Source: Liolophura sinensis (taxonomy: Eukaryota > Mollusca > Polyplacophora > Chitonida > Chitonidae). From it: a stretch of DNA of 64,000 nt. A model generated the notes under the pieces. It had not been told where the DNA came from, made no database searches, and worked only from the letters and a program-made list of their open reading frames with translations. Where the stretch lies: NCBI RefSeq assembly GCF_032854445.1, contig NC_088295.1, positions 90,566,644 through 90,630,643 of the forward strand. The letters are read 5' to 3'. The translations under genes and the position numbers were made by a program. Each line of letters opens with the position of its first letter. Position 1 is the stretch's first letter. This document shows, piece after piece, positions 1 through 64,000 of the stretch.

Positions 1-2645
1 ACCTGTAGGACTACAAACGAACCTGGAGACTTAATTTTGCCTATAGAACTTTTTTAATATTAATATGTTAAGAAAGTTCTCCAGACTTAAGAGTAGGTCA
101 GAGCAGCCCACCTGTGAAAACGTTGATAATGTTATAAGAGGTAAGCTGGCTGTGACTTTGTCTGGCAAAGGGCCTGCAGTTTCCTGTGTTCAACACCAAT
201 AAAAGGGGAATGCTCTTGGAATAATATTGCCTCTCAGCTTGCTGCAGTGAGTTAAGGCAAGGTATTTGGATGGTATCTGGTTAGACTCCCTTGTTCAGTT
301 AATGCTACTGTTTCCTCATATCTCTCTCATTTAAGAACTACTCCTGGGTTAGTCATAACCTTTTGTCACCTTGATAATGGCTGAAATACTGCCTTTGTGG
401 CAATTTATGAAATGTGTGATACTTAGTGTAGCACCATTACCCCAGTGACATGGCTTTCGTGTCTCCTTATGTCACAGGCAGTCCCAATGCAAACAAGTAC
501 GGCTTCATTGAAGTACCATGTTGACAAACAGTTGAGATGCCTAACCCAGCCAGTATACTGCAGAAACCAGGCAGAACAGTGTGTGACCTTCACGAGTACT
601 TGGTCTCAGCAGGAAAAATCGCTCTAGTTACTGAGAATGGAACGCACGTTGACACTATAAGTGGGGAAACTGGGGAGTGGACAGAATCGGCCGCAAAGAG
701 AGAAGTACAGTAAACAAAAGTTACTAATTACGCTGACTTAGGTGCGGTATACTCTTACGATCATTGGCTTCACATTTGCCTTGTGAATGTGACCTTTAAG
801 GAAGACCACATTGTGTAAGTGGTTGTGCTGTGATAAACATAACAGCCTCAAATCATCTGAAAATTCTTCAAACATTTATTCTCACGGCATTCGACACTCA
901 TTTAGGCCTACAGACTGAGGCTGTGACACGCTGCATTAATGTGCCTTATCAACCCTCTACAAAGGGAAGCAAATCTTGTATCTAAAAGAACAGCAAAGAT
1001 AAAAAAAAAAAAAGACAAAAATAGTGCATTACGCTTACTTCAGTAATACCAGCTGGGTTAGTCATGATCACTTCTATGTATATCGTCACTGACATCACTG
1101 GAATTGTAAAGTAGGTAGTTCTGTGCAAACTTTGCCTCCTTTTATAGGGGGATGGTGCACCCCATTGCTATTACACATTGTGCTGAACTTGCTGTTCTGT
1201 GCAACATGCTTGTGGTATGCTTTCCTCTAGCTATGGTCACTCAGTTCAGATATAGTTCAGTTCAGGTATATAGGTATAAAATCATGAAAAGAGGAGGCAA
1301 GTCATGTTACCATCATTTATTCCTGAGATCACGTTGGTATCAAGACGGCCACATTAGCGCAGTCGTAGGTGCTTACATACATCCATACATACAGGAGCTG
1401 TGAGCAACGAATAACAAGGAACAGTCAGAACATGCACTGGATTTGTGAGCTGGACATGGTAATTAGACACGAGTTCTGAAGGGTTCCCTGGCTAAGGGAC
1501 ATAACCCTGCACCAGCCTATCTAGGGAAATGACAATATCCTGTGCTGCCTATCAAATACAAGGGACACTGGGCACAACCTCCACATATTGCACTAGGCAG
1601 ATTTGACTTCTTTTTTATTTTATTTTCAACAACAGTCCTGGATTCTATATCACAGGTAGACCTGATGTGGCTGTATATTCAAACTAAGTGTCCAAATTGA
1701 TTTTGAATACTGAAACCTCTTGTGCTAGATCCACTTAAACTTTTGTCATGAAGTACATTTGGTTCCTTTCTAATCTTTGCCAGTCAGTATGTATAGTATC
1801 AGTTTCTGTTGATCTTATCAACCTCCAGAATACACACTGAAGACACATGAATGATCTGTGGTAATGTCAGGATGAGGTGACACACTGGACACATTCGGCC
1901 TACACAATCACGGTCACATCTTTCCGAGATAGACCTAAAATTTGCAGGCAACTAAACAAAAACAAACAAAACATGTTATATACCTACATCAGAATTATGT
2001 AGGTAACTGTGCATACAAAAAATAGAGAACTAACTGTTTTTTCTTGTGCAACAAATACTGACCCATAAAACAGCTGACTACGTACACAGACACTTTCTAA
2101 CTTTCACAATTGGTGAAATTGGTTTGTACAATTGGTTTTCACAGGGTGTCAGGCATCAAGAAAATTTCTTAGATGTAAGAAACTTTGTTGACAGTTTCTC
2201 AGAGCAGAAACTGGGGATTCTCAATGCCAGCCAAATTCATCCACTGTTAGAGTACATGTAGCTGTGACTGTGTAGTAATTACATACAACACTCTTTGACT
2301 TTCAATAACAAGTTAAACTTAACAAATAAAACGTATAAATCATTTTCAAGAAAAATTCCTAAGACAAATGTAAACATAAAAAAAAACATATTTGAATGGA
2401 CATGTGGTACATAAAAGAAGACAGGCTAAGAAAAATTATCTAAATATAAGTCATCCTCCCCCGCTTCCAATAAAATGGGACAATATATCATTGTACATGA
2501 GCTATCAAACCACTTGGGGTCGTAATCTCATTATTGGTATTTTAATAATGTATCAATGCATCATTTCCTGTATAGGTTAGCTCGACATGGCTCTTCTGCA
2601 TGCATTTCTACAACAAAAATGCTTATCTTGAATTGCACAGCATTA
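1..2645. other. 3' flanking DNA, no gene recognised
   Basis: This AT-rich sequence lies downstream of the minus-strand Turtle-like gene. Short open frames occur on both strands, but none has a recognisable domain, a splice-site context or a repeat-free length that would support a gene. An A-rich tract near 1000-1014 and A/C-rich stretches near 1955 are the only low-complexity features. It is either intergenic or distal to the 3' UTR. Confidence 0.5.
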
Positions 2646-2647
2646 TT

Positions 2648-2803
2648 CCCTTATTGTTTATTTATTTGCTTGATGTTTTCTGCAGTACTCAAAAATATTT
2701 CACTTGCATGATGGCGGCCAGCAGAGCCCGGGGGGAAACCCACGACCAGCAGGCTTGTTATTATTTAGAGGTGGTCAGCTCAAATCACTACAGCTCCCCA
2801 TGA
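2648..2803 (-). mobile_element. Decayed tRNA-derived SINE, 3' part
   Basis: Read on the minus strand, this matches the body and tail of the complete SINE at 35382-35652. Shared landmarks are a GGGTTTCCCCCCGGGCTCTG core, a CTGGCCGCC word, AAGTGAAATATT, TTGAGTACTGC, and an AAATAAATAAAC tail. The 5' tRNA-like head is mostly missing and the middle is shortened. The divergence suggests an old insertion. No target-site duplication was found. Confidence 0.75.
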
Positions 2804-4928
2804 CAAGCTACTCTGAAGTACAGGCCAAGTACACAGATACAGTGCAGTAAGAGAAAGCACTATTTTGTGTTAAAACCAAGATCAATAGGAAAACCACCAT
2901 ACACATCCATGCCTCCCATTTCCCTCATAATCCATTAGACTATGCACCTATTTCTCTGAACACAATCTTAAATTGTAATAAAGGAAAAAAAAGATGTCCC
3001 AATGCATTCCTGAAGTCACCAGAATAGGCCATTTTTCACATTTTTTCATGCTAGTTCCTGGAAGTTTGATTTCACCCATCTAAGCCTTCAAAAACACCTA
3101 TCTTAGAGCTTAATTCTTATAGGTATAATTGTTAACAAAGTTAATATCAACTGATATCATAAAATCCACATCTTGTTGGATGATATTAAATTTTAAAAAT
3201 AAATGGTAATTTAAATAAATAAATGAAAAATGTACACACCATGCATGATGTATTTATAATAAAATTATGAATTGGAATTTGTATAAATTTGTAAAAAGCA
3301 AATTTCACATTTGGCCCCTTTTCTGTAGTGAATATACAAATGTTATTTAAATACACATACATTTAAAAGGTCGTGGACGCATTAAATACAATGTGCCAAT
3401 GGAAATTATTCTGACATGGCATCTAAATAATAATAACATAATTTGTCACATGATCTCCAGGGGACTGAGATACATACACAGGTAAGTTAATTACATAATC
3501 ATTATTACAAATTATGACAGGTGAACACGCTATGTGAGAAAATAACATTATTTTTACAGGAATATTCATTTATCTCTAAACTACACCTTTTGCAGAGGTT
3601 GCAAACAACACGGTTTCCAGGTATGAATGTAAATGTGTTGTCCTGTAAAGAGTTATCTCCCTTGCGCTGACAGAGACAGCCAACCATTTGACCAGGAAGA
3701 GACGAGGATAAAGAGAACAAAGTCGTCACACAACAAGGTGTTCTGGGCACACTGCCAACAACTCTATAGGTTCCACATCAGCACCACTATCTATAAAAGC
3801 AAATATGCAAATATACAATTATATATATAAACATTTCTGTGTGTGATCTGACTGTAATTCCAACAATGATCTCAGGTGATTAGTGAGTTGGAATGACTTG
3901 AGACTAACCCGAGATATGTACAGCTCATCGGCATGTGACCAGGTACACATACATCCGAGATCTGTTTCTACCTTCCCAGCTGAGCTGACAATAATACAGA
4001 TCTGTACTCGTACATTCCCTAACCTGAACACCATCCCTAAGCTGAACACTGCCAGAACAGGATTCATTTAATCCAGAAGAGACTCTATATCTCACAGATA
4101 TTAACACTGTGAGAGACAAAGTGCCTGGGAGTCAACTTCAATTATTGTTTTGAAAAGAATACAAGTACGATAACTAAAAATTATTGGGGAAAAAAAATTC
4201 TGAAGTCCATACAGCTAAGCAACACAGTCCTGTGATTGAAAATGGCGCCCGCTTTAACTTTAATGCTCTCCGCACCACTGCAGTTTTTTTTTTTTTCAAG
4301 TTTTCAAAAAAGTTTTTAGGCATTGTGGTCTGTGTTAATTACAGAGAGTATGAAGTCAGAATTACTCCAGGGCAACAATAAACCACTCCTTGTGGTACAA
4401 ACCTTTACATGTGGAGGATAGCACTGTCAGGACAACAAAGTTCCAGGTTAGCAAAATGGCCAACAGATGTCAAAACTGGCACACATGGTTTGCTGTAGCC
4501 ATTTAACCAACCTCAGTGAAATATGAATCTGTGAACAACAAACTTCTCACTGTAGACGAAAACAGAACAGACACACAAAATATGAACATTTATATATGAT
4601 ATGTTTTGTTCATCCGTAATAAATTTTTCACCGATAAATCCAGCTATAGAAACTTAACATGTTAATATTATAAAGTACACAGTATCCGTACAAATATGGC
4701 TTCTTACAGGTACACTGTATCTTCTCATATCTACATTCATATTAAATATCTGATGAATATGTACGCTTTAGAGATGAGAATGCAGAGGAACTGTCTGCCC
4801 AGTCCAGGATATCAGATATCTCAGCTCAGGTCAGGTGTGTCCTGTTCTGCTGTAGACAATGCCCCTTTGTGGACATGTTCAGCATCAGGTGGCCTATATA
4901 CAGATGGGGGAGGGGGGTGGGGGTGGGG
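2804..4928 (-). other. Probable 3' UTR and adjacent flank of the Turtle-like gene
   Basis: This follows the stop codon of the minus-strand gene and has no supported coding exon. I found no canonical minus-strand AATAAA here. The variant ATTAAA (TTTAAT on the plus strand) occurs at 4259-4264 and 4067-4072, and either could be a polyadenylation signal. That would give a 3' UTR of roughly 0.7-0.9 kb. A GTTATCTCCCTT word is at 3652-3663. The exact transcript end cannot be fixed from sequence alone. Confidence 0.4.
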
Positions 4929-6771
4929 TTACAACATCTCACTGTCCATGGCACTAATACGCCGCTGCTGTACCAGGCGCTCCTGTTGTCGTCTGCGGAA
5001 CTCCTGGAACTCGCCACGCAACCGCTCAAACCGCTTCTCACTGTCACTGTAAGCGCTCTGTCGACGTGGTTTGGGATACAGTTCTGAGTAAAACTCATGC
5101 GGACTGGTGTAAGGTCTGCCTGGGATGTGGAATTCTGTGCCCGGAGAACGGTTACCCGATAACACATCTGCAATGTCTGAGTCTGTCGGGTGAGTAGTGT
5201 CAAACTCATAGTTCTCATCACCAGACACGTCCTTCCTGTGGTTCCCGCTGGCATCAGCGAATGGGGAAGAGTCCATACTGAGGTCGTGCTCCTGGTGGGT
5301 GGCCAATGAGCTGACAGACGTGCTGCCCTTTTGGTGACGCCCTGGTCCAGAAGACCCTGTGCTCTGAGAGATGTTCCGACTGCCTATCCCTGAGCTCTGG
5401 CTGAATGAATCAGGTACCGCGTCCCCGTATGAGCGCCGGTAAGTGTCCCAGTATGGCTTTCCCCTCCCTACACTACTACCCCGCCCAGAACTGCTGAGGC
5501 TGGTCCGTTTGTCCCCCACCCCCTTGTAAGGAGCAATGTCCCGAGCATACCCATAAGGCTGGGGGTGGAATGGCTGAGGTATGTCTCTTCTGACTGCCTG
5601 ATCCTCATGGGGCAGGCCTAGGCCCGGGGATTGATGCCCTGGGGGAGGGGTGTAAGCTTGCGATCTCACCCCATAACTGTTATGGTCCCCAGACCCTGGC
5701 CTTCCCCGCCCACGTCGTGCCCTAGGCAGGCGACGCACTCTGTCCACTGTGCCCTGTAAACGATCCCTTAAGTAGTTGGCTGCAGCTGGCTCCTCCTGGC
5801 TGTCGTCATGGAAATGACTCGTATCAGGCTCCATGTAGTCGTCTGTGTAAGGGGGAATGTGGATAGGGCCAGGTTTTATCGGAGTGATGCCGGTGGTACG
5901 TGAGAATGGAGAGCGGGGCGTGGGAATCCTTATTGGGAGGCTGCTGACATCCTGGTATGGGGTCTGACTGGGGTCATGTAGTGGGGTCTCCGACATGGTG
6001 GAGGGGTAGGGGCCTTGGGAGGAGTCAGGTAACACAGAACTGATGTCACTGTCTAACCGCCATGGTGGGTGGGGCTCAGGGTCCCCGGTCAGGTAGGTCT
6101 TGTGACCTGAGGGTTTCACGGAGCTATGACGGGGAAAGCCCGGCCGTGTGGGGTGCCTAGGCTGTCCACCATCTGTCTGATCACCCTCTGGGGAGTAGAG
6201 GGAGTGGTAGGGTCCGTCATAACCTCCAAATACTGACGGGGTGCGAGGACTACGGACATGTTCCTCCTGAGGAATCGTGGATGGCTCCTCATTATTCGGT
6301 CCCATGTAAGAATCCCCCGAAAATGAGCGTTGACCTCTGTGAGGTGACCTTGACTGCGGCCTTGACCTCACTGTCTCTGACCAACTTCTCTGGCGTGGTG
6401 TCTCTCTGTCGTACTGGCTTGGCTCATGTGGAGTTATCTCCCTTCCATATGGAGTTGTGTCTCTCTCATATGGGGATCTCCTGTAGGAGCCCCGGAATGG
6501 ATCAATTGAATCTACAGACAGACTGGCTTCGTTGTCTCCAGGGTGCAAATTGAGGATAGGGGCAGGGCTGGGGCTGGGTCGACTCTGTAGCCCATGGGGG
6601 TCTCCATGGAATGAGTGTCTGGGGTCTACGTGTCCCCGGGAGACAAGCCCCAGAAAACCATTGTCGTCGTTGTAGTCTGTCTGCGCCTGAGACACCAGGT
6701 AGATGTTGGAATGGATCAGAGAGTTTCCTCTTCGGCTGGACTCCCACTGATCCCGTTCTGACGAATCTTCA
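4929..6771 (-). CDS. tutl: Turtle-like exon: cytoplasmic tail, stop codon
   Basis: This last coding exon encodes residues 650-1263 and ends in TAA at 4929-4931. The acceptor reads TTTCAG on the minus strand at 6772-6777. The first base completes a split Arg codon with the preceding exon. The tail is rich in Ser, Pro, Arg, Gly and Tyr, with repeated SPR, SPF and TPY-like motifs, an RGRGRPG basic stretch, and no predicted fold, as expected for the long tails of this family. The last ~40 residues form a basic, coiled-coil-like helix (FERLRGEF, EFRRRQQERL) and end in Ser-Glu-Met-Leu, which fits a class III PDZ ligand (acidic at -2, hydrophobic at 0) only loosely. The coding sequence carries a GTTATCTCCCTT word at 6433-6444 that also recurs in noncoding DNA here. 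Confidence 0.92.
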
Positions 6772-7974
6772 CTGAAATCACACGGACAATGCACACATGA
6801 GGAAGCAGTGGTATCCAAACATAGGATAAATGTTCAACTAATTTTGGAACTAGCAATTATGCATGGATTACACAACAACATTGTTTTAAAATGAATAATT
6901 TCAAACTTGTGAACTCTCCCAGAAATTAAACATACTGTTAGTGTTAAAACAAACATGCTTTCTCCAACTGCATGGTATAGTGCTGTCTGTAATTGTACAC
7001 ACATGATGAGAAGAAGCACTTTCTCCAGAGTTTACACAAACTGCATGTTATAGTGCTTTCTGTAATTGTACACACATGATGAGATGAAGCACTTTCTCCA
7101 GAGTTTACACAAACTGCATGGTATAGTGCTTTCTGAGTGTGTACACACATCATGAGATGAAGCACTTTCTCCAGAGTTTACACAAACTGCATGGTATAGT
7201 GCTTTCTGAGTGTGTACACACATCATGAGATGAAGCACTTTCTCCAGAGTTTACACAAACTGCATGGTATAGTGCTTTCTGAGTGTGTACACACATCATG
7301 GGATGAAGCACTTTCTCCAGAGTTTACACAAACTGCATAGTATAGTGCTTTCTGAGTGTGTACACACATCATGGGATGAAGCACTTTCTCCAGAGTTTAC
7401 ACAAACTGCATGGTATAGTGCTTTCTGAGTGTGTACACACATGATGAGATGAAGCACTTTCTCCAGAGTTTACACAAACTGCATGGTATAGTGCTTTCTG
7501 AGTGTGTACACACATGATGAGAAGAAGCACTTTCTCCAGAGTTTACACAAACTGCATGGTATAGTGCTTTCTGAGTGTGTACACACATCATGGGATGAAG
7601 CACTTTCTCCAGAGTTTACACAAACTGTATGGTATAGTGCTTTCTGAGTGTGTACACACATGATGAGATGAAGCACTTTCTCAGAGATTACATACACTAC
7701 AAAAGTTTCTTTGCACATGACCAGTCTAAATGCAGGCATGCAGACACTCCACCCAATACCTGGCCCATGGCTATGTTGAATACTATTTAAAGAAGTCTTC
7801 AGTATGACCGGAGCTGGGACTGAGCCTACACCTTATGGGTGGGGTTAGGATTCATCTAACCACTTAGCCATGTAAGGGTACCTTTGTCCTGGCTTAGACC
7901 AGCATAAAACACTACACTGGATCAGATAACAAACATGAAGGCTTACGTATTATTACCACACATCCACAACACGG

Positions 7975-8013
<39 letters not shown>

Positions 8014-11000
8014 CATAAGGTTGAATACCACCAGAACAACAACACATGAATAATACATGTATGTAAACCAATAAAGAATAAGGTGAAGGACAGTTGAGGT
8101 ACAAGACAGAGAAACTGGTGGACAGAAATAAGAATGTTAATAATTACACAAAAAGAATTTAAATATAAAATTTAAATATAAAAAAGAGACAGAAAACAAC
8201 TGAATAAAGACTGTGAAATGAACAGGGTATTGTAAATTTTTATAAACTGAGAAATACTGGAATTAAAATGCAAATACAGAGAAAGAGATCACCTTTTTTA
8301 TGTTTCCTATGATAGCGGTATAAAGAAATAGAGATGGTTAGTACATACATGTACTTGTAGTAGACCCATGCTAGTCTCTCAATGTCATGTTACTCTCAAT
8401 ATAAACATGTGAATATGTAAAAAAAACAAAAAAACACAGCTTCCTTACAAAAGCACAACAGTTTTGAAAAGAAAGCAAGCAATGATATTCAAATTTAAAT
8501 ACTTATACTCTCACTGACCTTTTCAAAAGTGTTAGCAGAAAAAAATTCAATTTATTTTGGACTTAAATATTAGCTGTATGAAAAATAAGCCTGTATATTT
8601 AGAATTAATCTTCATTTGCTCCTACTGTGATACATAGGTCTGAAATGGTCCATGGAGTACCAGCTGGTCAACACAAATGTACAAACAATTACAATTGTAC
8701 ATACCGTATCACAGCGTCATCTAAATTGTACTTTGGTCCGGTGTACCGAACATTATCTGAAAAAAAAAAGTACACCTCAGTTTATAAAATGCTAAATGTG
8801 AGTGGCTCAGCATATAGCCCTTCCATATCCCAACCGCATGCCTTCTGTCTTTCTTAGGCCTTCACAGCTGACATGATCTCCAGTAATCTCAGTTATTTGT
8901 TTGCATCCCTGATATGAGATCTGTGATATTTAGAAGACAAAGATGTCCTTCATCTATATAGCACCGGCGAAAGCACCAGACCCTGTGTGGCCTGTGTTTA
9001 GTTCAAGTATACATCGTACACCCTCTACCACGGACGTAAATATGTGTTATGTCTTGGTTTACAAAAAAAGCACCTGTGAACAGATGCTTGATATCTTACT
9101 TTGATTCGATTGTTGTTTAACGATACACACAAATGCAAGGATTTTGGCTCAGGCAGATTTATGGATGGAGGAAACCAGAGCAGACATCTGACTTCCCACA
9201 TGTGATGTACAGATATGCACACAGTTTAATCTATGGAGGAAACCAGAGCAGACAACTGACTTCCCACATGTGATGTACAGATATGCAAACAGTTTAATCG
9301 ATGGAGGAAACCAGAGCAGACATCTGACTTCCCACATGTGATGTACAGATATGCAAACAGTTTAATCCATGGAGGAAACCAGAGCAGACATCTGACTTCC
9401 CACATGTGATGTACAGATATGCAAACAGTTTAATCGATGGAGGAAACCAGAGCAGACATCTGACTTCCCACATGTGATGTACAGATATGCAAACAGTTTA
9501 ATCCATGGAGGAAACCAGAGCAGACATCTGACTTCCCACATGTGATGTACAGATATGCAAACAGTTTAATCGATGGAGGAAACCAGAGCAGACATCTGAC
9601 TTCCCACATGTGATGTACAGATATGCAAACAGTTTAATCCATGGAGGAAACCAGAGCAGACATCTGACTTCCCACATGTGATGCACAGATATGCAAACAG
9701 GTTTATGGATGGAGGAAACCAGAGCAGACAACTGGCTTCTGGCAAGTCACCAACAAACTTTACCACGTGTGATGTACAGATATGCAGACAGTTTTCCTTC
9801 AATGACATTTAGACTGCATGAATGGCCTAAGGAGTATTATTGTCACCACAAGCAGTTAACCCTGGGTAATCCACTAATTCCCTGTCATAGGCCAGATTTG
9901 AACATGCAACCTGGTGTCCCAGTAATCGAAAGGCAAGCACCATCTCCCAAACTGACGGTTCCAACTCCTGCTGTTTTGTTTTTGCATAGCACTTTTAAAA
10001 TCTGGATAATTTTAACACCTACAACATACCATATTTTTTTGTCCTATCTCGTTCTCTTCTTCTACTGCACAAACAAGCTATCACCGCTAGGAGAATTGCA
10101 ACCAGTAAAAAGGCTATTGCCCCAATTATTGCACCAATCACAGGCCATGTTACCCCACCTGCAACAAAAAGTCACATAAGGTCAATAGCGCACCCTAACT
10201 TCCTACATGATTATGTAGGTGTCAGGTGTTCATAAACAACCTCCAGTTGAAGGTTATACACAGTACTGCTTACAAAATCTGCCACTGCTGACAAAGTGCT
10301 TTTTGGACTGAAGCATCAAACATGGCTTTCTCCTCATCTCACCGCACAAAGAAGGGACAAACATACACATAAATATAGGTAATAACGGATTATATATTGT
10401 AGCTACATGTCTCTATGGAGAAACCACTACATCTGTGTCCAAGCTGCAAGACTCTTGGGGAAAACTGAGACTAGTCAGCTTTTACCATACAATACTGGAT
10501 TTATTTTAGTCTTTGCCAGCAGGGTAAATTATATACTGGCACATGTCTTAGCATACAATGTAAGCTATACTAGGCTTTAGATAAAACAACAACAAACACG
10601 TACAAGCACCAGAATATTGATGAATGTATGAGGGGACAAACACTGAGGGGACCACCTTCTGACTATGGAGACACAACTGAGCGGGATGTACTATTTTAAA
10701 TGATTTAGAACGGCTATCAGAAAGCACTGACAGAATAACCTTCAGCCAGATCATTATCACTGACAAATGTCAGTTTGATACACAAATATCATATGGCATA
10801 ATAAAACACTTCACAGACAAAAATATCAAACAGAAAACCCAAACAGAATGTACAGAATAATACAAACACATTAGGGTAGGTCTACTTAAAAGAGAATGCA
10901 CACTTGATAAACAAAACGATGTGAACAATCTGCCACAATGTTATATATACAAAGCCTGTGTCATTAACTTCATTAAAGGAATATATACATAAAGAGTAAC

Positions 11001-14000
11001 CTGTCACTACACAACAACTGTGGATAGGGCAGGTGCAAATACAGAGAGGGGAATACATAAAGGGAGACAATCTGTTAGAGTGAACAAGGGGAGAGAACTG
11101 TGAGTGAGAGAAGTGAGTAGTACCACTAGAGTTGGAGGAAGATGACGATGTCGTGGATTCTGTTCCTCGTACAACTGTAAATAAATGTTAGTATAAGCCT
11201 TAGGTTAGTATAATCCTTTGATTAATATGATCCTCTGGTTAGCATAATCCTTACGCTAGTATAAAGATGTTTTACCACAATCCTACAGTTAGTAGACGCA
11301 TTCGACAGACATGATATGGCACATGGGACTTTTGTAAGCATAATCCTGTGTTTTAAGATGAAGAGAATGATGTTAAACAACCACAGGAATATGCAATTTA
11401 GATTTCAGCATCTTTGCAATTATTTGTGATGCTGACTTAAACCAAATTTCAGCATGCGCATAATTTAAAAAAAAAACCCATCAGTAACAGACAGAAAAGA
11501 ACTTAAACAGTCTGAATTAGACGCCATTGTGTTTCAAAGATATGAATTCTCGTGGTCTGTTGCTCTTCAAGATTTACATCACCCTGAAACACTAGTTCTA
11601 TATACAAATGCATATTATATAAGCTATGATGAAATCATTTTACCATAAATATGGAAACCTTAAACACACATATATTAGCACACACAATAACTTAGCCCAC
11701 ATGTACACTGTGAGTTAGAAGACCTATGCCCATCCATACTGTACGGCTGAGGGTTAATCTCAGTTTACACTCACCCGACCGTGGTGCTGGCACATAGATA
11801 TTTACAGCACTGCTAGGCAGGCTGTATGCCAGCACTCCAAATGACAGCACCCGAATGTCATAGGCCATCCCACGCTTCATAGATTCCCAGGTGTAAAAAG
11901 TCTGGGGCACTTTGATCTTCTTTTTATGGATTTGTTCCCAGATACCTTCTTCTTGACGTGATTGGATCACGTAGTAAAAGACGGGCACCGTGGAGTTGAT
12001 AGGTGGCGCCCAAGTAATGTGCACTTTGCCGGGCTCAATCAGCCGAGCACTCACATTACGGGGAGGGCTAGGCTGAGGACCTGTGGGTAACGAATAAATA
12101 CATACATGAAGTAGGAGAAGTACATGTATACCAAAAGTGCAAAGTTGTCTCCCCTATATGCAAAGTTGTCTCCTCGTAGTGCACACCTCCAACCATCCCC
12201 ACCCCCGCACACCTTTGGCAGAACAACTGTCAGTGTTTATACACCGTTAAATAACATTTCACAAATACTGCAACATAAATTATCACCATAATCAAAAAGT
12301 TAAGGTTGGTAAATTAAACATGCAAAAGGTTGAAGAAAATTGATATAGAACACCCATACATGCAGGGGTTCACAGAAGTCAGTTTTTCACATACCACCAC
12401 TTTCTGGGCGAAATTGATTTTTTTTTTCTCCACCGAACATTTGAGATGATTAAATTGAATATTTTTGTACCTTTCTATCCTTCATTGACCAAAATAATTA
12501 TCACTGCCTATATATGAACTCCAGCTACCCTCCTAATTGATAAGCCAAACGGATAATCAGCGCACATTGCAGTCATTCAGGATACAGGATTCAAGATACA
12601 CTGGTATTTCAGGATACCAGTCCAGTGAAGTGTGAAGGCCTGCCCAGAAAACTTACAACCGAGGACATCAGTCTAGACTGACAAACTCACAACGTGAAAA
12701 ATTGGTCTTGACATCACTTTTAAAAAATATTCAATGGTCATGAATGAAGACAGAATGGCAATGCATTAATGGCTTTTGGAATATGTCCTTGTCACTCTGT
12801 AAAACAACAAAGAATGTCAAAATGAAGAAATAAAAAAACATTTGTGACAATCAAAAAGATGAATGTTCTGTTCATTATCTAAATTTTCTTGAAATATTAT
12901 CCTTACTTGTTAAAAAAGATTTCAATCAACAAAAGCATTTCAAAAGGAAGTGTGATCTGACTTAGGTCCATGTAGGTCAAATTATTCATAAGGACTGATT
13001 TGGGAAACCAAAGAAGCTTATTATGTGTCAGAATAATCCAATAACTGCCTTCTAATCTAATCAACGAAGAGGGTCATGAAGATTTCTGTAAAATGGAGAT
13101 AAATTGTAACACGAACAGCTTGCTTCGTTGAACTTTGGATATGTTCATATTGAGTTTTGTAAAAGTTTGAATACTTCCTTCAATAAAAAACCTCAAATGG
13201 AATAAATATAACCAGTTATTGAGTTTTATATTCAATCGATGGACCAAATACAAGTATGTCCATGAACCCGTGAGATGTGCAATGTATGTTCACAGCAAGT
13301 ACCTCTCACAACGAAAAATCTATTGAGCAGAAACTGAAACTATTTGAAGAAAATTACACTCTTTGCTATATTTATATATGTTTGAATAGACATGTCAAAC
13401 ATCAAAACAATAACTTCATGTTACAATAATGAATAGTGGTGAAATGTTTTATAAATCTGTATTCGGTTTTCTGCTTACTCAATGAAACAACTAATGAATG
13501 GATATAAATGTATGTCAGTATACGTGCTGGTTCTTGTTTAACTAATGGCCTAGCTACTAAAGAGATATATGTCACAGTGTTGATGTTTGCTTACCTAATG
13601 ACCTAGCTACTAAAGAGATATATGTCACAGTGTTGGTGTTTGCTTACCTAATGACCTAGCTACTAAAGAGATATAGGCCACAGTGTTGGTGTTTGCTTAC
13701 CTAATGACCTAGCTACTAAAGAGATATAGGCCACAGTGTTGGCGTTTGCTTAACGACTGACCTAGCTACTAAAGAGATATAGGCCACAGTGTTGGTGTTT
13801 GCTTAACTACTGACCTAGCTACTGGAGGCATATATGTCACAGTATTGGTGTTTGCTTACCTAATGACCTAGCTACTAAAGAGACATAGGCCACAGTGTTG
13901 GTGTTTGCTTAACTACTGACCTAGCTACTGGAGGGATATATGTCACAGTAGTGGTGTTTGCTTACCTACTTACGTAGCTACTAGAGGGATATATGTCACA

Positions 14001-17000
14001 GTGCTGGTCTTTACTTACCTAATGACCTAACTACTGGAGGGATACATGTACATGTCACAGTCTTGGTGATGCTTACATATTGACCCAACTAATGGAGGGA
14101 TATATGTTGTAGTGCTGGTGATTGCTTACCTATTGACCTAACCAATGGAGGGATATATGTTGTAGTGTTGGTGATTGCTTACATATTGACCTAACTAATG
14201 GAGGGATATATGTTGTAGTGTTGGTGATTGCTTACCTATTGACCTAACTAATGGCGGGATATATGTTGTAGTGTTGGTGATTGCTTACCTATTAACCTAA
14301 CTAATGGAGGGATATATGTTGTAGTGTTGGTGATTGCTTACCTATTAACCTAACTAATGGAGGGATATATGTTGTAGTGTTGGTGATTGCTTACCTATTA
14401 ACCTAACTAATGGAGGGATATGTGTTGTAGTGTTGGTGATTGCTTACCTATAGACCTAACTAATGGAGGGATATATGTTGCAGTCTGGGTGTTTGCTTAC
14501 CTATTGACCTAACTAATGGAGGGATATATGTTGTAGTGTTGGTGATTGCTTACCTATAGACCTAACTAATGGAGGGATATATGTTGCAGTCTGGGCGTTT
14601 GCTTACCTATTGACCTAACTAATGGAGGGATATATGTCACATTGTTGGCTTTTGTAGGAAGAGCAGTTGCCACACCATCGACATAACCTGGAAAAAAAAT
14701 AACATAAGATTAAAGAAAGTTTATTACTAAAAGAACAAAACTAATGTGAAAATCATCATTAATTTAAAATACAAATTTCTCCCTAGACAGAGATAGAAGA
14801 TTCAACATATATTTATTCCACAACGAGTGGGAACTTGTTTGCTAGGATATCAAATCTGAAACATGCTTGTTACATTTCACCAATATGGTGTGCATATACG
14901 TCATATGTGGGCATGTTTGTGGGGCATGTATGTGGGCATGTGTGTGGGCATGTATGTGGGCATGTTTGTGGGCATGTTTGTGGGCATGTTTGTGGGCATG
15001 AATGTGGGCATGTATGTGGGCATGTTTCTGAGCATGTATGTGGGCATGTTTGCAGGCATGTACACTGTATGTGGGCATGTTTGCTGGCATGTATGTGGGC
15101 ATGTTTGCAGGCATGTTTGTGAGCATGTATGTGGGTATGTTTGTGAGCATGTTTGTGGGCATGTTTGTGAGCATATATGTGGGCATGTTTGTGAGCAAGT
15201 TTGTGGGCATGTTTGTGAGCATGTATGAAACATGTATGTGGGCATGTTTGTGAGCATGTTTGTGGGCATGTTTGTGAGCATGTATGTGGGTATGTTTGTG
15301 AACATGTATGTGGGTATGTTTGTGAGCATGTATGTGGGCATGTTTGTGAGCATGTATGTGGGCATGTTTATGAGCATGTATGTGGGCATGTTTGTGAGCA
15401 TGTATGTGGGTATGTTTGTTAGCATGTATGTGGATATGTTTGTGAGCATGTATGTGGGCATGTTTGTGAGCATGTATGTGGGCATGTTTGTGAGCATGTA
15501 TGTGGGCATGTTTGTGAGCATGTATGTGGGCATGTTTGTGAGCATGTATGTGGGTATGTTTGTGAGCATGTATGTGGGCATGTTTGTAAGCATATATGTG
15601 GGCATGTTTGTGAGCAAGTTTGTGGGCATGTTTGTGAGCATGTATGAAACATGTATGTGGGCATGTTTGTGAGCATGTATGTGGGCATGTTTGTGAGCAT
15701 GTATGTGGGTATGTTTGTGAGCATATATGTGGGCATGTTTGTGAGCATGTATGTGGGCATGTTTGTGAGCATGTTTGTGAGCATGTATGTGAGCATGTAT
15801 GTGGGCATGTTTGTGAGCATGTATGTGGGTATGTTTCTGAGCATGTATGTGGGCATGTTTGTGAGCATGAATGTGGGCATGTTTGTGAGCATGTATGTGG
15901 GTATGTTTGTGAGCATGTATGTGGGCATGTTTGTGAGCATGTTTGTGGGCATGTTTGTGAGCATGTATGTGGGTATGTTTGTGAGCATGTATGTGGGTAT
16001 GTTTGTGAGCATGTATGTGGGCATGTTTGTGAGCATGTATGTGGGCATGTTTATGAGCATGTATGTGGGCATGTTTGTTAGCATGTATGTGGGCATGTTT
16101 GTGAGCATGTATGTGGGTATGTTTGTGAGCATGTATGTGGGCATGTTTGTGAGCATGTTTGTGGGCATGTTTGTGAGCATGTATGTGGGTATGTTTGTGA
16201 GCATGAATGTGGGCATGTTTGTGAGCATGTATGTGGGTATGTTTCTGAGCATGTATGTGGGCATGTTTGTGAGCATGTTTGTGGGCATGTTTGTGAGCAT
16301 GTATGTGGGTATGTTTGTGAGCATGTATGTGGGCATGTTTGTGAGCATGTATGTGGGCATGTTTGTGAGCATGTATGTGGGCATGTTTGTGAGCATGTTT
16401 GTGGGCATGTTTGTGAGCATGTATGTGGGTATGTTTGTGAGCATGTATGTGGGTATGTTTGTGAGCATGTATGTAAGTATGTTTGTGAGCTTGATGGTTC
16501 ATGTGGGAAACAGCAGAATAAAAAAATTAACAAATTTATTATCGCGCTACATATGTTGCATTTCGTAGTGTTAAATTTCAAATGTACATGTTGCTTTCTA
16601 TCTAGCATGTGCCCATGTGCACAGTTCCAGAATACATGTAACACAATGAGTGTTCAACTCATCTGACCTTAGCTTAGTTATATACTCAATTGGACTGCAT
16701 TGGATTTAATTCTCTTTCTGCAGAGTAATGGCTTTCTGAGGGTATAAAATCTTACATAACTGATTTTAAAATTGAGTTGAATTTAATGAGTGGCTGACAA
16801 AAATTTAGCTTTCCTCCCCCAGTAGCCAAACCCCTCAAGTCCAAACCCAACAGACAAAACCCTTTCAGCTAAACCCCCAGAAAACTAAACAAATCACCAG
16901 AAAAAATTTCTGTTTGCCAAAACCCACAGTTAATCAACCCCTACTCTCCGAATCTAAACTTTAGTTTTGGAAAAAAGTAAATGCTTCCAATTTTTGTTAT

Positions 17001-20000
17001 CTTTGTTAGAGCTTAGATGTGACTATATACATGTAACAAATGATTGAACTAGCTTGAATTCAGCACACTGGACAGTGGTTGTTCTTGCATCAGTATAATT
17101 GTGTCCCTGAAGCCATCGGGTACCTGTGGTTTTCCAGCTGCCCATAACTTACAGCCAACAACTCCTGTAAATGTTCAAGAGGTGAGTATAAACCAGACAG
17201 ATTTGGCATTAAATTTTCACTATTTTCACTTGGCTTGAGATTTCAATAACGCGCACTGGTTTTTCCGGTGTTTGGTGGGTCTGTTTCCGTGGTAATGTAA
17301 GTGAGGACATCTAATTGGTATTCAGGTAGGTTTGTCTCCAGAGAGCGCTCTCCCTGGGTCGGCAGCTGAGTGAATTCAACCAGTCGTAAAGCGCTCATCT
17401 CCTCACTGTACACTTGAGCAGGCCGCCAGTTCCACACTAATCATGTTTGAACCAGGCGGAAACCCTACATCACCCAGTTCCAGCCCGCGGTCACAGACTC
17501 TGCTAGAATACCGATCTCCTGGATAACAAAGAAAGCCATCCCCAAGCGTCCCTAACCCACCAACAGCTACTCTCCATACACATCTGCCCATTCTTGCGAC
17601 AGTTTAATTTGAAGTCCGGGTACTGCAGAAAATACGCCCCAGTCCGCCTGACGAGATCGGCCTGTCTTAGTCAGGAAGATCCTTTGGCTGCGTCATTTAT
17701 CAATTTTCCTTCCTTTCACAAATCTCCCAATCTTCCGTGTCAAAGCACTGTGACAAATTAAGGCTTGCTAGGCTGGCCCCGTCTTTGAGGATAGGCTACG
17801 AAATTGATTTCACACACAATACACAGAAGGACCTACGGAAACTACACGGAAGCTTGCTAAACCGTCGTTATGCCGCCTGCGTCCATGTCCTCTCTCAATT
17901 ATAGAGCAGAGGCTCTGTAAACCACTGCACAGACTTGCCTGTCCACACCCCTGATTGGCTCACTTATAACACACTTATCTTATCACCACTGTACAATTAC
18001 ACTCTTATTCATTGTAGACATAGCATTGGTGTAATCTACCGCTCTCAACACACTGTGACTAATGTGCTTGTATTCTTTAAATATTTCCTCCTAGCCTATA
18101 AAAATATCTGTATACATATTTTGTGATACCTGTAAAACTAAATTTTCCAGGAAAGCTGCATGTACATGTAATACGTACTCATCATACAATACACTATATT
18201 TATTAATTTTACATACATGTTTGTGTCAGTTAGAGCCGCACATGTATCTTGTGTGTAGGCATACCAACAATAGTTAACAGCCACTTTTTCATTAAAAAAT
18301 TGATTAAATGCATCTTAATTACATTTAATGACAGAAAACTAAAAGTGAGACACATATCTACATATATACATGTACATAAAAGATACGACAAAAGTTTGAA
18401 AGAGAATCTAAAAGGATGCCATATACATTTACATGTACAAACAATACAAAAACTGTACAGTAAACTGCATTTGATTCTGACAGTAACAGCTAGACAGGTG
18501 AGTACACACACAGTCACCAAGAAGACAACACTGATTACAGGTGGGCTGACACACAACCATACAGTCAACAGGTAATGTACGACATGTGCTCACATCTACA
18601 CAAAAATACACACATATTTACATGTAACACTAAAGATACACTCATGAACAGCACAAAACAAATATTACACTAAAAGATACACACACCACAAAACTGGACA
18701 AAACATTTATGGGACAAACTTTCATCATAATGCCCTGCATGGTCAATTTCTAGCAGCAAAAAAATGTGGTAAAAAATTTTATTTAATATCCCTGTGCTAA
18801 AGAGCTCCAGATATAAAATGTCTGTACATGTGTGGTGTATAGCCCTTCATGAGTTACTGTGGTAAAAAGTGAAACAAGCTGAGGAATTAAAGTTGGACTG
18901 CAGAGTGAACTAGCATATGGCACTTCAGACAAAAGCATTAAAATGACTTAAAGAAAAGACGTGGTTGTTTTTGGAAAGAAATATCATTCTAAAAATAATT
19001 ATATATGCTGATATCATAATTAAACAAAAAATGTTGGTGAGCCATGCATGTAAGTCTATCTATGCACCAGCACCATGCAGATGTAGAAACACTTCTCAGA
19101 CTGAGAAGGCCTGGTGTCACATTAATATTCACCAGGGCACATAACAGAGCTTTCAGTTTCACTTAGACAAGATGGCACAGTAATTACCACTTCATATCCT
19201 TTGACAAAATATCACATTTAATCCAGACTTAAAAAGCTCTTTGGGTGGAGTGATGTTGCTCTTTTCCTTGTTTTTTTTTCAAATGCTCAGTCAGCACATT
19301 ACAAGCAGACGTACTCTGTACCCTTACACAATGTGAACATGTAACACGTAGACAGACTGTTCCCCTGGACTGTGACAGAAAACATGGGGCGCTTTGTGAA
19401 TGAAACACACAGTACTCAATCTATCCCTGGCTTGTGCACACGTAACAGAGGATAAAAAAACATTCACAGTACAGACTGACAGACAAAAGTTGATGAAAGT
19501 CCTCCCCTAATGTACAGTTAGTAGTGTGAGCTGTGATGACGAGTGCAATCATGCAGACAATTGGCAGACAACACTTAACTACAGTGAGATAAAGTTAGTA
19601 ATTTATACCCCGATCTGCCTCAATAACACTACTGTTATTACCAGGCCCTGAAATGGCAAAATGGCAGGTCAGAACTTCCTAACATAATCTCAAAGAATGT
19701 ACAATGAAAATTAGGATACATCTTATACTCTATGAATCGTAATGTTGACGTTTTCTCTTATAGCCATGGTAACAGTTATTTTTGTTATCACTGAACAATA
19801 GTTACCATGGTAACTGTACAGCATTGCATATGTCTTCGCACTTTTCTTCAGTAAAAATGACAGTGTTACTGTTAGTGATTCATCATAAAATACATGACTG
19901 TTTTGGTGAGTTAGTAGAATCTCATGCCTGTATATCCAATAGCAGCCACAGCAGTTTATCTCTGATGTTGAACAGTACGTCCTTATCGTGAGCATACTGG

Positions 20001-23000
20001 GCTTTAACTTTAGTCTTTAGTAGCGCAATGTTAAGAGCACGAGAAGTCTGCTGTAGTTACTTTTAGATCTAGTATTGTTGAAACTGAAGTGTGCATGTGA
20101 CTAGAAAAACAAGAGGTGCTTTTTTAACGAGCAATAAGACTCAAGTGAGCAAAGGCAGTTTTCCTTAGCAAAATGTTGTTTCTGCAAAGCAACTTCACCA
20201 TAAATAGCATCCAAATAAACTAAAATAAATGATCAATAATTTCCTACTCAAAATGTACGTCATGGTTTTTAGTAACTTTTGCACCACCCAAACAACTCAT
20301 CCTGTGTTCATCAAAACTTGACAAAACCACACAGGCTGCTAATTTCTCAGCTATCTACCTCTAAATCAGAAAAATCTCCTGAATATGAGGATTCTACTGG
20401 GCACATGATAAAGAATAAACCTCCACCCCCTCCCTGTAGGACAGACCCTGGAGTTAATGATAAGACAGGTAACATGTCAGACATGGACAGGTTCACCTCA
20501 GACAGAGGTACGACACACACGACGTGGCTTTCAGCAGTACACTTGTCACACTCACCTAGTGTCCGGGCTCGTATCACAACACTGGGCATCCCATTCCCTT
20601 TGATGTTGCGGGACAGGACATAAAATTCGTAGAGGGAGTCCGGCTCCAAGTTATAGACTGTGATGGAGGTGGAGCTATCTGGTACAGGCATGGTCTGCCA
20701 CTCACTGGTCGCCATGCGTGTGTTTCTGTACCTGAGCCAGGTTAAAACAACAGTATCTGCTGATCACACCATCATTTAGGGGTTAATTATCCCATCCATC
20801 CAAACCACATTGTCTCCTCACTCCCAATTATCTCAGCCATCAAAAACAAAGCTTGTCCCTTCACTTACCAATGTCTCACCCATCCAAAACAAGCTTGTCC
20901 TCTCACCCCCAATTATCCCACCCATCCCAAAAAAAGCTTGTCCCCTCACTCTCTTCCATTATCTCACCCATCCAAAACAAGCATGTCCCCTCACTCCCCA
21001 TTGCCACCCATCCCTTGCCCTCCGAAACAACCGCATCTCCACACTCCTTATTGTCCCACCCATACAAGAAAAGCTTGTCCCCTCACTCTCTTCCATTATC
21101 TCACCCATCCAAAACAACCTTGTCCCTTCATTCACCCATTATCCCACCCATCCAAAACAAGCTTGTCCCCTTACTCTCTTCCATTGTCTCACCCATCCAA
21201 AACAAGCTTGTCCCCTCACTACCCATTATCATACCCATTCAAAACAAGCTTGTCCCCTCACTACCCATTATCCCACCTATCCAAAACAGGCTGGTCCTCT
21301 AACCCCCATTACAAAACAACCTTGTACTCTCTCCCCAATATCCCACCCATCCAAAACCACATTGTCCCCTCACTCCCCATTATCTCACCCATCCAAAACA
21401 GCTTGTCCCTCTATCCCACCCCTAATGGACAAGCTTGTCCCCCTACTCACCACAGTATATAATGCTGCTCTGAGCCCCCATCATAGGCCGGAGCCCAGCT
21501 GACACGGGCGTGAAACAAACCCATAGAGATGGTCAGGTTACGGGGCGCATGAGGAGTGGTACCTGCACAGGTAAGTGACGATCACCATATAAGGGTCAGG
21601 ATAATACTTTACCATGATGACAATAACAAGAGAAATCACCACTGATAAATAGTTTTATACACTGCTCACTAGAATAAAGGCATATCATTCACCGCAAAAC
21701 TGGAATCAACGCAATGGTGTGGTGTCAACAATTTTGTTTGTTTGTTCGAGTATCAATATATTCTCTAGAAAACGGGGCAAAATTATTGCCTGAGTGGTGG
21801 GAATTTGGTTGAAAAACATTATCAATCTGTTATGTAAATAAAAATAGAAATATAACAGAGTCTTGATTCAGGGATAAAGCAATGGTAAATCACTTTACAC
21901 ATGATAATGTATCATTTTTGCAAAACCTTATTGCGAGACATGCAAGAATTTTTTGGTTATTTTACATTTGTTTTATTAAATTGGGTAACTCAAGCAACAC
22001 AAGTGCCTGAAATTCTTGTGTACATTTTGTATCATACTGTACAACTGTCATCAGTCACGTTCAGAATTCTGCTTATTCCAGCCATTACAAATTATCTCCC
22101 TTTTCAGGATTCGATTTTGCGCAGATTTAATTATAACACGATATGAATCTTTCGGGTCCAGATGAGCGCGTTATTTCAAGGGAGCAGTGTACATGTAATA
22201 ACAAACCATTAAATGACATGAAACCAATGTGTCAGCAAAAATATTCCCCAAATCAGCATCTAATACCAGAATAATATGTAGCCCTTGTTGGAGATTTAAG
22301 AATAGGCCTATGCAATGAACTGAACACATCAATTCCTGACACACTTAATCAGTACATAAAACTGAATCCTGGCACATCCAAGAGACATACGGACAAGCAG
22401 CTCACCTTCTATATACAGTGTGGTTAACCTGACAATACTGGTGATAGTGTTTGTAGCGATACACTCGTATTGGCCGTAGTCAGACTTCTGTAGGTTTGTT
22501 ATGGTCAGGTTCCCCCCAACCTGCCGAATTCGGTCCTGGAGAACTAAACTTTTACCATCCTGCAACACACAGACATCAGGATGTACATCTGTAATCTCAA
22601 CTCTACTTCTGCCTTTATTCTTCTGACTGGATCAAACTCATACCTAGCGATACCTAGGCCAGTCAAAATGAATGTGTTTGGAATAATACTTACAACCCAT
22701 CATGATTACGAGCATCACTGACTGATGGTAAGATGAAAAATTGTACCCTCCTCACCACTGTTTCTTCCTTACATCGAAAACGGTCCAAAAATTGGAGAAC
22801 TGTCATGCATGAATGTGCTTTAGTGTGCAGTTTTATGTGTGTAGCAATACATTATGGCAATGCAGTCAGGGAAAGCCCTTGTCATCTCACATTACCTGAA
22901 AATGTGTTGATAACGTTACCTTTTTCCAGGTGATGGAGGGTACAGGTGAGCCTGTGGCCGCACACGGCATTGTGACGCTCTCTGATGGGGTCCTCTGATA

Positions 23001-26000
23001 ATGCTTCTCTGGGGATATGGTGAACTGAGGGGGGTCTACAATGACCATGACAAAACAAGTCTATAAACATGTACTAACAGCTTATACTTGTACAATAGAT
23101 CTGGATTTCTGATTTTCTCAGCATACTATGGTTAATTAATCTATAAGACAGCTCCTGGGACACCAAGAAAGTGGAGAACATCAATGTTTCCATCACTGTC
23201 TACATCATTGTCTACACCACTGTCTCTATAACTGTCTACATCACTGTTTACATCAAACTAGGTCAATGTCTATGTCTATATCACTGTCTATGTCACGGTC
23301 CATGTCACAGTCTACCTCACTCTCCACATCACTTGTCTACGTTAATGTTCACGTTAATGTCTACGTTAATGTCTACATCAGTGTGTACATCAATGTCTAT
23401 ATCACTCTCTACATCACTGTCCACATCAATTTCCACATAGCTCTCTTCATCAATGTCTACATCACTCTACACCACTGTCTACATCGCTCTCTGCATCACT
23501 GTCTACATCACTGTCTATATCGTTCTCTACATCACTGTCTACATCACTGTCTACATCACTACCGGCATCAATGTCTACATCACTCTCTACATCGCTGTCT
23601 ACATCGCTCTCTGCATCACTGTCTACATCACTCTCTTCATCAATGTCTACACTGCTCTCTACATCACTGTCTACATCAATGTCTATATCGCTAACTGCAT
23701 CACTGTCTACATCAATGTCTATATCGCTCTCTGCATCACTCTCTACATCAATGTCTACATCGCTCTCTGCATCACTGTCTACATCAATGTCTATATCGCT
23801 CTCTGCATCACTGTCTACATCAATGTCTATATCGCTTTCTGCATCACTGTCTACATCAATGTCTATATCGCTCTCTGCATCACTGTCTACATCGCTCTCT
23901 GCATCAGTCTACATCAATGTCTACATCAATGTCTATATCACTGTCTACATCGCTCTCTGCATCACTGTCTACATCAATGTCTACATCGCTCTCTGCATCA
24001 CTGTCTACATCAATGTCTATATCACTGTCTACATCGCTCTCTACATCACTGATTACATCAATGTCTATATGGCTCTCTGCATCACTGTCTACATCACTGT
24101 CTACATCACTGTCTACATCACCATCTACATCAATGTCTATATTGCTCTTTGCATCTCTGTCTACATCACTGTCTACATCAATGTCTATATCACTGTCTAC
24201 ATCACTCTCTGCATCACTGTCTACATCACTGTCTACATCAATGTCTATATCGCTCTCTGCATCACTGTCTACATCACTGTCTATATCGCTCTCTGCATCA
24301 GTCTACATCAATGTCTACATCAATGTCTATATCACTGTCTACATCGCTCTCTGCATCACTGTCTACATCAATGTCTATATCGCTCTCTGCATCACTGTCT
24401 ACATCACTGTCTACATCAATGTCTATATCACTGTCTACATCGCTCTCTACATCACTGATTACATCAATGTCTATATGGCTCTCTGCATCACTGTCTACAT
24501 CACTGTCTACATCACCATCTACATCAATGTCTATATTGCTCTTTGCATCTCCGTCTACATCACTGTCTACATCAATGTCTATATCACTGTCTACATCGCT
24601 CTCTGCATCACTGTCTACATCAATGTCTATATCGCTCTCTGCATCACTGTCTACATCACTTACACTTTAACATACACAAAGCAGAATACACCAAGTATTC
24701 TCTTTGAAAAATGAAACAATGTTCCAAAATTGGATTGTATGCCAAGGCTCAGGTAAGAGTTTGTAACATATGCCACATGATACATTTAAATCTCATCATA
24801 AAAAAGGCAAATCTGCTTTAGGAAATTCATACTGATACTTTTGCATGCTAATGCCAGACCCCACATTAATTACTGACTTTTTTCCATGGCCTTTCCAAAA
24901 AGATTTCCTGTATTCTAACTGTGGTGAATATCATCATGTCTCTATGACAAGTTACATGTACACTACACACAGTCACTTACTTCTGACTATAACCTGCACT
25001 ATAAGGGAACTGGAGCCTTGGCCCAAGTTGTTCTGTGGAGTGCAGCTGTAACTTCCAGCATCAGCCAACTCCACATTTAATATAATCAAAGAGCCATCAT
25101 TCTGAAGGTTCAGCCGCCGTGAGTTCACGTCCAGGTCTCGGCCATTTTTTGTCCAGAAGATGTGTGTGACAGGTGGGTTAGAGTCTACTGGGCATGGGAT
25201 CTGAGCGGGAGAACCCAGGGGCAGAAACAGCTGACTGGGCATAGGTAAAACCCGGGGTAAATCTGTAATCACAGAAGAGGTGAGAAGGTCACTAGGAAAG
25301 GTACAGGTGTTTTGACAAGTAATAATATACCTGTGTAATGTTATACCTGCATGAAACTTGCCCAAAAAGAATGAGTAGGTTGGATTATAATCTACAACAG
25401 GCATACACTATAATGCTGTACAGTAATAAAGTTTAGATACACAGTTTACGAACAAACATGTATGTGACCAAAATTTATGGCGTACATGTAAGTTGTCAAA
25501 AGAATAACTACATTCAACAGAAATGTTAATTTACATTTAAGACGTCTGTGGATCTATGGAACAACTTAAAACTACAATGTACTACAAAGTGGGCATTAAC
25601 TTACATGTAACATTGAGGTAAGCGGCTGTCTCCTTGACCTCGCTGATTCCGTTGCTAGGGCGACACGTGTACAGCCCCATGTCCTTCTTGGCCACCGATG
25701 GAATGATGAGCGTGCTTCGCAGTTCGGCCTCGTACTCCACGTGGATTCTCTGTGGGAAGTCAGGTCTGTCCTGTACCCGGATCCCATTATGGAGCCAGGT
25801 GAAGGTGATATTGTTAGGGTAGGCATCTGCGGCACAGGCAAACGACACTCGTTGACCCTCAATGGCTGTCTTGTTCTGAGGGTGGGTGCTGATGTACGTA
25901 CCACCTGTAATCACACAAGTCAAACAACTATATTACAACATTGTGGCTAAATACTCAAATGCTTTACCAACTACTGTATTTCTCCTAAAATTTGGTGTGT

Positions 26001-29000
26001 AAAAATGCACTTTCAGAAGCACATAAAGACCTTAAAGTCCCACTTTGATGCCGTTTCTGGTAAGACATTAATCAAACTTAAGCGGCTCTAAAAGGTAGAT
26101 GAATCAATCCCAATTCAGCTGAATGTGTCAGCTGAAAAAAGCTGAAATATAGTTTCCTGAAGTACAACGACATTTTGCAGAACCATGTGCATACAAATCT
26201 ACACATGAAACAAGGGACAACAAGGAAACTACAATGATGATAGTTCAATTGAATTGAGATATAAATGTCAGAATGCCCTGCTTGTCAGGATCCGGTAGTG
26301 TTTACACTAGTCTAGTATAGATCAAGCTACATGTGTTCAGTGGGAATCACAAATTACATGTACATAGGCCTGCTTCTCTGCATAAACATGTACCTACAAA
26401 TAAAACATTCACAAGATGGAACAATCACAAGTTGGAACAATCACAAGCTGGAACAATCAGAAGCTAAGGCAATCAAAAGCTAAAACAATCACAGGTTGAA
26501 ACAATCACAAGCTAAAACAATCACAAGCTGAAACAATCACAAGCTAAAACAATCACACGCTAAAACAACTACAACCTGAAATAATCACAAGCTGAAACAA
26601 TCACAAGCCAAAACAATCACAAGCTAAAACAATCACATACTAAAACAATCACAAGCTGAAACAATCACAAAACTAAAACAATCACAAGCTGGAACAATCA
26701 CAAGCTGGAACAATCACAAGCTAAAACAATCACAAGCTGGAACAATCACAAGCTAAAACAATCACAAGCTAAAACAACTGCTAGCAAAGTTGAATTACTG
26801 TATTTCACCTCAAGTTCAACATTTTTTAAGTGACATATTTTGCATGATTCCTTATAGGGCCACTTAAGAGTTTTGTTCTGATGCATGATTTATTCAACAG
26901 AAAAACAGAAAAATCTAAGTGTTGTTCTCATAAGTATCATTCTAAGGCCTTGTGCGCTTCTGCTTCTGCTTCAGCGTATTTTACATACTAAACTCATTAG
27001 GCGCAGTCACACTTCCAGGAAAAAAGCATTGGGGATGATTCATAATTTTGATCATTTCCAAAAAACACTGTTCAGAAAGAAATAATCAGAAAACTTTTAT
27101 TAATTACGAACAATGATTCTATGCCATTCACAAATCACAGGTCGGCATGCTACACAGATACCGCACTGCTGATATCACAACGTCACCGAACCTTGGGAAT
27201 GGAAAGCTTTAATAGTACAGTGACACTAAACACAACACTGGTAATGGGGTTCTCTTCTGTCTTCATCATTACGACTGGCACCACAAGGAATGGCACTATG
27301 TATTATTAAACAGGGGAAGAGATATGGTACTAAATTTATGTCACTGTGTGATTGTGTCACTGTGTTTACTCTGGTGATTGTGTCACTGTGTTTACTCTGG
27401 TGATTGTGTCACTGTGTTTACTCTGGTGATTGTGTCACTGTGTTTACTCTGGTGATTGTGTCACTGTGTTTACTCTGGTGATTGTGTCACTGTGTTTACT
27501 CTGGTGATTGTGTCACTTTGTTTACTCTGGTGATTGCGTCACTGTGTTTAGTCTGATGATTGTGTCACTGTGTTTACTCTGGTGATTGTGTCACTTTGTT
27601 TACTCTGGTGATTGCGTCACTGTATTTACTCTGGTGATTGTGTCACTTTGTTTACTCTGGTGATTGTGTCACTGTGTTTACTCTGGTGATTGTGTCACTG
27701 TGTTTATTCCGGGGATTGCATCACTTTGTTTACTGCAGTGATTGTGTCACTGTGTTTACTGCGGTGATCGTGTCGCTGTGTTTATTCCAGTGATTGAGTC
27801 TCTGTGTTTACTCCAGTGACTGTGTCACTGTGTTTACTCCAGTGACTGTGTCACTGTGTTTAGCCTGGTGATTGAATCAGTGTGTTTACTCTGGTGATTG
27901 CATCACTGGGTTTACTCGGGTGATTGCGTCACTGTGTTTACTACAGTGATTCCATCACTGTGTTTTCTCCAGTGATTGCGTCACTGTGTATACGTCACTG
28001 TGTTTACTCTGGTGAGTGGGGCACCGTGCTTACTCTGGTGATTATGTGACTGAGTTTACTCTGGTGATTGTGTCACTGTGTTTACTCTGGTGATTGTGTC
28101 ACTGTGTTTATTTCAGTGACTGTGTCATTGTGTTTACTCCAGTGACTGTGTCATTGTGCTTACTCTGGTGACTGTGTCACTGTGTTTGCTCCAGTACTTG
28201 TGTCACAGTGTTTACTCTGGTACTTGTGTCACAGTGTTTACTTCGGTGATTGTGTCACTGTGTTTACGTCGTTATTTGTGTCACTGTGTTTACTCCAGCA
28301 CTTGTGTCACAGTGTTTACTCTGGTACTTGTGTCACAGTGTTTACTCCAGTGATTGGGTCACTGTGTTTATGCCGGTACTTGTAGCCATCTTAATTGTGA
28401 ATTTCAGGTAATACACGCATCAGCAGTCTATTCTTTGACTCTGTACCCAGTCAACTGTGTAAATAAGAGTAAATGTTGTATAGTGGAGGAGAATTTTCCC
28501 AGAAAGATACTCAGCTGGAACGGCAGATCTGTACACAGGTATGTACATCTGACCTGGATACAGTATGTACTCTCACATTCTCACCTCACACTCAGCCATA
28601 CAGGTAGGACATTCACACATTCTGCCACTTTCGAACACCAGATTCACAAACTACAACTCACCCTAATTCTTTGACTTTTTCAACCACCACTGTGCTAATA
28701 TTTTGAAACATTCTCAACACTGAGAACTATAGGGCATAGAAAAATAATGTGCACAGTTTTATGAACCTTGCATCTTATCATTGTCATAATAATTGTATGT
28801 ATAAATTTTACAGAAAACAGTGCTCAAAAAGAGTTGAAGATTAACAGTCAGGTTGAAGATTTACAGTAATTATACCCAACACAACTCCAGATCTATTTCT
28901 TGCACAAATATGACCCATGATTGACTATCACTGCAGGCTACACGCCCACTTTAATTCTTACGGCCTATACTTAACTAAAGATAATTCATTGGTGTATTGC

Positions 29001-32000
29001 TCTCTTTCTTTAGTAATCAAGATAAGAGTGTACATTAGCATACCTATACATGATTTGCACAGACAATGTTGAGTAAACTGAGAGGTTTGACCATACACAT
29101 GTACAAACAGAGGCTTGCAGCTTAATCATCAAGAATCCCTTAATTGACATCCTTAATGCTCCTTTCTAAATTCTTGGGGAGAGCTTACAGTGTGTGTGTG
29201 TGTGTGTGCGTGTGTGTGTGCGTGTGTGTGCGTGTGTGTGTGAGAGATCCTCCCTGCTGTGGTCAGGAAAGCCTACAGATTGTGGTGGGTGTGTGTTAGA
29301 GAATACAATCAATGAGCAAAATAGATGAATTGTATACAACAGAAAAGTGTACAGGATACAACCACCGTACAGGATGTACAGGGTACACCCAGTGTACAGA
29401 ATACAACCAGTGCACAGGATACAACCACTGCACAGAATACAACTAGTGTACAGAATACAACCAGTGTACAGGATACAACCAGTGTACAGGATACAACCAG
29501 CGTACATGTTACAACCAGTGTACAAAATACAACCAGCATACAGAACACAACCAGTGTACAAAATACAACCTGCGTACAGGACACCACCAACGTACAGGAT
29601 ACAACCAGTATGCAGAATACAACCAGCATACAGGACACAATCAGTGTACAGGATATATCTAGTGTACAGGATACAATCAGCATACAGAATACAACCAATG
29701 TAGTGACTACTGTAAGAACACTGTAAACAAAGTGTACCCAAAAAATGTCTAGAGAATGTGTCAACCAGTGTACAGAATAAAACAAGTCTCCAGAATACAA
29801 CCAGTGTACAGAGTAGAATAATTTGTGTACATAATACAGATAGGCGACAGAATAAAAGATTACAGATACAGAAAAGAAGTAGAGCATAGCATAGGCCCTA
29901 CAGATCAAATAAAGGCGGTGTCTGAATGATGAGAAAACAAACCAGGGTCATACACTGTATAAAGTTTAATAAATTAAAACTGTATGAGCCTTGCTTGAAT
30001 GAGAACTTACACTTAGAAATCTGAACTGATCCAGAAACTGTTATCAAATCATCAAACTTGCATTGCACTACCAGGACTTGATACATGATCTAAAAATATG
30101 CCGCAAACCAGTCAATCTTTAAACACATGTATACTGAATGAGAGCTTGGAAGACAAAAAATGTCCAGATGTAACTTTTTTTGCTCTGACAATAGATCAAT
30201 TTGACACAAGGCAGGGAGTTAATAATTCATCCAGCTGGCAGGAATCATGGGTTTGTTGGGTACAATGAGAGCTGTGAGACTTGCAAATCAGATACAGATG
30301 AACATCTGCAGCACATTGGGAACATCCCTGTTACATGCATGTGGAATGCAGGAGCTGTCACATTGTCAGCATTCAAATCCACCTGAGGATATGGGTGCAT
30401 GTTTTGTCCCTCACCTAGATCTTTCAATATCTTTGTAACATTAAAAGTATCCTGATCAACTGTAAAGGTAGCTGAAGGATAGAGTAGACTGCAGCCAGTT
30501 CCTGTGAAGCTTTAAGGGATAAGGCCCTAGTGATCATTAACTACCAGGAATTGATTTATTATCAACTGCCACAAAAGTGGAACATGCCATATCGCTGGTG
30601 CATGTTGCTAAGAAAGTTCACTGGTGCAGATATTTTCTGAGGCATCAGTCCTTTATACACAATCCACACTATATATCTAGGTACAGGTAAATCTATAGTG
30701 CTCTGTCCACTGCAGTTGACTACCACATGTAGGTAATGTAACTAATCCTCCATCAAATTATCAGTATTAGAAATATCTGCACCTACATGATATGTGCCAA
30801 TCAGAAATTAATTAGTCTGAAACTTTCTAAACAGGCAGGATATAGAAATTCAATAATGATAGTTGGATAAAAGTTTTAAGCTATATTATCCATCCTGCGT
30901 TTACTGGAGATTTGAAGGTGGGCAAACTGATTTGGGAAATCTCTGATCCTTACATACAAAACTATCCATTCAAAATCAAACAATAAGCTCCGAAACCACC
31001 AAGCCAATGTTACACTTTATTTGTCAAACGTATAGCCGCAAGCTTGGAAATGCAAGCATACTGGAATCTTAAATACCATTTCGTATCAGCAATTTCCACA
31101 AACAACATGATGACAACATTGGGCGAATGTCACGCAATAGACTTGACAGCTACATTTACAATGCCAGCAGACTTTGCCATTTTAAGACACCTTAACAGGA
31201 GGAGAGAATTTACCAGAAATCTGCTTTAACCTACATTGATCAGTCCCCTTAAGAATGGATGTTTAGGCTGTAATGCTAAGCTATAGCTGTATGTAAGCTC
31301 TCGGTCAAACCTGGCACTTCTAGGGATGGGTCCATTTGTAATATTACCTCACATTATATCCTCTCCTGTGAAAAAAAACACCTCAGGCTAATTTCAATAA
31401 AAATGTTCACAATGCCTGGCTTCAGATTTCTACTGTCGGTGGTTCACTAGATCAATGTCCAGTCCAACATCAGCTACTGCCTTCACATCTTCAGGATCAA
31501 AAACTGATCCACTTCGTTTCAAATGAAGGATTTTTTGTTTTGTTCTACACAACTCATCACATATGTATTTATCCTATTTGTTCTAATTTTTGGGACACCT
31601 GGTCTGCTCATTTTAGCCAATATAAATGTAATTCTAGCAGGAATATTGAGTTTCTTTTTTCTCACATGGTTAGGCCGTCTAATGAAAAACACACTCATAT
31701 CTTTACTTTTCCAAAAGGTCGGTAAAGAAAATGCTATATTCCACTTTCAACACTACAAATATCTGTCCCCAAAAAGTAGAAGAATTAAGGCACATATGAG
31801 CACCAAGCACAACTGGCCTACACATACATACCTCAGAATTCATTCTTTATGAGCAATACATGTAAAGTCTGACATCTTCCCACAGTATCTAACTACTAGA
31901 GCTTTCAGTGACACATATGTTAGTCTTTTGGTGATTTAAAATTTAATCCAAAATCTCTACTGGAGGCCAAACTACATACACAGGTATAGTTCTTTCATAA

Positions 32001-32087
32001 ATACATGAGCAACAGTTTGACACCAAGCCCTTCTGGAAACTACAAGAATACACCACTGAAAACCAAACACTAGTTTTGGTAGAAAAT

Positions 32088-32130
<43 letters not shown>

Positions 32131-35100
32131 AACATTTTAACCAAAACCATTCTATTTTTTCAGGCATATAGTACATTCATATGCACAAAATCGGGACCCA
32201 GACTCCACATGTCAATGTAGATTTTCTATAATATATCATAGTCCTACAAAAATATGTGCATGCAAGTATTCACAGCTCTTAGAAAACAAACTCTTCTAAC
32301 AGAAAGTCTGTTTTTTAAAATAAATCAGGAAATTTTTACCCTACCACATTTTGTAACTAAACGATCATGCATCCTGAAAATTAACTACAAATATGAGATG
32401 AGAACAAGTTAAGGCTTGAAAAACATCACAAATGGTCATTTTCAAACTGATCACAACTGGTCATTTTCAAACTGGTCACAACTGGTCATTTTCAAACTGA
32501 GTTTATTAGAGTCACACCAGTGTCACATGCCAACCTGTCATTAATGTCATCTGATATATTTTTAACATGCCATATACTGACATATTTACACAACAACTTG
32601 GTCAATACATGGTTCATTAATTCCATTTCTCTGAGAAAACATGAGGTTTCTGGTTTGTGAGATGACCTCAGCCAGCACATAACTGACGTTCCAGAAGTTC
32701 TGTCACCAACATAAATCATAACAAACCTATGACAGGTGTCATGGCATCAAACAGAAATTAGCCTTGACACAATTTCACAAATACTTCTGAAGTTTGCACA
32801 AAATTAAAATTACATTTCCCAGTTCTGGATCTGTTACTTTTTTGATATAATCAACTTAGAATGGAATAAGGTTAGAATGTCCGCTGACAACCTCCACAAT
32901 GTCCTCTCCCTGGAGACAGACATAAATGTAAATGTGTCAAATCAGATTTATACAATGCACCTGAGCTGAGTGATACTGTTATTGCTATAATTAATTCAAT
33001 TCCACAATTATCTCAGTGAAATCTATTCAAACAGCTTTGCAAGTATTCACAGCTTCAAAATTATATTTGCCTGAGATCGTTATTTCCAGCTGCTAGTTGA
33101 AATGTGATCTGTAAACTTGCTTGGGGCGCTTCCTGCCTGATGGTGTGGGTACTGTCTATGACAGACACTTCACTGTACCAGTACAGCACCCTATACCACA
33201 AAGTATCAACATGAAGACATCAATCTTGTTACAAGGAGAGCTAATTTGCCTTCTATAACAACTTCATCTACCAAACAGGACCACCTGTTACATCTGGTTC
33301 TAATAAAAACTTGTCCTGATAGTGTAGATATACAGATGCTTTCCTGACATCTGTTAAGCTTATTTAAGATTTTTTAAAAATCTTTATTTGACCTAAAATT
33401 TCAATGACCAAGTTACTTATTTTGCCTTATTCTGAGAGTTCTAAGAAAGATGTTCCAAAATTTGTTTTGAAGGTAAAACAATCAGTGCATCATACTGTAA
33501 TGTCTGATGTGGTTCAGCCCTCAAAGTAATACTCCCTCATCTTTATTTGCCTGTAAAAAAGTATGTTTTTTTTCAGGCAAAGTTTTATGTCAAATACAGC
33601 AACTTGTCCTTGGTGTAGCATTGTATTCCATTAAGAATGTTAACAGTTGATGGAAATCCCCTTCACATAGAGATGGCCAGGTAAGCTGTAGAAGTCCCTC
33701 ACCCCACATATCCTGGACTCTCCCACCCCCACAAAGCTGGATTAATCCTATCTAAGACTGTAATTGGATGTCAAAAGGCAACCTTCACTTAGGTGCTATC
33801 TTTACTTTACCACAGACATTGTAACCCCCAAGTGGTTTTCATCCTCAAATGAGCTCACAGTGGGGGTTGGGCAGGTAAATGGAATCCCCTGCAGATAAAC
33901 CGTCTTCCATCATTAATGTAGTCTGACTGTAAAATACCTAGTATACATGTCCAATTAGAGATCACACAGAGATAACATATCTACTGGGTCAGGTGCTAAT
34001 GGCCCACCTTTAACTACTGCATCTTAATTTACCTTCATATCAATGTCTGTCCTGGTAGCCATCGATTTCCTCACTAACGCTAATATTACCTTACTTGTAC
34101 TCGGGCAAAACTAGTGATTGCAGACTTAACTTATGACCAGTAAGGTGAACAGAACGTCTGCGATTCCTTACCAAACCACAGGGGAGTCCAGAACTAACAA
34201 AGGGGGTTTAGAATTGCTGCGAATGATATACACATACAGGTAGTCAATGTTCTTCTCCAGAAATAACTACAGTATACACTATCACCAACAACAGCAGTGT
34301 ATTAGAATAATACGTCATCATGCTGTAAATTGTTCGCTAACAATCATATTCCTTGTAACAAGTTGTATGATGTTCACATGCAGGATCAGACTGTCCATTA
34401 CATCTCATCAGATCATGATATCACTACAGGACTGTACAGTTAAGAAAGTTAAAATATGAAGTAAGATTCATCTTACAGACAACTGTAAACTATGCACAAG
34501 AATACTTTCATTTATTTTTTAAGATTTTTTTGAGAGTGTTGAAAGGCATCCAAATATCTGAACACTATGGTGGGCTGTATGGGACCTACTGATGATATCT
34601 AGGAACTCTGACATCACATCAGCTCTACGGTGGGCTGTATGGGACCTACTGACGGTATCTAGGAACTCTGACATCACATCAGCTCTATGGTGGGCTGTAT
34701 GGGACATACTGACATATCTAGGAACTCTGACATCACATCAGCTCCATGGTGGGCTGTATGGGACATACTGATGGTATCTAGGAACTCTGACATCACATCA
34801 GCTCTACGGTGGGCTGTATGGGACATACTGACGGTATCTAGGAACTCTGACATCACGTCACCTCTATGATGGGCTGTATGGGACATACTGACGGTATCTA
34901 GGAACTCTGACGTCACAGCTCTGTGGTGGGTTGTATGGGACATACTGACGGTATCTAGGAACTCTGACGTCACATCAGCTCTACGGTGGGCTGTATGGGA
35001 CATACTGATGGTATCTAGGAACTCTGACATCACATCTGCTCTATGGTGGGCTGTATGGGACATACTGATTGTATCTAGGAACTCTGACATCACATCACTA

Positions 35101-36814
35101 TTTTTTCTTGATGTTCACCAAGATGAAGGAATTTCTGGGAACAGTATTTTAGTAAAACTGATGGGTAAAGACAGTCATTCCAACATTCAATATCATGACT
35201 AGAGTTTGGGAAACTTGATGTGATGTCAGAGTTGATAGTATGGTCCATAAAGCACACCTTAGAATTCAAATGCATTTAACTCTTTTCACAAAAATGTAAA
35301 AAAATAAATGAAAGTATATTTATGCACAGTTTTAAATGTTCTATTGATGCGTACTTCAAATTTGAGTGGTCTTTTCCTTTATGGGGCCTCCGTGGCTCAG
35401 TCGGTTAGCGCGCTAGCATAGCGTAATGACCCAGGAGCCTCTCACCAATGCGGTCGCTGTAAGTTCAAGTCCAGCTCACACTGGCTTCCTCTCCGGCCGT
35501 AAGTGGGAAGGCCTGTCAGCAACCTGCGGATGGTCATGGGTTTCCCCCGGGCTCTGCCCGGTTTCCACCCACCATAATGCTGGCCGCCGTCGTATAAGTG
35601 AAATATTCTTGAGTACGGCGTAAAACACCAATCAAATAAATAAATAAATAAATCTTTTCCTTTAACATGAAGATCCCACTCATTCTACATCCACCGCCAT
35701 GTCACATTAATGCAGCCACTGAACACAAAAACCCACATAAATTTTGATCACTATTAATATAAGTACATAGCATTGGACAGGCATTCTTCACAATGGTTGT
35801 ATTGACACAGCTTGATCTGCCTAACCAGGAAATCTCATTTGTTTTGACATGTAATACAAGGAATATAAAGCCAACACCATTACCATTGTGTTCACTCAAT
35901 TCATATACAACAATTTGTTTTTTCAACTGAGGATGACAATTTTTTTTGATAGGTGGTGTCACCTATATTCATTGTTTTCTATATTAAGGAATGACAACAT
36001 ATTAGGAAAGACTGAGTATTGTTCATCTTACATATCTTCCTAAAACATCCACCAATATGAATCACATGTACGTGACATTCAACTTCAGTCAATTATATAC
36101 CACTTCCTGTGACTTAGCCTCACTTACATGGAAGATAAAATAGGAATTCTGCCACATAAAGACTTCACCTCTAAAACACATTCTACATTCCACAGTGCAA
36201 CTGATACAAAGTCTTATCATGATAGTGTAATACTGACAGATACTGTCAGAGACCAGTATCTAGCATGCCAACAATAGAACCCAATTCTTTCATCCATCCT
36301 TCAAAGATTAAGGTCAATGTTTGAGGATATATATATACATATATATATATATGAGTGTGTGTAGTGTAGACATTCATACTCTGAGGTTTGTCTGATATAA
36401 CTCCAATCCACTCTCAGGGTAATTATTAAAACATTGCTAATGTGCTGAGCAAGAACAAAACCCGAAGCATTCATTTGTGAATATGAGGAAATAAGATGAC
36501 AGGATAGCTACATAAGGTATGGTTTGAAAGGATTGGTATGTAGCACAGAGTGAAATGACTGCACACTGGCTGCATGTCAGAGTCAGCATTTACATGTGGT
36601 GTACACCATGACACTATTGCGTAAACATAAAGGGTTTGAAGGGAATTGTTAGAATCCTTTAGGGAATACAGGTTAAAACCCCAGACCTGCCTTTCCTTAG
36701 CTGATAACCTAATTCTGACACTAATAACACTAAGTGCACTTAGTACAGACATGTATAAGTGGGCGGAGTTAATTAATGTGAGAGAATCCACTGGGTTCTC
36801 AACTACAGCCCACA

Positions 36815-36888
<74 letters not shown>

Positions 36889-37974
36889 AGAAAGCACCTC
36901 AAATTTAATTATTTCATCTGTATTGACTGATTGATAGAATTTTTAGTTATGATAGCAGTCAGGTTTATCAATGGTGGAAACCCAACAGGTGACCAGAGGA
37001 CACTACACCTGGGGTTATGATCATTTTTAACAAATTATCAGCGACAACAAATTCTGACAGCTGTTGCAAAACAAAGCACATAGTCCAATAAATGTACAAG
37101 AAATAACTGTAAATAAGCATTTCCGTTAATCAACACAGATAATAAGGTTCACATATTCACATTTTTCCTCGACAAAAGAGTCGTATCAATATCACAGAGG
37201 AGATGAAAATAATGTACATATTTATACAAACCACTATTCAATACCAGGAAGATGTACAAAAAGTATTCATTACCGTAATAAGAAGTTCGTCCTAATCGAC
37301 TTTCTACCAACTATAAGCTATCTATCCTACTGTCACATTATCACTGGCAACTTTAAATATTCTTTTTTCTCAAATTCACAATTACTCTACCTGCTCCCCC
37401 TAAAAGATGCTCGAGGACAGGTGTATTCCCACCACATTGACTGTAAGCCCATCCAGGACATGAATCATGGTGTAGTGTAAGGAGTACTGCATTACCCAGC
37501 ATTTGTACACATGCAGAATCCCCTCTTGACACCACATACAAATCACACTTACATAAAAATCTCAGTCAAAAAAGAGCTACATGCATGCTTTTCTTGTATC
37601 GGTAACAGTTATTCAAATGTGCAAGCTATTATGTGTGTAACAGATTTTTATCATCATGAGACAACTCCCTAAAGATATACACACAGCTAGTCTATATGTA
37701 CCGGCAGCTCTTTATATCAATAGCTGTTCATACAGTGACATCAGTAAAGGGTAAGTGTTACATCATGGATCAGGTGTATCCTAAGGACAGGTGGGTGTGT
37801 CAGCCAGGTATAAGAGTGATGTAAGGCTAAACCCCACTCCTGACCTCCCATCACTTAGGGTCCTGGGTTATCACACAGGGCTTACAACCAAAACATCACA
37901 AGGTACATTCCAAACAGCAGTAATGTTTGGGGAAGAGATTAGCAGAGCTGTACTAACAGAGTGATGTATGTTTC

Positions 37975-38013
<39 letters not shown>

Positions 38014-41000
38014 AACAAAGTGAGTCTGTTAACCTTAGATTTTCGATGTCAGGGGTGGGGCTGCTTGGGGGGAAGGGGGTAAACAGGTGTAAGACTGGGG
38101 AGGCTGGGGGAAAACAGTAACCTGAAAAACAAAATGGCATGTCAGTAAAATATCGCAGTCAACTGAATGAAAAACAAAACGAAATGTATGGTAAAATATC
38201 AAACAATACGAAATATGAGAAAGCATCCCTTCAATTTCGATAAAACAGATCCAGGTTCCACTCTGACAGAGGCTTTATTTCTGTTCAACTGAAAGACAGA
38301 CTCTAAAACAAGTTTGCAAAAATTTACAAAGCCAACAGCCCACGATGAATATACAAGTACTAAATCAATAGTTGTCCTGTTTGTGTATGCAATGCTCAGA
38401 GTGTTTTATGAATTGCAAGATAAGACCTGTCATGATAAGGTAACACAATACAGGTAATAATTCCTCAGGAGATTCATAACATCTCATAATAAATACAGAT
38501 GAATGATTACAAGAGCCCAGTTATTAGTTTACAGGTAATGTAGGCCCTCTACATGTTCAGCAGGCATTCATAGTCTACACGGGCTACCAACAGGCAGCCT
38601 GTTGGTCAGCCAACTGTTGATACAGACTCCGGTAAAGGCAAGACTGAACATTTACACATAGATGTTACCTATACTTACTAATGAAACTGCTCATTTCACC
38701 CAAAGCCAAGCATTCAACTTAAGCTTGTCACCCATACCTTTTCACTGAAATCATACATTTATTCTGAATAAGACAAGTTTACAACAAGATGATGACCTAC
38801 CTGGTCTAACCAAACAGATAGTCAGACAAACGAGGAGACTTGACCAGGTAATCCAGGTGTGAGAGTAGCCACCTACCCACATGGTGACCCAGATGATAGC
38901 ACTCTACACTAACTTAATGTTACTTCAGTATTAATTATTGTCAGTCTTGGGAACTACTTGATAGCTTCTCCAGCCACCTGGCACAGTGGTCGGGTACATC
39001 AGTGAGAGAAGACGATACCTGTCTGATCGTCTATTTCTGGTGGCACACCTATCTTCTCACCCACCTGAGCTCTGGGGCAATACAGAGCCCCTCTGGGTTA
39101 ACAAGCCTCTACCTGCATTCCCAGAGTCCAACAGCCAGCCCCCATGACCTCCTCCACTTGAGGGACCATTAACCTGTAGACAGCCACAACAGGGGCTAAC
39201 TACTATTCAAATCTTCACAGGGGTGTCTCACTGCTATGCACTGATTTAACTGTCTAACCTGCTTACATGCTAAAAATATGCACCCCTCTACATAACCCAG
39301 TTTGTTGGCTCACTTTTCAATTTGAGAGGAATTGCACTTTGGCTGATGCCTTGTGAAGACGGGCAGAGTTTGCTAACACAGTACAAGCCCCAGTGTGGAG
39401 ACATGTATTTGTGCACACCAAACCTTTCTCTTCACCGCGCATCAAGCTGTGACTGAAGAGAACTTTGTTGTTGTTGTTTGCTGTGTAAGTTTGCACAATG
39501 TGAACGGCACAGGCCAGAGCAGCTCTTTGTCCACCACAAACAAAAAATGGACCACTCCACCTAACCTTTGACCTGATTCCCAATAGCAGACTAAAGAAGA
39601 AGAAATTGTGCTAGCCATTGTTATTTGCATGGTCATGCTCCACAGAAACTTATTTACAACTTCTAGCCCCGAGCACATGTGCAGGTTTGAGCTGTGTAAT
39701 TCTGGAGAGTGTACTTTTATCTGTCAAACCCTTAATTCACATCTTATCTGGTGCTGACCACTAAAACCTGTCACCTGCATGCAGCCAGCACCTTGACCAA
39801 CAATACAATAGTCTTCTCTCTCTATTGTCATATCTGTTTCACACCATTAGCACGCACTTCTAGAATGCCCCAAGCAATGCATGTTCAATGCTGTACATTT
39901 TCACACATGTCGCTTTACTTACAGAACATACCAGGGGACAGTCTGTTGGATTTCTGCCAAGGTGAAACATGTTTGTGGAGTTTATCTCTAGATCCTCACA
40001 AGAAATGTGAAAAATAGATCGCTAATCTTGCAACAAGCAAAATCTAAATGAATAAACATGTATTGAGTAAATCCTATGACCGTACTTAGAATCTGATTCA
40101 TACTTCAAAATTAGTGACAACACTGAAAAATGCAAGCTGTAGGTACATAGAGATTATCATTGCATTGTGCTGATCTGCATCATTGTATCGCTCAAGCTCT
40201 CTGCAGTTGCGATCCCGATTGCAGGCTCAGTCGATACGGCAACACAACTGCAGAGAACGAGAGTGATACAATGATGCAAATCAGCACAGTGTACTGGTAA
40301 TCTATTTATTAGAATCCAGGTATGTACCTCGTACTCTGCTGCCAACATCGCTTGTTCTGAACATAGCGTATTTCAATATGTCAACACTGCAGTTTACGTG
40401 AAAAAAAGGAAGTTGTGTAAAACGATGAAAATGTAATTTATAAAACATCCTGTATGTGTATCTCTGCTTTTAAAAACACTTTTCTAACAACATAAGGTCA
40501 ATTTTTGAAAAACCAAAAATCTAGACTTCATCTGGATTGCAACAGACCAGTGGTATTAAGTGGTACACTTTAAAATAGAGTATAGTCCAGATTTGTATGT
40601 GGCAAAAAAAAACAGCTGGCCTACTTTACAAGTGAACATGTAACTTCAACAATTTACAAAATTAGTAAGTTGCATGCCGGTGTGGATGACAGAAAGTCTT
40701 TCGAAACTTCTGAAGTTTCTGCACAGGAAGATTCGTCAAGTTAATAATTATCGGAACTCTGGCAGAAATTCAAGTGGAATGTGCAGTTTGAGAAGGATGC
40801 TCCCTGGAAAATCCCTGCAGTTGTACATGTGCAAGTGTCATGGTTCACATTGTGTGTGAAATTTTGTCAAAAAAAAAAAATGCATCGTTCTGCCATGGAC
40901 AAGTACTGAATGGGACACATGAGTCTATTTCTTTGGATGTACTGGGTCAGTGTTCCTACATTTCTTAAAAAATCTCTTCCCAGGACTTTCAAGGACTTAA

Positions 41001-44000
41001 ATAGTCGTTTTTTCCAGCACTTTCAAGAACCTTAATCCACGTATAAAGGAGCCATAAACATGCAGCCGTACTTTTCATATTAACTTGTTTGTACAATCAC
41101 ACAGACGTACATTAACCCCACATAACTGACACTGAGGTCCACAATGGTCATGGTGTCTGACTGGTTATTTGAAAACCTACAGTCATATCCTTGAACTACC
41201 ACTGGAACTACGCAAGATTACTTGGACTTGTCAGTATACATGGTACACATGCAGCGTGACTTTATTAGGCATCGGTGTCAGTTACCTACAGGTGCTGCAT
41301 GGCACTTCAGTGCTGACACCTCTGTAGTGTCAGTTACCTACATGCAGAGCATGGCACTTCAGTGCTGACACCTCTGTAGTGTCAGTTACCTACATGTACA
41401 GCATGGCATTTAAGTGCTGACACTTCTGTAGTTTCAGGGGTCTGCCCCCTCACAAGCAGACAAAGTGGTCATGGGTGCATGTGGTGTATGTCCCAAAACC
41501 CAAAACTCACACATCTACAGCATGGCACTTCAGTGCTGACACCTCGGTAGTGTCAGTTTTCTACATGTACAGCATGACATTTCAGTGCTGACACCTCTGT
41601 ACTGTCAGTTACCTACATGTACAGCATGGCATTTAAGTGCTGACACCTCTGTAGTTTCAGGGGTCTGCCCCCTCACAAGCAGACAAAGTGGTCATGGGTG
41701 CATGTGGTGTATGTCCCAAAACCCAAACCTCACACATCTACAGCATGGCACTTCAGTGCTGACACCTCGGTAGTGTTAGTTACCTACATGTACAGCATGA
41801 CATTTCAGTGCCGACACCTCTGTAGTGTCAGTTACCTACATCTGTAGTTTCAGGGACCCGCCCCCTCACAGACAGACTCAGTGGTCATGGGTGTATGTCC
41901 CAAAACCCAAACCTCACACATGTACAGCATGGCACTTCAGTGCTGACACCTCTGTAGTGTCAGTTACCTACATGTACAGCATGGCATTTAAGTGCTGACA
42001 CTTCTGTAGTTTCAGGGGTCCGCCCCCTCACATGCAGACACAGTGGTCATGGGTGCGTGTTCCAAAACCCAAACCTCACACATACACCTCGGATAATACC
42101 TATAATATGACTATAAAACTGGGAGCCTAATCTCACATTACATAACAGAAGATTCTGGCATATATTCTGACTTTTTCAAGCAATAACCTTAGATATCTAG
42201 TGTATATCACCAGGACAATTCAATTATACATGTACCAAATAAACTGATGTATTCTTTAAGCTTTACATGGCCACCAGCTGACTTTCATGTAACCTCATGT
42301 TCATTTGTTCCTAACTTTGTAAGGAATTAAAACTTGCACTATCTCTATTTTAAAACAGAAAATGTACCTAAATCATTTTATCATAAAAAATAAATAATAA
42401 ATAAAAAAAAAATAATGATATATCCCATGTATGGTAATTAACTGTTTTCAGTTTGTCACTTTCCACTGGCACTGGCGCCAGGGACTCAGTTGGCATCAGT
42501 GTTGGAGATAGATGCATCAATCTCACCGCATTTATCCCACCCATATGAAATATTAATGCCAACTCACCCATATTGAGAATATCAAAAACTTTACAATAAA
42601 CTTTGCCTCATGCCTTGTGTTTATTACTTGACACGCACTGAAGCCATCTCTGAAATTTGTTGCCAAACATCCAAAGGCTGCTAAAGAGACTTTACCTGCA
42701 TGGTGAAGTCTGGAATAACTTGTGTGTAACTTATTTGGTTTGTGTCATATCACGCTGTCACTGATGTAAAAAAACATAACGCTTTCTGGAACAGGAAAGA
42801 CTTCTTGCGGTGGTTATCTCCTTAGCATCAGTATGTATAATGACAGTTACACTTGTGTTCGACCACTTTTGGCCTGCTATTCATCTCAGTAAATTTCACT
42901 AGGCATTTTATACACATACATACCTGGCAGAAAAATACTTGTGACAAAAAAAAAACTAAGGACCAATTTCTAAATTTCAAATTTAAAAACACATGATTTT
43001 CAAGCACTTTCCAGGTCTGGAAATCACTTCATCTCCAGTCAAGGATTTTCCAGGATTTTAAGGACCCGTACCAACCCTGGCCTTACCCTTTCTCCCACTT
43101 ACAATACTGCCCTTGAGGTGAAAATGTCAACAAGCTCCTTATTTTAATGCCAATGTTGATCAATGCATTTCACGGTCCCTATAATCATCTGCCATATTTT
43201 CAGTGATTTATAGCTATATGACCAAAAAAAGCTGTAATGAAGATGCATTATCCAGCCTCATTGCCAAAAGCTATCAGCAAGGCTGTTAAGCATCCAGGCT
43301 TAATCCTATGAGAGGAAACACCTGGACACTTCTAGATGTTCAGTTTTCCAACAGCAGAGGCACGTGGTAGCTGACAAGATAATCAGCCTTTATCCTGAGT
43401 GCGGCCTACAGGCACAAAGCACTGAGCTGATCATACCATTCATCCAGTTTGTCTTTAACACATGGATGGCTGTGAAACAGACAAATCAGGTTTCTGCTTC
43501 CATTCAGCTGTGCATGGTTTCATAAACTCTTTAAACTGCGGTTTGTCCATGAACATTAGTCAGCATTATAGTGGAGAGACAATATTACATATCTCCAGTT
43601 ATCAGCTTTTCACAGAGTGTCCAGCAAAGGGCCACCATTTTTTCAGTATTATTACCAAAACTACTCAAAATGTGAGACATGCACCACAACTAAAGGTGTA
43701 ACATACTATTTTTTTCCATAAAAAAGCCCCATATATTTCACACATTATATTAATACACATTATTTATGCATTGCTCTATGAACCATGTATGTAACTAGCA
43801 GTGACCGAGAATAGGGGCTGTGTTTATCTAGTAGTTTGTCTGGGTCAATAAAGCACATGTCCTCTATACAGAGATGACCTGACTGGTTAATGTAAAGATA
43901 TTCCCATAGGTGCATTCCTGTCATACCAGATACCCCACTTTATTACAGTTACATTGATCAGTACACTCCTCAATTGGGATTGGCATACCTAGTCTTCAAT

Positions 44001-47000
44001 ATCGCAATGTCTGTGTCTGATATATGTCTGCATTCTCTTCACGGGCTAACACCTAAATAATTTATTTAATAAAACTGCTTGCAAATTAGTTTTACATGCA
44101 CACCTTCAAATCAGAAGAAAAATGTAATATCAAAATATAGGAGACTTTTCTTTTCCAGTAATTAATGGCCAAACATAAATCCTGCCTAATGTTTTATTTT
44201 ACAGATACAATGCAGTTTTACATTTAAACTACATTGTTTGAGTTTGAAGACAAAGACACTACTTTGATTAGATTGGCCAATTTCAGGGCTTCATAAAAAG
44301 TATAATTTTATCAGCCTGCACAGAATAACACCTTCAGAATATGCTTGAATGAACACCTTGCACACTTGCAAAATGGTTGAAGAATTACAGTAGTCATCAT
44401 TCACCTGGCTACTCTACCCCTAAGGCTACACAATTAATTTGTTTAATTTTTTTGTTTAGAAAAATTAGAAGTATTGGATTACATAATCTTTTGATGCAAA
44501 CTTTTTTACAGTTAACTGTTGGTTAAAACCTAAAACATAACAATCTTTGTTCTCTCCTCTGGTACCGTAGGTGTACATGTGTAAGCTGTACATATGAACA
44601 GTGCACCTTGAACTATTTGAAAGGAATCTCAATTGTGTCTCCCACAATAACCTGTAAACTTGTTAAATCTCACAGATATGTGTACATTCATGTTTACATC
44701 CTAACATAGCCCATTCATCTCATGTAGGTCTCTAGCTGCAACACTCAGGTATTATGAGGTACCCAGTAAAGGACATGGGCTGACTCTAGCCACTCAGTTT
44801 CCTACACTCTGATGCTATTACATAAGTCTGCAGATATTTTAGGCTGGCATAATTGTGGCAACCAAATCTTTGTGACATTGACTTAAGGGAATCCAAAATG
44901 GACGGTGATTAGCTGACAGCTGAGATGGGGTTTCCTGGGTTAAACTCTGCAGCCTTGGCCATGCTTGAATAACTGTGCCATCCCTAAAATTCAGCTTTTG
45001 CTAGGCATAACTTTATAGACTTGCCCATCTCTCAAACCAGCCAATCAGAAACGATTTTGCATTCTTTTATGTCTCAACAACAACAGCTTAACCTATTTTA
45101 GAAAAGGAGTCTTCACAGTTGAAAGCAAAATCTGTATCACAATACAATAACAAAGTTACAATGCCTGAAGTTTACAAATAATCAACAGTTGTTGATGACT
45201 GTCCATGCATGAATGCATATATGCAGACATATGATGGATGGTAAATGGGAGGTTATGTTTGTGATGCACAGCAAACTGATTTAAATGTAAACAAACATAT
45301 ATATTTCATTGTATAAATGGACAAGCATTTCTGGAAAATCTGTGCAAACAAGCAAGAGCTGGTCGTAAGCACTGTTGTTAGTATTGCGCGTATCCCATCT
45401 AACTGTTTACATACCAGACTTGTGAGCCTGAAACTCATCTACAACAAGAGCATTCCAACATTTCCAACACTTTGCAGGATGGTAATTACAGGTATTCATA
45501 ATATGTCACTAAGTATCCAAAATATACACACATAAGCTGTTAGAATTAATTCTAGATCCGAAGTCCGCAAGCATGGTTCATTTATACATAATGTAGTATG
45601 GGAGATTTGGACACAATTCAACCTGAAAATTTGGTAAAGTTACCTACAATAGGTAATGTTACCTGTGGAAGACACTGCTGCATGTATATAAAAGCAGTCA
45701 TACCTGTAGGAGACAATCTTTACGGGCATATATTGCATTGTCAGCAGTATTGCCTGATGCATATATAGAATGCAATGTTACCAAGACAGTAAAATACCAA
45801 TAGTCTGAACAGTTATCTTTAGCAGTAGTGTTACCTATAGAGTGCGATGTTATCTGTATAAGGCAGTATTACCAATAGGGTGAGCTGTTATCTTTAGGAG
45901 TAATGTTACGTGTAGAATGCAATGTTGCCTGTACAAGGCAGTATTACCAACAGGGTGAACTGTTATCTCTAGGAGTAGTGTTACATGCAGAATGCAATGT
46001 TACCTGTACAAGGCAGTATTACCAATAGGGTGAGCTGTTATCTTTAGGAGTAGTGTTACGTGTAGAATGCAATGTTACCTGTACAAGGCAGTATTACCAA
46101 TAGGGTGAACTGTTATCTCTAGGAGTAGTGTTACATGTAGAATGCAATGTTACCTGTACAAGGCAGTATTACCAATAGGATGAGCTGTTATCTTTAGGAG
46201 TAGTGTTACATGTAGAATGCAATGTTACCTGTACAAGGCAGTATTACCAATAGGGTGAGCTGTTATCTTTAGGAGTAGTGTTACGTGTAGAATGTAATGT
46301 TGCCTGTACAAGGCAGTATTACCAATAGGGTCAACTGTTATCTTTAGGAGTAGCGTTACGTGTAGAATGCAATGTTGCCTGTACAAGGCAGTATTACCAA
46401 TAGGGTCAACTGTTATCTTTAGGAGTAGTGTTACCTGTAGAATGCAATGCTACCTGTACAAGGCAGTATTACGAATAGGGTGAACTGTTATCTTTAGGAG
46501 TAGTGAATGTGTATCTGAGACAACATGTTTATTTTCAGCTTTTGCTCACTAGACAATATTATGCCTGTAGAGGATAGTGTTGCTTGTACCATGTAGTCCT
46601 ACATAGACTTGCAGAATGCAATGTTATCTGTAGGGGGCAGTGTTGCTTGTAGAATGCAATGTTATTTGTAGGGGGAAGTGTTGTATGTAGAATGCAATGT
46701 TATTTGTAGGGGGATGTGTTGCCTATAGAATGCAACGTTATTTGTAGGGGGAAGTGTTGTATGTAGAATGCAATGTTAACTGTAGGGGGGACAGTGTTGC
46801 TTGTAGAATGCAATGTTAACTGTAGGAGACAGTGTTGCTTGTAGAATGCAATGCTAACTGTAGGGGGCAGTGTTGCTTATCTAGTGCAATGTCAGCTGCA
46901 GGGGTAGTTTTGCTTGTAGAATGCAATGTTAACTGTAGGGGGCAGTGTTGCTTGTAGAATGCAATGTTATACATGTAGGTAGGTGGAAGTGTTGTTTGTA

Positions 47001-49078
47001 GAATGCGGTGTTAACTGTAGGAGGCAGTGTTGCTTGTAGAATGCAATGTTATTTGTAGTGGACAGTGTTGCTTGTAGAATGCAATGTTAACTGTAGGAGG
47101 CAGTATTGCTTCTCTAGTGCAATGTCACCTGTAGAGGCAGTGTTGCTTGTAGAATGCAATGTTAACTGTAGGGGGCAGTGTTGCTTCTCTAGTGCAATGT
47201 TAACTGTAGGGGGCAGTGTTGCTTCTCTAGTGCAATGTCAGTTGTAAGGGGCAGTGTTGCTTGTAGAATGCAATGTTAACAGGGGGCAGTGTTGCTTCTC
47301 TAGTGCAATGTCAGCTGTAGGGGGCATTGTTGCTTGTAGGGTGCAATGTTAACTGTAGGGCACAGTGTTGCTTCTCTAGTGCAATGTCAGCTGTAGGAGG
47401 CAGTGTTGCTTGTAGAATGCAATGTTATCTGTAAGAGGCAATGCCAGAAGTTGATGTTTATTACCTGTAAAATCAATGTTAGCAATCTGTCAGGTCCTGG
47501 TGAAAGGCCACCAGGCTGTTACAAGTGAAGCCACATGTTCACTTACAGTTTTTGCTCACTAGGCAATATTGTACCTGTAGAAGATATAGCTAACCTGTAC
47601 TATGCAATATCACATACACCTGTACAAGGCAACGCTACATAACCTGTACCATGCAATGTTATGTACACCTGTACCATGCAATGTTACCTACACCTGTACA
47701 ATGCAATGTTACATACACCTGTACAAGGTAATGTTACATACACCTGTACAAGGTAATGTTACATACACCTGTACAAGGCAATGTTACCTACACCTGTACA
47801 AGACAATGTTACATACACCTGTACAAGGTATTGTTACATACACCTGTACAAGGTAATGTTACATACACCTGTACAAGGTAATGTCAGATATAAAAGTAAG
47901 GGAAAATTTTGACTATTTTACAAGATAAAAATTATGTGCAGAATAAAATGATCAATAGCATTAAGTTCTGCTGTTGACGTTATTAATTTTTATCGTTCAT
48001 ATACAGGTCAAATGTCCAAATTTCTTTCAGAGCAAAAAGTGTTATTTTACATGTTAATTATCACTTCTCTTATTACATTCTGATATTTTACACCCAACAC
48101 AATGTTGACAAAAAGGAAACATTTTGAGAAAGCACATTCCTGCAGAGAAATACATGTATAAAGACTGCCAGAACAGCTCATAGCCAGAAGGATAGATATC
48201 AGTTTGCAATCATATACAGCTCTGCCCACTCCCACATGCAAATGGTCTGTACTATTTCCCATGATCTAGCTGTAGTCTGGTCACAGTCTGGTCACAGTTT
48301 GGTCACAGTCTGGTCACAGTTTGGTCAACCCATGACTTTCAATACACACTTCAGGGAAGTAATTGAGTGTGGTGCTAAATCATCAGCATCAAAACACACA
48401 GTGCTTGAAAAAGCCTCTCAGATTGGGGGAAAAAATAAACACACTGTGGATAAACCTGTACATGTTTAGTATCGATTTATAGCAAGGACTACGAATCTAA
48501 ATTTGTGCAAGTAATTATTGAGATGCAAAATCAAACAATATCCTGCTTTTTGTTTACTGTTCTTTTTTCAATATGTATCAATTATGCAAAATTCAATTTC
48601 AAATTTACAATTGCCAGTGATGCCTATCATAAGAGTAAAAATCCTTTCAAAATGACAGCCTGAAAAAAGTATTCACACAGAAACAGAAACAGAAAACAAA
48701 TTAAGAGAAAACCCAGGCGATTTTCTAAACATTGTACACTTCTGGAATTAAAAACGTACATTATGACCAGAATCAGAGATTTTCACTTGTGATGTAGTAA
48801 TGACTCACCTTCGATGACGACCTTGATAAGTTGTGATATCTGACCAACCATGTTGGTGAAGGTGCACATGTATACGCCGCCATCGCTGCGCTGGATGTTG
48901 GTGATGTTGACATGATCTCCCTGCAGACGCACACGGAGTGAGCTGAACAGTGGCTGGGTGTCCTTGCTCCAGGAGATGGTGGGCTGGGGCGACCCCACCC
49001 CGTCACAAAACAGTGAGACGGAGTCTCCCTGACGCAGCAACAGGAACTTGGGCGAACTGTGCTCAATACGGGGAGGAG
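4929..49078 (-). CDS. tutl: Turtle/IGSF9-family adhesion receptor, 5'-incomplete (12 joined exons)
   Basis: Joined coding segments, in order: 48809-49078, 25605-25904, 24981-25262, 22920-23035, 22406-22559, 21451-21562, 20556-20731, 11775-12080, 11124-11174, 10030-10158, 8705-8756, 4929-6771 (complement). All introns are GT-AG and every junction keeps phase, giving about 1,263 residues. The order is four C2-like Ig domains, two FN3 domains, a stalk, one transmembrane helix and a long cytoplasmic tail. Family members (Drosophila Turtle, vertebrate IGSF9/IGSF9B) have five Ig and two FN3 domains, so one Ig domain and the signal peptide are missing at the 5' side. The family acts at the neuronal surface in axon and dendrite patterning and synapse adhesion; a similar role here is inferred. 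At least eight NxS/T sites fall in the ectodomain. IGSF9 and IGSF9B orthology cannot be separated from this sequence. Confidence 0.92.
6957..7690. repeat. 73-bp minisatellite, about 10 copies
   Basis: The unit includes CTTTCTCCAGAGTTTACAC, CTGCATGGTATAGTGC and GTGTGTACACACATCATG. The left-most copies differ by TAATTGTACACAC in place of GAGTGTGTACACAC, and the last copy is truncated, so the array decays toward both edges. GTGTGTACACAC is a perfect inverted repeat present in most units. The 73-bp period is not a multiple of three, and the short open frames across it are not coding. Confidence 0.95.
7976..8009. repeat. (AC)n microsatellite
   Basis: An uninterrupted run of AC dinucleotides, about 17 copies, inside the intron between the tail and juxtamembrane exons. 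Likely length-polymorphic. Confidence 0.97.
8705..8756 (-). CDS. tutl: Turtle-like exon: juxtamembrane segment
   Basis: This 52-nt exon encodes residues 633-650, including VRYTGPKYNLDDAVI, directly after the transmembrane exon. The minus-strand acceptor is a strong pyrimidine tract ending TTTTTTCAG at 8757-8765, and the donor is CG|GTATGT. It opens with the last two bases of a split Asp codon and closes with the first two of a split Arg codon. Both tyrosines lie close to the membrane and could be phosphorylation sites, which is inference. Skipping this exon would shift the frame. Confidence 0.9.
8757..10029 (-). other. Intron between juxtamembrane and transmembrane exons
   Basis: Bounded by G|GTATGT at 10030/10029 and TTTCAG at 8757-8762 on the minus strand. 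It contains the 68-bp minisatellite. The sequences at 8766-9155 and 9805-10029 show no further element. Confidence 0.8.
9155..9800. repeat. 68-bp minisatellite with 136-bp higher-order period, about 9 copies
   Basis: The unit includes GGAGGAAACCAGAGCAGAC, ATCTGACTTCCCACATGTG and GATGTACAGATATGC. Successive units from about 9299 to 9644 alternate strictly between ATCGATGG and ATCCATGG, giving three cycles of a 136-bp dimer. Edge units diverge (TTATGGATGG). The dimer pattern implies that amplification copied two units at a time. Confidence 0.95.
10030..10158 (-). CDS. tutl: Turtle-like exon: transmembrane helix
   Basis: This 129-nt exon encodes residues 590-632. A hydrophobic span of about 25 residues (WPVIGAIIGAIA followed by FLLVAILLAVIACLC) is followed by a positive stop-transfer run SRRRERDR, giving a type I orientation with the Ig/FN3 part outside. 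The minus-strand acceptor is GTTGCAG at 10159-10165 and the donor is G|GTATGT. Both ends are phase 1, so the exon could be skipped without a frameshift. The AIIGAIA small-residue spacing (GxxxG-like: G598, G602) could favour helix packing, which is inference. Confidence 0.93.
10159..11123 (-). other. Intron between stalk and transmembrane exons
   Basis: A 965-bp AT-rich intron with donor G|GTACTA at 11124/11123 on the minus strand, weaker than the other donors of the gene. No repeat array, mobile element or extra exon recognised. Confidence 0.75.
11124..11174 (-). CDS. tutl: Turtle-like exon: Ser/Thr-rich stalk
   Basis: This 51-nt exon encodes residues 573-589, a short linker VRGTESTTSSSSSNSS between FN3-2 and the membrane. 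The run of Ser/Thr suggests an O-glycosylated stalk, and NSS is a possible N-glycosylation site. The minus-strand acceptor is TTTACAG at 11175-11181. The donor is the non-ideal G|GTACTA, which together with symmetric phase 1 ends makes this a good candidate for optional inclusion. Phase agrees with both neighbours. Confidence 0.82.
11175..11774 (-). other. Intron between FN3-2 and stalk exons
   Basis: A 600-bp intron with a strong GTGAGT donor at 11774-11769 on the minus strand. Its right-hand part near 11190-11295 holds about five imperfect ~20-bp copies resembling GTTAGTATAATCCTTTG. Otherwise unremarkable. Confidence 0.7.
11775..12080 (-). CDS. tutl: Turtle-like exon: second FN3 domain
   Basis: This 306-nt exon encodes residues 471-572, a full fibronectin type III domain in one exon. 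It opens with PQPSPPRNVSA, has the B-strand Trp in VHITWAPP, a Tyr pair in FYYVIQSR, and AYDIRVLSFG in the position of the usual YxxRVxAxN motif. NVS and NST are possible N-glycosylation sites. The minus-strand acceptor is CCCACAG at 12081-12087 and the donor is G|GTGAGT. Phase 1 at both ends. Membrane-proximal FN3 position matches the family. Confidence 0.93.
12081..14606 (-). other. Intron downstream of the candidate cassette exon
   Basis: The part from 12081 to about 13535 is AT-rich and shows no repeat array or exon. A small 21-bp direct repeat (CAAAGTTGTCTCC) occurs twice near 12140-12175. The rest is the 53-bp array. Confidence 0.7.
13537..14650 (-). repeat. 53-bp minisatellite carrying repeated splice donors, about 21 copies
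   Basis: On the minus strand each unit includes ATATATCCCTCCATTAGTTA, AGGTCAATAG and GTAAGCAA. The right-most unit is the 3' half of the candidate exon at 14607-14687 plus its donor. Units grade from CCATTAGTTAGG forms on the right to TTTAGTAGCTAGG forms on the left. Three neighbouring units near 14442-14600 alternate between two variants, suggesting dimer copying. Nearly every unit keeps a TAG|GTAAGC-like donor. Confidence 0.93.
14607..14687 (-). CDS. tutl: Candidate cassette exon between FN3-1 and FN3-2
   Basis: On the minus strand a pyrimidine-rich acceptor TTTTTTTCCAG (14688-14698) precedes an 81-nt open segment that ends in a consensus donor ATAG|GTAAGC. It encodes 27 residues, including VDGVATALPTKANNVTYIPP, and has no stop. 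It begins with two bases and ends with one base of a codon, the same phase as the junction it would interrupt, so inclusion adds 27 residues between the FN3 domains with no frameshift. NVT is a possible N-glycosylation site. It could be constitutive, alternative or unused; only its splice signals, frame and phase support it. Its 3' half is the seed of the adjacent 53-bp array. Confidence 0.6.
14900..16495. repeat. 24-bp minisatellite, about 65 copies
   Basis: The unit is CATGTATGTGGGCATG then TTTGTGAG, with common TTTGTGGG and GGTATG variants. Since 24 is a multiple of three, all frames stay open for hundreds of codons; these are low-complexity artefacts with no domain and no splice context. 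A rare variant word ATGAAACATG occurs at about 15224 and 15643 in matching contexts, showing a roughly 0.42-kb internal duplication. Confidence 0.96.
17220..17900. other. GC-richer, CpG-containing island inside an intron
   Basis: This stretch is clearly less AT-rich than its surroundings and I count roughly 30-35 CpG dinucleotides, far denser than the adjacent intron. No long open frame or known domain is present. It may be an internal promoter, an enhancer, or a degraded mobile element; none of these can be chosen from sequence alone. Confidence 0.4.
19764..19814. promoter_or_regulatory. Pair of RFX X-box-like palindromes
   Basis: GTTACCATGGTAAC at 19801-19814 is a perfect 14-bp palindrome that fits the RFX X-box consensus GTNRCC-N2-RGYAAC. 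A second, incomplete site with CCATGGTAAC lies at 19764-19773, so the two share a 10-bp core. RFX factors bind such sites in ciliary and neuronal genes in animals. Occupancy here is unknown, and the pair also forms a 10-bp inverted repeat. Confidence 0.4.
20556..20731 (-). CDS. tutl: Turtle-like exon: first FN3 domain, C-terminal half
   Basis: This 176-nt exon encodes residues 412-470. It completes the FN3 domain begun in the previous exon: YRNTR, then EWQTMPVPDS, the TVYNLEPDSLYEFYVLSRN segment (the NLxPxTxYxFxVxAxN signature of FN3), and GNGMPSVVIRARTLG. The minus-strand acceptor is GGCTCAG at 20732-20738 and the donor is CTAG|GTGAGT. Its first base completes the Trp codon split between the exons. 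The end is phase 1. Confidence 0.94.
20732..21450 (-). other. Short intron inside FN3-1, almost wholly tandem repeat
   Basis: This 719-bp intron splits the first FN3 domain. Its donor GTGAGTAGGGGGACAAGC at 21450 downward leads directly into the 42-bp array, which leaves only about 80 bp of unique sequence before the acceptor. Confidence 0.85.
20805..21440. repeat. About 42-bp degenerate minisatellite, about 15 copies
   Basis: The plus-strand unit includes CTTGTCCCCTCACTC, CCATTATCTCACCCATCC and AAAACAAG. Units vary in length and sequence more than in the other arrays. The minus strand is G-rich, and most units carry GGGTGAGATAAT, a donor-like word. Overlapping open frames rich in Pro, Ser and Leu are repeat artefacts. 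Confidence 0.93.
21451..21562 (-). CDS. tutl: Turtle-like exon: first FN3 domain, N-terminal half
   Basis: This 112-nt exon encodes residues 375-412: TTPHAPRNLTISMG, then HARVSWAPAYDGGSEQHYI. TxPHAPxN and SWxPxYDGGxxQ are characteristic of the Ig5-FN3 boundary and first FN3 of IGSF9/Turtle proteins, and are among the strongest family evidence in the window. NLT is a possible N-glycosylation site. The minus-strand acceptor is TGTGCAG at 21563-21569 and the donor is TG|GTGAGT, splitting a Trp codon. Confidence 0.94.
21563..22405 (-). other. Intron between Ig5 and FN3-1
   Basis: An 843-bp AT-rich intron, donor G|GTGAGC. A near copy of the recurrent word GTTATCTCCCTT (ATTATCTCCCTT) is at 22091-22102. 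No array or mobile element recognised. Confidence 0.75.
22406..22559 (-). CDS. tutl: Turtle-like exon: Ig5, C-terminal half
   Basis: This 154-nt exon encodes residues 324-374. It starts in phase 0 with DGKSLVLQDRIRQ, runs through GNLTITNLQKSD and the Ig signature YGQYECIATN (DxGxYxCxAxN), and ends in the G-strand and linker TTLYIEG. The cysteine pairs with that of the previous exon. NLT is a possible N-glycosylation site. The minus-strand acceptor is GTTGCAG at 22560-22566 and the donor is G|GTGAGC. Confidence 0.94.
22560..22919 (-). other. Intron inside Ig5
   Basis: A 360-bp phase 0 intron with donor AAG|GTAACG. It splits Ig5 just after the Trp of the C strand. No internal element seen. Confidence 0.8.
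22920..23035 (-). CDS. tutl: Turtle-like exon: Ig5, N-terminal half
   Basis: This 116-nt exon encodes residues 285-323: PPQFTISPEKHYQRTPSE, then the B-strand cysteine in TMPCAATGSP and the C-strand tryptophan in SITWKK. Joined to the next exon it reads ITWKKDGKSL, a typical Ig C strand and turn. The PPxFTxxPxxxY opening is characteristic of Ig5 in the family. The minus-strand acceptor is ATTGTAG at 23036-23042 and the donor is AAG|GTAACG. Confidence 0.94.
23036..24980 (-). other. Intron between Ig4 and Ig5
   Basis: A 1.95-kb intron, donor A|GTAAGT, with about 1.5 kb of 12-bp tandem repeat and AT-rich unique flanks of 0.14 and 0.31 kb. Confidence 0.85.
23175..24668. repeat. 12-bp tandem array with 36-bp composite units, about 124 copies
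   Basis: The basic unit is ATCACTGTCTAC. It is arranged in recurring combinations with ATCAATGTCTAT and ATCGCTCTCTGC, giving 36-bp composites. A rare junction word GCATCAGTCTACATC occurs near 23902 and 24295, within a roughly 0.4-kb duplicated block. The period is a multiple of three, so several frames stay open (Ser/Thr/Leu or Ile/Tyr/Val/Thr runs). These are not coding. Confidence 0.96.
24981..25262 (-). CDS. tutl: Turtle-like exon: Ig4
   Basis: This 282-nt exon encodes residues 191-284, a whole Ig domain. After LPRVLPMPSQ come the B-strand cysteine in IPCPVDSNPPV, the tryptophan in IFWTKNG, and ADAGSYSCTPQNNLG. The CPVxxNPPV and CTPxNxLG motifs match Ig4 of IGSF9/Turtle closely. The minus-strand acceptor is GATTACAG at 25263-25270 and the donor is A|GTAAGT. 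Phase 1 at both ends, and the split codon with Ig3 restores Tyr (LNVTYLP). Confidence 0.95.
25263..25604 (-). other. Intron between Ig3 and Ig4
   Basis: A 342-bp AT-rich intron with donor T|GTAAGT. Nothing else recognised. Confidence 0.8.
25605..25904 (-). CDS. tutl: Turtle-like exon: Ig3
   Basis: This 300-nt exon encodes residues 91-190, a whole Ig domain. It has the B-strand cysteine in VSFACAADAYPNN, the tryptophan in ITFTWLHNG, and MGLYTCRPSNG. The CxAxAYPxNxTxxW segment is characteristic of Ig3 in IGSF9/Turtle. NKT, NIT and NVT are possible N-glycosylation sites. The minus-strand acceptor is GATTACAG at 25905-25912 and the donor is ACAT|GTAAGT. Phase 1 at both ends. Confidence 0.95.
26405..26785. 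repeat. 16-bp tandem array, about 24 copies
   Basis: The unit is ACAATCACAAGCTRRA with frequent AAA, GAA and GGA endings. Degenerate at the left edge and cleaner in the middle. Intronic, noncoding. Confidence 0.94.
27343..28385. repeat. 26-bp minisatellite, about 40 copies
   Basis: The unit is GATTGTGTCACTG followed by TGTTTACTCTGGT. Copies are almost identical from 27.35 to 27.7 kb and become steadily more diverged toward 28.4 kb, as if recent expansion occurred at the left. Short open frames over it are Cys/Val/Leu-rich artefacts. Confidence 0.95.
29189..29243. repeat. (GT)n microsatellite with GC interruptions
   Basis: GT dinucleotides interrupted by several TGCG steps. Intronic. Confidence 0.95.
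29340..29830. repeat. 18-bp tandem array, about 26 copies
   Basis: The unit is GTACAGGATACAACCA followed by GT or GC, with AAA, AGAATAC and CAGCAT variants. The period keeps frames open on both strands (TTSVQN-type and CILYTG-type repeats); these are not genes. Confidence 0.94.
32089..32127. repeat. (AT)n microsatellite
   Basis: About 19 AT dinucleotides in the 22.9-kb intron. Confidence 0.97.
32428..32505. repeat. Three copies of a ~25-bp repeat
   Basis: TGGTCATTTTCAAACTG followed by ATCACAAC or GTCACAAC, three times in tandem. Confidence 0.85.
34442..35381. mobile_element. Dispersed repeat, copy A, with expanded internal 60-bp array
   Basis: The flanks of the internal array match copy B at 55790-56258 over most of their length. 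Shared words are AAAATATGAAGTAAG, TTGAAAGGCAT, GATGTTCACCAA, TTAGAATTCAAATG and CTTTTCCTTT. Similarity starts near AGAAAG and stops at the CTTTTCC end in both, marking element borders. No open frame for a transposase is present, so it would be non-autonomous. The family is not recognised. The right border is interrupted by a SINE. Confidence 0.7.
34555..35097. repeat. 60-bp minisatellite inside the dispersed repeat, 9 copies
   Basis: The unit includes TATGGTGGGCTGTATGGGAC, ATACTGATGGTATCTAGG and AACTCTGACATCACATCAGC. Copy B of the element has only one such unit, so expansion took place in this copy. Two units carry TGACGTCA (34908-34915, 34965-34972), a perfect CRE-type palindrome; most others have TGACATCA. 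Open frames across it are artefacts. Confidence 0.95.
35370..35664 (+). mobile_element. Full-length tRNA-derived SINE with 12-bp target-site duplication
   Basis: The body is 35382-35652, flanked by perfect 12-bp repeats TCTTTTCCTTTA at 35370-35381 and 35653-35664. The head has a pol III A box TGGCTCAGTCGG (35393-35404) and a B box GTTCAAGTCC (35463-35472), farther apart than in most tRNAs, as in a tRNA with a long variable arm. A conserved middle (CCCCCGGGCTCTGCCCGG) and a tail TGAAATATTCTTGAGTACGG lead to AAATAAATAAAT. The structure resembles V-SINE type elements reported in molluscs (RUDI), but the assignment is from memory. The 3' end is likely the part recognised by a partner LINE. Confidence 0.9.
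36818..36885. repeat. (TA)n microsatellite
   Basis: About 34 TA dinucleotides without interruption, a strong candidate for length polymorphism and for assembly uncertainty. A shorter broken ATAT run is at about 36328-36352. Confidence 0.97.
37979..38011. repeat. (GA)n microsatellite
   Basis: About 16 GA dinucleotides in the 22.9-kb intron. Confidence 0.96.
40161..40294. repeat. Foldback: inverted repeat with ~58-bp arms
   Basis: The left arm starts GCATTGTGCTGATCTGCATC and the right arm ends GATGCAAATCAGCACAGTG. The arms pair along about 58 bases with roughly 50 matches, including ATCATTGTATC and TCTCTGCAGTTG blocks, around a loop of about 18-20 bases. It could be a foldback mobile element remnant or a transcribed hairpin. 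No mature small RNA can be inferred from this alone. Confidence 0.8.
40948..43079. mobile_element. Possible degenerate hAT-like DNA transposon, non-autonomous
   Basis: The left end CAGTGTTCCTACATTTCTT and the inverted right end CAGGGTTGGTACGGGTCCTT share CAG-GTT--TAC spacing followed by a TTAAAA run. Subterminal words of the type CCAGGACTTTCAAGGAC, GCACTTTCAAG and GGATTTTCCAGG recur near both ends, a hAT-like trait. No transposase frame and no 8-bp target-site duplication were found, so this could also be two separate repeat fragments. Confidence 0.38.
41275..42085. repeat. Compound tandem array, ~53-bp units within ~240-bp blocks
   Basis: Short units (GCATGGCACTTCAGTGCTGA, CACCTCTGTAGTGTCAG, TTACCTACATGTACA) alternate with longer blocks containing AGTTTCAGGGGTCTGCCCCC and GTCCCAAAACCCAAACCTCA. 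CTGACAC and GTGTCAG within a unit are complementary and could form small hairpins. The array lies inside the possible hAT-like element. Confidence 0.9.
45830..46505. repeat. 75-bp minisatellite, about 9 copies
   Basis: The unit includes GGCAGTATTACCAATAGGG, GAGCTGTTATCTTTAGGAG and GTAGAATGCAATGTTACC. Copies are closely similar in the middle and degenerate upstream (45.64-45.83 kb). It shares GTAGAATGCAATGTT with the next array, so the two are probably related. Confidence 0.95.
46590..47445. repeat. ~38-bp minisatellite, about 22 copies
   Basis: The unit is GTAGAATGCAATGTTAACT followed by GTAGGGGGCAGTGTTGCTT. A TCTCTAGTGCAATGTCAGC variant is interspersed in the right half. GTAGAATGCAATG is shared with the 75-bp array to its left, pointing to a common origin. 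Confidence 0.94.
47605..47885. repeat. 25-bp minisatellite, about 11 copies
   Basis: The unit is ACATACACCTGTACAAGG followed by TAATGTT. The AATGTTAC-CTGTAC words resemble parts of the two preceding arrays. Noncoding. Confidence 0.94.
48270..48328. repeat. 11-bp tandem repeat, about 5 copies
   Basis: TGGTCACAGTC or TGGTCACAGTT repeated in the intron just downstream of the Ig2 exon. Confidence 0.9.
48809..49078 (-). CDS. tutl: Turtle-like exon: Ig2 (first exon visible)
   Basis: This 270-nt exon encodes residues 1-90 of the visible protein, a whole Ig domain. It opens with APPRIEHSSPKF, has the B-strand cysteine in VSLFCDGVGSPQP, the tryptophan in ISWSKD, and DGGVYMCTFTN. The opening xPPxxxxxPP and the GSPxPxxSW segment match Ig2 of IGSF9-type proteins, and the order of the following domains supports that numbering. 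NIT is a possible N-glycosylation site. The minus-strand acceptor is ATTTCAG at 49079-49085 and the donor is G|GTGAGT. It starts within a codon (phase 1), so at least one upstream exon must exist. Confidence 0.93.
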
Positions 49079-49479
49079 CTGAAATCAACACATAACAAAG
49101 TAAGAATTTCTCACTTGCAGAACAAATGTTTAAAAAATATTTGATGTGGTATATTTCAGGTACTGAAAGCTACTTTAGATGCAAACTAACTCAACAGTAT
49201 TAAGATAATCTCAGTGTTTTCTATTTGTAACTGTATGTCAGAAGTTAAGAAAAGGAATGAGGGGAGACTACTCTGTATAATGTTCACAAATCACTGCTTG
49301 GCAAATGCCTTGACATTACTGATGATCAGGCGCCCTTTGGCCCTATTTTAAACTTCACCTTTCTTTTGCTTGCAATCTTTTAGGGTGTATGGAATATAAC
49401 GGAAGAAAAAAAAAACAAAAACAGTGAAATAGTCTAAACTAAAAGTAGAGGATAAATCAACCCATCCAAAGGTAATGAT

Positions 49480-50140
49480 GTACAGAAATCAGCTCCCCAG
49501 AGCACAGAGCCTGCAACAATGGGATAAAGAAGTAGCAGCCGTGAGAGAAAGCAGAATAAACCTGTCGCTTCAAGACTGATTGCATGTGACTCTTCAGCAT
49601 CTGTTTCCTTCTGCTTAATCTAGCGGTTAAGGATGCAAATACGCTACACTTTTTTATCCATGGCTAAATTGCAGGCTGGCCTATCAGCAGCTGTCATGAA
49701 GGGCTGACCAATTGCCAAGCACGAGACAGACAACACTGTCGCTCAGATACCACGGCAGCGGCACACTCATTTAAACAGTCTATTCACAGATTTATCTCCC
49801 CTCAGAGAGCAAAGAGAAAGGAGATCAATTTATTAGGTGTCCACAGGCTAATGTTGGGCTACAGCAATCTACAGCAATGGCCATCTATCAGCTTCAAAAA
49901 AAGCACCTCCTCTTCTAGCCTAGCCTTGTTCCTGAGGAAAACAAACCAGAACATCGGAGCCTGCAAATGGAGAGCCCTCCAAACAGATCTGTCATTGCAA
50001 TAACTACACACACTGCTTGTCCAGAAACAAATAAAAAGAAAAAAATCCCTAAACAGCGGGTCAATAGCTGCCGCTCAAGACCTGTGACTTTACGGCTTCT
50101 CCAGACTTTTTCTTAGTGAAATAGATAGACAGAAAAAGTG
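49480..50140. promoter_or_regulatory. Candidate intronic cis-regulatory segment
   Basis: A repeat-free, mixed-composition stretch close to the Ig2 exon. It contains AACAATGG (SOX-type, 49514-49521), the perfect octamer ATGCAAAT (POU-type, 49633-49640) and CAGCTG (E-box, 49688-49693). Such words also occur by chance, so the call rests on clustering and on sequence complexity compared with the flanking arrays. Confidence 0.25.
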
Positions 50141-50274
50141 GAGCGTAATCAAAGCAAAACAGTGTGACAGTAACATACAGACTTAATCACATCCTTTGAG
50201 TACAAGGATTTACTCGAAAAATCAAATGTACATTTGCATTTGTTACCATTTACAATTTAATCCTACAACATACA

Positions 50275-50905
50275 TGTATTTCTTCATTTCACACACATGT
50301 ATTTATCATTCCACACACATGTACATGTATTTATCATTCCACACACATGTACATGTATTTATCATTTCACACACATGTACATGTATTTATCATTCCACAC
50401 ACATGTACATGTATTTATCATTCCACACACATGTACATGTATTTATCATTCCACACACATGTACATGTATTTATCATTCCACACACATGTACATGTATTT
50501 ATCATTTCACACACATGTACATGTATTTATCATTCCACACACATGTACATGTATTTATCATTCCACACACATGTACATGTATTTATCATTCCACACACAT
50601 GTACATGTATTTATCATTCCACACACATGTACATGTATTTATCATTTCACACATATGTACATGTATTTATCATTCCACACACATGTACATGTATTTATCA
50701 TTCCACACACATGTACATGTATTTATCATTCCACACACATGTACATGTATTTATCATTCCACACATATGTACATGTATTTATCATTTCACACATATGTAC
50801 ATGTATTTATCATTCCACACATATGTACATGTATTTATCATTCCACACACATGTACATGTATTTATCATTTCACACATATGTACATGTATTTATCACTTC
50901 ACATA
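50275..50905. repeat. 28-bp minisatellite, about 22 copies
   Basis: The unit is CACACACATGTACATG followed by TATTTATCATTC, with TTTC/TTCC and ACACAT/ACATAT variants. Each unit contains ACATGTACATGT, a 12-bp inverted repeat. Three overlapping frames stay open for over 200 codons (His/Tyr/Phe/Ile-rich); these are repeat artefacts. Confidence 0.96.
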
Positions 50906-51075
50906 CATACAGCTGTATTTATTCATTTTATTTATTAGATTGTTGCTCCACACCATGTTCAAGAAATCTGTTACTTATACAAGGACTGCCAGTGTTATGA
51001 GTGGATGAGACCAAAGTGCCCTTAATAAACCACCAATCTTATGCCAAGTTACTGACAAACTTGCCCTGGTGAGAC

Positions 51076-51215
51076 AAGATTTTGATTGGTGTTTTGTGCT
51101 ATACTCAAGAATATTTCACTTCTATGACAGTGGCCAGCAATATAGTTGGAGGAAAAGGGCAAACCAGTGGAAGTTCGCAACCATCTGCAGATCTTCGCAC
51201 TTATACAGAGGGAGG
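51076..51215 (-). mobile_element. Diverged SINE fragment (3' half)
   Basis: Read on the minus strand it matches the 3' half of the SINE at 35382-35652: GCTGGCCACTGTCATAG, AAGTGAAATATTCTTGAGTA and AAAACACCAATCAAA. The tRNA-like head is missing. It abuts the left edge of the 43-bp array. Confidence 0.8.
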
Positions 51216-51229
51216 GGAAGGCAGCATGA

Positions 51230-54200
51230 GCCACCTGTAATAGTGGACAGGAGAGTGACCAACACCTTCATTCACATGTATAAGTGGACACAAGAGAGTG
51301 ACCAACATCATCATCCACAAGTATTAGTGGACACAAGAGAGTGACCGACATCATCCACATGTATAAGTGGACACAAGAGAGTGACCAACATTATCATCCA
51401 CATGTATTAGTCAAGAGAGTGACCAACATTATCATCCACATGTATTAGTGGACACAGAGAGTGACCAACATCATCCACATGTATTAGTGGACACAAGAGA
51501 GTCACCAACATTATCATCCACATGCATTAGTGGACACAAGAGAGTGACCAACATTATCATCCACATGTATAAGTGGACACAAGAGAGTGACCAACATTAT
51601 CATCCACATGTATAAGTGGACACAAGAGAGTGACCAACATTATCATCCACATGCATTAGTGGACACAAGAGAGTGACCAACATTATCATCCACATGTATA
51701 AGTGGACACAAGAGAGTGACCAACATTATCATCCACATGCATTAGTGGACACAAGAGAGTGACCAACATTATCATCCACATGTATTAGTGGACACAAGAG
51801 AGTGACCAACATTATCATCCACATGCATTAGTGGACACAAGAGAGTGACCAACAATATCATCCACATGTATTAGTGGACACAAGAGAGTGACCAACATTA
51901 TCATCCACATGTATAAGTGGACACAAGAGAGTGACCAACATTATCATCCACATGTATTAGTGGACACAAGAGAGTGACTAACATCATCCACATGTATTAG
52001 TGGACACAGAGAGTGACCAACATTATCATCCACATGTATTAGTGGACACAAGAGAGTCACCAACATTATAATTCACATGTATTAGTGGACACAAGAGAGT
52101 GACCAACATTATCATTCACTTGTATTAGTGGACACAAGAGAGTGACTAACATCATCCACATGTATTAGTGGACACAAGAGAGTGACCAACATTATCATCC
52201 ACATGTATTAGTGGACACAAGAGAGTGACCAACATTATCATCCACATGTATTAGTGGACACAAGAGAGTGACCGACATCATCCACATGTATAAGTGGACA
52301 CAAGAGAGTGACCAACATTATCATCCACATGCATTAGTGGACACAAGAGAGTGACCAACATTATCATCCACATGTGTTAGTGGACACAAGAGAGTGACCA
52401 ACATTATCATCCACATGTATTAGTGGACACAAGAGAGTGACCAACATCATCCACATGTATAAGTGGACACAGAGAGTGACCAACATCATCCACATGTATA
52501 AGTGGACACAGAGAGTGACCAACATTATCATCCACATGTATTAGTGGACACAAGAGAGTGACCAACATTATCATCCACATGTATTAGTGGACACAAGAGA
52601 GTGACCAACATCATCCACATGTATAAGTGGACACAAGAGAGTCACCAACATTATCATCCACATGCATTAGTGGACACAAGAGAGTGACCAACATTATCAT
52701 CCACATGTATTAGTGGACACAAGAGAGTGACTGACATCATCCACATGTATTAGTGGACACAAGAGAGTGACCAACATTATCATCCACATGTATTAGTGGA
52801 CACAGAGAGTGACCAACATTATCATCCACATGTATTAGTGGACACAAGAGAGTGACCAACATTATCATCCACATGCATTAGTGGACACAAGAGAGTGACC
52901 AACATTATCATCCACATGTATAAGTGGACACAAGAGAGTGACCAACATTATCATCCACATGCATTAGTGGACACAAGAGAGTGACCAACATTATCATCCA
53001 CATGTATTAGTGGACACAAGAGAGTGACCAACATTATCATCCACATGTATTAGTGGACACAAGAGAGTGACCAACATTATCATCCACATGTATAAGTGGA
53101 CACAAGAGAGTGACCAACATTATCATCCACATGCATTAGTGGACACAAGAGAGTGACCAACATTATCATCCACATGTATTAGTGGACACAAGAGAGTCAC
53201 CAACATCATCCACATGTATTAGTGGACACAAGAGAGTGACTAACATCATCCACATGTATTAGTGGACACAAGAGAGTGACCAACATTATCATCCACATGT
53301 ATTAGTGGACACAAAAGAGTGACCAACATTATCATCCACATGTATTAGTGGACACAAGAGAGTGACTAACCACATCCACATGTATTAGTGGACACAAGAG
53401 AGTGACCAACATTATCATCCACATGTATTAGTGGACACAAGAGAGTGACCAACATTATCATCCACATGCATTAGTGGACACAAGAGAGTCACCAACATTA
53501 TCATCCACATGTATTAGTGGACACAAAAGAGTGACCAACATTATCATCCACATGTATTAGTAGACACAAGAGAGTGACCAACATTATCATCCACATGTAT
53601 TAGTGGACACAAGAGAGTGACTAACATCATCCACATGTATTAGTGGACACAAGAGAGTGACCAACATTATCATCCACATGTATTAGTGGACACAAGAGAG
53701 TGACTAACATCATCCACATGTACTAGTGGACACAAGAGAGTGACCAACATTATCATCCACATGTATTAGTGGACACAAGAGAGTGACTAACATCATCCAC
53801 ATGTATTAGTGGACACAAGAGAGTGACCAACATTATCATCCACATGTGTTAGCTGACACAAGAGAGTGACCAACATTATCATCCACATGTATTAGTGGAC
53901 ACAACAGAGTGACCAACATTATCACCCACAAGTATTAGTGGACACAAGGGAGTGACCGACATCATCCACACGTATTAGTGGACACAAGAGAGTGACCAAC
54001 ATTATCATCCACATGTATTAGTGGACACAAGAGAGTGACCAACATCATCCACATGTATAAGTGGACACAAGAGAGTGACCAACATTATCATCCACATGTA
54101 TTAGTGGACACAAGAGAGTGACCAACATTATCATCCACATGTATTAGTGGACACAAGAGAGTGACCAACATTATCATCCACATGTATTAGTGGACACAAG

Positions 54201-55592
54201 AGAGTGACCAACATTATCATCCACATGTATTAGTGGACACAAGAGAGTGACCAACATCATCCACATGTATAAGTGGACACAAGAGAGTGACCAACATTAT
54301 CATCCACATGCATTAGTGGACACAAGAGAGTGACCAACATCATCCACATGTATAAGTGGACACAAGAGAGTGACCAACATTATCATCCACATGTATTAGT
54401 GGACACAAGAGAGTGACCAACATTATCATCCACAAGTATTAGTGGACACAAGAGAGTGACCAACATCATCATCCACATGTATTAGTGGACACAAGAGAGT
54501 CACCAACATTATCATCCACATGCATTAGTGGACACAAGAGAGTGACCAACATTATCATCCACATGTATAAGTGGACACAAGAGAGTGACCAACATTATCA
54601 TCCACATGTATTAGTGGACACAAGAGAGTGACCAACATCATCCACATGTATTAGTGGACACAAAAGAGTGACCAACATTATCATCCACATGTATTAGTCA
54701 AGAGAGTGACCAACATTATCATCCACATGTATTAGTCAAGAGCTCGACCAACATTATCATCCACATGTGTTAGTGGACACAAGAGAGTGACCAACATTAT
54801 CATCCACATGTACTAGTGGACACAAGAGAGTGACCAACATTATCATTCACATGTATTAGTGGACACAAGAGAGTGACCAACATTATCATCCACATGTATT
54901 AGTGGACACAAGAGAGTGACCAACATTATCATCCACATGTATTAGTGGACACAAGAGAGTGACCAACATTATCATCCACATGTATTAGTGGACACAAGAG
55001 AGTGACCAACATCATCCACATGTATAAGTGGACACAAGAGAGTGACCAACATTATCATCCACATGCATTAGTGGACACAAGAGAGTGACCAACATTATCA
55101 TCCACATGTATTAGTGGACACAAGAGAGTGACCAACATCATCATCCACATGTATTAGTGGACACAAGAGAGTGACCAACATCATCCACATGTATTAGTGG
55201 ACACAAAAGAGTGACCAACATTATCATCCACATGTATTAGTCAAGAGAGTGACCAACATTATCATCCACATGTATTAGTCAAGAGCTCGACCAACATTAT
55301 CATCCACATGTGTTAGTGGACACAAGAGAGTGACCAACATTATCATCCACAAGTATTAGTGGACACAAGAGAGTGACCCACATCATCCACATGTATAAGT
55401 GGACACAAGAGAGTGACCAACATTATCATCCACATGTATTAGTGGACACAAGAGAGTGACCAACATCATCCAGATGTATTAGTGGACACAAGAGAGTGAC
55501 CAACATTATCATCCACATGCATTAGTGGACACAAGAGAGTGACCAAGTGTATTAGTCAAGAGCTCGACCAACATTATCATCGACGCGATGAT
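51230..55592. repeat. 43/40-bp minisatellite, 4.36 kb, about 100 copies
   Basis: The unit is AGTGGACACAAGAGAGTGAC, CAACATTATCATCC and ACATGTATT; a 40-bp form reads CAACATCATCC. Further variants are ACATGCATT and GTATAAGT. The rare word AGAGCTCGACC occurs at about 54740, 55282 and 55559; the first two sit in the same variant context, showing a ~542-bp higher-order duplication. Largest array in the window, no coding potential. Confidence 0.97.
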
Positions 55593-55789
55593 CCAAATGT
55601 AATTATCAATGTATCAAACCAGCAGGCACATATATACATCTATCACTTCATCAACACGTGAACATGCTGAAAGTACAGAGGGATGTCAGTCCGAAGTTAC
55701 TGGAGTCAGGGCTTCATTGTTAACCCTGAATTCCTGCCTAGTCTTCCCGGTCTTGGGTGAGTAATGACCCTATACCCCTATTAAAGTAG

Positions 55790-56258
55790 AAGAAAGCTAA
55801 AATATGAAGTAAGATTCATCTTATAGACAAGTGAAAACCATGCATAAAAATACTTTCATGTACTTTTTCAGCTTTTTTAAAAGGCATGTTGTTGAAAGGC
55901 ATTAAAATATTTCAATAATATGGTGGGCTTTATGAGCTATACTGACGGCATCTAAGAACTATGACATCACATCACATTTTTTTTCCTGATGTTCACCAAA
56001 AGGAAGGAATTTTTGGTAACGTTATTTCAGTAATCTTTCACCCATTGGCAGAAAAAGTTGAAAAAACTTCCTGTGACGTCAGAGTTCCTAACCTCAAAGA
56101 GTACAGTCCATAGTGCCACATTAGAATTCAAATGTTTGAGGGCCTTTAATTTTTTTCACAAAAATTTGAAAAAACAAATGAAAGCATATTTAAGTACAGT
56201 TTTAAGTGATCTATTTAGTGATGCCTACTTCAATTTTTGGAGCTCTTTTCCTTTCACT
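55790..56258. mobile_element. Dispersed repeat, copy B, with a single internal unit
   Basis: Matches copy A at 34442-35381 on both sides of its array, and has one ATATGGTGGGCTTTATG to GACATCACATCAC unit where copy A has nine. A perfect TGACGTCA is at 56074-56081. At the point where copy A bears the SINE, this copy reads CTCTTTTCCTTTCACTT, which serves as an unoccupied-site comparison. Confidence 0.7.
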
Positions 56259-56274
56259 TGTGCACCCTGTCCCT

Positions 56275-56505
56275 TTTTTACCAGGCACACAGTTGACACA
56301 GTCTCCAGATGCCACCTATACCCCTTTTCTACCAGGCACAGTCTCCAGATGCCATCTATACCCCTTTTCTACCAGGCACAGTCTCCAGATGCCACCTATA
56401 CCCCTTTTCTACCAGGCACAGTCTCCAGATGCCATCTATACCCCTTTTCTACCAGGCACACAGTCTCCAGATGCCACCTATACCCCTTTTCCACCAGGCA
56501 CAAAT
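56275..56505. repeat. 40-bp minisatellite, about 5.5 copies
   Basis: The unit includes CACAGTCTCCAGATGCCACC and TATACCCCTTTTCTACCAGG. Copies alternate between GCCACC and GCCATC. It begins just after copy B of the dispersed repeat. Open frames are artefacts. Confidence 0.95.
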
Positions 56506-56899
56506 TATTATGCTCATTATTATCAGTACCACTCTTCACTTCTAGTTAAGAGGCTGCCCAGAGACAGCTCGCTATTTTAAGGGACATGCCCATTATTCAA
56601 GACTTAAAATTTGTCGTCCCAGTATCATCAAATGAGAGGCATTAACAGCACATAAAGGTTTTGTCACACATCTCGGCTATCCTACTGAGGCTTTCCCCTC
56701 AGATCATAAAAATCAGCCTAGACTCCCTAAACCCTCCAAAAAAGTGTATTACACACCCTAACCTCCCTCAAACCTTCCACAAAAAGTGTATAACAGGTGA
56801 TATTTCCCCATTACAAAACATTCTGTGCCTTCTGTTAGCTATAAACAGCTGTGTGCCAGGCTTGATTACACCTGCACGAAGCACGCCTTGATCATTATC

Positions 56900-57335
56900 C
56901 AGCTTCTTCAGCCTCCCACAGCAGAATATAAATTCTAACCAGTCTAATCATTATAAATAATTGACAATAAAACTTCTATGATCGGAAGTGGCTTGTTTTT
57001 TTTCTCACAGTGTTGGGTTGAGAGGTGTGCTTCTGACAGTAGAGTGCCTATACCCTTAAAGACCAATGCTGTAAGGAAGGGACAACAAGGCCCGGGTCTG
57101 ACGCCAATAGACAAGGGACGGATTTCAAGGGGTCATACACAACTTGTCTCTTTCAGTGCCAGCCATCAGTTTGATATTTCTCCCCTAGCTGCAGCAATCA
57201 GCTCCATGTGCCCAGCACATTGTTTTGGAGCTCTCTGTGCCAGAGTTGATGTGTCCCCAAGGAGGGGCAACAGACAAACTGCAGCCTGGAGCACCTCAAG
57301 TAAAACATCCTACAATACACCAAGCTAAAGGTATG
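56900..57335. other. Unique, mixed-composition segment, function unknown
   Basis: A repeat-free stretch less AT-rich than its surroundings, with an open plus-strand frame of 116 codons (56978-57328) that has no recognised domain and no splice context. It is more likely an intronic noncoding segment than a gene. Confidence 0.3.
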
Positions 57336-58379
57336 AACCATTCTGTAGAAAGTTAGATTTTAGCACGTGTTAAAATATCTGAAATAAGACAAAGTTTTTG
57401 ATGTACTTGATGTATGTTTTTTTGTAGACCCTTAAAGTCTACAAAAACCTGCTTAGAACAGTCTACAGAGATGACTTCTGAATTCTATGCACTTGTACAC
57501 TGTCAAATCAACATCCACCTACACGTAAATTTATATTAAGACATAAATAAAGAAAAAAGTACATACAAGAATGCAACACGTTACACTATATTTTAATTTT
57601 AACTGCTGCATTTGTGTATCCAAAATCATGATGTATCATTAGGTTTCTGTAGACCACATTTACTAGCATTATGATTATCTCATCATAACTAACAATTTAT
57701 GTCCAAGTTTGACCCACTATATCTTCACAGTTTTGTGATAACTTCTCAGCTTTCTTACATTTTTTCTGAGTTTTGATTGAATGGCTACATCAACATGATA
57801 CAAGATACACCTTCAGCAACTGTAAAGTGATTCTTTCATTCTGATGGAAATGTTTTTGATATGTTTATACAATATCATCAACATAGGTTCCTGTAGTGTG
57901 CCTAGTCACTTTTCTGTGATAACTTTCTGTTTTCTGATATTAATATTTCATGTGATCACTGCACTATAATTTTTGTGAAGACGCACTCTGCACTGGAATC
58001 ATAAAGCTTGTTGTACATGTGGGCAATTTACAGTTATAGACACAACCATTAGATGGATGCATTTGCCAACAAAGACACCTATATCTCGGTCTTAATCAGG
58101 CAGATTGGATTAGATGGCTGTGGATTCTGAAGTACAGCCACATGCATCAGTGAGAGGGTGTGGCTGTTCCTGATAGGCCCAGAAAACTACAGACAACTTA
58201 AGCATGATGTACACTTTAATGGTGCTACCACCTCAGACCAGTGAATTGTCTTAGGAGTCCAAGTTTACACCATTATCACTCAACTTTACACCTGGCTAAT
58301 TAGATAGAATGTATCCCTGCTGATCAGCGCTGGTGATTTGCACCTGTACATGGATAAATAATTTACAAAGACTAATGGG

Positions 58380-58720
58380 TACGTCAGCTATTCCATACCG
58401 ACTCGGGGAGCAATAACTCACCGGAAGCCGTGCACAAAGATCTGCTTAAACCATCCCTCCAACAATTCTCATCATAAATCCCAACTTTTTACATGCTCAT
58501 ATTGCATTTTGGCAGAGGCGGCTTTTAGATCCGTTTAATTATTCAAAGAGAGCAGAGTCATTTCCGAAAATCCTGTCTGGCTGCCTGTAGAAGCCGGCCG
58601 CCTGGATTTGTAGTGCAGTAATTATCTCTTAATCAACACAAGGACATGGCTGTATCAGGAGAGACTGGAGTCATCCCACAGGGAGACAAAGCTTTATAAT
58701 GTTCATCTGAGACATCCAGG
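58380..58720. promoter_or_regulatory. Candidate intronic enhancer
   Basis: A repeat-free segment with two homeodomain cores TAATTA (58536-58541 and 58619-58624), a Tcf/Lef-like ACAAAGATC and a SOX-like AACAATTC, near a GC-rich patch GAAGCCGGCCGCCTGG. The texture resembles conserved noncoding elements in long first introns of neuronal genes. Only cross-species comparison could establish this. Confidence 0.3.
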
Positions 58721-59214
58721 ATATAGCTTTAATACATAAGATGTGTGCATTTACAGTCTCTCAGATTTGTCCCTCCTCAAAACCAGCATCCCTGTGCAAA
58801 GCTGGTTATAAGTCTGAAATACTCACATACAATTATCAAAATAATGCCTTTCAAGATAATATGGACATCCACTGAGAAATGAAAAAGAAGTCATGCCTTG
58901 TCATGGAATGGTATACACAAATTGCAGTACACACTTGTAGCTGGAGAAACACTAATGTGCATGTAGTGCCCTATATCTTACTTGAAAGGATTCTGTTTCA
59001 CATAACCTCAGATTAACTTCAGATGTGTAACCGTACGTAACTCTTCAAATGTAGTTTTCAAATTGCAATCTCTGTTAAACAATTTTAACAATTTTCATAT
59101 CTAGAGTAGAGATCGTTAGCTGTAGGGTTTTACAAAAATTTTTCTCTCTCAAATCTTAATTTCATTTACATGTACCTGTATAAAAGGCCTTCATGCCAAT
59201 GTGACCCATGTGCT

Positions 59215-59685
59215 ATCACCCACTGTAGCTCTGGACTTGGCACCAATAGGATCCCTAGACTACCACCATTGGCAACAATGGGCTCTCCACTAATGGGATC
59301 CCTGGACTGCCACCCATGGGAACCCTGGAATCCACACCTATCAGAGCCCTGCATTTCCCACCAATAGGATTCCTGGAAACCCTGGATTCTCCACCAATGG
59401 GAACCCTGAACTTTCCTCCCATGGGTACCCTGGAATCCCCACCAATAAGAACCCGGGGCTCCCCATCAGCGGAACCCCTGGATACTCCACCAATGAGAAC
59501 TCTGGACTTCCCTCCCATCGGAACACTGGACTCCCCTCCCATGTGAACGCTCGGCTCCACCACCAATGGGAACCATGGGCTCCCCGCCAAAGGGATCTCT
59601 CGATTCTCCACCCTTGGGAACCTGGATTTCTCACCACTGGGATTTCTGGACTTCTCACCCACAAGAACTCTGGACTAGCCACTCA
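59215..59685. repeat. 24-bp degenerate tandem array, about 19 copies
   Basis: The unit resembles GGGAACCCTGGACTCC followed by CCACCAAT, with many substitutions and a few length changes. The period keeps frames open on both strands (PPMGTLD-type and GGESRVP-type), with no biological support. Confidence 0.92.
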
Positions 59686-60870
59686 GGCTTACGTGTTACC
59701 TCAGCAGCGTAAACACAACTAGCCACTGAGGTTATTATGTTACCTCAGCAGTGTAACTACAACTAGCCACTGAGGTTAGTATGTTACCTCAGCAGTGTAA
59801 ATACAAACTAGCCATTCAGGTTAGCATGTTACCTCAGCAGTGTAAACACAAACTAGCCATTCAGGTTAGCATGTTACCTCAGCAGTGTAACTATGACTTG
59901 CCAATCAGGTTAGCATGTTACCTCAGCAGTGTAAACACAAACTAGCCATTCAGGTTAGCATGTTACCTCAGCAGTGTAACTACAACTAGCCATTCAGGTT
60001 AGCATGTTACCTCAGCAGTGTAAATACAAACTAGCCACTCAGGTTAGCATGTTACCTCAGCAGTGTAAATACAAACTAGCCATTCAGGTTAGCATGTTAC
60101 CTCAGCAGTGTAAACACAAACTAGCCATTCAGGTTAGCATGTATCCTCAGCAGTGTAAATACAAACTAGCCACTCAGGTTAGTATGTTACCTCAGCAGTG
60201 TAAACACAAACTAGCCATTCAGGTTAGTATGTTGCCTCAGCAGTTTAACTATGACTAGCCACTCAGGTTAGAATGTTACCTCAGCAGTTTAAACACAAAC
60301 TAGCCACTCAGGTTAGCATGTATCCTCAGCAGTGTAACTACAACTAGCCACTCAGGTTAGCATGTTACCTCAGCAGTGTAAACACAAACTAGCCATTCAG
60401 GTTAGCATGTTACCTCAGCAGTGTAACTACAACTAGCCACTCAGGTTAGCATGTTACCTCAGCAGTGTAAATACAAACTAGCCACTCAGGTTAGCATGTT
60501 ACCTCAGCAGTGTAAATACAAACTAACCATTCAGGTTAGCATGTTACCTCAGCAGTGTAAATACAAACTAGCCACTCAGGTTAGCATGTTACCTCAGCAG
60601 TGTAACTACAACTAGCCACTCAGGTTAGCATGTTACCTCAGCAGTGTAAATACAAACTAGCCACTCAGGTTAGCATGTTACCTCAGCAGTTTAAACACAA
60701 ACTAGCCATTCAGGTTAGCATGTTACCTCAGCAGTGTAACTACAACTAGCCACTCAGGTTAGCATGCTACCTCAGCAGTGTAAATACAAACTAGCCACTC
60801 ACTTAGCATGTTACCACAGCAGTGTAACTACGACTAGCCACTCAGGCTGGCATGTTGTAACTACAACTGG
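59686..60870. repeat. 45/44-bp minisatellite, about 26 copies
   Basis: The unit includes ACTAGCCATTCAGGTTAGC, ATGTTACCTCAGCAGTG and TAAATACAA. ACTAGCCACTC and AACTACAACT (44-bp form) variants are interspersed, and copies degrade at 60.78-60.87 kb. Noncoding. Confidence 0.96.
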
Positions 60871-61099
60871 CCACTCAGGCTTGCACGTTACCATAGCTGT
60901 CTTGTTACACTGGCCAGTCATCCAGCTCCACAAAACAATGTACCCAGACAAGGTGTTTAGCCCCCTTCTGATTACAGCCTTCAGGCCCTCATCTCTGGAG
61001 TCAAATCTATCAGTTGGGTGTCTGACAACTCAGTTTCGCAAAGACATTAGCTGTCTGTGCGGTGTGTGATCAGACTTAGTACCATATTGCTTATATCAA

Positions 61100-61560
61100 T
61101 TAGTTTTCTGGTCTCGTACTAGCTGGAGATCTATGAGGAGGACATCTTGGAGGGCTGTGACAGAATAGTGACTGTGCGAATATCGCGCTGGGATGAGGGA
61201 AGTCCCCGACTCCAGCCTGATCCAAAGGTCCCAGCCACTCGGTATGAAATTAAACTTTGCCATTCTATTACGGACAGCCGAGGACTAAAGCCATGTCTTT
61301 GAGAAAGGGCTTAGGGAGCATTAATCTTTACCCTCTCGGATGAGCGATCAGGATCGAGTTGGATATGGGAGCCCGATCTGTAAAGACCAGCCAATCATAA
61401 CGCAGCTGTCAGCAACGAAGAGCAGAGATTATATAACGGAGCTCTGTCATTATACTGCCATTTACAAGACATATTGGACCCAACCATCTGTAATAATGTC
61501 TCCATCGTCTTCGTATCAGCGTTCAATATGGCTGTACATTTGTTAACAATTCAGAACTGA
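61100..61560. other. Unique, mixed-composition segment, function unknown
   Basis: A repeat-free stretch between two arrays, with balanced composition and several CpGs. No domain, exon or RNA gene recognised. It could be regulatory, which is inference from complexity alone. Confidence 0.25.
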
Positions 61561-62055
61561 CAAAGGTTGGGCACTGCCGGATGATTAATCCAATACTGGG
61601 TGCCCTTCAGTCACACTGGTGGAAATCAGCACAGAGAGGGGAAAAAAGCAAAAATGCAAAGACAGATTCCTTCTGGTGACCATCCAGCGTTCCGGATAAC
61701 TGTAGGATTGTGTTACATTCCACGTGACACAGCAGTTTTCTCCCTTAACTGGGTTGTTTAGCTACCTATAGTCAGCTCAATAACCTAAATTGAACGTCCA
61801 CTACAGCAAGTAGCAAATACATTCCGCTTGAATGGTTGAACTTGAAATCTCCATTTAACTTGCACGTACTTGCTAGCCACATCATGTGATAACTGTGTTT
61901 GGTGTTTTATGTTTTACTCGAGATATGAATAATGGTTATAATTGTCAAAGTCTTTTTGGAAAAGGGACCAGGAAATACAATTGATATAATCTTCACACCT
62001 TCATGGCAATGAGGCAGTGATTAATGACTGTAGGAACAGCTACACAAACAACGTA

Positions 62056-62755
62056 CTATATCCACATACATGTACATCTATACATGTGTATGTATTCAGG
62101 GCCATACATGTACATCTATACATGTGTATGTATTCAGGGCCATACATGTACATCTATATCTGTGTATGTATTCAGGGCCATACATGTACATCTATACATG
62201 TGTATGTATTCAGGGCCATACATGTACATCTATACATGTGTATGTATTCAGGGCCATACATGTACATCTATACATGTGTTTGTATTCAGGGCCATACCGG
62301 TACATCTATACATGTGTATGTATTCAGGGCCATACATGTACATCTATACATGTGTATGTATTCAGGGCCATACATGTACATCTATACATGTGTTTGTATT
62401 CAGGGCCATACCGGTACATCTATACATGTGTTTGTATTCAGGGCCATACCGGTACATCTATACATGTGTATGTATTCAGGGCCATACATGTACATCTATA
62501 CATGTGTATGTATTCAGGGCCATACATGTACATCTATACATGTGTATGTATTCAGGGCCATACCGGTACATCTATACATGTGTATGTATTCAGGGCCATA
62601 CATGTACATCTATACATGTGTTTGTATTCAGGGCCATACCGGTACATCTATACATGTGTATGTATTCAGGGTCATACATGTACATCTATACATGTGTATG
62701 TATTCAGGGCCATACATGTACATCTATATCTGTGTTTGCATTCAGGGCCGTATGT
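62056..62755. repeat. 38-bp minisatellite, about 18 copies
   Basis: The unit is GCCATACATGTACATCTATA followed by CATGTGTATGTATTCAGG. Interspersed ACCGGTAC variants replace ACATGTAC, and TGTTTG replaces TGTATG. It contains CATACATGTACAT and is similar in flavour, but not in sequence order, to the 28-bp array at 50.3 kb. Three long open frames across it are artefacts. Confidence 0.96.
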
Positions 62756-64000
62756 CTAGACAAAATTGAAAGTTCTGATCCTAAACTCAACTAGCTGATA
62801 TTGTGACACTGCAACTCAAGATGATATTTACTGAAATCTGAGAAGTCTGTGAATGACATGAATCTGTATGTAAATTTAACTGCTTATTGGTATTTTTATT
62901 TAATGTGCTTATTAGTTTAATAAAACTTAATTGATTGGATGCCCTGTAGCTTGAGAGCTGCTGAAACATTTTCTGGAACTAAAATGGCTCTAGATATGGC
63001 CATAATATTATGATGTACTAATTTAATAGTGGTTTACAGTTGAACTTTTTAGCATTGATTGAAATCAGTGGATTTTGGAAAGATAATGTTCCAAAAATCA
63101 CAATGCTGAAATGTTTCATGCAGATAAAATTTCAGTTACTAGAGACTGAAAAGCAGTGGCATCTTTCAAAAGTAACCATGTAGTTGAAGCAGATACCCAC
63201 AATTATGGCAGTATGTTGGCTGCAATTACTATAAAGATAAGATCAAAAATAACAATCAGGGTGATTATAATGTTGTACATGCACTTCGGACAACATAAAA
63301 CTGGCAGTGCTGACTTTAAAGGCAGACTGCTATGTGTGATGTCACAGCCATCATCCCAGACTTAGCATTTCTAATTGCACATTAATGCATCAAGTTAATC
63401 AGCAAGCTGAGGCCTATATTCATGTCTGTAACACACACTCCTGATGCAAGACTGCACTGTAAACACTACCATCTACCCCAAGGGTAAGGATTCATCAGGT
63501 ACAATTCTATAGTATCCATGGCAACCAAAGTTAAAACTGTTACTTGTGATCAGAGTTGCCCATCTCTATTAATAATGTATATTTGTATCTCTGGAATCCA
63601 TGCAGTGTCTCTATTACCAGCTCATCAAGTTTTTCCTATCTTCGTTTTTCAGTCTTGATTTTAGCCGTCAACCTGATAGGCCAGAATACTGCATGGTGTT
63701 ACTGTACACAGTTCACAGTTGAAAACCAAGATTCCATGTCTTGATAATATGGTGCAAATTTATCCGAGGATTTCCTGAAGCCATTTAGATGCGTGTAATG
63801 AGGCACTAAATAAGGTTTCATATAAGGTTGCATATAAGGCTATGGTAATCCTCCCATAAAACTGTTTTGGTAAAGATTACAAAACTTGCAGGACTAATTG
63901 AACAGCCGCTCAACTATCTATTGTTTGGCATTCTAAAACCCCAGCGACATTAAACTTTGCCACACAGTATAAAATAAACACCAAGAATATGACACTGCAA

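Follow-up and report, generated by a model that had tools for sequence, protein, structure and literature searches.

The window, that is, the whole 64,000-nucleotide stretch of Liolophura sinensis DNA analyzed here (NC_088295.1, positions 90,566,644 to 90,630,643), carries on its minus strand an adhesion receptor gene of this chiton. The domains of the host gene are four Ig domains, two FN3 domains, a membrane segment and a tail. FN3-1 is encoded by a first exon at 21451-21562 and a second exon at 20556-20731, and the latter ends in phase 1 at CTAG/GTGAGT. The FN3-2 exon is located at 11775-12080, with the acceptor CCCACAG/GTCCTCAG. The transmembrane exon (GGVTWPVIGAIIGAIAFLLVAILLAVIACLCSRRR) was placed by eye at 10030-10158, and the last coding exon, which encodes the cytoplasmic tail, is at 4929-6771. 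Receptors of the turtle/IGSF9 type possess five Ig domains, two FN3 domains, one membrane segment and a long tail. A fifth Ig domain was not found in the scans of 26300-48699 and 49200-63998, and the gene may begin outside the window. When PDB sequences were searched with the host protein, titin, LAR-type phosphatases, Robo, contactins and Dscam were among the first matches. We attribute a Pfam CSL4_N match, which appeared in all three frames of 49200-63998, to the 43-bp repeat in that region and regard it as spurious.

In the host intron of 8,476 nt, the intron scan and translation predicted an exon of 81 nt in phase 1-1 on the minus strand (exon E, 14607-14687), upstream of the transmembrane exon. 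Its product, YVDGVATALPTKANNVTYIPPLVRSI plus one shared Gly, is the predicted linker between FN3-1 and FN3-2, and this linker of 27 residues contains the N-glycosylation sequon NVT. Exon E ranked first among three in-frame candidates, with a score of 22.5 against 14.1 for the next, and none of the 200 shuffles matched it; the splice-site weights behind these scores were not trained on this genome. The acceptor scored 12.8, the highest among the four scored, and the donor, ATAG/GTAAGC at 14601-14610 (last exon base 14607, GT at 14606-14605), was good. Exon E is thus computationally sound as a predicted exon. Paralogues were of no help as an outgroup, the FN3-2 exon having a single other weak match in the genome.

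The donor of exon E is followed by a minisatellite. TRF reported a 53-bp period with 20.4 copies and 89% matches at 13564-14648 of the minus strand, and the 5' edge of the array, in the transcript sense, lies 42 nt within exon E. An array of 20 x 53 bp is far beyond chance expectation. The earlier note on this DNA, made from the letters alone, had described an exon end ATAG/GTAAGC and a 53-bp unit repeated about 20 times, and TRF bears this out. The same note stated that the unit repeats this segment exactly. The exon end and the donor are indeed carried in the unit, but the copies are not exact: over 53 nt, the identity to the exon copy was 79-87% for the first ten intronic copies and 72-83% for the distal ten. 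The donors are spaced exactly 53 nt apart from 14609 to 13544, except for one step of 58 nt (14079 to 14021), and a degenerate 22nd copy lies another 63 nt along, at 13481. The last 31 nt of exon E together with the donor recur without change in the copy 106 nt downstream; the segment at 14529-14637, which includes these 31 nt, has one mismatch there. This likeness would reflect a recent two-unit duplication or a recent exchange between the exon end and the array. When 131 bases of the array were searched against the whole assembly, the 19 matches among the best candidates scored were all at this locus. A further array, in the short intron after the first FN3-1 exon (20785-21411), resembles the sequence from donor position +3 onward (blastn E 1e-6).

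Since 42 of the 81 nt of exon E are inside the TRF array and the other 39 nt marginally resemble it (22/39, equalled by 0.6% of shuffles), exon E might be no exon at all, that is, a chance look-alike at the array edge or an array unit recruited late as exon sequence. We regard this as very improbable, because the acceptor, donor, phase and open frame of exon E jointly outscore every other candidate of the intron, as well as those of the opposite strand and of the 200 shuffles.

The array contains 20 intronic copies of the donor (13536-14556, minus strand). Their 9-mers start at 14556, 14503, 14450, 14397, 14344, 14291, 14238, 14185, 14132 and 14079 in the proximal part and at 14021, 13968, 13915, 13862, 13809, 13756, 13703, 13650, 13597 and 13544 in the distal part. 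Counting the donor of exon E itself, 15 of the 21 positions have TAGGTAAG, 2 have TATGTAAG and 4 have no GT. As the earlier note had claimed, the intron therefore holds a train of near-identical donors: 14 of the 20 intronic copies match the real donor and look usable, and 16 keep GT. The first eight donors, including the real one, are the same 9-mer, with an equal predicted U1 pairing of -9.7 kcal/mol.

The claim that the second donor leads to an in-frame TAG after 13 codons was exact. Reading past the real donor gives GKQTPRLQHISLH, 13 codons, and then TAG at 14568-14566. This stop is reached from any downstream donor, and all 20 sites would give the identical truncated protein; a choice among donors would therefore be binary and not graded.

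The diversity over the nine donor positions was 0.092, against 0.21 for the rest of the unit, but 3 of the 53 contiguous windows were equally low, and we take this value as a weak hint of constraint. The core of the donor is not kept: GT is lost in 4/20 copies, all of them distal, and position +1 varies more among the copies (0.34) than positions outside the donor do on average (0.21).

The train of donors could be a regulated switch, in which splicing from a downstream donor either produces a soluble protein that stops after FN3-1 or reduces the amount of receptor through mRNA decay, with the array length setting the dose. The match of seven consecutive downstream donors to the real one and the single stop common to all 20 would suit such a switch. 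However, the loss of GT from the distal copies speaks against it, and the truncated product would be without FN3-2 and the membrane segment. A stop upstream of exon junctions generally leads to mRNA decay, and the stop of this product lies upstream of several junctions, so that decay of the mRNA is likely. As for precedents, fly turtle, a family with a similar architecture, has diffusible isoforms with a strong action in axon guidance (PMC2739522), and a 31-bp VNTR at exon 13-intron 13 of human CBS is tabulated as going with higher homocysteine and reduced activity (PMC1395315). We consider a switch at this receptor unlikely, and silent decoys, the other option of the earlier note, fit the data better.

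A third outcome, clean skipping, is absent from the earlier note and follows from the symmetry of exon E: the frame is kept when the exon is skipped, and the product reads ...RARTLGPQPSPPRNVS... It is conceivable, but doubtful, that exon E is a cassette exon of which the 3' edge definition is disturbed by the array, so that frequent skipping leaves the receptor in frame but shortens its FN3-FN3 linker, and the array tunes the presence of the linker containing NVT. By eye, the linker without exon E resembles an ordinary FN3-FN3 junction. The strong acceptor and the good donor of exon E argue against frequent skipping.

Two simple reasons why the first donor might be preferred were considered and rejected. 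Weaker U1 pairing of the decoys is ruled out for the intact copies by the equal predicted pairing. Concealment of the decoys by local RNA structure is not indicated either, as the predicted accessibility of the real donor (0.013) is below that of 18 copies out of 20. The preference for the first donor would thus be unexplained by sequence, which weighs against it.

Elsewhere in the genome we sampled 94 domain exons (41 kinase and 53 FN3). Arrays crossed an exon edge in 4 of the 94. Two of these lay at donors (2/69 exons with a scorable donor) and the other two at acceptors (2/78 with a scorable acceptor). All four were kinase exons (4/41; 2/30 donors and 2/33 acceptors), and none of the 53 sampled FN3 exons had such an array. 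The clearest donor case was L013, in which the end of an RTK-like exon, ...DVWSFGILLWETVTM, and its donor are copied into the intron with two exact donor copies; reading through meets a stop 17 nt beyond the donor. The L019 exon has a GRK-like peptide; its real donor, AAAG/GTATGC, scored 8.0 and four downstream copies, AAAG/GTAAGC, scored 11.0, with a stop 18 nt beyond the donor. Under a stricter test, in which a 40-mer across the edge had to be copied at 75% or more, two of the four passed, namely the L013 donor and the L006 acceptor. According to TRF the L019 array begins 4 nt before the donor; in L005 the array extends 11 nt into the exon. In a titin-like gene, 1 of 47 exons had an edge-crossing array, and that array was small, with 2.5 copies of 15 bp. 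A particular affinity of minisatellites for donors was not supported: donors and acceptors were crossed equally often, and the gaps of the non-crossing arrays had no pile-up at the edge. The triple AGGTAAG had 3,092 matches genome-wide and the reversed word had 1,452, and tandem donor-like words are common; we do not claim this count as an enrichment, since among the matches listed most came from one array on C1.

The exon E locus is therefore one of a recurrent class that is symmetric between donors and acceptors, although the evidence for recurrence comes from four exons, all in a single domain family. This recurrence argues for mostly silent decoys and not for a dedicated switch. As similar arrays occur at kinase exon edges, acceptors included, a receptor switch cannot explain the arrays there. 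Because the kinase exons are conserved and their decoys would truncate the product, the splicing apparatus presumably passes over the decoys.

Exon-edge minisatellites are of a kind already known in humans (IFI6, CBS and FAM20C), and their recurrence in this chiton genome is the interesting part. The IFI6 unit is reportedly 12 bp long and keeps the frame. According to a title cited in the sources, the IFI6 minisatellite gives one transcript several splice donors (PMC4526556, PMC2572611, PMC2915984). Likewise the chiton array supplies several donors, here candidate donors by sequence; whereas that title reports the use of several donors for IFI6, the chiton unit is 53 bp long and shifts the frame. 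The CBS VNTR is said, going by the title of Lievers et al. 2001, to be polymorphic and tied to enzyme activity, whereas the chiton array is known from one assembly. The CBS unit spans the exon end and the donor (c.1444_1467+7) in 16-21 copies (PMC2630376, PMC1395315), and the chiton unit resembles it in this span and in a length that is not a multiple of three. The FAM20C array over a splice junction is said to affect alternative splicing (PMC5941971); the chiton array also lies over a junction, in a different gene. In two green algae, tandem repeats are significantly commoner near intron-exon junctions (PMC3887541), but there repeats were counted and short GT/AC motifs described, and here exon ends are copied. 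CeRep25B of C. elegans, an intronic minisatellite near alternative exons, is linked with alternative splicing (PMC4039745); it is a dispersed family with regulatory motifs, unlike the chiton array with its copies of a local donor. Our searches of the open-licence literature, which were not directed at molluscs, led to these human precedents and found no survey of copied exon ends.

Taken together, we think that the array is probably a near-neutral exon-edge minisatellite, with the first donor mainly used and the decoys near-silent. The sequence shows the repeat, the copied donors, the frame with its stop and the recurrence at other exons; which donor is used, and the neutrality of the array, we infer. 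Tandem duplication spanning the boundary between exon E and its intron would have built up the minisatellite, taking the 3' end of the exon and its donor along. Exon definition, together with the strong acceptor upstream, would direct splicing mainly to the exon-proximal donor and leave the downstream copies as near-silent decoys. Occasional use of a decoy would lead to the stop 13 codons in and probably to mRNA decay.

For gene annotators the array is a warning, as donor models will meet many equal candidates in such genomes. A set of identical donors spaced by a few dozen bases, of which the first alone is safe, allows donor choice to be tested cleanly in vivo. If edge arrays are anything like as common as the sample hints, existing RNA data of this animal could address splice-site choice without engineering. 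We speculate, as a long shot, that a great many minisatellites in chiton genes arose across exon edges, each with copies of a real donor or acceptor, that together they form a natural experiment on the choice of the spliceosome among identical sites, and that in a few genes, including this receptor, the array length may set how much of the transcript goes to a soluble or decaying isoform.

Every recognized part of the adhesion-receptor-like gene lies on the minus strand. Pfam placed four Ig domains (at approximately 49.0, 25.8, 25.1 and 22.5 kb) and two FN3 domains (20.7 and 12.0 kb). Direct reading of the sequence added the first half of the last Ig domain at 23.0 kb, that of the first FN3 domain (FN3-1) at 21.56 kb, an exon for the membrane segment (10158-10030) and, as the last coding exon, a long one that ends at 4929. 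Scans of 26.3-48.7 kb and 49.2-64.0 kb found no additional Ig domain. We take the architecture to resemble that of the turtle/IGSF9 receptors; sequence searches did not confirm placement in this subfamily.

The end of FN3-1 and the start of the second FN3 domain (FN3-2) are both in phase 1. The 8,476-nt intron between them was scanned for exons of 24-400 nt that are open in phase 1, with an acceptor score of at least 5 and a donor score of at least 6, and only three acceptor-donor pairs passed. With approximate splice-site weights, exon E (14687-14607, minus strand), the predicted linker between the two domains, scored 22.5, the runner-up 14.1 and the best candidate on the opposite strand 16.8. 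Dinucleotide shuffling, with 200 rounds for the complete intron and another 200 for the non-repeat part alone, never yielded a score as high as that of exon E. This exon has 81 nt and is symmetric, so that the receptor stays in frame whether exon E is included or skipped.

The 53-bp minisatellite at the 3' side of exon E occupies 13564-14648 and extends 42 nt inside the exon. The earlier note had described a unit with the exon end and donor occurring about 20 times, and this is borne out by the 20.4 copies given by TRF and by 20 intronic donor copies. At these 20 positions beyond the exon's own donor (ATAG|GTAAGC), TAGGTAAG was present at 14 and TATGTAAG at 2, and GT was lost at 4. The first eight donors, including the real one, have identical 9-mers and equal predicted U1 pairing. 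The further statement that the unit repeats exactly does not hold for the full 53-nt units, whose identity to the exon copy was 79-87% in the proximal ten and 72-83% in the distal ten. The stretch 14637-14529, which contains the last 31 exon nucleotides and the donor, shows one mismatch to the stretch 106 nt downstream, indicating that the end of exon E lies in a recent two-unit duplication. Diversity over the nine donor positions was 0.092, compared with 0.21 elsewhere in the unit, and 3 of 53 windows were equally low; the +1 donor position (0.34) was above the 0.21 mean. Neither donor strength nor predicted structure gave a feature separating the real donor from the intact copies. When the assembly (609,464,459 bases in 632 contigs) was searched with the array sequence, the best-scoring candidates were confined to this locus.

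Translation beyond the first donor gives GKQTPRLQHISLH and then TAG at 14568-14566, confirming the in-frame stop claimed earlier for an exon extended to the second donor. Because this TAG lies 12 nt upstream of where the second donor would end the exon, any of the 20 alternative donors would yield an identical truncated protein, predicted to be without FN3-2 and the membrane segment. As a general rule, a stop with exon junctions downstream leads to mRNA decay, and decay is the expected fate of the read-through transcript, since further exon junctions follow its stop. Less probably, donor choice would act as a regulated switch. In favor of such a switch, fly turtle is reported to have diffusible, strongly active isoforms (PMC2739522).

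Exon edges elsewhere in the genome were sampled from 41 of 135 kinase matches and 53 of 124 FN3 matches with their flanks. Among these 94 domain-defined exons, mostly short, 69 donors and 78 acceptors exceeded the threshold when edges were assigned with the approximate weights also used for exon E. An array with a period of at least 8 and at least 2.5 copies covered the donor in two cases (of 69) and the acceptor in two (of 78). All four belong to kinase exons, which contributed 30 of the donors and 33 of the acceptors, and no array covered any of the 39 FN3 donors or 45 FN3 acceptors. A stricter test, which asked for copies of an edge-spanning 40-mer with at least 75% identity no farther than 400 nt away, left L013 as the one donor case and L006 as the one acceptor case. 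In a titin-like FN3 gene (48 further matches listed, 47 within the sequence pieces examined), a minor array (15 bp x 2.5) was seen at a single donor, and none at the acceptors of the 47 matches.

The kinase names used here are our own reading of the peptides. In the presumably RTK-like exon of L013, the exon end (DVWSFGILLWETVTM) and donor are repeated in units of 67 bp. Two of the donor copies there are exact, and read-through would meet a stop 17 nt beyond the donor. In the presumably GRK-like exon of L019 (G000:C10:22583426-22585035), the array of 65-bp units starts 4 nt before the donor according to TRF, and by eye the exon end is partly repeated in the units; four AAAG|GTAAGC copies scored 11.0, higher than the real donor AAAG|GTATGC (8.0). 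L006 (G000:C3:13488885-13490497) is the acceptor-side mirror of the exon E array: 80-bp units upstream of the kinase exon repeat the acceptor together with the beginning of the exon, and the edge 40-mer has four near copies. At L005, an array of 37-bp units reaches 11 nt into the exon.

Most likely, a tandem duplication spanning the exon edge would have started the array at exon E. Homogenisation would then have copied the live donor repeatedly, and the spliceosome would mainly pick the copy that defines the exon together with the strong acceptor. The conserved kinase exons strengthen this account: use of their decoys would truncate the product as well, and one set outscores the real site. From these conserved exons we infer that the exon came first and the array later. 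Chance placement together with tolerance is enough to account for the crossing arrays. Non-crossing arrays did not pile up at edges near the sampled exons, and thus give no support for array seeding at junctions. Points against the proposed course are the lower diversity over the donor, the absence of any feature setting the real donor apart from the intact copies, the richness of the window in repeats, and a recurrence of exon-edge arrays that is based on four exons of one family.

Tandem repeats occupy 28.6% of the window (28 merged arrays). This is about fivefold their share in the sampled exon loci (5.5%); in the titin-like gene they amount to 1.3% (706 of 54,202 bases). The window is therefore exceptionally repeat-rich, and its arrays may be atypical. 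The largest has 43-bp units (51231-55546). FN3-1 is encoded by two exons, and the short intron separating them is mostly filled by a 42-44-bp minisatellite (20785-21411), which resembles the sequence from donor position +3 of the first FN3-1 exon onward (blastn E 1e-6); it has GTGAG in many units and no clear copy of the exon. Elsewhere on the contig, a minisatellite of about 6 kb (G000:C1:1375382-1381670), with units of about 54 bp containing TCAGGTAAGG, gave most of the matches listed in a genome-wide donor-triple search.

Like the arrays of human IFI6 (reportedly), CBS and FAM20C, that of exon E sits at a splice junction. Arrays are reported at or over splice junctions in human CBS (PMC2630376, PMC1395315) and FAM20C (PMC5941971), and two green algae are reported to have denser tandem repeats close to their intron-exon junctions (PMC3887541). 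Recurrent exon-end copying within one genome was not found in the open-licence literature by searches not aimed at molluscs. The exon E locus is a further case of the known splice-junction arrays, and L019, with its higher-scoring copies, is well suited as a natural test of how donors are chosen.
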